Shown here piece after piece: positions 1 to 64,000 of a stretch of DNA of 64,000 nucleotides. The notes below the pieces were generated by a model. The model was not told the origin of the DNA. It saw only the letters and a program-made list of their open reading frames with translations, and made no database searches. Made by a program: the position numbers and the translations under genes. Source of the DNA: Coffea arabica (Eukaryota; Streptophyta; Magnoliopsida; Gentianales; Rubiaceae); contig NC_092326.1 of assembly GCF_036785885.1 (NCBI RefSeq), forward strand, positions 39,022,287 through 39,086,286. Reading direction: 5' to 3'. Every line of letters starts with the position of its first letter. Within the stretch, counting starts at the first letter, position 1.

Positions 1-78
1 TTGAGGTTTAAATTTATTGCATGGAGTTGATAAAAGTAGCTCATTTTGTCTTCTTTGTTATGTGTTTGTGCTATGTAG

Positions 79-1648
79 ACCCTATATATATTGCTTACCA
101 TGATGAAGAATGGGGCGTACCCGTGCATGATGACAAGTAAGTTGTACCTTCCTTCACTTGGACACACACAAATAGTATATTAATAATCCAAATATGCCAT
201 ATTTATGACTAATTGATTTTTAATATGTTACAGGCTGCTCTTTGAACTTCTAGTATTAACTGGTGCTCAAGTTGGATCAGACTGGACAACCGTCTTGAAG
301 AAGAGGCAAGATTTCAGGTGGGGTTTTTGCCTTCTTTGTCAGAAACACGCCAATTAATTTTCTGACTTAATGAGGTGACAAAACATAAAAAATCCACGTT
401 ATGTGTAGTGAGTTGTATTATTCTGTTCTTTTTTCAGGGATGCTTTTTCAGGGTTTGATGCAGAAATTCTGGCAAACTTTACTGAGAAAAAGATTACTTC
501 AATATGTACTGATTATGGCATAGAATTAAGCCAGCTCAGAGGAGCTGTCGACAACGCTAACAAAATTCTGGAGGTAGCATAAAATACTAATATATTGAAG
601 TTAATCTGATATGATTGTTTATCAGTAGTATTAGCTTTTGAACTGTCTTTTCCGTTCACTTTCTTTCATGCGATTCCTAGCATTGATGCTATTTCATGAT
701 TTGCAAATTCTTATAGATTTTGTTTGGATTGCCACTTTTTTTTTTCAAAAAATTTTTTATATTTTTTATGAACATATTTTTTAATTAACTTTTAATTTCA
801 CGTATATTTACATTACAATACATTTTTTTTTTTACAAAAACTAAAAAATAGATATCCAAATGGGCTCTTACTATTGCTTTTCTTGACATGTTACGGCCAA
901 TCATTTGTAGTTTGGAATATTATTGGATCCACTTATTTAGAATAACCATGTGGAACCACATGCTACAGAACATGAAGGATGGGATATAATGATTCTTGCA
1001 GCACTGAAACCAAGAAACAAACATTTACAAAACTTTAAAATAGTTGCGCTTAAAATTCAACCTTTTCACGTAATAAATTATACTTTTTCTACAATAATCT
1101 CCAAGAGTTTAGGTGAAGATGCCTCCTTAGCCCAAAACAAAAACTAATTGCGAAAGTTTTCTATATACTCGTTTCATTTATTATCGAGTGCATACAAGCA
1201 TATAATGCAAATCGTGTTTTACTGAAATAGAGAGTCTGCTTCCACACAAAATGCCCGGATAGAGAGCCTCTTTCTTTCCTAATAATTATGTGGTGGATGT
1301 CATACTGAGCCTGGATTTATTACCTAATAACTCAATTGCTGCTGTTCTAATTTGTAACAGATCAAGAAGGAATTCGGTTCATTTGACAAGTATCTATGGT
1401 CATTTGTGAATCACAAACCAATTTCTACACAGTATAAATCATGCCTCAAGATCCCCGTGAAGACCTCAAAATCAGAGTCCATCAGCAAAGCCATGGTGAG
1501 GAGGGGATTCAGATATGTTGGCCCTACAGTTATACACTCCTTCATGCAGGCAGCTGGACTTACAAATGACCATTTGATCACCTGCCCAAGACACCTTCAA
1601 TGTCTAGCATTGGCCTCTCAGGGTCCTGCAGTGGCACCTGCCCTATAA
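79..1648 (+). CDS. DNA-3-methyladenine glycosylase I (TAG family), last four exons, 5' partial
   Basis: Base-excision repair enzyme that removes 3-methyladenine from alkylated DNA. Four exons with GT..AG borders can be read: 79-136, 234-317, 438-573 and 1361-1648. They give one continuous frame that ends in TAA at 1646-1648. The first exon carries the family signature YHDEEWGVPVHDD. The second carries GAQVGSDWTTVLKKR, matching the segment that lines the base pocket in bacterial TAG. The last carries LWSFVNHKP, RRGFRYVGPT and NDHLITC, whose His and Cys correspond to zinc ligands of bacterial TAG. The N-terminal exons, where plant members have a basic low-complexity extension and the first zinc Cys, lie upstream of the window. 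A copy of a small MITE sits in the third intron (574-1360). The family is clear; which plant paralogue it is cannot be decided from this part. Confidence 0.92.
720..864. mobile_element. Diverged MITE of the TGTTTGGATTGC family, in an intron
   Basis: This AT-rich stretch of about 145 bp starts with TTGTTTGGATTGCC and ends with GATATCCAAATGGGC, an imperfect terminal inverted repeat. Length and ends match two better copies at 6966-7112 and 32643-32783. It lies in intron 574-1360 of the glycosylase gene. The interior is too degenerate to align by eye, so membership rests on ends and size. Confidence 0.45.
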
Positions 1649-3110
1649 ATTAATCACAACTAGTTAAGCAGTAATTATACCAACAAAAAGTCATGATGAT
1701 TTTAGACAGTAGTCGATTGTCTAACTATACATAGGACCCTTTTAATTTTTGTCTAGTTGTGTTAAGTGTGTCTTTCTATAAGAGAGTTTGGTCATTTAAT
1801 AGGCTATATATGGTGCTTGATAGAATCATGGTTTAGGATGATTATGATGATGAAATAATGCTAATATGAAGGAGGAAGGAATAAAGAAGGGCTGCATTGT
1901 GGTGGGGGCTCAGGAAGCATGTGCATGGTGGGCAGGCAAATGGAAATGGAAAAGGGCATGTGTCGTCTTGTTTGGTGCCTATGGCTTTCATATCCTTGGT
2001 GACCACCAAATTATGGATTGCATTATTCAGCTTGCTTTTTCAGCAGCCTGCTAAGGGCAGCAACTTCAGAGCAAGAATTTCTGGGGCCAGCCCTTCATCT
2101 CCTTTTCTGCCTTGATTCGGATAACAATCATTTTATCTGCTCCTGCTAGATGAAGCCATCTGAAAACAAAAGGAAGAAGAAAGCAAAAACAGATAGCTGA
2201 TATTTGTGTTGCTATCTATACAAGTTTCTGACACATAGGCTACTGTTTGCAAATCTGTATCATACTTTAGTGTGAAGTTTCTTGAGTGGTTGTCTTTTTT
2301 TTTTCTTATTATTTTCTTGATGAACTTTTCTCTCTTCTTATGAGATTGACAATGTGGGTCGGTAGGCTTGTTTGCTCTTTGGATGTGTATCACTTTTCCA
2401 TGAATATTAGAAGCATAAGTTAAGTATCTTCTCCATGTGCTCTCAGCCTTTTTTTTAATTTGTTCTAACCACAATTTCTTCTTTGCATATTCACCACATG
2501 CACTTGATGACTTTTGGGCATAACTTTAACAACAATCGACTGACATATGAAAGGGAATTAGTCGATTGCTTATGGAATCAAGTTAATTGGTGACACAAAT
2601 TTAAAGTACTTCACTTTTTCTCAATTTGCAAGCATCTTATAATTGGATTTTCATTTAGTTTGAACCTTTGAAGTTTCCCGAAGGAAGGAGGATAATGCTT
2701 AAAGACTAGGGGTGTGGAAAGGAAAAAAGATTATTATTACTTGATGGAATTAGGAACAAATGTCACTTTGGTTTCTGTGATTTTATTTGGTGGCTCTAAG
2801 AACTTGACAGATATATAATTTTGTTTGTGCAAGAGGAATAATGGAACTAGTCCTCGTGCGGCTCGTATACTCCAAAAATGAAATATCAACTATAAAAACC
2901 CTTTGTAGGTTTCCTCAGTAGAGGAGAAGTTGGTTAGATTAGACTAGATATACTGTTACGATAAAAAATTTAAAAAAAAAAAAAAAAAAACCCTTTGTCT
3001 CTTTAGGGAATTTTACGACTTATAGTGTCGTGTTAGCAAGTAGCAACTTCTGCCCGAACCCATGAACTGGCCCAGTTGAAATCACGGGTTCTAAATGATC
3101 AATCAAAACT
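1649..3110. other. 3' flank of the glycosylase gene; no gene seen
   Basis: Holds the 3' UTR and downstream spacer. Short open frames at 1866-2115 and 2133-2474 have no recognisable domain and no exon-like partners. A pure A tract lies near 2970-2990. Confidence 0.5.
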
Positions 3111-3376
3111 ATTCCCTCGGTCCCATTGAAAGTTTCACACTTTTCATTTGGAATGTTTCAAAACATTTGTTATGTTAGAAAAGTTAAAGTATCTTTTAGT
3201 CTCTCTTTCTAATATAACTATTCTTTCTAATCATATGCATGTTACCATTCAAATTTAAACTTTGAATTTGTAAGGGTAAAATTGAAAAGAAAAGTACAAA
3301 CATCACAATCAAATAACTATTTTTAAAAAGCTAAATTTTTCAAATATGACTAAATAATAATTGGACGAAAGGAATA
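3111..3376. mobile_element. Stowaway-like MITE (Tc1/mariner type)
   Basis: About 265 bp bounded by TATTCCCTCGGTCCCATTG on the left and, in inverse, TATTCCTTTCGTCCAATTA on the right. This fits the CTCCCTCCGTCCC-type ends of plant Stowaway/mariner MITEs, with a TA at each border. The interior is AT-rich with no coding capacity. Confidence 0.6.
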
Positions 3377-4136
3377 ATTAGTAGCTCGTGAGTCTAGATT
3401 CTTATGCCATTCATTTCCTTCCCACATTTTCGATGTGGGACATTAGTTAGAGTCTCGTTGGAATTGGGCCAATTCATGCTACGAAACCAAAATTGAAGAT
3501 GACGACAGTCTGTGGCAGAAAAGATTCTAATTTTTTTTTCAAACTAACCGTAACGAGCTCCTCAAGTTCAGAAGAGCCGAAGCAAAGTAGGATCTCTAGG
3601 CTGCTCAACTTTGCACTTGTTACCTAGTAGTAGAATTCTTACAGCTTCGTAGCAAAAATGCAATGCTATACTCAGCAGGTGAAGTTTCGAAAAATGGCAT
3701 TTTGCCACTAAAAAAAATTCCATCTGTAAAAAGCAGATGGCATTTTACATCCTGTGATTTCACTTCATCTGAACGGCTCCACAAATTCTGATCTAGAAGG
3801 CTTACCAATTACATAAACCAGCTGACCGGTAAAATTGATGCAACTCAAAATCAAGCGAGTACTTTAGGTGAGAGGTGTTTCTGCTCAACTGCACGCGGTG
3901 ACAGATTATAGCTACGAATTTCATTTTCAGTTGGGAAATATTTTTGGTAAGTAGGTTGAGTTGTGATGATTAAGTCAGGAGTTTTGCCCATGCACATAAT
4001 TTTTCTTTTCCTTTTTTTTTTTTTTCTTTTCAAGTCATTTGGCGTTCAAAGCCGAATTAAACAACCCGTCTATTTGGGTACTCTTTTTATCCGAGTTTAA
4101 CAGTTTATCTAGGTTTAACTAATACTAAAATTGGCT
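3377..4136. other. Intergenic stretch; no gene seen
   Basis: A perfect snRNA-type USE (GTCCCACATCG on the minus strand) is at 3431-3441, but no TATA at the right distance and no snRNA sequence follow it. The short minus-strand frames here look random. Confidence 0.4.
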
Positions 4137-4262
4137 ACAAAGTACAGCTTAGTTGGTAAGACGCTTCACCTGTAATCTCGATAAGTCACGGGTTCTATTT
4201 ATTAAGGGGAGTACGTCAATAATATATGATTCAGTTGAGTATGTTACGAGTTCAATTCTTCT
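4137..4262 (+). repeat. tRNA-like, SINE-related segment
   Basis: Contains a box-A-like TAGCTTAGTTGGTAAGAC followed about 35 bp later by a box-B-like GGGTTCTAT, then a second B-like GAGTTCAATTC. A cloverleaf cannot be completed, so this is a tRNA-derived repeat rather than a tRNA gene. Confidence 0.35.
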
Positions 4263-4677
4263 TTCGAAAAACGAAATTTGATTAATTAAACCTAATCCCA
4301 GAAGTCAATCCAAAAGCCAGCAACTCTTGGATTGCTCCCAGGGACTTAACTACCCAAATCCCAACCCCCCCAAAGCCGATGTGGGATAGAAACCCCGACA
4401 GGGGCCAAGCCCATTGGACCCACTGCTACTAAGCGGTGAAGACCCCCCACAAGCCCAGAGAAAGACGACCCAAGAGGAAGTTTCTTGTCTTTTGCTGATG
4501 CCGACAGGTTACTGCCATTGTTTTTTCTTCTTTCGAGAAACGAAATTTGACTAATTAAATCTAATCCCAGAAGTCAACCCAAAAGCCGGCAACTCTTGGA
4601 TTGCTCCCAGGGACTTAGCTACCCAAATCCCAACCCCCCCAAAATCGATGTGGGATAGAAACCCCGACAGGGGCCAA
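4255..4677. mobile_element. TRIM-like element: two 153-bp direct repeats around 116 bp
   Basis: Repeat copies 4255-4408 and 4525-4677 are nearly identical. Both contain a C7 run and, on the minus strand, ATCCCACATCG, a motif common in LTRs of plant terminal-repeat retrotransposons in miniature. The 116-bp centre has no coding capacity. I see no convincing primer-binding site or flanking 5-bp duplication, so TRIM is an inference from architecture. A simple local duplication is the alternative. Confidence 0.45.
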
Positions 4678-5812
4678 TTCAATAAGAGAATAAGTGAGGA
4701 ACCATTATTGTTGGTTCTTTAAAAAAATTGATTCAGGCCAAAATGACTAATATGTCCCCTTGATCCAGACTATAAGTTATGGTGCCAATGATCTACCGTG
4801 GTGCCGTCAATGCCTTAAAAACGGCTAGAAACTGAAGAATTTTTGGACCTTTCAACAACTCACAAGGCCCAGAGCTGGCGTCCAATCCACCTACCTTGAT
4901 CGATCGGTTGGAAGAAGACGACATCTACTGGATTGCTTCGATGCAATCTTTTCAGAACTCGTGACCCGGTTGAAGCCCAGGTCTACAAATTTTTCAATTT
5001 GACTGTTCTGAGCCAACATATTTGCCCAGCCCAACCAGAGATTGGAAATTGTTGAAAATAAAATATCTTAGTACTTTTTTTTTTTTTTATGGAAAGAAGG
5101 TATTTTAGAGACTCCAAAATTGAGAGATCCTGGGTTTTAATCTCTTTCCCGTTTCTTAAATTTCACTTTTTTTCCTTGCTGAAAAATTTTTTTAAAAAGG
5201 GTATTTAAAAATAAAAAATTTAACTGTGATGTACCCCATTTACACTTGCACCATTAGCTTAAAAAGGGTAGGCGATCCAACATTTACTGAAAATAAAATA
5301 TCATAGAGAAAATAACCAACCTAATAACGAAAGAAAACTAAAAGGATACACAAACACAAAGAAAGAAGAGCCGCTTAGAATGCATGTTTGTGAGCATAAT
5401 AAAATTCAAGCTTCAATAAACTCCCCCCGCTTCTTAAGTTCCACCTCTTCAAAAAAAAAAAAAAAAAAAAAAAGTCAAAAAAAAACTCACAAACTATCTG
5501 CAAAACTTGTTTCAACAAATTGTTGATGCATTTAGCAATTGCTTATGTTCCAAATTCCCCTTTTTTCTGTTTTTCTTAACAAAAGTTTGTCTCCATTGTA
5601 GCAACATTTACAAAAAATACCGATACTATTGAAGGTCTTCCATACTTCCTTCATTTTTTTTTTGTTTGCACAAAATCATGATCTAGACAATTTCTAAATG
5701 TGCACTAAAAACCACAATAATCAAGCGATATTTCTCATTTTTCTTTACAAACAAGGCCTATTCTAAGTTCTGTATTTCAAAAAAAAAAAAAATCACATTG
5801 ATTCCTCAATAT
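4678..5812. other. Intergenic stretch; no gene seen
   Basis: AT-rich spacer with a long A tract near 5450-5472 and other homopolymers. No frame with recognisable content. Confidence 0.4.
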
Positions 5813-6110
5813 AGTCCTTTTTTTTCCCCTTTCGAAAGCATATTATTCTTTTCCCTTTTTTCCCTAAAAAGATCAATAATACTACTCATTTACTTATTTT
5901 TGCATGACTCAAATTCGTGATCTCACAGTTATAAATAAAACGTAGTCCTTTTTTTTTTCCCTTTCGAAAGCATATTATTTTTTTCCCTTTTTTCCCTAAA
6001 AAGATCAATAATACTACTCATTTACTTATTATTTCATGACTTAAATCCGTGATCTCACAGTTATAAATAAAACGTCTTACTTATCGTCGTGATCAAGCAG
6101 ACTATATTGA
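5813..6110 (-). repeat. Tandem duplication of a ~130-bp SINE-like unit
   Basis: The unit starting at 5813 repeats from 5943 with few differences (shared CTTTCGAAAGCATATTATT and GATCAATAATACTACTCATT). Read on the minus strand it has a box-A-like GATAAGTAAGACG and a degenerate box-B-like block, as in tRNA-derived SINEs. The tandem arrangement is seen directly; the SINE label is inference. Confidence 0.5.
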
Positions 6111-6965
6111 TTCCTAAGTACAGTTCTGATTTTTTTTAAAAAAAATTTATTCCCACATTAATCAATATATGTGGTGACAAGCTTGCAATGAATGAAGGTG
6201 ATATGAATCATGAAGGAATTGCTTGTATTATGCGACAGTGATAAAAAGAAATTGACCGTTGTTCCCTCCCCGTCATGGTTAGGTACTCAGGTCTTCAAAG
6301 TTCAAACGATTAACTGTGAAAAAGATTATTACTTATAAACGACCGTGGTTGCTACGGAACCCATGTGAAAGTGGTTCCCACTTCATTCTAATGAGTCAAA
6401 GAGTGGGCCCCCCTTTCTTTCCACCCGCTACAATAGTTTTTGGGCGCGTGGTCTCCATGATTGCCGTATTAAAATGAAATTAAGTTTTCATTGTTATCAT
6501 TATTGAAATTCAAGAACATGTTAATAATGCATCTTTTTTTTTTTGGAAATATTTATATTGATTTGTTAGTTGGCGCACAATAATTTTGCTTCATTTTGGA
6601 TTGAGGAATATTTGGGAAAACAAAGATTGTTGAAAATTTAAAATGAGAAAATGTGTTTAAAATTTTCCAAAAAATAAATTTTTTCAAAAAAGGTGTTTAG
6701 TAAGTACCATTTTTGTGGATTCAAAGATTAATTGCACGGCGTTCATTTATTGTACTTTGAGCTTCCGAGTTTGTACAAAATTCTCTGCTTTCCTGCCACA
6801 TTGCAGCAAAGGGGAGGTGCCCAATTTGCCAAGAGTGGAATCTGAAATTCCGCCCAAATTTGTGGAAGGAAATGAAAGAATACTAGGCAAGACGGCAGAC
6901 GTCAATTGTTTTTTGTTTTTCCACTGTTCAATTCGCAAGGATTTTGGATTATATTCCTGTTTGCT
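6111..6965. other. Intergenic stretch; no gene seen
   Basis: No supported gene. The overlapping frames of 115 and 79 codons near 6715-7062 run into the MITE at 6966 and have no domain. Confidence 0.4.
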
Positions 6966-7112
6966 TAGGTTGTGTTTGGATTGCATTTTTCATGATTTTT
7001 CATGGAAAAAATACTGTAGCGATGTGATGTATGTGAGGGAAAAAGATAATAGGGAAATGTGATCACGGAAAATAACGTAATTTTCTGACGAAAAGTAGCA
7101 ATCCAAACAAGG
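6966..7112. mobile_element. MITE of the TGTTTGGATTGC family, copy A
   Basis: About 147 bp with terminal inverted repeats GTGTTTGGATTGC and GCAATCCAAACAAGG. The interior shares ATTTTTCATGG, GTGATGTATGTGAG and GGGAAATGTG-TCACGGAAAA blocks with copy B at 32643-32783. Non-coding. Superfamily uncertain because no target duplication is clear. Confidence 0.6.
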
Positions 7113-8560
7113 CCTCCCTCCACCCGTCTGTTGAAAGCGTTATGCTTTTAATTTTAGGATATTTCAGAATATTTTTTATATCTTACCAAAATTCAATTTT
7201 TGCAGGCATGTTATGAATCAAACGATGATAGTGTATATAGTGTCAGTGCATATAAGATTTACTCGAATAAAAATTACTTTTTATCTCTTTTTCTAATATT
7301 GTCCTAAACTTTTTATCTATATTGTGCACTAAATTCAAATTTGATATTTAAAATTTTAAGAATAATTTTGAAAATAAATTCACTAACAATAATACTATCA
7401 AGCCATTATTTTTATAAATTTGGTATCTCGGAATGTAACGGATAATTTGAGACAGAGAGAACTAACTTAGATTAGATGAGCCTTCACATTTTACTTTAAT
7501 GTAATGTTATGATTGTTGGAACTTAGAAATATGCTCACTTTTAACTTCTGGTGATGAAGAACACCCAAGATTCTGTCATATCTCTTGGAATTTGCAAAAG
7601 ATAAAATGTGAATAGAACTTAAACATTTTAATTAGAAATAAAATTAGTATTAATATGTATTAATGCATGTACTTTTTTTTTTTTTTTTTTTTGAATAGAT
7701 CATGTATAATTATCTTTGTGGCACTAATGATGGTCCCTTGGAAGGGGTTTTAAACCGTGAGCTTTGGGGTGATGTGATTTTTGGGTATAATATTAACACA
7801 GAAAAGTATTTTTAAGTTAATGCAATTTAATGGGCATTTTTTAAGTGATTTTTGGTCTTAATCCTATAATTAAAGCGTGACTAAGATGTGTTTTATCCCA
7901 TCAAATCCTATCATTAACCAACTTACCATAACATGTGTTGACTATCAAATCCAAATCCAATCTTTTTTTTAATTTAATAAAATGTAAAAATTTTATGATA
8001 TATAAGACCACATTATACTATGGTAAATCTCTCCTACCAAAACAAATATATATATATATATATATATTATGGTAAAACTCTAACATTCTTTAGTGAAAAC
8101 TTACGAATAATAATTTTAATAATAATTTTCTTTTCTTTCTTGATGAGTTTAGAATTTGATCAATATACAATCCCCGACTTCAATATTAACATTGGCGCGG
8201 AGTATTCAATAAAAGTAAGCATGTCAAGCTATCCTTTTTTTTTTTGAAAGAAAATATTCAATCGACACAAAATACCTCCAAAATATTTTATAATTTTCTT
8301 TGATGGCTTTCAAAAATCTAAAAGAGAATATTGGCAAGCATTATTAATATAACTGCTTAAGAATATTAATTTTTGGCCAATGTTAAACGTATTTCACTTT
8401 TACTAATATTATTTGTAATATAGTTTTTATTTATTAGACCATATGATAAAAAAGAATTATTAAAAAAGTGAGGTGCAATTAACATTTATTAGTTAGTGGA
8501 AAGGTCTCATTTATTATTAACATTTATCAAAGATTTTCCGTAGTCAAATTTTCAATACAC
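7113..8560. other. AT-rich intergenic stretch with (TA)n
   Basis: Contains a T run at 7672-7692 and a TA microsatellite at about 8047-8068. No supported gene. Confidence 0.4.
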
Positions 8561-8860
8561 GGAATTTGTTAGTGGAAAGGTCTCATTCTTTTATGCAAAT
8601 TTATTATGAGGACGGCGGCGTAATTTGCATATTTGGTGGGTCGCCGGTGTCTGCGGTCTCCACCGACGGTCAGGTCATGCAAGCAGATGAAAGGAGGGTA
8701 GAATGGGAAATATGGAAGGCCAACAGCAGCTCACAGCTGGAGACTGCGGTATGGGAGACTGGGACTGGGACGGGTAGGCATCGGACAGGCGTCTCCTCAA
8801 CAATTCAACCCATGAAGACTATTCGGCCACACATTTTCCCACGCGTCCCTTCCTAGCAAG
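8561..8860 (+). other. GC-richer island with a 96-codon open frame, no recognised product
   Basis: This stretch is clearly richer in G and C than its flanks and is open from 8566 to 8856. The translation shows no domain, signal peptide or membrane segment, and I see no flanking exons. It could be an old gene fragment or a captured segment. Confidence 0.2.
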
Positions 8861-9083
8861 CCTATCTATTTGCTTTTGCACTGCGGTCCCTGATCCTCCT
8901 CCTTATTACTCTCTCGCACTTCACTCTTTATTATTCTATATTTGTCTGCTATTATAGTTCTTGTTATTACTAATTAAAGTCTCATAGTTTTTGGTACGAG
9001 TTAAAAGAATTTTGGATCCTTTAATTTCTTAATAAAGAAAACATTTTCTTTTTTTTAGGTAAAAAAAACTTCTAATATGAGTA

Positions 9084-9359
9084 AGGATGCATTTGATAAA
9101 ATTGAAATTTGAAAACTAAATTATGAATTCGTTAAGTTATTAAATTGTCAAGTATTAAATCTAATACATTTGAGTGCACGTTACATTCAGTGATAAGTGA
9201 ATAGTTTATCATTTAATTTTGAGAGCTAGTTTTGCCTAGAAATTTTAGTGTCATTTAATTAATTCAGATGTTCAATTTTTTTTTATCAAATAGTTTAAAT
9301 ATGTTAAAATCTGAATCTATTAAAATTAAATGCCGAATTGAATTATCAAACAGGATCTA
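9084..9359. mobile_element. MITE with TTTGATAA-type inverted ends
   Basis: About 275 bp from GGATGCATTTGATAAAATTG to AATTATCAAACAGGATCT; the ends are imperfect inverted copies. The interior is AT-rich and non-coding. Confidence 0.45.
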
Positions 9360-11260
9360 AATATCCTAACAACAATTCGCTATATGCATAAGACTGGCTT
9401 CCAACATAAGTGCATATGCTGAAAACAAGTCTAAATAGATTACCACGAGTATAATAGAAGGATGCATCAGGGTTTAAGCCATGCTAGAGCAGATGTTTCA
9501 ATTATTTTCTCATGAAAAAAGGAATGACATTGTTCGATGTATATATTAATGGAGCCTAGCTCATTTATAGCATTAACTTTACAATTTTTGTTTGATTAGA
9601 TAGAAAAAGAGTATTTGAGTCTATTTGATTCATACGACGCTAATGTAATTATGATCGAATCACGAGCTATGTAGCTAGTAATTTAGGTTCACTTTAATTG
9701 TGATTTTGATAACTTTTGACTTAAGAAAAAAGAAATATTTCTTAGCTATAAAAGAAAAATTTACTTTTTTTTTTTACAAGCGAAAGGTTTTTAATCTAAA
9801 ATTTTCGACATACAACCCCCCTTTCCACCGTATCACCCAACCCTCTCTTCCCCTCCTTGCTACTATTTTTTACGTATTTCATGCACTCCAAAAAAGTAAA
9901 GCACAAAGTGCTTCTGAGTCGTTGCTCGTAGTAACCTTATTCTTATTAGATATGAATGGCATTTTTTCAATAGAGACATCTAACTACCAAAATCATGTAA
10001 TAAAAAGCTTTTTGATTTTATGCGTTTCAAAATTGAATAGCTTGATATACATACACGTAATAAAAAAGAACAGAAAATTTACACAAAATGGAGCTAAAAT
10101 GAATGCAACATGCATATGAACATCAATAGCCTTTTAAAAATTTTAACTTGGTTTTCATCGATTATCATTGGCATGAAGTTTACAAACGTTTTTCATTTAA
10201 GTTCAGCTAATCGAGGAGAAAAAAATATTTCTCAAGTAATTTTCACAAACTTGGCTCTACATTTTTTTTTTGTTTTGAAAACAATCAAATTACAACTAGT
10301 TTTGTGGCACACACTTTTCATATCTTTTGGAATTGGAGATCTATTCAATGATACAATTTTGCTTCTAAGTTACCTTACATCTATCTACACCAATTCTTTA
10401 AAAATCCATGGGTGGCAATGAAAAGCTAGAAAGAAACATAATTGCAAAGACAACCATACACATGATTAAAAAAAAAATCAAAGAAGTAGATGCCAAACAT
10501 CTTATACCAACCAGTCCAAATTATATGCCTAGACTATAGGGACCACAAAACAAAAATTAAACTAGCAATTATATAAAACTAAAAACAAAAGCACAGCCTT
10601 CAATTAATCATAGAGGAGACCACACACAACCTTTTCCCATCCCCAGCAAAAGCAAAACCTTTGTCCAATTTATTTATTCAATTTAATTTTTCTCATTTCT
10701 TAGTCCCTTCCTTTATGAAAAATTACAACACAGCAACAGCACAGCATGGACAATCAATGAAACTCTTCATATCCCCACTTCCCTTTCCTACACACTTCAT
10801 CATACCTTGCACCTTAACTCATTCACTCACCCCATCCCTACCATAATGCCATACCTCTCCAGATTCCCTATGCAAAATACACAAAGCTGATTGCCCAGCA
10901 CTTGCAAGCACAAAACTGAGAGAGAGTCAAAAAAGACAGCAGATTACAGAAGAGAGATAGAGAAAGGAGAGAAGAATTTTGTTGTCTTCTCAACTTCCTT
11001 CCCTCACCCCAGTGTGTGTTCTGTGTGTGTTTGTGTGCAAGGCCCTTAAAAGGCTCAAACACACAAGAACATACAAGAAGCAAAAAGGGTAAAAAAAAAA
11101 CACACACACACACACAGTGGCACACACTGACATAATACTGCATTTTCTTCTTTCTTATCCATCCATCAATCTAGAAAGAAAGTATTAGTGTGGAGTCTTG
11201 GACTCCTCAGCCCCAGACTGACCAATACTACTGCTACAACAAGTTGAGGAAAAAAAGAAA
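9360..11260 (+). promoter_or_regulatory. Upstream region and 5' leader of the GALS-type gene
   Basis: No gene is supported; frames of 139 and 103 codons at 9700-10421 are AT-rich and lack domains. A TATA-like ATTATATAAAAC lies near 10568. From about 10900 the sequence becomes purine-rich and CA-rich (AGAGAGAG at 10918, a (CA)n at 11101-11116), typical of a plant 5' leader. The transcription start cannot be fixed from sequence alone. Confidence 0.35.
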
Positions 11261-14200
11261 ATGAGCACTGAGAAAGAGAAGGAGAAAGAGAGGAAAATGT
11301 TTGTTGGGGTGGTTTGGAATTGTGCTGCTGAGCTCAAATATCTCCTCACTGCTCTTCTCTTCCTTTGCTCTTTGGTCACCATTCTTCAGTTCCTTCCTAC
11401 TCGTTTCTCCCTCTCGGCTTCAGATCTCCGACCTTGTCTCTCCTCTCCCACCGCTCCCACCATCGTCACAGCCACCGCCACCGCCACCACCGCTACTGTT
11501 TCTTTATCAGAAGACAGGAATAATACTACCAACGCCACGACCACCGCTACTGCCCCTGCTGCGGCAGATGCGCCCACAGATGTCATACTACTCCGGCAAC
11601 CAGCACCTCCAGCGATGGAGAAAGACCAAGTTCTTGAAAATGGGATTATCAAGAGAGCTTTTAACCCGTTCGGCTCTGCTGCATACAACTTCATTCTCAT
11701 GTCGGCGTACAGAGGCGGCCCCAACACTTTTGCCGTCATGGGTTTGGCGTCGAAGCCTCTCCATGTTTTCGGCAAGCCTTCATATCGATGCCAGTGGGTT
11801 CCATTTGGCGGCAGTGGAGCCGAGGAAAATGTTGAGAATCAAGAACCCATTGTCACTGACGGCCAGAAAATCCTTACTGATTGGGGATACGGCCGGGTTT
11901 ACACGGTTGTCGTAGTGAATTGCACCTTTTCAGCTCCGGTTATTGGTGGTGGTAGCGGGGGTGGAAAGCTGCTCCTCCACGCAGCCACCAACGGCGGTGG
12001 GGATACCAATTTTAATCTGACAGATACTATAGAGGCATTAACTGAATCAGGTGAAGATTTGAAGAATTTCAACCAAGTCTACAGTGCAAAGCCCAAGTAT
12101 GACTATTTGTATTGTGGGTCATCTTTATATGGGAATTTGAGTCCGCAGAGAGTGAGGGAGTGGTTAGCTTACCATATCAGGCTATTTGGTGGGAAATCCC
12201 ATTTTGTTATGCATGATGCAGGGGGCGTTCATCCAGGGGTGATGGAAGTATTGAGGCCTTGGATGGAAAAGGGATACGTGACTTTGCATGATATCAGGGA
12301 ACAAGAGAGATTTGATGGCTACTATCATAATCAGTTTTTAGTTGTGAATGATTGCCTGCATAGGCATAGATATATGGCTAAGTGGATGTTTTTCTTTGAT
12401 GTGGATGAGTTCCTTTTTGTTCCCAAGAAGAGTACTCTCAAAACTGTCATGGATTCGTTTTCGGAGTATACTCAGTTCACCATCGAGCAGATGCCCATGT
12501 CCAACAAGCTTTGTCTAGCTGAGGATGCTGGTAAATCATACAGGTATGCCAACTTTTGGAATTTTAATTTTATTTCATTCTATTTTTGGGTTGAGGTTCT
12601 AATTGACGAGATGAAAATGCTGGCATTTGATTGAACATGGCCTTTTCGTGCTGTAAAGGGAAAGACAATTCCACTGTCTAGCAATAACTGGCTAATAAAT
12701 AATTCTTTGAATGACAAGATGTGCTTGCTTTTATACTTTTAGTTGCTGTGCAAGATAGTAGTTGATAGTAATAGTAGTAGTGTTTACATGCCAGTCCGAA
12801 TGTTGTTGTTTGCCAGTGTTTGATGTAGTCCTTTGCTAAAGTTGTGGGGTATGCTTGAATTAATAGCATGTCATGTGATCATGGTGCTGAGAGAATATGC
12901 TGTTATTCTTCTTCATCCCAATACAGAAGAATCATTCCAATGCATCATGGTGTTTCTCATCACTTTCCAGTTTTTTTTGAGGTAGATGTTGAAATCGGTG
13001 GCAGAGGCTATCAACTTCTCTGCACAAGCTGCTTTTTTTTTTAATTAGATTATGGCATCGGTCCTTGCTTTTTACTACTACCGGTGGCTGTAACTACTGC
13101 TTAGTGCATTATTGTTGTGTTGCTGGCTTTGTTGCATTAGTAATACATTTTATGTTGATTTTGGATCCTATGTTGATTTTGGATCCTGTAACATCAGTAA
13201 TGGCAATGTTTTTGGAACTATTAGCCTGTGCATTGCCATTCTTTAGATTCTTGTCCTGTATTCATCTCAATATGGTCCATTTCATTCATCTCAATATGGG
13301 CCAAATGGAAGTGGGGTTAGTTAGACCTTATCGTGATGCAAACTTGTCTTGTCCTTAATGCAAGTTTTGAATATGAGGTTCTCTTAAATGGTCGCCATAT
13401 TTAGGCAAGTAATTCTGGTTCTATATGGTCACTAGGAAAATCTCATCATAAAACTAATTGTTATTGCATTCATTTGAGAGTGTAAGTTCAACCTCTTTTT
13501 TTTTTTTTTTTTTTTTACCACCCCTCCCACCCTTCTCCGTGCCCTTCATGCCTCCAACTACCCGGTACACCGATTGAAACTCTAAACCTGACAGTGAGTA
13601 GAACTCTAAGAGCCCTCCTCTGACCACTGAACGGACTTCGGTGGTTTGTGTGAGTTCAAATTGTAATAACTGAGTTGTACGAACACTCGATAGTTTCCTG
13701 TGAACTTCTTGTTTGATGTCCATGTCGATGTGAGAGGTGGAAACGCTTGTCCAAGGTGCATAAATTGAATGTCAACACGTTTGATTAGTTGATGTCACGT
13801 TCTACCATTCTTATAATTGTGAGCTTCAACCTTCATATGTAGTTAACCTTGACCAACCTGTACATTTGATGCTGGACGTTATGCTATCAATTGTATAAAA
13901 AACAGTTTAGAATAGTACAGCTGTACAAGGAATCAAGCCAAATCTGAAAACGAGTAAATTTGCTGGAAACAGCTTTGATAAATTGTGTCTTTATTATTCA
14001 ATGTCCGATTTTGATTCCAGGAAATGGGGATTTGAGAAGTTGGTGTACAAGGACGTGAAAAGGGGAATCAGGAGAGACCGCAAATATGTCGTGCAACCGC
14101 GTAATGTGTTTGCGACAGGGGTTCACATGTCGCAGAACACGGTGGGGAAGACAACCCACAAGACAGAAGGGCGGATCATGTATTTCCATTATCACGGGAC

Positions 14201-14366
14201 CATCGCCGACCGCCGAGAACCATGCCGGAGATCGGTCAACACCACAGATATCACCATTGACGGTATTCCTTACTCCTTGGATACTTCCATGAGGATCGTT
14301 GCCGGTTTTGTGAAAAGATTCGAGCTCAAGATGATTGGTTCCGTTTTACAAAGAACACGGCAATGA
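11261..14366 (+). CDS. GALS1: Galactan beta-1,4-galactosyltransferase, GALS type (GT92), two exons
   Basis: Golgi enzyme that adds beta-1,4-galactose to pectic galactan side chains of rhamnogalacturonan I. Exons are 11261-12543 and 14021-14366, joined in phase at SYR-KWGFEKL, giving 542 residues. Residues 13-26 (MFVGVVWNCAAELK) resemble the conserved N-terminus of GALS proteins. A single membrane anchor follows at about 27-45, as expected of a type II Golgi protein. The GT92 domain has KYDYLYCGSSLYG, the DVD motif at 380-382 for metal and nucleotide-sugar binding, and in exon 2 IMYFHYHGTIADRREPC. The start at 11261 is chosen because it is the first ATG; an ATG at 11297 would remove 12 charged residues. 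A low-complexity Ala/Thr-rich stretch (about residues 65-105) follows the anchor and makes this protein longer than I expect for the family. The GALS1 versus GALS2/3 assignment is not certain. Confidence 0.87.
13152..13189. repeat. 18-bp unit repeated twice in the GALS intron
   Basis: TGTTGATTTTGGATCCT occurs twice head to tail inside intron 12544-14020. It is followed near 13260-13300 by a second short duplicated phrase (TTCATCTCAATATGG). No function suggested. Confidence 0.6.
13494..13740 (-). repeat. Poly(T)-headed, SINE-like insertion in the GALS intron
   Basis: An 18-T run at about 13497-13515 leads a GC-richer stretch unlike the surrounding intron, as expected for a minus-strand poly(A) retroposon. 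Clear A and B boxes are not visible and the target duplication is not resolved, so this is tentative. Confidence 0.3.
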
Positions 14367-15148
14367 TATATATATATATGGGTCAATAGAGGCATTTTCC
14401 TTCCCACATTGTATGATCTATTTATTTTTTTGGTCCCATTTTAGTTGGAGTTCTTTTACTGTATGATAGTTTTCTTTTTCTTTTTTTTTTTAAAAAAAAA
14501 ATAAACTATAGAGCTGCATATAGATTTAAGGAGGAGGAGGAGGCCTGTATATGTTTTGGTATAGAAGAGGACTTGGTTAAAAGGGGTTTGTATTCTTTTT
14601 GTCTTTATTTATTCATCCCTCCTTGATTAATTTGCCTAATTATTTCTTCTTGGCCTAATTATATTGTCGGTAATGAGGGACCACTTTTGTCACCACCTTT
14701 GTCCTTGCGCTTTCAACATTTATGGTCCAGCCAAAATTCGGCTTGAAAATAAGCAAAAAGAATTTTCTCGTAGAAGAATTTTCATGTTTAAATAGGAAAG
14801 AATTCATTTTTTTGGGGCTAGTGGATAGCTAGGAATTCATGTTTCTACATTTTATTTGTTTAGCACATGTCTATTAGTATTTTGTTTTAAGATTCTAGTT
14901 TAAATTGGTACCATGAATAGATGAGGGTTATTTTCTTTTATTTTTTTGTTTGGACTGTTATTTTTAGAAATTTTTATAAAAAAAAAATATTGTAATAATT
15001 TAATATATATGAGATAAAAAAATAATTAAAAAAATTATATTGATCAGGACGGCAAGTTATGAATGAATATTTGAGGGTGGGTTATATGAATAGAAAAATA
15101 TAATCCAAACACACTCTGGCAAGCCCAAATAACGTAGTGTACTTGTTA
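14367..15148. other. 3' flank of the GALS-type gene; no other gene seen
   Basis: Begins with a short (TA)n at 14367-14379, then 3' UTR-like and AT-rich spacer. Confidence 0.4.
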
Positions 15149-15292
15149 CTTTTTTTTTTTTTTTTTTTTTTTGTCGATGCGATAGCTTTTTATATTATGG
15201 GAAGGAGAGGGTTTGAAAGGGTCTCAGAGGGGATTGAACCACCATCGAATTACATGAGTGTATTATGCATCTGCCTGCCTGGATTTTTTAAG
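15149..15292 (-). mobile_element. tRNA-derived SINE, copy 1
   Basis: Read on the minus strand it has a box-B sequence GGTTCAATCCC close to the Pol III consensus, an upstream AGATGCATAATACACTCATG block and a terminal A run (T run at 15149-15172). The same order of blocks occurs at 34812-34953, which supports a repeat family. Confidence 0.5.
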
Positions 15293-15352
15293 TAAGGTTA
15301 CATTTAATTGTGACAAATTGGTGAATTTTTTAAGTAAGTTTACATTTAATTG

Positions 15353-15600
15353 TACTCCCTCCGTCCCACTTTGATAGTCCCGTTTTTCTTTTTCGTCTGA
15401 CCCAAATTGTAGTCCACTTTCCAATTGAAAAATGTAGTTATATTTTAATTTTTCTAAAATACCCTTATTCTTTGTAAGTAGTTGTTATTATAAACCTACC
15501 CCATTTAATGAGAGTTGATTCTTTTTTTATCATCAATTCAAGTTCCCATAAAATTGTACCATGTTTAATGTGAGGGTATTGACGAGGACTATAAGTCCAA
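15353..15600. mobile_element. Stowaway/mariner MITE remnant
   Basis: Starts with TACTCCCTCCGTCCCACTTT, the classic plant Stowaway/mariner end, followed by AT-rich non-coding sequence. The matching right end is not found, so the element is truncated or decayed. Confidence 0.5.
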
Positions 15601-17475
15601 AAGCTGGCGGTTTAGTGTACTCGTTACGTTATACGTCTTAAAGTCATAAATCTTTTCCTTTTTGACAAGTCAAAAATGTGCGTGACAGATAGGAGGATAG
15701 GAGGGCCCTTATAAATTTTTAGCAATAATTAATGGTCCAAGAAGAAAAGAACCTAAGGAAAGAGAAACATGGTGCTTGTCTTTGTGTTCCTTTTCCCTTC
15801 TTTTCAGCTTCCCTGTGGAGTGGAGTGCCATAAAAATCAAGAAGAATCAAATCCTTAAAATGGGCTTAAAGCATAGCATTCTTGGCATGGTAGCGGGTCT
15901 TTTGAGATTGAATCCCATAATTGAAAAATTTGCCAGTGGTGTTAGATCTCTAAAACTGCCTGTTGTTATCCTTTCCTGATTTTGCTTGAATAGAATTCCA
16001 TAAATCTGTGCTTGGAAGCAAATCAATTAAAGATAGCTCTTGACACCATAAATTCCATGCGGTTACCAAAGACTTGGATCTTTGTAAAAGGCCAATAAGT
16101 GTAGTTTAACCAAATATATCTAGTAATACAAAAGTTCGGATAGATTCGGTTTTGATCATTGTCACGAGTCAGGGCATGTTTTCGACCACGAGTCGCTTAC
16201 AAAAATTTTTACTGATTAATACAATCCTCGCATCGCATTATCTGTGTCGGTAGAAGTGACACTGACCTTTTTTTCCCCCTAACTCTGAAACAACTGAAAG
16301 ATTGCTTGGGAAGAGAAAGATGAGGTCTCAATGCGGCGGCTGTGCCTTTCTATGCACAGCGCTGCTTTGCCAGACATCCAGACATAACAGCGCTTGTTCG
16401 CTAGTGATATCGCTTTCCCATTTTACTTCTCGAATGCCATGCCAGAGGCTGGATTCCAGAATAAACAACTTCATACTAGTATTACAAACTTGACCACAAA
16501 AAAAAGGATTAAGTTCTCTCTTTGAACTGTATGTCGAGGGTTTGAACTTCACTTATAATAACAAAAATTTAAATAAGGTATCAGAGGAGCTTTTTTAAAT
16601 TCCTTTCTCGATAGATTAGGTTATAGAAACGTTATCGTTATCGTAAAGAAAATACTATTACAATTTTCTATTTCTCCAAATAAAAAATATATATATTTGT
16701 ATCGGAACTCAAAAAAGGTTTTAGCTCAAATATATGTTGATATAATTGTGAAAAAATGCCTGCACTAGCTCCAAATAGCATCCAAATTTTCTAAATCGAA
16801 ACTTTGGAGATGTTCAATTTTCAGTTATCATTGGACCAAAACCTCAACGTTGTCCATTTTTTTTTTTATTTCAACTTTTCTTTCCACACGAATTCGAGAC
16901 CTACATGTCGGTAGAAAGAGAAAGTTCCTCGATTGTACGTTAATTGATTAGGCTAAGGTGTGCTATTATTAGGAAAAGAACAGGGAAAAAAAAAAAAAAA
17001 CAAAAACAAAAGGGCTAGGGTGTGCACCAAGAGTACGTAATTTGGGTTTATCTGGTGCAATGTCCAATGCATCATTACACGTTACAGGATGATAATCCAT
17101 ACATGTGTTTTGAAACAGGAGATGCAAAGATATAGCTGTAAACGTGTTTTCCGAATTAGCCACCGAATTTGAGAAATTTCGTTCAGTTCTATCATAACAA
17201 ATGTTCAGTTCTATACGTAGTACATTGTTGAATTGGACGTATCCACGTTCTGCGTTCATAATCAACCTATCGTTTTCCTTCGTCAAAATCTTTCGACCAG
17301 TGATATTGTGCAATCTCGTTCAAGCAACGGGTTAAGAACTAGGGAAAAAAAGAGAGGAAAATGGTCCCGATCGAGAGGAAAATTCGTTGGCGGGTGTCCA
17401 GTGGGTCTCCAATTCTCCGGAGCCAGAACTCCAGAACCGTAACCAGTTGATTTTGTTCTGAGGGTGGTAAGGTAC
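15601..17475. other. Intergenic stretch; no gene seen
   Basis: Frames of 60-115 codons near 15776, 16302 and 16969 have no domain and lack partner exons. Confidence 0.4.
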
Positions 17476-17866
17476 GTAACTGAGCCGAGTCGAGTTCGAG
17501 TATTGCTATACTCGAGCTCGACTCGACCTATAAATAACTTGGCTCGAGCTCGATCGAGTCGAAAAATCTCAAACTCGAGCTTGACTCGAGAAAATCTTTA
17601 AAAGCTCGAGACTCGACTCGATAAGGCTCGACTTTTAGTCAAATATCGAGTCGAGTAATCAAGCTTTTTGACTCGATACCTTACTTGTAAATTCAATATA
17701 AATTATACCCATAACGGTCATTTTATAATTATAATAATATATATTATTTAAATTATATGGCTCGACGAGCTACGAGCTGCAAAATTTTGGCTTGAATTCG
17801 ACTCAAATGTATACTCGAGTAGTTCGAGACTCGGTTCGAACTCGGTTTGATCGAGTTCAAGCCAAG
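17476..17866. mobile_element. GAGTCGAG-rich element, copy 1
   Basis: Dense direct and inverted iterations of CTCGAGCTCGACTCG-type words fill both ends around an AT-rich centre. This resembles subterminal repeats of non-autonomous DNA transposons. A second locus with the same word set is at 33650-34045. The superfamily cannot be named. Confidence 0.45.
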
Positions 17867-18259
17867 CCATTGACCAAGCTACTCGGCTGGCTTACATGGT
17901 ACAAACAATATTCCAATCCAGAAGAGTTGCAGTTGAATTGGGTCATTGAATTAAATGATGGTCCCGGATTGATCCCATCCCATGGCTTCAATAAATGGGT
18001 GTTGAGGCTTGTGTCTTTACTGAACATGCTCCCAAGGGCAGAAAACAGCCAGCTACTGAATTTCAGCAGGAATGTACAGCTCCAAGATGTAAATTTTGAC
18101 ATAAATGCTTGTGGAGATCGAATTTCAGTTTACCTGCTGTATTCTATCTATGGCATTGGTAGGAGAATAGTTCAAGAACGGTTTGATAGAAATGATGAGA
18201 AGTCAGATAGGGTACTTGTTACCGACAATGGTACTAATGATCATGATATTTGGTGGTGA
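17860..18259 (+). other. Uninterrupted open frame of about 133 codons, unrecognised
   Basis: The frame runs through the end of the GAGTCGAG element and stays open to a TGA at 18257-18259. The part after 17860 has balanced amino-acid composition (LLGWLTWYKQYSNPEELQ, LRLVSLLNMLPRAENSQ) rather than translated AT-rich spacer. I recognise no family and see no splice partners. It may be an exon of an unidentified gene, a gene fragment beside the repeat, or chance. Confidence 0.2.
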
Positions 18260-19591
18260 CAATTATGACAATGATTTTTTTTGGTTTTTTAAAGAATTAT
18301 GACAATCATTCATGTTGTTGAACAAAGAGAAAATCACTACTCTTTGTACCTTTTTTCCCCTCAAGATGCCATTGAAATAGGTAAATATTTTATAGGATAG
18401 TATCAATGGATCTATATTCCCTCTAATCCCTTATACACAGTCTAGTTGGGTTTTTCCTATCCTATCCTATGGAATAAGATACTATAAATATTGTGACAAA
18501 TAATCCGTAATTTTGTTTTTGATTTTGTACTGTTGGCCTTTAGATGCATGCTTAATTATAAATACAATAATTTTAATCATAATTTCATACTTGGTGACGG
18601 AAAATACATCAAACATGCAACAAAAAAATGCCATTTTTTCTAGGGAAAATTAAGAAGATGAGAAAATCTACAGAGAGAGAGAGGCACGGCCGTCCTAATA
18701 TGGACCTTGACTGAGGTCTACCATACCTATTACTGTTAATGATGCCTAGCATCAAATGTAATTAGAAAAATATGAGAATCAATAATGCTGTCCAGATTAT
18801 CATGCAAATGTTAAAAACTTATTAGTACAAGGAACAGCATAAACTTCAAGATTTCGTCCAGCCCGCTATGATTTTAGGCTGTAATTAAAAATCTTTTATG
18901 CTGTTTTTAGATATGATTAAAAATTTCACAAGACAGAACATGTGGAGAAGAATGAATGTGCCTCGATCTCGTGAAACAGCAGATAACAGTTTGTTTGGTG
19001 GGCTAGGTAAAGTATCTATATATGGTGTCATTAAATTGAAGGTTCTTCTCCATTCTTCTTTTTATGTGTTAGTGTAATTTTTTAAAGAAGGGAATAAATT
19101 AGTAGTGTTAATGTTACCATTGTTTAATCAGCTTTAGCACTTTAATCACGGGCTTAAGAATTTTCTTTTCTTTTTCTTTTTCTTTTTCTCTTTCTCTTTC
19201 TCTTTTTGGGGTTTTTATCCTCTTTCCTTTTTCTTTGGAAGCATAGTCATCTACTGATAAAAACAAAAAGAGACCGGAAAGAAAAATCATGATCGGCCCT
19301 TCTTTTTCTTTTTTTGCCCTTTGGGCTCATCTTCTTCTTGTTCTTCTTCTTTTTATCTTCATCTCTTCTGCTTTTTAAATTATTTCATCAATGCCTCCAA
19401 GCTATGCGCATTATTGCATACGTTCAACTTTCTTTTTTTAACCATCTTATCTTTTTTAGTTTTTAACCTCCATCTCTTTTTCCCTTCGCATATATACATT
19501 GTTAAACAAAATATTATCACATTCATTAGCCAAAATGGTCTGCTGACTAATTAATAAGATTTCGATGCGGTTCATTCATTACCAATTGGTT
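18260..19591. other. Intergenic stretch with a pyrimidine microsatellite
   Basis: Contains a (CTTTTT)/(CTCTTT)n tract at about 19163-19206. No supported gene. Confidence 0.4.
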
Positions 19592-19685
19592 GGTTTTAAG
19601 ATGAAAGGCCAAGCTCTTTTAAACATGGTATTAGAATTGATTGGTTTTAAGATGAAAGGCCAAGCTTTTTTAAACATGGCATTAG
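19592..19685. repeat. 46-bp tandem duplication
   Basis: A unit containing GGTTTTAAGATGAAAGGCCA and TTTTAAACATGG is repeated twice in direct order with few differences. Confidence 0.7.
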
Positions 19686-19730
19686 GACTACCCCTACATC
19701 TTCGCTCATTTACAAATGACTCAAATTCTT

Positions 19731-20459
19731 GGAAAAATATCAGAGAGGTTTCACTTAATATTACATAAAGTTTTAAAAATATCACTTACCTTCCTTACTT
19801 TTGTTATTTGAGTAACAAAACTTTTAAAAATCCTAAACTACCCTTTCAATTGCTAAATAAAAATATTTCCTAAACCACTTTGTTCACTTTAAGAAAATCA
19901 TCACTTAAAAAAGCAACCCCTTGTAGTACTACCACATCATAATGTTATACCCCATAAAAATATAAATTTAAAAATAAAAAAGATATTTGAAAAGAAATAC
20001 ACTTGCACCAATTTAACTCTATATGCTCAAAACCGATTTCTTATGAACTCTTTTTTTTCAACATCTGCTCATTGCCTAAACTATTAAATTGTACCAATCA
20101 TTATAAAAATTCACTCAAAATAAGCAAATAAATCATTACCCACTTTATCACAATTACAAAAAATAAAAGGTAAATAAAATTCAATTTATTATAATTTACA
20201 AATAAAATATTGCATAGTCATCCAAAAAATGAGTAAGAGAGAATGATGGAGAAAAGGGAAAGAGAAGAAAGTGACTTTGATTTCTTTTTTTTTTTTTTTA
20301 AATTTTGACATCCATTTATTTGATATGTGAATTATGTATCAAGTTAGGATTAATATAGTCTTTTTACATATACCAAGGGAGGTAAGTGATATTTTAAAAA
20401 TCTCAGGAGTGCCAAGTGATATTAGGAGAAACCTCAAGGGAGGTTTCTGATGTTATCCC
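19731..20459. mobile_element. Non-autonomous Mutator-like element with 9-bp target duplication
   Basis: A 729-bp element whose ends are inverted copies over roughly 70 bp. The left end has ATATCAGAGAGGTTTCACTTA; the right end, inverted, has ACATCAGAAACCTCCCTT. Both share TTTTAAAA..ATATCACTTACC further in. It is flanked by the 9-bp direct repeat CAAATTCTT (19722-19730 and 20460-20468). A 9-bp duplication and long TIRs are hallmarks of Mutator-like elements. No transposase is encoded. Confidence 0.7.
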
Positions 20460-21502
20460 CAAATTCTTCTGTGCATCGGGCTGTATTGGGGATAATACCA
20501 AATGAAATTTTTGCATGCAGTCCTAAATTAAGTTGCATGTACCAGGGTAGTCTAATTACAAGTTTAGATCAATATATGTCGGTTAAATTTTGTAAAATTC
20601 AACGTTATAATGAGTTAAAGAATTTATGAAAAAAGAAAAGAGAGAGAAGACTGCAGAAACAAGTTGAAATGAGCAGTACAGGAGGTTCTCTTCACTCTTT
20701 TGTTGAGTCTATGTGCAGTATTCAAGGTGACTTTCCCGAAAAAGAACAATCAGAACAAATGGTGGGTGCCTTTGGTAGAGAAGAATGCTGGCGCCACCTG
20801 CTGAATATAACCTGCATATTTTGCTGTAATTTCCATTCTGCAAATAAGCAAAAAATTCGCGATTTCAAAAAAAAAAAGTATTGATTTTGTTTTCCGAATT
20901 TAAGAAGGAGATCCATTTTCTACACTCGTGTAGGCAAAACAGTTAGCCCAAAACTTCGAGATGTATGCCACCACACTATGAATTCTTCGATCCTATGATG
21001 CATGTGGAATGAAGTCCGTCTCCATGCATAAAGATACTTGTAGCCTTGAGCTGTCTATAATGTAAATGCTTAATGGAAGAAGATCATCAAGTACCCCTTA
21101 TTTTTTTGCCTAAGTTGTAACAAAGGACTGAGTATCCCAACTTGCAAGCGAAGATATCTTTGCTTCTCTTACCTATAGTACTTTAATGTCAAGCTTTACG
21201 TCCCGTACGTCTAAATTCAAAAGTTCATGGAGATGGGGTTTAGGTATTTTATATGTGCAAGTTTCTAGTTATGATTAACTAGATAAAGTTGCAACGAGAG
21301 TGCAGGAGGAGTGCGGGAGCCATAAATCCAAGTTAGAGGATGTAAATTTCAACTATTACGTCAAATGTGATAATACGGAATGATAGAGGTACATCTTACA
21401 TGTACCTTTGAATTTCAGTCTAAAGTGCAAAATCTTTTTCTTCTTAGAAGGACATCTTTGTTTAACTTGAAATAGATCCAATACTCTTGTGAAACCAGAA
21501 GT
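20460..21502. other. Intergenic stretch; no gene seen
   Basis: Two overlapping frames near 20669-20916 are opposite-strand mirrors without domains. Confidence 0.4.
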
Positions 21503-21769
21503 AACAAGTATCAAGCTTAGTTGTACTAGAAAGTAACAAGTATCAAGCTTAGTATCAAGACAGGAGCTTAGATTCTAGATGTGAATTGATTAGTGATTAT
21601 GTCTTAGGCATATTTCAAGATGAGGTATTGATCAATTTTCAGTGTGTCTAATACTTTTTATATAGAATCACTTGAGCCTTTGCTTATATAAGTGTACATC
21701 TTTTGTCCATCAATACAAAATCTATCGTTGCAGGAAAAAAAAAAAAAAACAAGTATCAAGCTTAGTTGT
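21503..21769 (+). mobile_element. Poly(A) retroposed segment with a 22-bp target duplication
   Basis: A body of about 220 bp ends in a pure A run (21735-21749). It is bracketed by a 22-bp direct repeat beginning AACAAGTATCAAGCTTAG at 21503-21524 and 21748-21769; a partial third copy is at 21535-21553. Before the A run is TCCATCAATACAAAATC, which looks like a transcript end. Long target duplications plus poly(A) are typical of LINE-mobilised RNA copies. The source transcript is not identified. Confidence 0.5.
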
Positions 21770-23048
21770 TTAGGGGGCTACATAGATATAGAAGGGAAAT
21801 TCACTACTTTTAGGGGAGGCAAGTATGGTACAATTCAAAGAATATTTAAAATTTTTAAGCCTATATTGTGAATTTTGCAAAGTTGGGGGACAAGGGTGCA
21901 ATTTTTCACTCTCCACTGCACGTGGCTCTTGCCATTGTACATAAACATCTTGGATACTTATTATGGGTGTTTTCTTTGATTGTTGCACCTAATTCTAGAT
22001 TCTAATTTTAATAAATCAATTTCTTTTTGTACTCTCATTTGCTTTTGTCCCAAGATTATGATTTTTCAATATAAAAAACACCAAACTTAAAAATCTATTC
22101 AGGAGTAACTTTTGTTAATTCTAATTAATTAACATTTTACGAAATCTATAACAACTTATTAGAGTTCTAGTACACAATTAATCTCGGCAATAGTCTTTGA
22201 ATTTTTTGTGAGTGCTTAGCAAAGAGGGATGCATCTACTAAATCTTTAGATAAGGTTCGAGAATGTATGATTTTTCTCCATGACGGATTATGTCACCCCC
22301 AACTCCAATTCTTCATAGTTGGCAGATTTGATGGCTGAGATTAGTCTAATCAGGCTTGGGCTCGAGTTGACCTCGGCTGAGATCAACCCAAGCTCTCGAT
22401 CGATCTCGGCCGTCTTCATATTTTAGATCAACGGTCAAAATTAACATAAAATTGACTGAATTGATCTCGACCACCAAAAAAGTTCAGTGTGATTGCAGAT
22501 AACGATGTGCCTATTGAACATCCCATTAATATCCCAAAAATCACATCTAATTTATCACTAATAACCTTCAGTACTTAACAAGTACTCAATGGCCATCAAA
22601 ATTGAACACTTGGAGTGCATCTTAACATGTACCAAATACCCACCTGTTAGAAAAACCTTATATGTTTTAATCTTAGATTGATTGTAATGTTAATACCATC
22701 TAGAACACTGTTAACAATTCACAAAACTTGTTTAGGTTAATCCTTTAAGGGTTTAGCTAAAGGGTGTCTAATAGACACTTGTTAAGAGAGTTTTAAGTGT
22801 TAATTCTTGGATAAGAGTGTTATTAATTTTTTTTTTTAAAAAAATCTATATGCAAGGATGCAATAAATGTGACGCTTGTTAGAAATATACATCCTTTAGC
22901 CCATTTGGCTAGATAATTATTGAGTATTGACTATACTAACAAAAAATTGTTTAATTACTAGAATCATGATCACATCAATTTAGATTACTCTTGAAATACC
23001 CAAATTATATACTATTAATGAAAATTATTTATCTATGAGAACTATTGA
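21770..23048. other. Intergenic stretch; no gene seen
   Basis: No supported gene. A small CTCGGC/GAGATC-rich patch lies near 22350-22420. Confidence 0.4.
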
Positions 23049-23084
23049 AGGCTTCCAAAAGAGGAAGGCACTCCTCTTTTGGAA
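23049..23084. repeat. Perfect 13-bp hairpin and duplicated U5 3' stem piece
   Basis: TTCCAAAAGAGGA at 23053-23065 pairs perfectly with TCCTCTTTTGGAA at 23072-23084 around a 6-nt loop. The 16 nt AGGCTTCCAAAAGAGG at 23049-23064 is an exact direct copy of 23124-23139, part of the U5 3' stem-loop. It lies just downstream of U5 copy 1 in the direction of transcription. Confidence 0.7.
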
Positions 23085-23119
23085 TCAACTATCTAGCTAA
23101 AAAATTGGCACTTGAATTA

Positions 23120-23251
23120 TGGGAGGCTTCCAAAAGAGGGAGCCTTCCTACAAAAATTGGGGTATGCCACTAAGTGCAGCGAGCACACGGTATTCTTTAG
23201 TAAAAGGCGAAAGAATAGTTCGCTATGTGCTCACTGCGTGGCTCCATGACT
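23120..23251 (-). ncRNA. U5: U5 spliceosomal snRNA, copy 1
   Basis: Core RNA of the U5 snRNP, whose loop I holds both exons during splicing. On the minus strand a GAGCAC..GTGCTC stem carries the invariant loop sequence CGCCTTTTACTAAAG. A GCCAC..GTGGC basal stem, the Sm-protein site AATTTTTG (23151-23158) and a 3' stem-loop (AGGCT/AGCCT) follow. Length is about 132 nt. The start is set about 30 nt after the TATA box, and both ends are approximate. Downstream, CATAATTCAAGTGCCAA resembles the plant snRNA 3'-end signal with one extra spacer base. Only two positions differ from copy 2, and the 3'-stem difference (A versus G) keeps pairing through a G-U. Nothing in the RNA looks broken. Confidence 0.92.
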
Positions 23252-23274
23252 GATTAACTGCTAAGGAGGACTTC

Positions 23275-23325
23275 TATATACAAAGGAAGCTGGCTCTCGT
23301 CTGCTTCCCAGTTTCCATGTGGGAC
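23275..23325 (-). promoter_or_regulatory. snRNA promoter (USE + TATA) of U5 copy 1
   Basis: TATATA at 23275-23280 and an upstream sequence element GTCCCACATGG at 23315-23325 are separated by exactly 34 bp. Plant snRNA genes read by RNA polymerase II use 33-34 bp; the Pol III type uses 23-24 bp. The USE differs from the consensus RTCCCACATCG at one base near its 3' end, unlike copy 2. Confidence 0.85.
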
Positions 23326-25253
23326 TTCTTCATCCTGTGTTTGCATGCTTTCAAGTTTCAACTGATGCTGTGTGTTATCTGGACAAACAAACAGGAAGTC
23401 TAACTGGGTCGATGCCAAATGTGATAGTGCAGCAATTTATTAGTTATTTGATTTTTAATTGAGTTACTCATGCAATTTAGTCTAACACCTCCAAGAATTT
23501 CTTGGTGTTCAATTCCTGTCAGATACCTCCGCCCTTTTAAAATCATCTCGTAGGAAATGTCGAAAATTTTGGAGTCTAACTTGTGTTAATGGCTCTTATT
23601 GCTTTTACTCTTGACAATGAAGTATATCACGAAGGTGGTAGCTCTTGGGAAAGTTCCTTTATCTGGATTATAATCTGTTTGAATTTGGTGGAGAATTGGG
23701 GATCTCATCACAGGTTATGATGATCATACTTGTGACAGAATATGCATTAAGGATGCAAATGTGCTTCTTCAAGACAGATTCATGGGAGGCTAAAAAATTT
23801 TGTAGACAACAAGCTACGAAGAAGGGCATATGCATTAAGTTATTTCCGCTTAGTTTCAGGTTAAGCATATGGCAATTATCCAATCTCAACTAAGCCCGAC
23901 TTTTAGGCCTCACAACTAAATTCTTCCATTGACAGAGAAGCCTGTTTATGTGACAGTGAACAAATCAGATTTGTTTACTTTCTTTTGATCAAGGGTTGAT
24001 TCCTTTTCCGTTCGATATCAAGAAATTGCTTCCCTCCCTCTAGTCAAATCCAGTTCAAAACACAGTTTGGCATCCTAAAATCTTATGTCTCATTTTGAAT
24101 AAATATAATGAGCTTAAATTACACAATTTTCATATTGCTTCTTTACTCTTATAAACACTACTGCATACCACATTGTGCAGGGAAAGGCGCAGAAAGTGCG
24201 AATTAGCTGTGCTTCAGCACCTATTCCTCTAGCTTACTGCTGCTTGTATAAAAGCTTTGGACAGGGTTCATAATATAAAACCATGTATTTCATCCTGTAT
24301 AAAGGTGGTTTCTTTTTCCTTTCTCTGGACCTGTGTGTCAACAATACTGCCAATTGTATGCCAAAAAACGTTTCTTTGTTTTGCTTTTCATTCTTGACCT
24401 GGCTGAAATTTGTGAATTCTGATATGATCTTAAGGTGGCACTACATGGTTTAGCTTGATTATGAAGTAAAGCATGTATTTCTAACTACAGTTTCATCTGT
24501 CATTTTGAGACAGGATTGGAAGACATCACAGCACAGGTCTAAAGCGTGTCGATGTAATAAAGGGGACAACTACAGAGGAGCTTGTCAACTACAGGGACCG
24601 CCATTTTCCTGCTCAATTTTGTTGCTTCACAAGTTAGAGTTAACGTGGTAAATTCTGAAGAAGAAGCAGTTGTTTGGCAGTAAGCCGTGATATTCTTTTT
24701 TTTTCTGGTTTGTTCCTCAATGTAAATTTTGTGAAAGTGTATTTGAAATTTGTTCACCTTGGAAAGCAGTTTATTTCTTGAAGCAGTACATCTTTTGGGG
24801 AGTGGAATCCCTATGCTACAAAGGTTCTTGAGAATCCTCCTTGGCTTGTGAGAGTGGAAATTCCTCGTGTAAAAGGATGTGGTGATAGACAATGAAATTT
24901 CTCCACAAAGCTGGTACCTCGGCTCATACCACTTTGAAGCAGCCCGAGTTTTGATTGTTGCATTTGAAGGACAATGTAAGATGGAGAAACCAGATATTTG
25001 ATTCTGCTGTCACGTCTAAAGGTAAAATTAAAGATGTGTGAAGAAGGCATTTCCCATGATTGAAAAGGAAGGATTTCAAAAAATGCTACAGATGCGTTCT
25101 CCTACTCCTTTGGAAGTTTAAGCCTTGATAATTTCGTCAACAAAATTCTGGTGGCAGAGTCTAAAGTGCTGCTATTGCTATGAATGGGCTCTAGAATGCT
25201 ACATAGTCTATAGGTTTGTAGAGGTATATACAGATAAATTTATATACATGCGT

Positions 25254-25292
<39 letters not shown>

Positions 25293-25946
25293 TATATATC
25301 CTGTCTAATTGACTGAACACTGCAGGAATTGTAATCTAGCAATCTAGCGTGTGAAAGTATTGTCACCCGAAAAAAAAAAGATAGATCAGGGCTATCTATA
25401 GCTATCCATCTAGATTCCCAGACCAGTAGAGAGGCATGAAAAGAAACACAAGGACCTTGTTCTCTGTCCAAGAAAGAATTCAAGATGGAGACCAAATAGA
25501 TACCACTAGAGGTCCACATTCTCATGATCATCTGCTAAGTAATTGCCATCCTTTGCAAGACATTAAGAGCAGGTCTCCAATCAGCAGATGCAGAGTGGCC
25601 CCTCCACTCTTGTGAAGTGTTTGATTCTGCAAGATTGTTGTTGTCGTCTTCATCTTTAGCTTCCTGCTATGGAGTTCAAAAACGGAAAGTTAACCTATTA
25701 AGACTGCTAGAAAAATGGATTGCATATGTTCTAAATTTTGGTTCTGCTAGTGCTATCATACTTAATGAAGACGAATGCAGCTCAACAAAGCTTAATATTG
25801 GGGTGGTACCCATCCCCCTATTTACTGCCAAAACCTACCAACAAATTCAACTAATCTTACCTCAATATTGTCCAAACATAAAGTGAAGACTTTGGCTCTG
25901 GCAATTCCATTGTGTTTAGAGCAGACGAATCCGCTCATTGCGTGTT
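23326..25946. other. Spacer between U5 copy 1 and RPK2; no gene seen
   Basis: Sequence around 23372-23435 is weakly similar to 33292-33360 upstream of U5 copy 2, so the duplication extended beyond the promoter. A (TA)n lies at 25256-25289. Frames at 23645, 24539, 24811 and 25617 have no domain. The part nearest 25947 should contain the RPK2 3' UTR. Confidence 0.45.
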
Positions 25947-28900
25947 TCACGCGTTTAACTGGTTCAATTTATCAAGAACTTGTTTCGTAGAGGGACGCAC
26001 GGACACGGACTCCACGGTGCAACTTGATGCAAGCCTCAACATGGCTAGCAAATCATCGTGCGGACCAGATTGCCATAATTCAGGTGAGAAGAGCTCAAAG
26101 GAACGCCCTTCTGCAACCAGTAACCTGGCCCAAGCAACAATATTGAAACCATTTCCATATTCAGAGAAGGAAGGATCAAGTGACTTCTTTCCTGACAGCA
26201 GTTCCAAGAGAACCACGCCGAAGCTATAGACATCTGCCTTGTCTGAAACCCTGCAAGTCGTCGCGTACTCTGGTGCAACATAACCAAATGTGCCTGCTAC
26301 ATCAGTGGTGGCATGTGTCTGGAAAACTTCCAGAAGCCGAGCCAATCCAAAGTCTGACAGGTATGCATTGAGTTCCTCGTCAAGCAAGATATTGCTAGGC
26401 TTTATGTCTCGATGGACTATGCGCGGAACGCACGAGTAGTGGAGGTAAGTGAGAGCGTTAGCTACATCGACTGCTATCTTGTGTATCACCCGCCACTCTT
26501 TATTCATGCATGTTTCTTCATGTATAAAGGTGTCAAGATTTCCTCCGGGAAGGTAGTTGTAGACTAAGAACATTTCAGCCTTGCCAACATAGTATCCCAT
26601 GAGTGTTACAAGGTTCTTGTGTCTTATTCTTCCTAACGTTCTTATCTCTGCATCAAATTGCTGAATGCCTTGAAATCTACCAATTGATAGCCTCTTCACT
26701 GCCACGAGGAAGCCAGGGACAAGTTCAGCCTTGTATGTAGACCCAAAGCCGCCAGAGCCGATGAGATTCCCCACGCTGAAATTCCCAGTTGCTCTAATGA
26801 CATTGTCATAATTCAACCCTGGAGGAGCACCTGTAAAAGTCACTACAACTTTCCTCCTCAGGCTAGCAAGCCTACTAAGCTTTCTCCTCCCAAGTATAAA
26901 AACAAATATAACTGTGAGTATGGAAACCAAAACAGACACAGAAGTGGATATTCCTATGACAAAAGATCTCAATTTACTTCGGTTTTGCCCCTTGCGCACT
27001 TTAAGAGGGAAAGGAAGCCCAGTCGGAGGTGCTGAAACACCATGATCGGGGCATGAATGTAGAAATGGATTGCCTTTAAAGCTGTCACAGTTAATTGCAT
27101 GCTTAAAAGGAGGTATAGGACCAGACAAGTTATTGAATGATAGGTCCAGAAGAGCAAGGTTGGAAAGGGCTGCGAGTGACGAAGGTACTTCTCCGGATAT
27201 GCTGTTATGATCTAGCAACACAATTTCAAGGTTTTTTGCATTGCCAAGATTTGTTGGAATGTATCCTCTGAGATCATTATGAGATAAATTCAAGACCAAC
27301 AGCGAAGTCAATTCACCAATTTGATTTGGAATTTCTCCAGTCAAATTGTTCTCAGCGAGAAGAACATGTTGTAAGCCTTCCAACTCCCCAAGTCTCTCGG
27401 GCAGGTAGCCAGATAGTTTATTTCTGCTAAGGTCTAGATGTTGAAGCTTTTTCAAGTTCCCAACCTCTGCTGGGATGGAACCATTTATCAAATTCTGTGC
27501 CGCTTCAAAGTAAACTAGGCACGAGCAATTGAAAAACTTGGTGTCAATCTCTCCATATACTTGGTTGGAATTCAAATTCAAGTAGAAGCTTTGCAGATTT
27601 TCACAGCTGGGCAAAGACTTGCTCGACAGAGTCGCATTGAAAACATTATTGTTTAAGAACAACCAATATGATACTTTAACAGGAGCAGCCAACAAAATAG
27701 AGAAGAAAGGCAGTGGACCAGAAAAGTTGTTCCAGCTAAAATCATGAGTTACTACAACTGGAACATCACTAACCAGCAAAGCAGCTCCAGAGAGATCAAT
27801 ATCTTGAGAATGAGATGCCCAACAAGGAGTGATAAAAGAGTAAGCAGCATGAAGAAGGTCTTCCTCAGCTTCCAAGTCCAGAAGGCCAAGAAGGTCTACT
27901 CCACAAGAAGATTTCACGGCCAAACCACCACATCCGCTGCTGTTGCTGTTGGTATCAAAAGTATCCTGAATAAGAATAAATCCAGAAAGGGAATTTCGGC
28001 TTACGTTGAAGTAGGCCATACAAGGGATTTGCAAATTCGGGGGCAAATAACCCTGCAACGCATTTGAACTCAAGTCCAAGAAAGTGAGATTAGTACACAT
28101 GGTGGCCAAGCTGTAAGGCATAGAACCAATGATATTATTGAGGGCCAAGTTGAGAACCCTGAGAGAGCAAGATGGCGTCCATTTAGTAGGTAATGGTCCA
28201 GCCAGATTGGCCCTGGGAGCCCAAAGCATTTGAAGATTGGGAAGAAGCAAGACCTGGGAGGGTAGGCCTCCATTGAAGGCATTAAATTCTCCCCTGGAGG
28301 TGGCAAAATCGAGGCCTGACGGTGGTGGAGAGTCAGATTCAAGCAACAAATTGGTCAGGACAAGAACGGAGAGGCTCTTGCAGTTGGCAAGCTCAATGGG
28401 GATGGTGCCGGTGAGACTGTTCCTGGAGATGTCGAGAACCTGTAGTCGAGAAAGACGGCCTAGTGTTGAAGGGATCTTGCCTTCGAAGAGGTTTCCGTTG
28501 AGCAAGAGAGTGGTGAGATTCGAACACGTGCCTATGTTAGCGGGAATGTTGCCAACCAAGAAATTGTTAGAGAGGCTCAAGTAAGCGAGAGACTGGGGGC
28601 ATCCATTGGAACTGGATTTGGACGAGGATAGGGCCCCTGAGAGAAGATTATTGGATAGATCGAGGACAGCCAAGGCCCCGGTGGAATTTAGGAAACCTGG
28701 GGGGATGGAATCGGAGAGGGAGTTGTGGGATAGATTAAGGAAGTGAAGTGAGAGAGATAGGAAGAGCGAATGGGGAATGGAACCGGAGAGATTGCAGCCT
28801 TGGAGCTCCAAGATTTGGAGAGAATTGAGAGAACCGAGTTGTGGGGGAATGCGCCCAGAGAAGGCATGGTGAGCAAGGGAGAGGATGCGGAGGTGGGTGA

Positions 28901-29264
28901 GGTGGGCGAGGGAAGAAGAGAGGGTGCCGGAGAGAATGTTGAACCCATTTGGTTGTCGGCCTTGGGAGGGGATGGTGAGGTTAAGAGAAACGACCCTGGA
29001 GGAGATGGGATCACAGGAGACGCCGAACCAGGATGAGGAGGAGGAAGAATTGGAGCAGGGATTAGGTGAAGTGTTCCAGGAGCCAAGAAGGTTGGAGGGA
29101 TCGGAGTAGACGGACGCCTTGAAGCTCAGAAGCCAGGTAGCATCATTGTCTTGGTCTTGGTCTTGAGAAAGAGCTGCAGCATTAAACCTGTGTATTGGAG
29201 TGAGAGCCAGCATGGAGAAGAGGAGGAAGAAGAAAGGAGGAAAGAATGCTGCACTGGGTGTCAT
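25947..29264 (-). CDS. RPK2: LRR receptor-like kinase, RPK2/TOADSTOOL2 type
   Basis: Plasma-membrane receptor kinase; Arabidopsis RPK2 acts in CLV3-type peptide signalling in meristems and in anther and embryo patterning. Single exon, 1105 residues. The start is the ATG at 29262-29264; the frame is open three codons further but from a TTG. A signal peptide spans about 1-31, then an LRR N-cap (WLLSFKASVYSDPSNLLGSW). Leucine-rich repeats run to about residue 720, interrupted by a non-LRR island at about 435-500 (CGGLAVKSSCGVDLL). One membrane helix is at about 768-791. The kinase has the glycine loop GSGGFG (836-841), catalytic Lys857, HRD with Asp953 (IVHRDIKPSN) and DFG from Asp971, so all catalytic residues are present. 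The C-terminal ELFSPELWQSGPHDDLLAML block is typical of RPK2. The gene sits between two U5 snRNA genes on the same strand. Confidence 0.93.
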   Translation of the reverse strand: MTPSAAFFPPFFFLLFSMLALTPIHRFNAAALSQDQDQDNDATWLLSFKASVYSDPSNLLGSWNTSPNPCSNSSSSSSWFGVSCDPISSRVVSLNLTIPSQGRQPNGFNILSGTLSSSLAHLTHLRILSLAHHAFSGRIPPQLGSLNSLQILELQGCNLSGSIPHSLFLSLSLHFLNLSHNSLSDSIPPGFLNSTGALAVLDLSNNLLSGALSSSKSSSNGCPQSLAYLSLSNNFLVGNIPANIGTCSNLTTLLLNGNLFEGKIPSTLGRLSRLQVLDISRNSLTGTIPIELANCKSLSVLVLTNLLLESDSPPPSGLDFATSRGEFNAFNGGLPSQVLLLPNLQMLWAPRANLAGPLPTKWTPSCSLRVLNLALNNIIGSMPYSLATMCTNLTFLDLSSNALQGYLPPNLQIPCMAYFNVSRNSLSGFILIQDTFDTNSNSSGCGGLAVKSSCGVDLLGLLDLEAEEDLLHAAYSFITPCWASHSQDIDLSGAALLVSDVPVVVTHDFSWNNFSGPLPFFSILLAAPVKVSYWLFLNNNVFNATLSSKSLPSCENLQSFYLNLNSNQVYGEIDTKFFNCSCLVYFEAAQNLINGSIPAEVGNLKKLQHLDLSRNKLSGYLPERLGELEGLQHVLLAENNLTGEIPNQIGELTSLLVLNLSHNDLRGYIPTNLGNAKNLEIVLLDHNSISGEVPSSLAALSNLALLDLSFNNLSGPIPPFKHAINCDSFKGNPFLHSCPDHGVSAPPTGLPFPLKVRKGQNRSKLRSFVIGISTSVSVLVSILTVIFVFILGRRKLSRLASLRRKVVVTFTGAPPGLNYDNVIRATGNFSVGNLIGSGGFGSTYKAELVPGFLVAVKRLSIGRFQGIQQFDAEIRTLGRIRHKNLVTLMGYYVGKAEMFLVYNYLPGGNLDTFIHEETCMNKEWRVIHKIAVDVANALTYLHYSCVPRIVHRDIKPSNILLDEELNAYLSDFGLARLLEVFQTHATTDVAGTFGYVAPEYATTCRVSDKADVYSFGVVLLELLSGKKSLDPSFSEYGNGFNIVAWARLLVAEGRSFELFSPELWQSGPHDDLLAMLRLASSCTVESVSVRPSTKQVLDKLNQLNA

Positions 29265-30157
29265 CTTGAACAAAGTAATCGAATAGCTCCTGCTTTAGCC
29301 TCCTCTTCCTCCTCGCAGAGAGCAGCAGCTTAATCTAATCTCTGATCATTTGCTTATTTTGTCTTCACTTTTCATGGAGGTAGGCGGGCTTGGTACGGTG
29401 GTCTACTCTGAATTCTTAGTTACTTGGATATGTTCATTCCAAGTTTGTTTAGCTGATGAAGAGAAGAAGGCAAAACGTTGGGGGGGGGGGGGGGTAATCC
29501 ATAAAATGTAAGATCACACATTAATTCAAGTTTCATTACATGTAAAGAATGTTGAATTGAGAGAGTGAGAGCGAAGGGATATACCTAAGCAAGATATTCG
29601 AAAGTGTTGCTTTTGTGGGCTAGCTTGCAGACGAGATCTGGTATACTGTGTAGTACCAAGTACTTTCAATAGCAGACGATAAAGTATAAGGAGGAGGAGC
29701 TGAGAGATGATTAGCGGAGCAGAGACGGACTGACGTGAGTGGTAAAGACAGAGACTTGGTGAGCAGTAAAAGTGCAGCAGCAGCAGCTGAAATGAGAAAA
29801 TCCCCCCTCCCAAGCCCGCCAGTCAGGTTCCATAGAGTGGGAAAGCACTCTTCAATAATAATCACTGAAGCATAATAGGACTTGGGAGTCCATTCACAGA
29901 TACTAGATAAGATCTGGAGATTGCCTGATCATCCATGATCATCAGAACCTGTCCTATACTGGTATCTGCAATGAATTGACTACTTACTTCTCCTCCTTCT
30001 CCTCCCCTGCTGAAGTCAAAACTTTGTCACTGGATGGAAGATTAAGCTTTTCTTCGGTTCGATGCCCTGTTGCCGCCTCTCTCAACTCTAGTCAAAATTA
30101 TTATTAGCTGTCGTTAACTGATGGAACATTTTTTTTAATATCAGAGATACTGGAATT
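29265..30157 (-). promoter_or_regulatory. 5' leader and promoter region of the RPK2-type gene
   Basis: No other gene is supported. A run of 15 G (29480-29494) lies about 220 bp upstream of the start codon. GA/CT-rich tracts suggest a 5' leader. No convincing TATA box could be chosen. Confidence 0.35.
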
Positions 30158-30439
30158 GTGGAATCCTTGTCGATTGCTCTGCTTGCACTTTGGAATGTTG
30201 GTTTTTTGCTAGTGTCCTCAGGCAAAACAAAAACAGCCGGCCATGGGTCCATCGGCATCTACCTCTATCTCTCCCCTTCCCACTACCTCATTGGCCTTCT
30301 TCTTGTCTGCTCTTCCTGTCACACATGCCTGTCTGCTCTGTCGTCGCGGCCCCCCCTTCCAGGAATGGAAACAGTTAAACAAATAAAACCATCACTCAAC
30401 ACCCCATTTTGTTTGGCTATTCATTCAATACATTCAAGA

Positions 30440-30790
30440 TCGCCATCGCAGGTCGCGGTCACATTGTGGTCTCGGTTGTTCTATATCCGTCGCGACATAT
30501 CGGTTGAATATCGGATGATACGCACATTATAATACATGAAATTTTGAAAAAATTATTAAAATTAAAAAGTACCAAAAAAAGCATAGATTAAAAAAATATT
30601 CGAGTCGATTCCGAGTGGACTTGGATATATCGGCCGATATTATACATCACGGATTCAAATCAGCCAATATTGGCCGAGTCAGAGCGAGCTATTGCGGATA
30701 TGATAATATCATTATATCTGCATTTTGGGGATCGGTATCTAACCGGTTCCCTCAGTTCTAGTTACGACTCGGCCGATATGTATAGCGAAC
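30440..30790. repeat. TATCGGCCGATAT-rich repeat
   Basis: Iterated, often palindromic words such as ATATCGGCCGATAT, GACATATCGG and CTCGGCCGATATG surround an AT-rich middle. This architecture resembles the GAGTCGAG elements but uses a different word. Non-coding. Confidence 0.4.
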
Positions 30791-32642
30791 TTCAACAGAT
30801 TTTTTTTTTTTTTTTTTGTCAATAATTAATTGAACATTTGAACTTGTACATGGGAGTTTCACCTACCACAATGACCTCCAAACTGAGACAATAAGACATG
30901 GACTTATTAACTAATCTGTCATAATCGTTGTGGGTTCAACTTCAAATGGTTAAGGCCGTTGATTTCCACGTACTTTTCATTTCATTTTCTTGTTTAGAAG
31001 TCCATGTAGTTAGTAGCTCACTGATAAACGGTGACTGAGTAGGTGTAGTTAAGGACTTTGGCCATCATCAATGGTGGCATTCGAATCACTCCAACTCGAC
31101 CTTTACTGATAATAGTAACAACAGATGATGTTGATTGCAAGATTAAAAAAAAAAAAAAGAATCTGGAAAGATAAACAGCTATTGTTTATACATTTATCAA
31201 CCAGCTGGATCCAATAGTCAAAACTCATTTCTTCTTTGAGTGCGCTGTCTAGTTCCATAGCCACCTAACTCGTGGCAATGGATACTATCCAATCTCTGAT
31301 CAATGATCAAAGGATACATAGTTTTGCAGGCTGAAAAGGAAAACATGATATATCAGATGCATCTCAGATTGCTCTTGTAGAATAAGTATATATATATCTT
31401 GAAGGGTTCTCAAATAAATGAACAGCACATAAGCATATGTGATTACTAGACCTATTGGAAAGTAGCTAAATTATGTATTTTATGATCATTGCCATGATTT
31501 CTGTGTTCTATGGTGGGCAAATGATCCATAGAGGAGGATGATGACACCAATGACAAAACTTAAAAGCACTCTGAATGTAGAATGGAATGCATCGATGTTT
31601 TATCATTAATATCAATCTTATTTTAGCCCCTCTAAGTTATCAGGGGAATTCTAGGAACTACAAATTTAGAAGTGGGTAAATTAGGCATTACAACAAAATA
31701 AAAGGACATGATTATATGTGTGTGTTGTTGTCAAGAGTAATTTACTGTTTAATCTTCCAATGATCATCATATTATAACATAATAAATGTGTAATCATATC
31801 AACTTTGTGATTGTCTATTCTTTTTCAAAGCCTTTTCCCTGATTTATTATTTTTTTTTGTATTTTTCATTCATCTCCTGTAAAACTAAATTAGAGATAAA
31901 TGCCAATGAGATTAAGTAAACTTTTGTTTCAAAAAAAGAGAGATAATTAAAATTTTCTCAATCACAAACTATAATTTTTTAATCCTGGATTCGAGACCTT
32001 CCATTTATACTAAAAAAGTACATATATATATATATATATATATATCTTACTTTTCTGAGCCTATTTGTTGTAATTAATATACTTAGCAGCAAAGGCTTAA
32101 TACGTTTTGCAATCGATAGAGGTGCTTTGTTTGTACGATATTTTGTAAAGCTAATTATTTTTTCTTCAACTAAAAAATAATTTCACAAATTTTTTGATGG
32201 ATGATGAGGCGGCCATCTATGTACGGCAAAATCAGAAACTATCATCAAAGTGTGGAACTTTTATGATACTAAATAGTTTCTGCAGAAGAAGATGAAGTAA
32301 TTATCTCACCATTGTTAGAAATTTTTAACATGAATGGACAGGTGGAGATGAAGAAACTGCCTTCACAAAATGAATAAAATTTCTGTTGTACAGACCACTT
32401 AGCAAAGGCGATCGATTGCATTTGATCCTTAATAAAGCCCTTGAAGAATACATAAAATGGCTTCAAGAGCCAACTTATTCTGGGAACATTAGTTAGATAA
32501 CCGTGAGATCTCTGATTCGACTTTTAAATCCTTCCCTTTTTTCTTTTATTTCTTGTAAGGTTGGAGTCTTATCTTAAACTAAAATGCTATTATAAGTAAT
32601 TATATCACTATGTTCTGGTTGCTTCAAAAACTCTAATAAAAA
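30791..32642. other. AT-rich intergenic stretch; no gene seen
   Basis: Contains a T run at about 30801-30818, an A run near 31145-31158 and a (TA)n at 32021-32044. No supported gene. Confidence 0.4.
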
Positions 32643-32783
32643 CTTGTTTGGATTGCATTTTTTTAGATTTTTTATAGAAAAATTACTGTAACGATTTGAT
32701 AAATGTGAGATAAAAAGGTGATTGGGAAATGTGTTCACGGAAAACGTAGCAATTTTTCTTTGAAAAATGGCTGTCCAAACAAG
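32643..32783. mobile_element. MITE of the TGTTTGGATTGC family, copy B
   Basis: About 141 bp with ends CTTGTTTGGATTGC and CTGTCCAAACAAG in inverse orientation. The interior matches copy A at 6966-7112 in several blocks (GTGATTGGGAAATGTG, TCACGGAAAACG). Confidence 0.6.
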
Positions 32784-32990
32784 GATGCAACTTCATTTTT
32801 AATTGATTTATTCCTAGGGAGCTTAAATCCTCCCCCTCCCCCCCTTGTCATTTCTTTCTGTTCTTCCTTCTAAAGATTATTGCTTGGTTGTTTGTTTAGG
32901 TTGGTTTAGTACGTAACTCTTGTTTTCGAATTTCGTAGGCATTTAAGCAACAGAATCAACCGTCTAGCTAAAAAATTGGCACTTGAATTA

Positions 32991-33122
32991 TGGGAGGCTT
33001 CCAAAAGAGGGAGCCCTCCTACAAAAATTGGGGTATGCCACTAAGTGCAGCGAGCACACGGTATTCTTTAGTAAAAGGCGAAAGAATAGTTCGCTATGTG
33101 CTCACTGCGTGGCTCCGTGACT
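32991..33122 (-). ncRNA. U5: U5 spliceosomal snRNA, copy 2
   Basis: Same RNA as copy 1 with two substitutions in 132 nt. The invariant loop CGCCTTTTACTAAAG, the GAGCAC..GTGCTC stem, the Sm site AATTTTTG (33022-33029) and the 3' stem-loop are all present. One difference lies near the 5' end (C here, T in copy 1); the other, in the 3' stem, replaces A-U by G-U and keeps the fold. Near-identity over the RNA and promoter, with quick decay outside, indicates a fairly recent duplication or gene conversion. Ends are approximate. Confidence 0.93.
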
Positions 33123-33145
33123 GATTAACAGCTAAGGAGGACTTC

Positions 33146-33196
33146 TATATACAAAGGAAGCTGGCTCTCGTCTGCTTCCGAAAAGCGATGTGGGAC
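33146..33196 (-). promoter_or_regulatory. snRNA promoter (USE + TATA) of U5 copy 2
   Basis: A perfect plant USE, GTCCCACATCG at 33186-33196, and TATATA at 33146-33151 are exactly 34 bp apart, the Pol II snRNA configuration. With its consensus USE this copy may be the stronger of the two. Confidence 0.9.
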
Positions 33197-33649
33197 TTCT
33201 TCTTCCCTCTCCTGGCACGCACCCTCCTTCGATGACTCTTAATTCCAGGTGCAGGTTCATCTGCATCTACGCCATCAAATTGTCTGTGTAACTTTGACAA
33301 ACAAACAGAAAGTCTTAATGTAATTTATGCAAAACGTGAAAGTGCAACAGTTGAACATGACCTTGAGGATACCGCTGTAGTCCTGCAAGTATCCTTACTT
33401 ATATAGCACAGCAGATGCATTAATTCTTTCTTGCTGTCAAGTTAAACAGCTCTAAGTTCTTCTACTCGTAATTTTTTGGGGTTTATAAGCCAGATTCTTA
33501 TAAGCTCGGCCACTGCAAAATTCACAGCATAATTGATGTTTAGACTGTTGGGTTATAGCCAAATTCACAGCTCCCAAAGTATACTTGCTTTTTTTTTTTT
33601 TTCTTTCTTTCTTTCGGCTCAAAACTAGGCCGAAACTAGAGTTGCACAC
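33197..33649. other. Upstream flank of U5 copy 2
   Basis: About 33292-33360 shares GACAAACAAACAG-AAGTCT and GAAAGTGCAACAGTT-like blocks with the flank of copy 1. A (CTTT)n-like tract is at 33590-33616. No gene. Confidence 0.4.
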
Positions 33650-34045
33650 AAGTCAACCTGCTCGCGAGCAGCTAGATTCAAAGCTCAATGATCGAGCTTA
33701 AACTCGAGCTCGTGTTTAAGTTGATTAAGTCGAACTCGAGTCCAAATACACTCAACTCGTTAGCTCGCAAGCCAACACGATTTTATACATATATATATTT
33801 TTTATTTTTTATTTTAACAGTGAAATAACATAGATATATATTCCTAAAATTTTATTATTTATTAAAAATTTATTATTTTATTCATTTTTTAAAAATAAAA
33901 TATTTTTTTTAAGCTCGAGCTCAACTCGAATTTGAGTCGAGTTTGAGCTTGAGTTTTATAGTGAGAACTCATCAAGTTCAAGTTTAATAAAATTAAGTCG
34001 AGACTCGACTCAATTAGATGGAAATTCGACTCAACTCGTTTAGCG
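33650..34045. mobile_element. GAGTCGAG-rich element, copy 2
   Basis: Iterated CTCGAGCTC / GAGTCGAGTTTGAGC words at both ends of a very AT-rich centre, in the same style as 17476-17866. Non-coding. Confidence 0.45.
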
Positions 34046-34811
34046 CAACAAAAGAATTATTGTAACTAAATTCCGTCCTAAGGTCCAATAAGAATGCATG
34101 GTACTCGCTGTATATGACCAAAGAGTAATGGACAATGAGATTTGGTAGTAGATTTTTATTTTTCTTCCTAACAGCAATAACTTGCACTCATTGATTAGAG
34201 ACGGAATAAGCCAAAATGGCTGAAGAAAGACATTGATACCAGATACACATTTAGCAGACTGAGCGCTAAACTACGAGCTATTGCATTATAAGATGTAGGA
34301 CACCAATTATGAACCTTAATTCATGATGTAAGGAAACATATTTCTAATATGTTGCCGCCTTCAGTCTGCGAATGACTGACTATAGGAGTAGAAAACGCTT
34401 GAAAGCAAAATTTCAATTATATACCAACAGGCAACAACTAATAATGCAATGAGAAACATAAAAGTAGTTTGCTTGTTTTCCCTACTTGTAGTTGTCAAAT
34501 ACATATGGTATACTTGTTTTACAATTTTCATATATAAAAATTTGTTCATAAAAATCGTGGGAGAAGAATGTCTTAAAAAAAAAAAAAATTGCACATCTTC
34601 CTTTGCCCATCTACTGCCATGTATATATGACATAGCGATATGAAATTAAATTTTGGAAGTAATATACCTGAAAATAGTCACTTTTTTTTTTTCTTTTGTT
34701 GATGCTCGTTCCCTCCCGGTAAAAGCTGGAAAAAATTGCTGATGTTGTGCTTCATGTGTCTTAATAACTTGTATAGATAGGTGAATGTAAAATGATTTCT
34801 GCAAAAGTTGA
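34046..34811. other. Intergenic stretch; no gene seen
   Basis: Overlapping opposite-strand frames at 34361-34643 show no domain. Confidence 0.4.
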
Positions 34812-34953
34812 CTTTTTTTTTTTTGTCAATCGTCACTTTTACTATCATTATCTAAGGAGGAAACCCAACTGGGTTTAGAGGGTCGGTGAGGATTAAACCA
34901 TCATCGGATCAGACGGGTGCACTACGTATCTATCTGAATTTTTTAAAAAACTA
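34812..34953 (-). mobile_element. tRNA-derived SINE, copy 2 (more decayed)
   Basis: Same order as the copy at 15149-15292: a T run, GTCAATCG, then GGATTAAACCATCATCG (box-B-like on the minus strand) and TACGTATCTATCTGAATTTTTT. Box B has one or two changes from consensus. Confidence 0.45.
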
Positions 34954-35567
34954 CTAAATATAGCAATTGATGGGAAGTAGAGGTTACTTTGCCTCCTACT
35001 CCACCACGCCTTAAATAACTTAGTGGTGGCCACCAGCTCAGAGCCTGTGGTTGCAAAAGTTGACTTTGGGAAGGAAATGTTTATTGTTCCTTGTCTGTGT
35101 TGGAAAATATGCCAACCAAATGGAGCTAGAAAAATGTTTTTGTCATCTTGTGATCTAGAGCTTTTATGGTTTTGAAGAACGATAACTCCACTCTCAACCA
35201 GTGTTTCCAATTCTGCAATTAACAAACTGCAGAAATCCCGAACCAAGAAGAGTATCAATTGCATCTAAAGTCATACTTCTCAAGATTGAAAATTTAAGAG
35301 CCAAGGGTTTACCTAAGCTGATAATATTCTTAGAAGTCTAGAAGAAAATTGAAAATAAATTGTACGTTTGCTCAATGTATCAGTGTTGAACACTTCATAG
35401 AGGGAGGAAAGATTCTTTGCATAGTTCAGGTGAGATCAGAACCCTTATAATAGCTTCCAGATAGTTGATTTCATGTTGTCTCAGATCAAGTTCTTGCATC
35501 AATAATAAAGAAATATAAGCGTACAGAATCCTTCTTGCCCTTCGGCAGTAGTTTAGGAATGTAGTGC
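34954..35567. other. 3' flank of the 368-residue protein gene
   Basis: Probably includes its 3' UTR. The 123-codon minus-strand frame at 34893-35264 overlaps the SINE and has no domain. Confidence 0.35.
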
Positions 35568-36674
35568 TTAAGCAGTCTGCGCTTCTAAGAATGAGTCCAG
35601 GTCCTCTCTAGCCTTGTGCAGGCGAACATCATCTGTAACGCAAGAAGTCGGTGAGGCTGGGTAAGATGTGGGAGAAGAAGTAGAAAATCGAACGTGACGA
35701 GCTGAATCGGGTGATTTTTTTGATGTTGTTCTTGACGAATTTTTCTTTAGAACCCCTTTTCGGTCCTTATCGAACACAAAAGCTGCTGTTACTGGGGAAT
35801 CTGTATCACTAGCATTGCATCTGATCATCTCCAAAGGAAGATCGTAGAAGAGATTGGAGGCATCTTTTTGGCCCTCCGCATCGTCTAATATGGCAGATGA
35901 CCTCCAGGAACCACATTCAAATTTCTCGAGCGAGACCCTCTTGGATACTAGTAATGCTAGGTTCTCCGGTCCCTGAATATGCACCATTTCTGCTGGTTCT
36001 TCCTTCCTGGCTCTAACTGGTTTTGCTCCCTTGCCAAAACCTGGCAGGAACAAGCACAGAGCTCCACATTTAAAGTTCTCATCGACAGAATCTGTCGCCT
36101 TTTCAGCGCTATAACTCTTCTTGTGCTCCAAATTGGGTTCGGCCGTATACATGTAGTTCTTGTTATTGCTTTGATGATCATGCTTCACACTGTTAGATTT
36201 TGCCACCCATTTAAGGTCAAAATCTTCAGGTGGGGCGCTTGTCCTTCCTTCACCGCATGACTTGCTTCTCCGAAGATGGCTCGCCCGCAACCTCTCGAGA
36301 TTCGTAAGCGCTATAGAGTCTCGGTGGAAGAAAGGGTTGACAGAGAGAGAAGCCACTTGGTTTAGATTTTTTGATTTCTTCTTTGGCAGCATGGTGCCAA
36401 ACTTTGGTGAGGAAGAGGCAGAGTTTGGCAGGCTGTAGCTTAAGAACTTTGGCTTTGTAGGCGGATGAAGGGGTGGAAGAACGGGTATCATCAACTTGGA
36501 ATTCGCTGATTCTCTGAGGGAGAATGGATCAACAGAAATACGCTTCTCACTTCCCATGCTCTCTGATTCAGAAAGCAGGGAATACTGGATGTTCTTTTTA
36601 GCACATACATGAAGGTCTGCAACTGAAATGAAAGATTCATCTGCTTCTTGAGTGCCCATGATAAGTGCAGGCAT
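35568..36674 (-). CDS. Conserved plant protein of unknown function, 368 aa
   Basis: I do not recognise a named family. One uninterrupted exon; the start is the ATG at 36672-36674, because the frame further up opens only with GTG. No signal peptide or membrane helix is visible. The protein is Ser/Pro/Lys-rich and looks largely disordered. Islands that look conserved include PPLHPPTKPKFLSYSLP, the basic RRSKSC (about 135-140), GALCLFLPGFGKG (about 201-213), VSLEKFECGSW and a C-terminal RHVRFSTSSPTSYPASP (about 325-341), followed by a short helix. Such Ser/Pro-flanked basic motifs suggest a phosphorylated, possibly nuclear or scaffold protein, but that is a guess. Codon use and length argue for a real gene. 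It lies about 600 bp downstream of Y3IP1 on the same strand. Confidence 0.75.
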   Translation of the reverse strand: MPALIMGTQEADESFISVADLHVCAKKNIQYSLLSESESMGSEKRISVDPFSLRESANSKLMIPVLPPLHPPTKPKFLSYSLPNSASSSPKFGTMLPKKKSKNLNQVASLSVNPFFHRDSIALTNLERLRASHLRRSKSCGEGRTSAPPEDFDLKWVAKSNSVKHDHQSNNKNYMYTAEPNLEHKKSYSAEKATDSVDENFKCGALCLFLPGFGKGAKPVRARKEEPAEMVHIQGPENLALLVSKRVSLEKFECGSWRSSAILDDAEGQKDASNLFYDLPLEMIRCNASDTDSPVTAAFVFDKDRKGVLKKNSSRTTSKKSPDSARHVRFSTSSPTSYPASPTSCVTDDVRLHKAREDLDSFLEAQTA

Positions 36675-37272
36675 GTCCACTCTTTGAAGCCGAAGTATTC
36701 ACCTTTACAAAGGGTCAGAAAAACGATACTCCTCTGTTGGATTTTGGCAATTTAAGAGAAGGTGGGAAGACTGCTTGAGTTAGAACGTGTAGGGCATGTT
36801 CCTCAGATCTATTAGTCGTGATTCCCATGTTTTCTCCTGACTCCGACAAAACTAATACTACATAGTCTCCAAGACAATTACTTAATGTACAGATTGTCAA
36901 AAGAGAGAGAAAGAAAGAACATAAAAATTGCCTTTCTTGGGACAAGTCTGATGAATTTTCAAGCTAGATCAGTAAAGCAACTATAGTTTGCAAAACTGCC
37001 AGGTTTAGGTGCAGACAAGAAAAGATAAAGTCTAAACAGAATGAGACCAAAAGACAATGAAACAAATTTACATAATAAGATGCAGAGGGCAGGATAGAGA
37101 CTGAAGCAAGGACAACTCAGTATACAAGCATATTAGAATGTTAACCACTAATAGTCTCGTTGACATATACAAGCTCAGATAAATCGACAACCAGTTGTGT
37201 CGTGAATACTTATGAGCTTATCTTTTGTGTCTGTGATGTGTGGAGGCTTTTATTGTCACACAGCAGAAATTT
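36675..37272 (-). other. Spacer between Y3IP1 and the 368-residue gene
   Basis: Should contain the Y3IP1 3' UTR and the leader of the downstream gene. A 76-codon frame at 36715-36945 is not supported. Confidence 0.4.
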
Positions 37273-40200
37273 TCATTGCAAGGAATTGTAGAATAAGATC
37301 AACACTACAGAGATCCCAATTATGACTGGAAGTGCTGTGACCAAGTAAAGAGCTCCATATCCCTGCATGAGACAATGTTCTCAGTCCAAAAATCAGGGCA
37401 AACGACAAAATGCACAGAAAGATCCTGCACAAAGCACATTCTACTCTGTCCTCCAACGGAAAAAGTAAATATCCAGATAAGAATTCTCAATAATTGTTTC
37501 TGGCTTTTGTTTTTCAATTTACCTTGCATCTCAAAATAATTCAACCTTTGATTGACCTAATATTTTCCATCTGACTGTCACACGCATCTTGAAAACAAAC
37601 ACCCAGTTTGTCATTCTTTTGTCCCTAAGAAAACAGTTTTCCTCAAAATGAAAGCAACAACCTACTAGCTATGTTTTCAATAACCTACCAGTTTTCCTCA
37701 CAGAGATATGAAGCATTGGAATGATAATCACGTAAAGTATCAACATTTTACTATCTAAAACCCAAAGCTTTTCAGCTAATGAACAACAACTATTTCAATC
37801 GGACAGAATAAGAATTTCAAATTGTAAGCTATAGAGAATAGTTTAACAGTCACCGGAGAAGATATCTTAAACTTCTGAATAATAATATTTAGAGAATCTG
37901 AGTTTCTAATTTGTCTATATTAGAAAGAAGGCATCAATTGTGCTTCAACTTCAAATACAACATCTTTTAGCTTGTACGTATAGAACTGTCAGAGCTCAAG
38001 GACTTTCAATGAGTAAGTGGCTCGCATTGGCTTTCCCAGCTCGTAACCAAAGTACATCCCTCTTCAGATTATATTGACTTGATCAGTTTCATTGAATATA
38101 ATGGCATATTTGGTGCAATGTGTTTGACGCATTAAATAAAGTTATGAATATCGCCATGCACATTAGAGTTGTTTTGACACCCTTAACTAGATGGACTTGA
38201 TATCTTAAAAGAACTTTGTACTCTCAAATCGACCTCCAATATGTTAACTTTGCTAAGATGAAAATTTTATTCATATAGCTTACAAAAACACCATGCCATG
38301 GATTGGAAAATTGACATATGACAGTTCTTATCCATCTTGTCCTCAAAGACCACAAAGAAGCAAAAGTTGCAAACAGAAAGTGGATCTGAATGATACAATA
38401 GAAGGGACACTGCAAAGCAATGCATCGATCATGAATTGGAAATATTCAGGGAAGCAGATCAAACCACAGCAGGAGGCACATCCACATCGTCACTGTCATC
38501 TTCATCCTCAAACTCAGCAGCAGCATCCCAGTCTACATTGAGTCGCTTAGCAGCCTCTTTTGGATCAATACCAGTGTCTGTTGCTTTTGCATAGAGAGAT
38601 TTTCGTGGACTTTTCTTCCTTGGTGCTTCTTCCTATCCAAGCAGCATTTAAATTTGCTCAAAAACTATGTTCACATTATCATCACTCATTGCTGAAAAGC
38701 TTTGTGTGTCATTCTTGAAATTGAAATGATCTCATAATCCATAGCAGAAGTTGAAACAAATAGAATCGAATTTCACCATGTAAAAGCAAAGAGAATGGAA
38801 AAAGAAAAAAAAAGTAGACTAGGAGATCCACAAATTAATACTGGAGAAACTTCATCCAGTTAACTTGGAAAACAAACAGAGGAGTAACACAGAAGGTATA
38901 CATGTACTTCTACAGGCTCAGCAAAAACAGAAAATGCAGATAAATCAGGTGCAACTGAAACAGTGGTTATGATTACTATTAACACAATGTAATATCAATT
39001 TTCCAGTGAATTGAGATGGAAGGTAAAACTTTCAATAAAACTTTAGTAGAATTGCAAATGACCTATATGCAAATCACTTTCACAAATTCATTTTTTATGT
39101 CTTCAAAATATTTGCCATCCTGCCTTGAGTTCCGCCACCCCACAACACAATAACTGGGTGAATTGATAAATTAGTCCTTTTCTACCAGATAAAACCTTAA
39201 CATGATATAGTAAATTTAAGTACATGAAAAGGACCAGACAAAATTAAAAAATCATAACATTCTAATTCAATCACTAGCATCACAACTTTATGTTATCTAT
39301 ACTATGAGATAAAAGCAAGCAGCTTCAGGTTTTAGCAAATAACTTTTGAGTTTACAGGTAGAAGCAGGATTGCAAAATACCCACATTACTTAAAGTTGAC
39401 GTTGAGAACAATAAAAAATACAAACTTTCATGACTAATATACCCTTTAACATTTCAAAATATACCTCCAAGTTCGGCCATGAAATCATTTCTTCTGCTAG
39501 CATCTTCAGAGCAAGACGATTTTCAGGAACTTTACCTTTATTTACCTAAAAATGTAGGAATAAATAGGATAAGGTTTCACTGCAAGGCAAATTAAACATG
39601 ACCAGACATATTAAAATTGTTAAAGAAACCCAACAAACAAATCAATCCTCAGACAGAAACAATCAAAGACTCAAATTGAGAATTCCAGATACAGAAGATC
39701 ATACATGTCTTTGCAGTTGAATTCCGAGCTGGCATCTAACCAAATCAATTATGGAGTCTCATTAAGGATAAAGTACCAAAGTGGTCACTGAAATATCTTA
39801 ACTTTATCGATATGAATACTCGACTGTAAATTTCTGTAAAAGGCCACTCAACCTCTTGTCCATGGTAAATATCCATCCATTTCAGGTCTATTTATGCTCT
39901 CAAACTCTTTGGCTGTGGAAGAATCTAAAGGTTTCTAGTTCTACCAACTAGTGTAGACGTATCTGCTAGATAATTAACACACAGTTGATATATGAATTCA
40001 ATTGAAATGAAAGATGGTATATAAACAACTTTTTATATTATAGGATAGCAGCTTCCAGAACGATTTCCAAGGCCTGAAAAAGGCTGTCAATGGGAATATA
40101 CAGCACAGTATCAAGGGTGAAGAAAAGGATTTGTGTAGAGAAAACATCATAAGTTCAAGTACACAAACAAAATAGATACACCAACCCTCAAAGAAGTGAG

Positions 40201-43062
40201 AAAGGATAAAAAATGTGAAGTGGATAAACAGTGCAAGTAAGCAAAACTCAATACATCATGTAAACCATACCTAGGAACTGTATAAAAAAGATTTACAGCA
40301 TTTTTGTTTTCTAGTGTGATAAACAAGTCTTCTTCAACCATCACAATGACTTGAGCAAAAGAACTTCAATTAATCTTATGCTTCCATTTGCTAAACTAGA
40401 ATTACTGTCATTTGCTTAGCCACCCTGATCAATGTCAAAATGACCTTCTACATAACTTCAAGGAATGCTAATTAGTTACCTATATCCAAGATACATATTG
40501 CCCTTTGTAGCATGTGACAATTTGTCACTTTTGGTATTCTCTTCATGTTTTCAGAGCTACTTCAAGCATCTTATTTACCATATATGTCCTCTTAGTTGCA
40601 AGACTAATAACCTAAACCACTATGATCACTAAGAGGCAAAAATTTTCATTCGCTAATGCAATCCATAAATACGTGTGAGGATGAAAACCCAAATGGAGAC
40701 AGTAAAAATGATAACTTTATACAATTTACTATCACTCCTTTACTCGTCTTTGATGAAATAGTTCTCGTATTTTCCTTGATAATGAATTTTGGTGCTCTCA
40801 GTTGCTGGCAGAAAGACAAGATTCTTATTCTTGTCTTTTAAACAAGCATGCTGAACATATAAGCATTTTCAGGAAGTTCATAACATATCCCTAAAACGAG
40901 ATAAGAGATTATCTGCTTTGTTCAAAGATCTTTCCATTTGGTAAACTGGAAGTTACTGTCATTTGCTTAGCCACCCTGATCAATGTCAAAATGACCTTTC
41001 ATATAACTTCAAGGAATGCTAATTAGTTACCTATATGCAAGATATATATTGCTGGTTGTCAAGACATCCATACCCTTGATCTCTACTCTTATCTACTCAG
41101 AGTATAAAGATAACGTTCTTGACCTCTAAACAATATTCTTAGCATTTGCTTTTTCCATGTTTAGATGTTAAATGGTTAATGTTCCAAGAATTAAGCATGC
41201 CTGAATTTCATTGGTTAATTAGCTATTTTAGGTCAATTCCAGCATAGTCTCTGTCAAAGAAAACTAATCTTATTATAGTTAAATTCACATAATCATGGAG
41301 CTTCCGATATTGAGTTATTCTATAGACAAAACTAATACTACCAATAAAAGACATGTTTCTGTAGTCACAGAGAGTTTGAACTCACTTCTTCTAAAGCATC
41401 AGCCAAGTCATCCCTTGTTGGAGCATTTTCATCATCAATGCCAAGCAGCCGTCTCCTCTCAGCATCCCTGGGGTCTTCAATCATTACAGTTAACTTTATC
41501 TGCAGGTACATAAAGAGTTAATTGCTAAAGAAGCTGCAATAGAAGCACAAATTCAGCCATTGCCGCAGCAGAACAGAACTAGAAGAACAATTATTCAGAG
41601 GATGGAGAAACAGTGATAAATGATTCAAATAACAAATGATGCCAAATGACACACTGGGTCAAATTCAGCAGTTGATTTCCGTGCTACTTTTTACAAATAT
41701 GAAATTCAAGTGAAGCTAGAAAGCAAAAGAGGTGAGAAAATTAAGATCCACAAATGCCAAACAATTACAATAATAATAATACTAATAACATCTGTATTTT
41801 GTGACCCAAAAACAAAGGCAAATCATGAATGCTGTTTCCCCTCATTCCCATAACACGGCCAACTCTTGATACAAAGCCCAGGAACAGCAGTCCCAGGGAA
41901 AACATCAGAGCTCAAGGAACCAAGAAAAATGGGTGGAAACAACCTGAATTAACTTGTACAAGAAGCTAGTAGGCAAAAGAATCCAGGATGCTGAACTAGT
42001 ACGAACTTCCTGCTATGCCAGTAGGTCAATGAACGGGACAGGTCCCACCAAGAAAGGGGTAATGCTGAGCAAGTAAGAACTCGGCCCCTGATCTACTATT
42101 CTAAAAGCACGTTCAGATGCGTTTTCAAGCTTTCCTTTTGCCTTTTAAATTTTCCAAGCATTAGTATTTTGATTTCCACCCAGATGTGATTTGAATTCAG
42201 TCCTCCCACTATACTAACTGTTTTGGTCTCTGTCATCTAATTCATGAACAAACACAAAATTCAGGTTCCAATCTTCAAATTGCAGAATACAAAAGTACCA
42301 CCCAAGCCTGATTAACAAGTTCCATTAACTTCATATTTCACTAAAAGAACAAAATATCAACATGTTTTGTGCAAATGCTTGCAAAAGTATACATTGCAAT
42401 TTCATACTATAAACCAGAAAGAACAGAAAATTTCCAAAACAAAAGATAAAGCGAACCTCATTAAAGGTCATATCCCTGTTTTTCCCGAGAAGCTCCAAAA
42501 CCTACATAATTTCCAAGAAAACAAAATCAAAAGGCGTTACCACAAGCCTACTGTATCCATTCAATAGAACACAAAGATAGACTAAAAAACCACTAGGACA
42601 CTTTAACAAAAACCCCAAAACAAAAGCAAACAATTACAGAAGTAATATGCGGGTTTTGTAAAGATCACTGACCCTTTTGATTTGAGAGACGTATTCAAGG
42701 TCTTCAGGGTCTGGCTCATCAGTTTCTTGTTTTGCAGTGGAAGTAGAAATGCCAGACGACGTCGCACTAACTTCAGTGTCTTCAGCATTACTAACACACA
42801 CAACCCACCCTCCTCCATTGCTTCTTCTAGTTCTGATACTTCTTCTCCTCCACTTCCCATCATAATCACAGTCGCAGTGGTGGTCTGTCCTCAAGAAAGG
42901 TGAAAGCCTCCGGTCTTTACACAATGAAACACTAGAAAGTCTGTCAGGAAAGGAAGGACTTTTTGATGCAAAGAGTGATAACGATGATGATGACGAAACA
43001 ACTGAGGTTTGGACAACTTGTGAAGCCATCACATTTCTGAGTGTAATTGCACCAGAATTCAT
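37273..43062 (-). CDS. Y3IP1: Ycf3-interacting protein 1, chloroplast photosystem I assembly, six exons
   Basis: Nuclear-encoded thylakoid protein that works with plastid Ycf3 in assembling photosystem I; also described as CEST, a stress-tolerance protein. Exons on the minus strand are 42673-43062, 42457-42501, 41386-41499, 39465-39545, 38465-38632 and 37273-37362. All borders are GT..AG and all introns are in phase 0, giving 295 residues. Residues 1 to about 60 are Ser-rich and basic like a transit peptide. Signature segments are EYVSQIKRVLELLGKNRDM, EDPRDAERRRLLGI, EEMISWPNLE and TGIDPKEAAKRLNVDWD. An acidic stretch follows, then a C-terminal membrane helix (GYGALYLVTALPVIIG..) ending NSLQ. 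An internal Met12 is an alternative start. The donor at 38464 is GTTTGA, a weak site; reading through it would stop one codon later and drop the membrane helix. A transposon and inversion breakpoint sits about 330 bp upstream. Confidence 0.93.
40382..41051. repeat. 120-bp direct duplication within a Y3IP1 intron
   Basis: 40382-40500 and 40932-41051 are close copies (shared ACTGTCATTTGCTTAGCCAC and CTTCAAGGAATGCTAATTAG), 550 bp apart in intron 39546-41385. Non-coding; they could be tandem-duplication products or two small repeat insertions. Confidence 0.75.
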
Positions 43063-43391
43063 ATTCCTAGTATCATTCAGCTTGAAATTGCAAATGGGAT
43101 TTCTTCAAGGCAGCTGCTACGCTAGTCGGAGCATACGTAGTATTACTGAAACTCTGGAAATTTTTTTGGTGGCTGCTAAAAGAGATTGAGCTGAGTCGGG
43201 ACTCGGGAGAAAAGCAATGGTGGGTTGTGTTGTGGGCGCCGTGCTGCCAACTCACACCTCTGAGTAAAACTCAAAACGCAGCCGTTGGGTTTTGTTTTCT
43301 ACTTTCTTCCTTTTTCCTTTTTTTTTTAAATATTTTTGCTAACAGTGTTGGATGGCATTTAAGAAGCAAGGAGAAGATGGTGGAATTACTA
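43063..43391 (-). promoter_or_regulatory. Remaining proximal promoter and leader of Y3IP1
   Basis: Only about 330 bp separate the Y3IP1 start codon from the Mutator-like element, so all more distal original promoter sequence has been displaced or changed. No TATA box could be chosen with confidence. Confidence 0.4.
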
Positions 43392-44293
43392 CGCAACGGA
43401 TCCTCTGTACCACACCCTATCTCACACCCTATCCCACATCTCCTAAACTTGCCAAGTGTCCTTTTATTAACCCAATCCTGAAATAACCCAACTCGAATCA
43501 TGTTTAATTAATTAACCGATTAATCGGGTTGAGAAACTTAATCTCTATAACCAGATGCAATTAAAATAAAAACCCAAAAAACAAAATTAGAGATTAAACA
43601 AGGCACAAAAAAAACCCACAAAATTCGCGCAGGACAACAAAGTGCAATTCAACGCAGCAGGCTACGATTCTGGTTTCCCATCAGATTGGTATCCTTCTCA
43701 AAAGGTTCATCGCAACGCAGCAGGGCTGTCCGAGTTCATCATCTTCACCATTCAGCTTTGACGAAATATTCACGGATGAAGCTTTGAAGCTCTTCCCAAA
43801 GGTGAGAAACAACTTATTTCTTAAAAACCTTGGTGGGAAACCTTCGAAGCTCTTCGCAGGCCAATTTGATGTGATTTGCTAAGCTTAGGCACTTGATCTA
43901 GTTTTCAACTTCAAATTGGTCTGTTGATACACACCAATTGAATTAGTTTAGGAGAAAAGGCTTTAGTTCCCAGACCACGAAAGTGTTAATCTCTGCAGGG
44001 ATGCGTTGCGATGAAGCTTTTGAGGAGGAGTGAAATCTGATGGGAAACTGATTTCGTGGCCTTGTAGGATTTTTTTTTGTGCCTTGTTTAATCTATAATT
44101 TTGTTTTTTAGGTTTTTATTTTAATTGATTTTGGTTATAGAGATTAAGTTTCTCAACCCGATTAATCGGTTAATTAATTAAACATGGTTCGAGTTCGGTT
44201 GTTTCAGGATTGGATTAATAAAAGGACACTTGGCAAGTTTAGAAGAGGTGGGATAGGGTGTGAGACAAGGTATGGTACAGAGGATCCGTTGCG
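43392..44293. mobile_element. Mutator-like long-TIR element, copy 1 (902 bp, deleted form)
   Basis: Ends CGCAACGGATCCTCTGTACC and its inverse. The terminal inverted repeats match for about 225 bp at roughly 93% and then, after an indel, for about 60-110 bp more. It encodes no transposase. Compared with copy 2 (55855-57398, opposite orientation) it lacks 642 internal bp; the deletion joins at a shared TAGTTT. The base after the right end begins GTCAAAGAT (44294-44302), which pairs with the flank of copy 2 as a 9-bp target duplication. The left flank GAATTACTA (43383-43391) has no partner. Confidence 0.85.
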
Positions 44294-44296
44294 GTC

Positions 44297-47200
44297 AAAG
44301 ATTATTGTTGAAAGATTGAGGCACTTACTTAAGGAGCTGGTGGGGCCGAAACATGCCAGCTTCATTCTTGGGCGTCAAACGAGTGATAATATCATCATCG
44401 TCCAAGAGCTTTTGCATACAATAAGGAGGATGCACGGAAGGAAAGAGGCCATGATTATTAAGGTGGATTTGGAGAAGGCTTACGACAGGATTAGATGGGA
44501 ATTTCGTCAACAAACGCTGGAAATGGCAGGGTTTCCACCGAACCTTATTAAGCTGGTAATGAATTGTGTTCAAGTAGATGCAACATCTATTCTATGGAAT
44601 GGGGAAAATCAAAAGTGTTTACTTCATCTAGAGGATTGAGACAAGGGGATCATCTCTCACCTTACTTATTTGTATTGTGTATAGAAAGGTTGAGTCATAT
44701 GATATCCCAACCTGTAAAGGAGAGGAAATGGAACGGAATTAGAACTTCAAGAAATGGGCCAAGGATCATGCATCTATTATTTGCGGACGATCTCCTTTTA
44801 TGTGCAGAGGCCACTCCAGAGCTAAGCTAGGTCGTCTGCACTGTTATGACTGATTTCTATAGTATTTCTAGGTAAATGACAGGGTGTCGAACCTGTGCAA
44901 TAATAAATACCTACTTAAATAAAATATAATTTCTGTAGATAGTGATAAGTATGGTCGAATCCACAGGGACTGGGGATAATTTATTTCTTTTAAAATCCGA
45001 AGTATGGGGGGTTTTTGAAAATGAGAGTAACTAAATTGCTTGGAATAAATTAAAATAAAATAAAACAACTACAACTCAAATAACTAATTATCACAATAAA
45101 AATAATAACAGACGAACTCTAGCCAAGAGACAACTTCGGAGATGGTTCACTTAATTCGATCACAGATGCAAGGATTATTCCAGTTACTATCTGATAAATT
45201 AGTTATAGTTGTCATACACGCGATAAACAACCAACTCTTCCTCAATTTGTCGATAGCCAAAGTACGACCGTTGACTATTTCTCTAATCAGGAAATAACCC
45301 TAGGTACGACCATAGAAGTTCAATTCCCTAATTGCATGAATAATTAGAAGAGCCTAATTCTAACCAATCAACACGCTACGAGGGTCTCTTTAAGTTAGCC
45401 TGTCTATCTCCCTGACACAAATCCAATCATGCCAGTTGCCACCAGTTTAGAATAATTAAACAATTACGGATTTAACTACCCTAATTGGCTTCAGGTTATT
45501 GAATTAATCTAGAATCCGCGCCCTGGATAATCGAATAATAAAACAACCAAATGAACATAAAGCAGAAGATAGACGAATACCAGTGAATAATGGAAATAAA
45601 TAAAAACTAATTCGAACTCACAAATTTAGTAGAACCAAGTCCTCCGTTGTTTCTCGACTAGACGAGAAACTTAGCCACTCCTCATGAGAAAATCTCCAAG
45701 TAATTTAACTGAGATCCAGGCCATCAAAGGAACCAAGAAAGAATAAAACTAAACTATGCTAAAAGGGTCCCCGTAGCTTTTCTTATGATTGTCCTTATAT
45801 AGCCAAAGGGAAATGACTAAAGCTATCTATCCAGTGGTCCCCACGAATAAGGAACAAAAACAACTCTTTGCACGTTGTTTCCTTTCAATTCAAATGACTA
45901 ATGCCTTTCTTCTCTCCGTGGTCCCCGCACAAATTGAGGAAGGAGTGTACATAAAGTGAAGTTCTCTGAAGTCCTTCTTTCTTTAGTTTCCTCTTGATAG
46001 TCAAACATTTCAACACTCCAAGATACTCCTAATCCGAAAAAAAGAATGCAGTCCGCGTATATTACCATGTGGGCCAGGTCTGTGGCTTATTTAAAGTCTC
46101 AATTATTTTCAGAAAGTCCCTCCTTTTTTGTAGTTTTCTGCTTCACTCCCTGAAATTAGGTCCAATACCAAATATAAGTAAATATTAATAATTAAAACAA
46201 TATTTGACAAGGATAAAAGAGAAAATTAACAATAAAATTGCTAACAATTAACACCCTATCAGTAAAAGATCAACATGTTGAAAACAAAATTCTGCTCACA
46301 AAATAGGGGACGAAGTGTAAGGAGGGAGATAAGCAAGATAGTTGGGGTGGAGGAAATTAAAAACTTGGTAAATACCTCCGTATTCCACTAGTGCATTTAA
46401 GAATTAGTAAGAGCACATATATTCCAATGTTAGATTTGATACGGACCAAACTTGCGGAATGGAAAAGGAGAAATTGATCATTTGCAGGAAGGACAACTCT
46501 AATAAAGTCAGTGCTCTCAGCAATTCCTACTTATCACATGCAGACTACAATGATTCCTTTTTCAATCTTGAAGGAAGTAGAGAAGTATCGAAGGAGCTTC
46601 CTTTAGGGAGATAGTGAGGATAGTAGAAAAATCCAACATGTCAACTGAAACACTGTAACACAAGCAAAAAAATGAGAGGGAATCGGAATTAGAAGACTCA
46701 AAAAAGTGAATAAGGCACTATTGGTCAAGTTTGCCTGAAAATTATCTAAAGACAATCAATCACTTTGGAGAAAAGTGATTGAGGGGAAATACTTTAAGGG
46801 GTCAACAGGAATTCATTCATCAGCCAAAATTGGAGACTCCTATTTGTGAAAAAGTATTGTCAAAGGCCGTGATCTACTAGAGAAGGGAGTCCAATGGAAG
46901 ATAGGAAATAGAGAAATAGTGCAATTTTGGAAGGATAAATGGGTAGGAGAAACAATACTTTTGGAGGAAACAGAGAAAGAGATACCGGAGGAGGAGGTAG
47001 AGCAGAAAGTGGCGGAATATTGGAAATCAAGTGGCTGGGATATAGGAATGCTACAAGAACTGTTAACTCCTGAACAAGTTCTTAAGATAAGCAGCTATTA
47101 TGTTTTTCCAGGGATGGAAAATCCAGACACCTTTTGTTGGAAACCCAAAGCTAATGGGCTCTTCACAACTAAATCAGCGTATGAGCTGGATTGGGGAGAG

Positions 47201-47420
47201 GAGGAACTGCACGAAAAAGCATCAGGATGGGAGAAACTTTGAAAAATGAAGAGATCGGGGAGATAGTAGTTCCTCCTATGGCTTGTAAGGCAGGGAAAAC
47301 TCTTGACGCAGGAAGAGAAAACAAAGAGAAGGATAAGTCCCATTGCTCAATGTCCAATTTGTAAGATAGATATTGAGTCAACTTTGCATGCAATTAGGGA
47401 TTGTAAATAGATATGCGATA
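44297..47420 (+). pseudogene. LINE reverse transcriptase C-terminal part, decayed
   Basis: Recognisable blocks are IIVERLRHLLKELVG, VDLEKAYDRIRWEF, SRGLRQGDHLSPYLFVL and the catalytic LLFADDLLLC (FADD at 44779-44790). After the solo LTR, RTTLIKSVLSAIPTYHMQT and a WKPKANGLFTTKSAYEL region follow. There is a frameshift near 44600 and several stop codons. This polymerase copies LINE RNA at the target site in intact elements. Confidence 0.8.
44877..46261. mobile_element. Solo LTR, 1385 bp, with 5-bp target duplication
   Basis: Begins TGACAGGGTGT, ends ACACCCTATCA (TG..CA) and is flanked by GTAAA at 44872-44876 and 46262-46266. Removing it with one GTAAA restores contiguous LINE sequence. No internal retrotransposon genes, hence a solo LTR left by LTR-LTR recombination. 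Superfamily not determined. Confidence 0.8.
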
Positions 47421-47728
47421 TTTGGGGAAAGTTCGTAAGACCAAACAGATAGGAGTAGTTCTTGAATAAGCCTTTGTAATAGTGGCTAGACTGGAATTTG
47501 AAGGATGGAAGGATTGGGGTAGGAGGGTTGACAGAGTGGCAAGTGACATTCCAACATATAGTCTATATCGCATGGGCTACCAGAAACACCTTTTGTGCTA
47601 CAGGAGATGCAACTAAAATAAAGGTTGATCATAAAGCCATTTGTGCGGGGAGTGGAACAAGTGAAAGCTGCACAACAAGGGAGGTGAAACATGTTAAATG
47701 GGAAAGACCTCCAACGGATTGGTGAAAG

Positions 47729-48123
47729 ATGAATGTGGACGGAGCAGCAAGTAAAAGGATGTGGAGAGCAGGGGCAGGAGGAGTTCTCAGGGATAACTGG
47801 GGTTGATGGGAGTCTGAATTTGTAATGAGGTGGGTTTTGCAGATAATATATCAGCAGAGTTATGGGGACTGCTTAAGGGATTGGAGCTGGCGTGGGTTTC
47901 GGGACGGGAAAAAATAATACTAGAGATGGATTCAAAAGCTGAAATTGAGCTTCTTAGAGCAGCGGGTAGGGAATCCCCTTATCACAACATGGTTTGCCAG
48001 ATCGGAGTTATGTTAACAGGGACAAGAAATGTCATCTTTAGCATTCATGGAGAGAAGCCAATGGTTGTGCAAATTGGCTTGCAAAATGAAGCATTAATCA
48101 GGTGCCAGGATTGTTGCTCATAA
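47729..48123 (+). pseudogene. LINE RNase H domain, decayed
   Basis: KMNVDGAASKRMWRAGAGG, AELWGLLKGLELAW and ILEMDSKAEIELL match the plant LINE/RNase H fold with its Asp and Glu positions. Stops separate the blocks. The domain would degrade RNA in RNA-DNA hybrids in an intact element. Confidence 0.75.
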
Positions 48124-48240
48124 CGGACCCTCTTGGAGAATTTAGGGCATTGTTAGGAATGGATATTGTTGGGGTTGCGACCCCATGTCTAGTCTCGATT
48201 TAAGAGACTCGGCCTCTCCCCTTGTGAGCAAAAAAAAAAA

Positions 48241-49352
48241 CTAAGAAAAAAGAAACTATTCAACCAAAAATGTCGACAGTGATACAATAAAAATAATAAA
48301 ATATCTTACTATTTAGAAATAAAAATGAAATTGAAAAAAATTAAATAATAATCATTAAATTGCAAAATTTACTCCCAATACAAAATAGACAAGGAAAAAA
48401 GAAAGAGGCTTTGGTTTTTAACATAACACTCTAAGAGCCAAAAGGCGTTACTGTTCATTTTTTTTTGTCGTCATCACGTGCCATAAGCATGCCTTCAGTA
48501 TTTTTTTTTTTCGCGCGACCCGCGGGTTGTCAGCTTAGGGTTAAACACACAAAATACTTCTTTCCTGACTTTCCAAAGCCTCGTCGCCGCCGCTTCTTCT
48601 TTCCTGCCTTTCCTTTCCAAGATTATAATGCCAAAATCTTCAATACGTTTAAGCCTCCTCGCTCTTTGCTTATTTTCTTGTAAGTTTGTAATTTTCTTAC
48701 TCTTAGTTTCAATGCCAAAGGGGGAGAGAATAAAAAATTGAATGAAAAGAAGGAGATGGAGATTTTAGAAGCTGGTGCTAGATCCTCCAAAGCACGCCAA
48801 CATCATTTCTAGCTCAAGGTTTGGGACTTTTCTTTGTTTTTCCCAAATTTATTCTCCTTCGTTATATATATTTTTTCTCAGAAAGCTCCTTCATTCTCCG
48901 TTCAAATCAGATTATTTTTTTATATTATTGTTCCTTATTTTTCTTACCCTTTTCAAATCAGGTGGCTTTTTTGACGTGGTTGCTCTTCATCTTTAAAAAA
49001 AAAAAAAATCTACAAGAAACTGTTTATCCTCCGTCAGTTCAGGTAACTTTTCTATAAGACCTCCCTTTGCCCTCTCTGTTTATTTTCTTATGTGCTTATA
49101 TTTTCTTTTCCTTTTTAAAATGCATAGAAACCCTTTGAATTGGGATGTGCGAAGGTACTGATGCGTTTCTAAAGGGCTTTTGAATGATTTATTTCTATGC
49201 AGCAAACTGAACAATATGAGGCAAACAGAAATTTCTAATATAAAGTGTTTAATTTCTATGTTTTATTTTCTTTCTTCCTGTACTTCATCTTTTTTTTTTT
49301 AAATTTTCTTTTTGGTCAATGACATTTTTGGGTTTGATGGAAGCCTTTGAAC
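48241..49352 (+). promoter_or_regulatory. Upstream region of the recA-like fragment
   Basis: Starts just after the LINE poly(A). Includes a GC-richer patch at 48510-48610 and pyrimidine-rich tracts that look like a promoter and leader. A 72-codon frame at 48465-48683 has no domain. Confidence 0.3.
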
Positions 49353-50767
49353 ATGATGGCGAGGCTTCTCCGAAATGCTTCTTCTCTCGAATGCCTCTGT
49401 TTTTGCAACCTCTCTCTCCGGTAATTCCCCACCAAATCAGATTTTGTTCTTATTTTCTTTGTATTTTTGGAGAACAATTTGGTTAGGATTAATGATAGGT
49501 AATGGCCTGTTGTAGAAATTTGAAGCATTTTTTAAAAAAAATTTCATCTTTTTCTCAAATATGTTTTTCATAGCTTTGTTGAGTTTCAATGTTTTTACGC
49601 TACGTTGTCTTGTTTGTACTATTCTTTTGAAGTTATAGGTGCAATATATAGTGTTTATACTTGTTATTAGCAGTTGGAAGCTGCAAATAAATGATTATAA
49701 TATTATTTCCTATCAATTATGAAAGCCAAATGCTTTACTTTGCTAGCTTGCAGAAGTTGTTCCTTGTTTTTAAAATTATTGAACTTGCATACTGTATAAA
49801 GAAAAAATCTTTTAATTGTTTGATACGTTTTCTAACATCATTTTTCAGTTAGTACTGCTTTTCTTTTTTTTATTTTGTTTCTCATTTTCTTCACGTGTCA
49901 TGACATGAATTTGTTGTTTGTTGATGCAGACTTTATAGGAAAGTCTTGTTAGGGGCATACACTCAACTCTCCTACTTTTCCTCCAAAAGGTACCCGAAGT
50001 TTATTTTCCTGTTGAACTGACTTGCATTTGGTTTTCATACCTTCTTAACTTGGTGATCACTTTGATTGGTTTCAAAAATAGATAAAGTAAAATAACTTTT
50101 GCATATAAAGTCGATCTTTTTAGGCTTTAGCCCAATTAAAACTAATACATATATTTGCTTAGTGTTTGAATACTTCAAACATCTTGTTTATTTAATGTGA
50201 CAGTTGCATGTTTTTCCCCTATATTTTGGGGTTTTCTGTTGACTAAAAAATTATAAAGCACCAAAGTATGCAAGTGTATTACCATATTTTAGCCTTGTAC
50301 CTCCCTCCTAGAGTATTCTAACATTAAATGCATCATTCTTAATGTAAAAATCACTTGACCCTTTTCCCCCATGTGATTCTTTGAATTAGATGAGTTCTTT
50401 TAAGTATAGCTCTTTTGCTGAAATTTGTAGAGTTTGATATTTTTTACATTTGGCTGGGATTGTGTTATTCCTGCTTGAGAGTACCTACATTTTGCTCTTT
50501 CTGCAATAGAAAAATATCAATTGTTTTTTTTTTTTTGCTTCATTGGTTCATTATGAATATAAGCCATTTTTTGTATGGAAGGTAGAAGAAAATCCAAGTC
50601 AGACATCAAAGAAAGATTTGGTGCTCAAGTCCTATCAGATCACTACATCATTTGGAAAAGGTTCTATCATATGGCTTGGCCGCTCTGCCCCTGTCAAACA
50701 AGTTCCAGTTGTATCCACAGCTTCATTTGCTTTGGATATTGCATTTGGGATTGGAGGACTTCCAAAG
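49353..50767 (+). pseudogene. 5' fragment of a mitochondrial-type RecA recombinase gene
   Basis: RecA binds single-stranded DNA and drives strand exchange; plant nuclear copies serve mitochondria and plastids. Three exon-like pieces are visible: 49353-49420 (MARLLRNASSL.., organelle-targeting-like), 49930-49989 and 50582-50767. The last reads [16 protein letters not shown], then [19 protein letters not shown] ending LPK at a GT donor, the start of the RecA core. The Walker A exon expected next (GPEASGKTT) is nowhere in the window. The join from exon 2 to exon 3 is out of phase, so an exon is missing or the gene is broken. It lies in the segment inferred to be inverted, between a LINE and a solo LTR. 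Likely a truncated pseudogene. Confidence 0.7.
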
Positions 50768-52002
50768 GTTGGACATCTTATGTGTTTCTTATGCTGCAAT
50801 GCCAGATGTTGATTTTGAATTATTGTTTCAAGTGCACTAAACATCTGCAAATTTCTAAAGAATCATATTGACATTGTTTTAGAGTGCAAATATACTACTA
50901 AAAGGACTTCTCTCTATCTAATTGGGACTTCAACTAATAGTTGCTGTAATTATTCTTGGTTTGAATATTTCCATTCTGATTTATCAGTATTTGCAGTTTC
51001 CAAACTGTATAGCAAAAGAAAAGCTTTGTCTTGTTCTTGAAAACCTTCACTGAAATGGAAGCTTTTAAATTACTTTGTATCACTATTGGTTTCTGTTAAC
51101 CTTATCATTTTGTATTACTATTGGATCTGTTTGATGTAATTGGAGTAGTGCATTTTGGCATCAGGCAATATTAGTAGTTCCATGTCCATGGGAGATGTTA
51201 CCATCCCCAAGCAATTCACTCAGGCTGGCTTATGGGATTGGCTCATAACTTCCATTTCTTGCTTTTAACATGAATACATGAAGCTTCGTTATACCTCTAT
51301 TTTCGCCTGATTTACATGAATCTTTTTCTTAGCAGAAACTTAATGCAACAATCCTGACAGGTGATTTTACTAAATTGGATTTTGAATCCTACAATGGGCC
51401 TTCCAGAGGATATAATCAATTGGGGAGCATTGGATACGGCACTGAGTAGTTCTTTTTGAAGTTAAGAAAGCAGCAGTTTCACGTAAGCAAGAATTGGCTT
51501 AGATAGCATACACTCATCTTGAGGTATAGGACTCGATACAGTTCCTTCTCTTCTGTGCTTTTCCTTTTCTTTCTCAATTGAAGATTAGAAATATAGGACT
51601 TCTTTATGATCAGTTGTATTTGTTCTGTGTTTCTGGAGTCTGAAAAACCTTAGCAATTATTAAGTGTCAAATATTAAGTTTCAATTATTATAGCATAGAA
51701 AATTTCCCTATAAAGGCTTCTATACAAACCTTGGTTTTGCCTTTATAGGTATAGAAATATCCCTTCATGATTTATAATTTCTTAATACTTCTTATCACAT
51801 GCTAAATGAAGAATTGAGCTATCAAACCTTAAATTTTTCAGTCACAAAAGATTTTAAATTTTAGATCTAGAAAACACATTATTCTTAGATGAGAATATCT
51901 AGAGCTTCTCCAAGGATAAAAGCAACTATGCAATCTAACTTACATGTCAATGCCTCTAACTTTTGGAATGGAGTATTGTTTTAACATAACAAAAAGATGT
52001 TC
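50768..52002. other. Stretch after the recA-like fragment; no gene seen
   Basis: No further RecA exon could be found on either strand. A short exon-like piece bounded by AG near 51360 is not recognised. Confidence 0.4.
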
Positions 52003-54710
52003 TGTAACAGCCCCACTTTCCCCTAAGGCGAACCAAAGGGGTGAGCGGACTGCCTGCCCAACTCTCACTAGGACTAACGATGCAGACCAGAACTATCTAT
52101 AGCGATCCGGAACTTACAAACGAGCGTAAACAAGTCAAAATGGTAAAATAACCCAAAATAAAAAAAATGAAATCCGGAGTCGGCCATGAATAGTAACCGA
52201 CCCGTCAGAACCCAACCGAAATAGCTAACAAACATTCACATCTGAACTTTAGCGTTTACAAATCAAAATGACATACAAAAGTTTTCAAAAGTTAATATAT
52301 ACACATGGTTTGCCAAATCAAAAGAGAAAACGCCCCAAAAGTACACTTAGGGTTTTAATACATGAGCTATACAAAAGATATGTTCGACTAACTCAATTTG
52401 TCAGCCATTTGTCAAATCCAGACCAAAAGGGGTTTATTTTCCTGTAAGGAAAACAAAAGTAACAGAAAGGGGTGAGCTTGCGCTCAATGAGGTACCAAAC
52501 ATATAGCAGAAAAATCATGGCATTTCACATTTTACAAAATCAGATACACATGCTAGATGTAAAGCAAAGGAACCAAGGATTCAAATCAGAAGGATACGGG
52601 TGGCTCTCAGGAGCCAAATTTCCAGCGCCGTACTTGATCCAAATCGGTTGACTCTCCGTCAACGTATATAGAACCAATGCGTCCGTAGACCCCTCTTTAC
52701 ACCGAATTCCGTCCACCAAACACCCCTTTACCGGGCCCGCTCACCGTAACCGAACAGAAATGGTAATACTCGAATATACCTGGAATCAAGGGTCTCAATA
52801 CCCAAAATCCCCAAACAGACTACCGTGGTTCGTTATCTAATCGTCCAGGCCCTTGCCGGCCCGACTCGAATAATTTAGCCACAGGATTGAGCTCATAGGT
52901 CATAGAAATCCGAACAGATGCAGACACAGATAACAGATTCAGATAGGCACTCAAAATTGGCATATGGACAGACAAGAGAACGAGTGTGATAAAGTACACC
53001 CTCGTCTCCAACAATTAAACAGATTGCAGAGCAAAAATCAAGTTAAACAGCAATGGAGGGGAGTGGTACACTCACCGGCTCAACTTCAAAAGTTTTCACT
53101 TCAGATTGGCCTTAATCGCCAAGAAACCCTAAAATAATCAAAATAAACCAATGCCAACCACAACCCCAATAAGGTTTCATATGCATATATAAGCATGATA
53201 GCAAACCAGAAATTAAGAAAAGGGCTTTAACTTAGACCTTGATAAGAAAACCGGTTTTGACGTCATAATGCGGTAATGGCACAACTCTCACTACAATTAT
53301 CGGATGGGGGTGTAAGACCCACCGTTTCGAAGCTATGGAACAGGGCTACAACAATGTAGAAGGTCATTCAATCCAGTTCCTAGCCCAACTAGGTCAAAAA
53401 TGCCAAACACTAAACCAGAATCACCAAAACAGGTTTGCAAAACACAGAAAACTGTAATCGGTATATCTCAGTCCATACAAGTCCAAATGCCGAAATTCCA
53501 AAGGCATAAGTTAGCTAAGACATCCAGCTACATTTCATCAGAAGACACCAACTTCAAAATCCAAACCAATTCCAGTCAAAAGGGCCAATTACTATCGCAG
53601 TTTTCGCATTCGGATCAAAACGGAACAGCTACAGTAAAAATGGCATAACTCATTCTACACTCATCCAAATGACCTGAAATTTTACAGGCACCTCAAACAC
53701 ATCAATACCTACAACTTTCATGTTTTGAGAAAAGTCTAATTCGGCCTCTAACCCAGTGATCTAAAACCGGACAGAATTGGGATTTTATGAACCCTAACTT
53801 TCCATTTTTCACACCAAATCCAAAATTGATTGCATTTAACCACAATTCACACTCACTAGAGTCATAACCCCTCATTATCAACCATCATAAACAACCACAA
53901 CACCATGATCACATTAAACCAGAAAATTCCTCAAAAAAATAAAAACTTCACTAAATCAACTCAAACCAAGAAATAAATCACATAATCCACCACTTTGGCT
54001 CCCATTAGGCACAATTTAAACATCATTAAGTATAGGAGGAAGTGTAAGCTTCACTTACCTAGTAAACAAGAGAGAGGGAGATGTTGGACACCTTAGCTCT
54101 TCCAAAAACTTCACCAAACCAACCACTAACACCAACTAGAAAGATTTTATGGAGTGGAAACAACTTTAGTTGGTTGAGTTATGGAATTGGAGCAAGAGGA
54201 AATCAAGATTTGAAGAAGTTTTTTCTTCCTTTCTTGAGCTTGAGAGGGCCGGCCATAAGGAGGTAAGAAAGAGTGAATTTTGAGCAATTTTTTTGAGATA
54301 TTTACTCAATTAGTCAAAAGGTCAAAATAGTGAATAGTAAATCATAAAGTCCAACCAATGTCATGGTGACACTTGTCACCCCCATAAATGCATCATTATC
54401 TTTCTTTTTCCTCTCACATCAATCACTTCACATCCTCTACTTATCTCTTAACACCCGATAAATTTCACACAGTATCCGGAATTTAACCTAATTGGCCGAA
54501 TTTTTCCGAACTTTTTGCACTAGTGGGTCCCACGTCCAATATATATTCTTAATTTTCCAAAAACTCTCCAAGGCTAGAAAAATCATCTAAAAACTATAAC
54601 TGCTCATAAAATCCACCAAGAAAATATTTCTAAACCAGAAAATGCAGAAAACATGCAATTAAGGGGGAAAACCCTAGGAAAAAAATATTAGGGAAATACG
54701 GGTTCTCACA
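52003..54710 (-). mobile_element. Large solo LTR, 2708 bp, Ty3/Gypsy-like
   Basis: Begins TGTAACAGCCCCAC, ends GGGTTCTCACA and is flanked by TGTTC at 51998-52002 and 54711-54715. Read on the minus strand it begins TGTGAGAACCCG and ends GGGGCTGTTACA, as in long LTRs of plant chromovirus-type Gypsy elements. There is no gag or pol. The superfamily is inference from end sequence and length; the LTR borders and duplication are seen directly. Confidence 0.78.
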
Positions 54711-54715
54711 TGTTC

Positions 54716-55854
54716 TCCCTATAATGAATAAGTTTCCACTTTGTTTTTCCATTTCAGGATCATTCCATTGACTTTGTGTTCTGCCCCTTCATTGCTCCTC
54801 CTCCAAAAAATATAATAATATAGTTGCTATTTCAATTTTTCACTTTTATGACAACGGAATGAGTTTCATGTTTGGATACTTTGGAGTTAGAACTTGTCGG
54901 ATTTATCTTTCGGATTAGAATCATTTGTTGCCAGTTAACCTATTTCCAATTTCTTCCTTTGGGTGACATACATGGATGGCCATATTGCAATAGATTGCAT
55001 TCTGAATTCTTTTAAGTTCAATTTTTTGGAAATAGCAGAATAGCTAATTTATTTGCTTTGGTGGGATTATGAGTTACTAGGCAAGTTGCTCTAACCTGAC
55101 AACTTATAGGATGCTTTATTTCTCATTTCTTTGATACTTAATAATGGACAGAATATATACATGCTTCTCTTAAGAGGGGAAAAGCTGGTTTAAGACTTTG
55201 TATGAATATTACAAGTTTTAAAGTTGTCGAGTTTATCTTGTTTGTTTTGGGATCAATCAATGTCTCCTGACCCATTTTCAGTTTCCATGCATTGGTGACG
55301 AGATCCATTGCTAACTTCAATGGAATATATACTAAGATTTTATCGTTATAATTTTATGATTAGGTTGTCGCGGGAGAACTTAGTAAATCTTGCCATGGGG
55401 ACAGCAGAAACAAAATTGCTTTTGGATAGGGGAAAGATGCATTGTGTGTTTCAAGCTCTATGCCACATGCTTTCTTATTAGTTTATGTGATTAGTTTAGG
55501 ACAATTCTTTATTGAATTTATTAGAATCTCTATGTTATAGGTTTTTTTTGGTTAATCTGTAACTAAATTCCATCAGACACAAACAATTCCATTAAATGGA
55601 TCCATTTTGAATATGTACAAATCATTTTATTACACTGGGCATCTGCATTTTTTTTCCCCCACCATGCTAATACGTGATTTATGCATTAAACTAGGGAACT
55701 ATGGTAAGTAGGGTCATGGGATCGAAAAGAAATCATGTATCTATGGCATTATACATTTCACATCTAATGTATAGTATTTCTGCAAATTTCAAATCCTCTT
55801 GTATCTGTAACGACATTTCCTTTTCCAAAACAAGAGAACAACTCGGTTGTCGGA
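54716..55854. other. Stretch between solo LTR and Mutator-like copy 2; no gene seen
   Basis: AT-rich, with short frames only. It ends with GTTGTCGGA (55846-55854) at the element border. Confidence 0.4.
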
Positions 55855-57398
55855 CGCAACGGATCCTCTGTACCACACCTTGTCTTACACCCTATCCCAC
55901 CTCTTCTAAACTTGCCAAGTGTCCTTTTATTAACCCAATCCTGAAACAATCCAACTCGAACCATGTTTAATTAATTAACCGATTAATCAGGCTGAGAAAC
56001 TTAATCTCTATAACCAAAATCAATTAAAATTAAAACCTAAAAAACAAAATTAAAGATTAAACAAGGCACAAAAAAAAATTCACAAGGCCACGAAATCAGT
56101 TTCCCATCAGATTTCACTCCTCCTCAAAAGCTTCATCGCAACGCATCCCTGCAGAAATTAACACTTTCGTGGTCTGGGAACTAAAGCCTTTGCTCCTAAA
56201 CTAAAGCTAGTCTTCAATGGAGCAAGGTACGTAGGTGAATTTTTCTTCAAATAAGTACTATTCATATGCAACGAATTGCGTTATTCATGTAAACATCAGC
56301 ACAAGCCTTTGAAGTCAACCTGAAGCCTCTGAACTTAAAGAATTTATGCAAAGGGATTGCTGGGTTCCTTCAAATACTTACTCTTTGATGATTTTCGTTA
56401 AGTTTCAGGATTTATTTTTTTGGGTCTCTGTTGATTGAAGATCTATTTGCTTAAGATGTTTTTGTTCACAAATTTTTGTGCTTTTTGTGTTTGTATTGTA
56501 CCTGTTGATGCGTCTTTGAAAGGAGAAAATATCTATCCAGTCTTTTAACTATTACAAAAACAACGAAGAGTTTGGTTAATAAGAAGAATATTAAATATAG
56601 AATCACCAAAGTGGTATGAAAAGCAACATGGTAGGGAAAAGCAACACGCTGGGTTTGATATTGACTCCCTAGACCTCAGAGTTCTAAATGGTATTAGTTG
56701 CGAACTTGCTCCCTTTTTTAGCTGATATTACCACTATCAAAATTACTTTGACCGTGTAACATAGGATTAATACAAATGTCAGTATGTTCTGTACTGAAGT
56801 AAATTTGTCCAAAACTTTTTGGTTGAATATTGTGCTTCCAAAACTAATTCAATTGGTGTGTATCAACAGACCAATTTGAAGTTGAAAACTAGATCAAGTG
56901 CCTAAGCTTAGCAAATCACATCAAATTGGCCTGCGAAGAGTTTCGAAGGTTTCCCACCAAGGTTTTTAAGAAATAAGTTGTTTCTCACCTTTGGGAAGAG
57001 TTTCAAAGCTTCATCCGTGAATATTTCGTCAAAGCTGAATGGTGAAGATGATGAACTCGGACAGCCCTGCTGCGTTGCAATGAAGCTTTTGAGAAGGATA
57101 CCAATCTGATGGGAAACCAGAATCGTAGCCTGCTGCGTTGAATTGCACTTTGTTGTCCTGCCCGAATTTTGTGGGTTTTTTTTGTGCCTTGTTTAATCTC
57201 TAATTTTGTTTTTTGGGTTTTTATTTTAATTGCATCTGGTTATAGAGATTAAGTTTCTCAACCCGATTAATCAGTTAATTAATTAAACATGATTCGAGTT
57301 GGGTTATTTCAGGATTGGGTTAATAAAAGGACACTTGGCAAGTTTAGGAGAGGTGGGATAGGGTGTGAGATAGGGTGTGATACAGAGGATCCGTTGCG
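55855..57398. mobile_element. Mutator-like long-TIR element, copy 2 (1544 bp)
   Basis: Same CGCAACGGATCC ends and long inverted repeats as copy 1, but in opposite orientation and 642 bp longer inside. Its left arm equals the inverted right arm of copy 1 and vice versa. No transposase is encoded. On the minus strand an exon-like frame with SFDEIFTDEALKLFPK followed by GTGAG is shared with copy 1. The right flank ATCTTCGAC (57399-57407) is the inverse of GTCGAAGAT, matching the copy 1 flank at 8 of 9 bases. Confidence 0.85.
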
Positions 57399-57407
57399 AT
57401 CTTCGAC

Positions 57408-59400
57408 ACTATTTTGTAGTCCACATTACAAAGAGATATTGGTCTCAAATGGGCCACTGTCTCAAGGTTTTTCACCTTTGGTATAAGAGAAATGAGTGTG
57501 ATATTCACCCCTATTGGTAACTCCTTTTTACTGAAAACATCCTGGACCCATCGCACAAAAGAAGTTCCAACTTATAGCCAACATCTTTCGTAGAAGGCCA
57601 CGCATACGCCATCTGGTCCTAGTGCTTTGCATCCCTTCATATGAAATAAGGTCATCTCTACTTCTTGTTCACTCACTGTATGCAATAAAACACTCTTCTG
57701 CCTATTAGAGATAATTTTAAAACTATTCACCCATCCAGTACACAATATAGGGTCACTCTCCTTACTATAAAGCTCCTTAAAATGATCCACCACAATGCTC
57801 TTTATCGTTTTGTCATGTGTCTTCCCTATCTTTCAAACTGAGTATTGTACCTTTATTCCTTTTAATAATAGCAGACAAGTGAAAAAATCTAGTATTCTTG
57901 TCCTTACACTTCAGCCAGGTAATGCGAGACTTTGATACCAAAATATTTCCTCCTGTTCTAGTATTTCGTTGTATTTCCTCACTAGTTCCTTCTCCAACTT
58001 CTCCAGATAAAATGACTCACTTCGCTCTAGTGCTCGTTGAATGCCGCCTAATCTCGCCAAACATCTCCTTTTCTGCTGAAAAATATTTCCGAATACTTTC
58101 TTATTCTATTTCTTGAGCCTTTCAGTAAATGTGTTCAGACTTTTCAATAAGTCCTCATTCTTCCTCTAGGTTTGTTCTACTTCCTTCATGAACCCTTCGT
58201 GGTTTATCCAGGCCAATTCAAATCGAAAAGGTTTATGCTCTTTTCTTCCCTTTCCCCTAACATCCAACTCTAGTAACAGAAGATGGTGATCCAAATGCAC
58301 CCGGATAAGGTGTGTGACAGCTGTTTCTGGAAAAAGAGTTTTCCACGTGTCATTACATGTGCCTCTATCTAGTCTCTTCTTTACTCTTGCCCCTCCTCCC
58401 CTGAGGTTATTCCATGTCAAAGTTGAGCCACTGAACCCCAGGTCAATTAATTCCCAACTACGGATGCAATTTATGAAACTGTTTTCATGCTTTCTCTTGA
58501 ACAGTCGTCCATCTCTTTTTTCCTATGTACTCACCACTTCATTCAGATCTCCAATAATGAGCCATGGAAATTTAATTCGAGACCCTATTAACTTAAAATA
58601 TTTTCATAGTTTTTTACGTAGCTTTTTTCTTCTGGCGAGGCATACACTGTGGATAATAGCCACTCCTGTCCAGAGTTACACTTTACCACTACATGTATAA
58701 ACTGTCAGTTGGTACTCAAAATCTCTATTTCTACTTCAGAGCTACTCCAAAACATCCATATGCCCCCAGAGAAACCCTCTGCTTCTACACAATTTTTCCT
58801 ATCATAACTGAAACTGCTCAGTATCATTTCAACCTTCTCACTACGTGTTCTAGTTTCCATCAGAACTAAAATCTTAGGTCTATGCTAAAGATGCAAGTCT
58901 TTTAGATTCCTCCAAAACTGTCGATTTGCTGCTCCCCTGTAGTTTCAAGTCAAGATTTTTAAACTAACCATAACAATTATTAATTGACTTGGTATCCCTT
59001 CTCTCCGTCGGCTTGCTTAGCCTATCCCATCCCAGCATCTTCTGCCCCTGCTTCTTCGCTTTCACCACCCAAGTTTATTGCTTCTTCCAGTAATGATATG
59101 GAGGCGCTAACTCTTTCAAATGAATCCTACATCTCTTATTCTAAAGAACCTTTTGAAAGGTCTCCCAGATCTACATCCTCTACTCTTGTGTCTCTCTCTA
59201 TTTCTCCCGATCAGTCAAGTATATCTTCGTACTCCATTGGATCCCTTAGTATTACACGCGGTTGAGAAGTTGATGGCTCTCTCAAAATGTCTCTTACTTT
59301 CGAACTCCCTTTGGTGGGTTCTTTTCCTTTCTTCAAAAATGCAGCCTTTTGGGGAGCAAGTGCTTTGCTAATTTTTGGGAGCCTAACCTTCATGGTAGCT
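57408..59400 (-). pseudogene. LINE ORF2 N-terminal part: endonuclease and start of RT, decayed
   Basis: The endonuclease-like stretch at 58166-58420 has ARVKKRLDRG and AVTHLIRVHLDHHLLLL, typical of the C-terminal part of plant LINE endonucleases. The RT start at 57408-57793 has KALGPDGVCVAFYERCW and HLRPISLCNVDYKIVSK. Interrupted by many stops. In an intact element this part nicks the target and primes reverse transcription. Confidence 0.75.
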
Positions 59401-59799
59401 TGCTAATCGCTATGCAGATTTTTACTAGAACAGTTAAGCTGGTTATCCTTTTCTTTCATTCCTCCAACATTCTTGTTGACACTCTTGAAAACTATTCCAT
59501 GCGAAGGGCTTGGCACATTGATAAGCTTCTCCTTAAGTTGTTCCCTTGAATCCGTTCCATCTTGGTTGATGTCCTCCTCCACTATTTCGTTAAACACTCC
59601 AAATCTGGAACCTATATTCCTTTGCACATTTGCCCATGCCACTATATTTGGCCCCACGTCCTATGTTGGACTCTTTCCCTTCCTATTTAGGTCCCCGTTA
59701 AATTCATCCTGCGATTGTACGTCCTATTGATAGTTTGCACCTGGTATCGGCTGGGCTGTCCCCATCTTAAACCTGTTGTCAACTCTTGTTTGTTACCAT

Positions 59800-60784
59800 C
59801 TATTGCTCGTAAGGCTTGCTTTCTGCTTCCTGCTCCTTCTTTTCTCTTTCCCTCCTCTTTTCCTCCGAGGTTTCACCAGAATCCTTCTTTTTCCTATGAC
59901 AGTTAATTGCTACGTGTCCATATCTACTGCACTCAAAACAAATTGCTTCTAGCCTCTCATACTCCACTACCTGGAGCTCTCTGTCTACATAGACAAATGG
60001 CACTAGTGCCTGCTTCAAGTCTACTTCTACGCACAGCCACGCATATTTGCCTCTTGTAGTGGATATGGTCTGATAGTCCACCTTTATAGCTTTTTCAAGC
60101 GCATTACCTGTCCGTAATAAGAATGCCTCACCATAATACTTAACTAGTAAGCCAGGAAGTCTAACCCATACTAACGTGGCTTTGATGTCTGCATTCGTTG
60201 GTCGAAATTCCGGTCTCCATTTGTTAATAGTTATATAGTGCCCTTGTACTGTCCATGGTCTCTCTTGGTAATCGGCTTTGTTCCTGAAACGGGAAAGAAA
60301 GAATCCATTCTCCAGATCTAGTAATTCGAAATCTTCTTGGAACGCCCACACTTCCCTCAACCAGTTTTTTAACACTTTAAAGCCTACCCGTCGCCCTAAA
60401 ACTTTAATTAGAAGACTCCTCCTCCATGGCCTCCAGAATTTTAGGATTTCTTCCTGCTTGGAATCAACTCTAGGAAATTTTGATTCCCTGATTTCATCGT
60501 CTTTCTTCAAATCAAGATCCGAAAATTGTGGATCCACATCAAAATCCACATCTTCTCCTTCCCATCATAGAACTCCCTTGATGACTTCTCTATTTTGAGT
60601 GTTTCCAAGAATGACTTCCCCTCCCTCCCAGTATCTTGTTCCTAGATTGAGGCTTTGCATATGACATCCATTTGGCATATGTATTGCAATTTGCCACTAG
60701 CTCCCCTGCAGATTGCCGTTTAAATTTCTTCTGCCCTCTACTTACTTCTTCTTGTTCAGAATTCAGATCTTTATTTTGAGTCAT
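59800..60784 (-). pseudogene. LINE ORF1 (DUF4283 with CCHC zinc knuckle), frameshifted
   Basis: A probable ATG at 60782-60784 opens MTQNKDLNSEQEEVSRG. After a frame change near 60590, a 249-codon frame has the DUF4283 fold (FWRPWRRSLLIKVLGRRVGF, ERPWTVQGHYITINKWRP, WVRLPGLLVKYYGEAFL). The zinc knuckle CFECSRYGHVAINC (CX2CX4HX4C, about 59899-59940) and a charged tail follow. RNA-binding ORF1 proteins coat LINE RNA. The first frame and the long frame do not join without a shift. Confidence 0.8.
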
Positions 60785-60866
60785 GTTTGCCGCAACTCTT
60801 CTTCAACAAGGCTGCTGAGCCCGAGGGAGCAACTTTTTTCTGTTGCACTTGGCTTTGCTATAAAGA

Positions 60867-60942
60867 CTTTTTTTTCTTAATTGAAAACAACGTAAATGTA
60901 GCACTACTTAAACTAAATAGGTTCAAGAAGATTAGGTTTTCA

Positions 60943-60973
<31 letters not shown>

Positions 60974-61306
60974 GATAACACTCATGAGTATCAATTCATA
61001 TCGGACATGATATCAGTCTTTGGATAATTTTTTTTAGAAGTTTAAGTTATTGAATGATATGGCAAAGATTTATTGAATTTCAATTATGGGTATACTATTT
61101 TAACATGAATATCCACACTATTTCAGCAAGAATGTGTGAGACTATTTGCCAATATACATCTTCTCAACTTTTTCTAGGATGTAAAAGGTAGACGGCATAT
61201 GAGAGTTCCATAGTTGCTATAGAAGATGATTGCCGTTTGAAGAGTTTTTGTAGAGCTACATTGATCTTATTCTATGAAATAGGAGAATTAAAAAGATGAA
61301 GGCCCG
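60867..61306. other. AT-rich spacer with (TA)n
   Basis: Contains a (TA)n at about 60949-60973. No gene. Confidence 0.4.
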
Positions 61307-61696
61307 TTTGAGATTGCGGTAACTTATTGAAAAATATTTCTCTAAACACAGTTTTTAATAAAAGTACTTTTTAACTATTTAAGTGCTTTTAAATATATTA
61401 TTTGGAGACATAATTCAATAAGTATTTATTATATTGGATAATGTGTAATTTGAAAATTTTTTAAATTGCTTGTCTTTTTATTTGGTTCATAATATAGGAT
61501 AAGATAATTAAATTTGATGTCTTATTTTTAAAATCACAAAAGTTACTCTAAAATCACCAAATTTGAGTTTTTGCTAAAAGTACTTTTAATACCAAAAGCT
61601 CAACTCCTAATTTTGCGGGATGATATTCACCAAACACTTTAAAAGTACTTTTAGCACCTTAAAGTACTTTTTAACCAAAAGCGCAGCAAATGGGGC
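61307..61696. mobile_element. MITE with GGCCCGTTTGAGATTGCG-type ends
   Basis: About 390 bp. The left end GGCCCGTTTGAGATTGCG and the inverted right end AGCCCCATTTGCTGCGCTTT are imperfect inverses. AAAAGTACTTTT words recur on both sides, giving a foldback interior. hAT-like by its ends, but the target duplication is unclear. Confidence 0.5.
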
Positions 61697-64000
61697 TGAA
61701 AAATTAGTGATTAGCCTTCTTCTTCTTTTTTTGGAGAAAACGAATAATTAGAAAATTTAAAAGAAATAACCTATTTAAGGCCCAAAAAAAAACTGCATTG
61801 ATTGTTAAACCTCAGCCTAGTTTCAACAAGATTGCATAGCTGTGTCATTTCTAATTCCCAACATCATTCTCGGTTGAGACATCCCAAACGTCTTACAGCT
61901 CTTTGGCTCAGATGCCGGCCTTCGTGTGGAATTGTTTTCTGGGCTGTTAAAGATCCAACAGACAATCAAGACCCAATTGACCTTTTTTCAGGCCCATGAT
62001 TACTATGATTTTTTCGTGTCAAAAATTAATGCTAGTATGACTCCTTTTTTTTTTTTTTCTTTCAAATAATCTCTTTTGTCAGAATAAGTTCATGCATAGT
62101 ATATGAGATCCTATACAAAATAATAATAAAAATTTAAAACGAGCATGCTAATTCAATACATTTAATCCCATTAAGCACCTAAAACTATTTTCATACATAT
62201 AATTATTGTCTTTTTAATTTAAACTAGCGAATTTGAGCACTCGAGATCATACTCAAGAATCTTTTTGTCAAGTCCACACAGCTAAAAGTAGTATATGATA
62301 TCTCAAAAAAAAAACCCTTTTTTTGGGAGGAGGAGGGATACCTGCCAAAACGTGTATAGAATATCACCAGATATGAAAGCAGCAAATGCAAAATTCCTAC
62401 TTTTTTCTTCATCCTTTACAATTTTTCAACAAAGCTGCTGCAAGCATACCCACGGTTTTTGTCTCCACAATCTTGGAGCATAAACTATAAAGTGGGAATT
62501 AATGAATAATGAGAAGCCAAATTTCAAGAGAGAATTGTATTTGGAAGCAATTCCTGGCCAAAAAACTACAGCATCCATTCTTTATTTAGGTGGCCAACCG
62601 GGCATTGAAAACTAGTTGAAACCCCCAAGAAAGGTTAGTAGCATCTTGTTAGGGAAAGGACCTCTCGGGACGAATAGGGTACTGCTTAGCTGCACTTGCT
62701 ATCTTTAATAGGAAGGTTGTCTATATTCTGCTTTCAAATGTACATACAAACTCATGCCACCATTCTTTTCTGGAGCTACGTCCACACGCCAAAATTGTTT
62801 GCCGGTCGATATTCAGATTTCATAAGCACCATCTACACTCCTGCAACTGCATGAAGCTGCATTTTTCTTCCGATATGTGTAGTTTTCTGTCAAATGATTT
62901 CTTTGTTCAGTTGATGACCATTTCCATTTGGTTAGCATGACTTGTTAAAAAAGAAAGAAAAAAAAGTCAAATATTATTCAATTTGCATCATAAACGCAAT
63001 TTTCAACCACCTTTTTTTATCTCACATACAACGCTCAGATGCTTAGTAGTTTAATTCCACTTAGTCACATACTTGAATGCTTGCAACGCCAAACTTGTAG
63101 TGTTTTTTGAATATTTACACCTTTTTCTGTCCTTGAAGTATATGAAAAATCTGGGTTTTCCCCCCCCCCCCTCTTTAGTTAAAAATTTCCGTATGGAAAA
63201 TCTGGTTATATCAGATACAAGACAAATAAAATCCCTATTACGGGAGATATGAGCACCGTATTATACATTTAATCGTGTGATCAGATTAATTATCAAGTCG
63301 AATCTACCCACAGTAGTGGATGTCAATTTTGTGGTTATATAAATCAGTTGACTATGAGTATCTAATCTGGTTATATACATATATATGTATGTGGATGTCA
63401 ATTTTCTGATGGTCATGAGAAGGTTCATATGTAGATGTCTAAGTGCCTATAGTGGCTCCGATAATGATTAAACCCTATCCATTGTTTCTCGTTTGCTGTT
63501 TTTGGGTTGGAAAGTTGTATCCTTGTGCCACGAGGAACAGCTAAATTTGTTCCACTTTCTAGTTAAAAAAAAAAAACATTTCATAGAAAAGGTATTTCCC
63601 CCAATGAAACATATAGCTATTTCCTTGAGATTGTAATTGAGCATCTATTAATCAACAATTTATGCTCTATCTACAATCAGTTTGAAGCAATTTCATCCTT
63701 TGATACACAAAAATTTTCCATATATATATATATGATCATGACTGAATAAGGCTTCAAGGGATTTCTTTAATATGTGGCATGATATAAAATTGCTATATAT
63801 AACAAGTCTTTCCTAATTAAAGGTATTAGCTATAATGTGTAATTATTTTTCCTTTTGGCTAGGCATTGAGATCGTGAACACAATGATCACAAGAAGGCCG
63901 GGCATGTAATTCCAAAGGAATCCCTTTAATGCAGAAAAAGCAATATGCAAAAAAAAAAAGAAATAAATAAATAAAAGAGAGAACTCAGATAGGGAAAAAG
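61697..64000. other. Intergenic stretch to the end of the window; no gene seen
   Basis: Short frames at 61802, 62224 and 62295 have no domain. A C run lies at about 63161-63171 and small (TA)n tracts near 63378 and 63721. Confidence 0.4.

Follow-up and report, generated by a model that had tools for sequence, protein, structure and literature searches.

In Drosophila buzzatii, inversion 2z3 is reported to be bounded by Galileo transposons, with both target duplications recovered and both copies described as chimeric (PMC2775673). In work on maize Ac/Ds, inversions attributed to NAHR reportedly lack a newly made target duplication, whereas those arising from reversed-ends events carry one (PMC8225341). 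A rice pan-genome inversion index reported enrichment of Mutator-like elements (MULEs) and LTR elements at inversion breakpoints (PMC10030860); in its accessible part, this index is statistical and contains no reconstruction of exchanged duplications. Among the titles and abstract openings surveyed, we recognized no plant inversion between a MULE pair with exchanged duplications, a statement that applies to those records and makes no claim of absence from print.

Here, we describe a locus of Coffea arabica that, like Galileo 2z3, combines DNA transposons in opposite orientation at the breakpoints, an exchanged target duplication, and only one target copy where the chromosome is uninverted. Unlike the account given for 2z3, one duplication was recovered here and the other side exhibited a loss of ~176 bp, and the marker of the event is a split LINE. 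Galileo belongs to the P superfamily and makes 7-bp duplications, whereas the present elements are MULE-like with 9 bp; the Galileo copies are reported to be chimeric, whereas the present copies are each other's nearest known relatives, with no parental copies to compare. The locus shares with the reversed-ends inversions of maize an inversion caused by DNA transposon ends (PMC8225341), and with citrus CitMule the 9-bp duplications seen in most copies and the "dissimilar" flanks seen in some, although the reported citrus case is a deletion involving elements with a transposase domain (PMC4334395). The type of event is already known, and the coffee locus is an unusually complete example of it.

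An inverted interval and its uninverted counterpart

The window analyzed is a stretch of 64,000 nucleotides (NC_092326.1, positions 39,022,287 to 39,086,286) that forms part of contig C17 in an assembly of 1.2 Gb and 131 contigs, and it contains no N. Its counterpart in the same assembly, C18, was 94–97% identical to C17 across the region examined. The features of the rearranged region are listed in Table 1.

Table 1. Features of the rearranged region, in window coordinates
Feature	Position	Strand	Remark
CTA beside MULE A	43389..43391	-	Read as last 3 nt of Helitron-like 3' end
MULE A (902 bp; TIRs of ~223-230 bp)	43392..44293	.	Left inversion boundary
9-bp target copy GTCAAAGAT	44294..44302	+	Equals single copy in C18, C4, C3, C11
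LINE 3' half, within reverse transcriptase to A-rich tail	44294..48241	+	Inverted vs C18
Solo-LTR-like insertion in LINE 3' half, 5-bp duplication GTAAA	44877..46261	.	Not present at this position in C18
12-bp target duplication made by the LINE, 3' copy, TAAGAAAAAAGA	48242..48253	+	
Helitron-like element without ~176 bp of 3' end	48419..55854	+	Absent from C18 at this place
Solo-LTR-like insertion in Helitron-like element, 5-bp duplication TGTTC	52003..54710	.	Absent from C15, C8 copies
MULE B (1544 bp), of one family with A and inverted vs it	55855..57398	.	Right inversion boundary
9-bp target copy GTCGAAGAT, one mismatch	57399..57407	-	Plus-strand letters ATCTTCGAC
LINE 5' half, DUF4283 ORF1 region to reverse transcriptase start	57399..60867	-	5' limit from LINE target copy
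12-bp target duplication made by the LINE, 5' copy, TAAGAAAAAAAA in window	60868..60879	-	

The original prediction proposed that the interval 44294-55854 was inverted. Comparison of synteny bore this out: the homologous C18 locus carries the unflipped order with a continuous LINE, in which window positions 34745-43388 (+) are followed by 48418 to 44294 (-) and then by 57399-63050 (+). The segment 44294-48418 thus lies in opposite orientations in C18 and in the window, and in C18 it is interrupted solely by a 12.7-kb insert specific to that contig. Un-inverting 44294-55854 raised the number of collinear identical bases relative to C18 from 14504 to 16227. Relative to C18, C17 carries a Helitron-like insertion, two related inverted MULEs, and an inversion of the shared sequence between them, and the 9-bp target copies at the LINE are divided between the two MULEs. 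The inversion of this ~11.6-kb interval between two MULE copies, splitting an older LINE, is very probably real history, and we hold the inversion itself with high confidence. The whole ancestral order is visible in one counterpart only, namely C18. The present order was rejected as the ancestral one because the LINE is unbroken at the break position in C18, C4, C3, and C11.

The split LINE

The divided element has the features of a plant LINE, including a reverse transcriptase, a DUF4283 ORF1 (78.5 bits), an A-rich tail, and a 12-bp target duplication; its zinc knuckle scored 22.5 bits, below the cut-off of 27. As had been claimed, both halves stop inside the reverse transcriptase at ends of MULEs of the same family, at the positions given in Table 1. 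When the halves were joined with one 9-mer dropped (...PISLCNVDYKIVSKIIVERLRHLLKELVGPKHASFILGRQTSDN...), the reading frame was open on either side of the join, in agreement with the predicted continuity of the coding frame, and the stops attributable to decay lay farther from it. The Pfam RVT_1 profile also gained score on joining: the joined piece reached 64.9 bits over profile positions 5-107, the 3' piece alone 42.0 bits from profile position 24, and the 5' piece alone gave no match at E<=0.001. In C18, TAAGAAAAAAGA is identical at both ends of the LINE; in the window, the two copies are placed inversely, and un-inverting 44294-55854 brings this 12-bp duplication into register.

The identities to the C18, C4, C3, and C11 relatives were 95, 88, 87, and 86% for the 5' half; the initial portion of the 3' half gave 94, 90, 89, and 87%. 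These similar values fit a single element rather than different LINE subfamilies. A query with the 5' half found 18 other loci, 17 of which matched both halves (E<=1e-4); the halves lay on one strand in 17/17 and were in register within 3 bp in 15/17, and two loci (L023 and L024) had indels at or near the break.

The two MULE copies and the exchanged target duplication

Copies A and B differed at 20 of 901 aligned sites, and ~642 bp of B was missing from A. Long terminal inverted repeats (TIRs) were found in A (230 bp, 215 identical), B (223 bp, 206), and E3 (237 bp, 217), and perfect 9-bp target duplications, within the 9-11 bp characteristic of MULEs, flanked both family members inspected elsewhere (on C1 and C3). 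Based on these repeats and duplications, A and B are probably non-autonomous Mutator-like elements. In the one long member read (5575 bp, on C3), no long transposase-like ORF was seen by eye and its longest ORF (182 aa) had no Pfam match at E<=0.001; no transposase was found in this member. A and B are the closest known relatives of each other because they have 4-5 derived bases in common relative to E3 and outgroups, and no candidate parental copy was closer to A or B than A is to B.

The bases beside the two LINE halves had been read as a 9-bp target duplication with one mismatch, and the count upheld this reading at the predicted positions, GTCAAAGAT and GTCGAAGAT (reverse complement of ATCTTCGAC) matching at 8/9. 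The four element flanks can be paired in six ways; at 9 bp, only the 44294/57399 pair fitted well and the others matched at 0-4/9. A match of >=8/9 would arise by chance in at least one of the six with a probability of ~0.001. A separate target duplication for each MULE was accordingly rejected (left versus right flank, 2/9 for A and 4/9 for B). A single GTCAAAGAT is present at the LINE break in all four close relatives (C18, C4, C3, and C11); the mismatch is therefore most simply placed in the 5' copy, as a later mutation. The remaining two flanks (GAATTACTA beside A and GTTGTCGGA beside B), which the original prediction left unmentioned, matched at 0/9, and ~176 bp are missing there.

A Helitron-like element containing the second MULE

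Our analysis added to the earlier account a Helitron-like element at 48419-55854, with exon stretches resembling RecA near 49350-50770. At first, position 55854 was suspected to be its end, since 12 of 20 listed matches to the non-LTR part stop there; copies at all seven loci looked at run past this position. In five of them the element continues for 179 bp to CTAG, and in two (L047 and L048) the match past 55854 ends after 39 of 180 bp. E2, the second MULE of the history proposed below, therefore lay inside the Helitron-like element: it sits in the 3' end, and ~176 bp of that end is missing on its outer side. The CTA beside MULE A may be a remnant of the same end (the reverse complement of TAG in ...CTAG), a resemblance of 3 nt only.

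Five of the seven loci end in ...TTTATCTCTCCTAG after a GC hairpin, consistent with the 3' hairpin and CTRR of Helitrons; this end is known from copies elsewhere and is absent from the window copy. For the C15 copy, a hairpin was predicted at this end with z -2.2, and 6 of 200 shuffled sequences did equally well. At the 5' end, all six termini read were TAACATAACAC after T rather than TC with insertion between A and T, and CTAG precedes T at the 3' end, indicating insertion at T^T unless the true 5' start lies one base farther out. The class name was kept at "Helitron-like" because of this deviation. In the copies that showed both termini (C15, C8, C4, C12, and C14), no target duplication beyond a single T was found. 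The window insertion has TTA on both sides relative to C18, leaving 3 bp ambiguous. Since this sequence is a dispersed repeat and C18 has an empty site for it, 48419-55854 as a native spacer deleted from C18 is disfavored, although a C18 deletion through the common TTA is not strictly excluded.

Origin of the inversion

The interval was, quite probably, inverted by ectopic recombination of two Mutator-like elements in opposite orientation, a mechanism that has been shown for Galileo in Drosophila. The LINE would have inserted before the divergence of C17 and C18. On C17, a Helitron-like element with RecA exon pieces would then have landed 165 bp past the 3' target copy of the LINE, MULE E1 would have entered the LINE with a 9-bp duplication, and its sister E2 would have been present in the Helitron-like 3' end. 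Subsequently, ~176 bp may have been lost beside E2, including one side of its own duplication, and crossing-over between E1 and E2 would have inverted the interval. As expected of transposon ectopic recombination, copies in opposite orientation occupy both breakpoints, and C18 provides an uninverted relative with the ancestral order. NAHR is further favored because no new duplication was seen on C17, in contrast to the maize reversed-ends events as reported in PMC8225341. Counting against this mechanism, no target duplication of E2 was recovered, and an additional step is required for the ~176-bp loss. Crossing-over would also be expected to make A and B chimeric, a prediction for which the nearest known relative of each copy is the other. 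The proposed un-inversion thus held for the LINE, whose target duplication is regained, but regained none for the second MULE, an asymmetry that the ~176-bp loss can explain. The original prediction is refined in three respects: the interval holds the Helitron-like element and a pair of solo-LTR-like insertions, the second MULE lies within that Helitron-like element, and ~176 bp is gone beside this MULE.

Of the other explanations, a one-step alternative transposition deserves most weight, although we consider it unlikely. E1 alone would have been involved, the ends of its sister-chromatid copies joining two targets in the Helitron-like element that are separated by ~176 bp, and the inversion, the second MULE copy, the deletion, and the unlike target sites would have arisen at once. 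This would explain jointly why a second duplication is missing, why ~176 bp were lost, and why A and B are sisters. It has precedents in an aberrant single-site transposition that yields an inversion with a copy on either side (PMC2775673, Fig. S1 legend) and in a citrus MULE whose two ends lie at different targets ("dissimilar TSDs"; PMC4334395). However, it requires an unusual two-target insertion, whereas an ordinary joint insertion duplicates 9 bp where it lands and no such duplication was seen, and the ~642-bp internal lack of A must post-date the event. An assembly artefact, in which contigs were misjoined via the ~900-bp near-identical inverted repeats, would produce the same swapped flanks; it is nevertheless highly improbable, since the assembly statistics and the lack of N suggest long-read assembly, A and B differ by the substitutions and the indel noted above, and the two MULEs and the Helitron-like element would still have to have inserted. 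Scarcely credible is a chance adjoining of two MULEs by two different LINE copies or fragments: no point was found in its support, and the same break base, the similar identities by half, the open frame, and the exact continuity at the C18 locus stand against it. Independent LINE fragments were rejected by the C18 order.

The locus is a small, fully bounded case, in which an uninverted counterpart within the same genome allows the LINE, Helitron-like, and MULE-pair layers to be put in order. An interrupted older transposon together with an exchanged 9-bp duplication provides a usable signature for transposon-made inversions in single assemblies. We see no function in the arrangement, which we regard as an outcome of inverted-repeat ectopic recombination.

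Neighboring sequence

An open frame on the minus strand (42637-43062) has its first ATG ~330 bp from the left inversion boundary, with the boundary upstream of this putative gene start; therefore, its upstream sequence differs between C17 and C18. The frame had no match in Pfam, and a plasmid collection had none to the window. Elsewhere in the window, two U5 snRNAs were the only Rfam matches at the gathering threshold.

The two LINE halves as one element

Genome G000 (1.198 Gb, 131 contigs; the window is C17:39022287-39086286) was searched using the final 1102 bp of the LINE 5′ half (window 57399-60867, minus strand) as query, and 18 other matches were found, counting the overlapping L022 and L027, which are the same LINE element. 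The 3′ half (window 44294-48241) was also matched at 17 of these 18 loci (E ≤ 1e-4), on one strand in all 17, and the halves were in register within 3 bp at 15 of the 17. The length at or near the break position differed at L023 (32 bp less) and L024 (414 bp more), and L029 matched one LINE side only. In four close loci, on C18, C4, C3, and C11 (96, 89, 88, and 86% identity to the query), the two alignments overlapped by exactly the 9-bp target, which read GTCAAAGAT in all four. Identities there were similar between the 5′ half and the first 583 bp of the 3′ half (C18, 95 and 94%; C4, 88 and 90%; C3, 87 and 89%; C11, 86 and 87%). Joining the halves with a single copy of the 9-mer gave a reverse-transcriptase frame that stays open through the join, and the joined piece scored 64.9 bits with Pfam RVT_1, compared with 42.0 bits for the 3′ piece. 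Both halves fit one element, and these data bear out the original prediction of a single LINE split in two with a coding frame continuous across the break.

Uninverted order in the C18 counterpart

Comparison with C18:36145000-36184999, which may be a homeolog or the second parental haplotype of a hybrid, showed the order window 34745-43388 (+), 48418→47886 (−), a C18-only 12.7-kb insert, 47890→46262 (−), 44879→44294 (−), and 57399-63050 (+), with identities of 94-97% in these pieces and 86-90% at the comparison edges; therefore, C17 has 44294-48418 in the opposite orientation to C18. Left of MULE A, substitution divergence was 1.5%; it was 4.0-5.3% across the inverted segment, 4.3% for the 5′ half of the LINE, and 2.7% farther on. 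Both LINE ends in C18 carry identical copies of the LINE's own target duplication, TAAGAAAAAAGA, and the window copies come into register only once the interval is un-inverted, although this A-rich 12-mer is weak as sole evidence. Un-inverting also raised collinear identical bases from 14504 to 16227 in the comparison with C18. Because of this gain and the duplication register, we took the C18 order as ancestral; un-inversion restores a normal LINE order, as had been proposed.

Two insertions that resemble each other at their ends (start ..ACAGG..., CGAACCTGTGCA; end AACACCCTATCA) occupy different places of the same LINE, at C18:36156338-36169034 and window 44877-46261, each with a 5-bp duplication.

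Coordinates of the features
Feature	Location	Orientation	Remark
MULE A	43392-44293	inverted relative to B	
MULE B	55855-57398	inverted relative to A	
LINE target duplication copy	48242-48253	+	
LINE target duplication copy	60868-60879	−	one mismatch
Helitron-like copy	window 48419-55854		
Helitron-like copy	C15:38665404		
Helitron-like copy	C4:19829316		
Helitron-like copy	C12:7307594		
Helitron-like copy	C14:19170128		
Helitron-like copy	C8:4852613		
E3, third MULE copy	G000:C1:50380229-50381775		
MULE family member, 5575 bp	G000:C3:66761899-66767473		perfect duplication GCCGGGAGG

MULEs at the inversion boundaries

An interval of 11,561 bp separates MULEs A and B, which differ at 20 of 901 sites; approximately 642 bp of B is absent from A. 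The 9-mers at their right ends, GTCAAAGAT (A) and, reverse-complemented, GTCGAAGAT (B), match at 8/9 positions, the best of six possible flank pairings (0-4/9 in the other five; computed chance of ≥8/9 in any of the six, ~0.001). The 9-bp target duplication with one mismatch described earlier at the two LINE break ends was thus recovered. The left flanks, GAATTACTA (A) and the reverse complement TCCGACAAC (B), are mismatched. With E3 and whichever of six outgroups cover each site as reference, positions 93, 658, 678, 852, and probably 877 carry derived bases common to A and B, which therefore look like sisters.

Terminal inverted repeats in the family span 223-237 bp, and both copies inspected elsewhere (C1 and C3) carry perfect 9-bp duplications. 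No transposase was recognised in the C3 copy, which holds a 182-aa open frame without a Pfam match, so the putative assignment to MULEs rests on the repeats and duplication length. In E3, the 9-bp duplication is followed directly by an apparent terminus of a further member of this family.

A Helitron-like element and the missing second duplication

The C18 stretch contains nothing that corresponds to window 48419-55854, a dispersed repeat. When 54300-55854 was searched against G000 (40 of 7297 candidates scored), the matches listed included, besides the window, at least 20 to the part outside the LTR (54710 onward; 86-94% identity). Of these 20, 19 lay on contigs other than C17 and one at another C17 position, and 12 extend to 55854. 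Similar sequence continued past 55854 in all seven loci looked at: in five (C15, C4, C12, C14, and C8) the whole next 180 bp matched, to CTAG then T, and in L047 (C9) and L048 (C17) just 39 bp. The C15 and C8 copies start at window 48415-48418, TAACATAACAC preceded by T starts all six 5′ ends read, including the window's, and a GC hairpin directly precedes the CTAG end. The segment is a Helitron-like element with site T^T instead of A^T. The 3′ parts compared showed 99.9% identity within the C15-C4 pair, and likewise among C12, C14, and C8, which suggests recent spread of the family.

Exon-like stretches within the element, in a region common to the window, C15, and C8 copies, gave a joined product matching the RecA domain (PF00154, 36.5 bits) and PDB RecA chains; in our reading, they may be three exons from a single captured gene. 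Matches of 99-100% to the LTR-like insertion's end (54300-54711) occur in series at C17:20624992-20656214, mostly ~3.6 kb apart, as if the LTR piece had turned into a tandem repeat.

In C18, GTGGAATTA/AAACC, with TTA common to both sides, looks like the empty site of this element. The C17 outer side reads GTGGAATTA-CTA-[A]; the CTA beside A could be the element's last three bases in this orientation, a weak indication at three bases. Because the sequence on the second MULE's inner side (to 55854) ends 179 bp before the Helitron-like element's end, that MULE lay inside it. Approximately 3 of those 179 bases are left on the outer side; ~176 bp, in which the other copy of the second MULE's target duplication would have lain, are missing, and this loss can explain the left-flank mismatch. 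MULEs with unlike flanks have been reported in citrus as 'dissimilar TSDs' (PMC4334395).

Mechanism of the inversion

The inverted near-identical elements, the exchanged 9-bp duplication, and the ancestral order in C18 fit the prediction of ectopic recombination between inverted transposons, for which Galileo in Drosophila is the model case (PMC2775673). Reversed-ends transposition is described as leaving a new duplication at breakpoints, whereas NAHR, the crossing-over route, leaves none (PMC8225341); none was seen at the A/B breakpoints. The apparent sister relation of A and B suits recombination of a local pair, and also a one-step event duplicating a single MULE. MULEs are reported to be enriched at inversion breakpoints in rice (PMC10030860). 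Going by these reports, transposon-made inversion is already well described as a general phenomenon, of which the C17 inversion is an unusually complete example.

Elsewhere in the window, two U5 snRNA genes (23124-23243 and 32995-33114, minus strand) each lie within a 254-bp duplicated unit, the copies being 9.9 kb apart.
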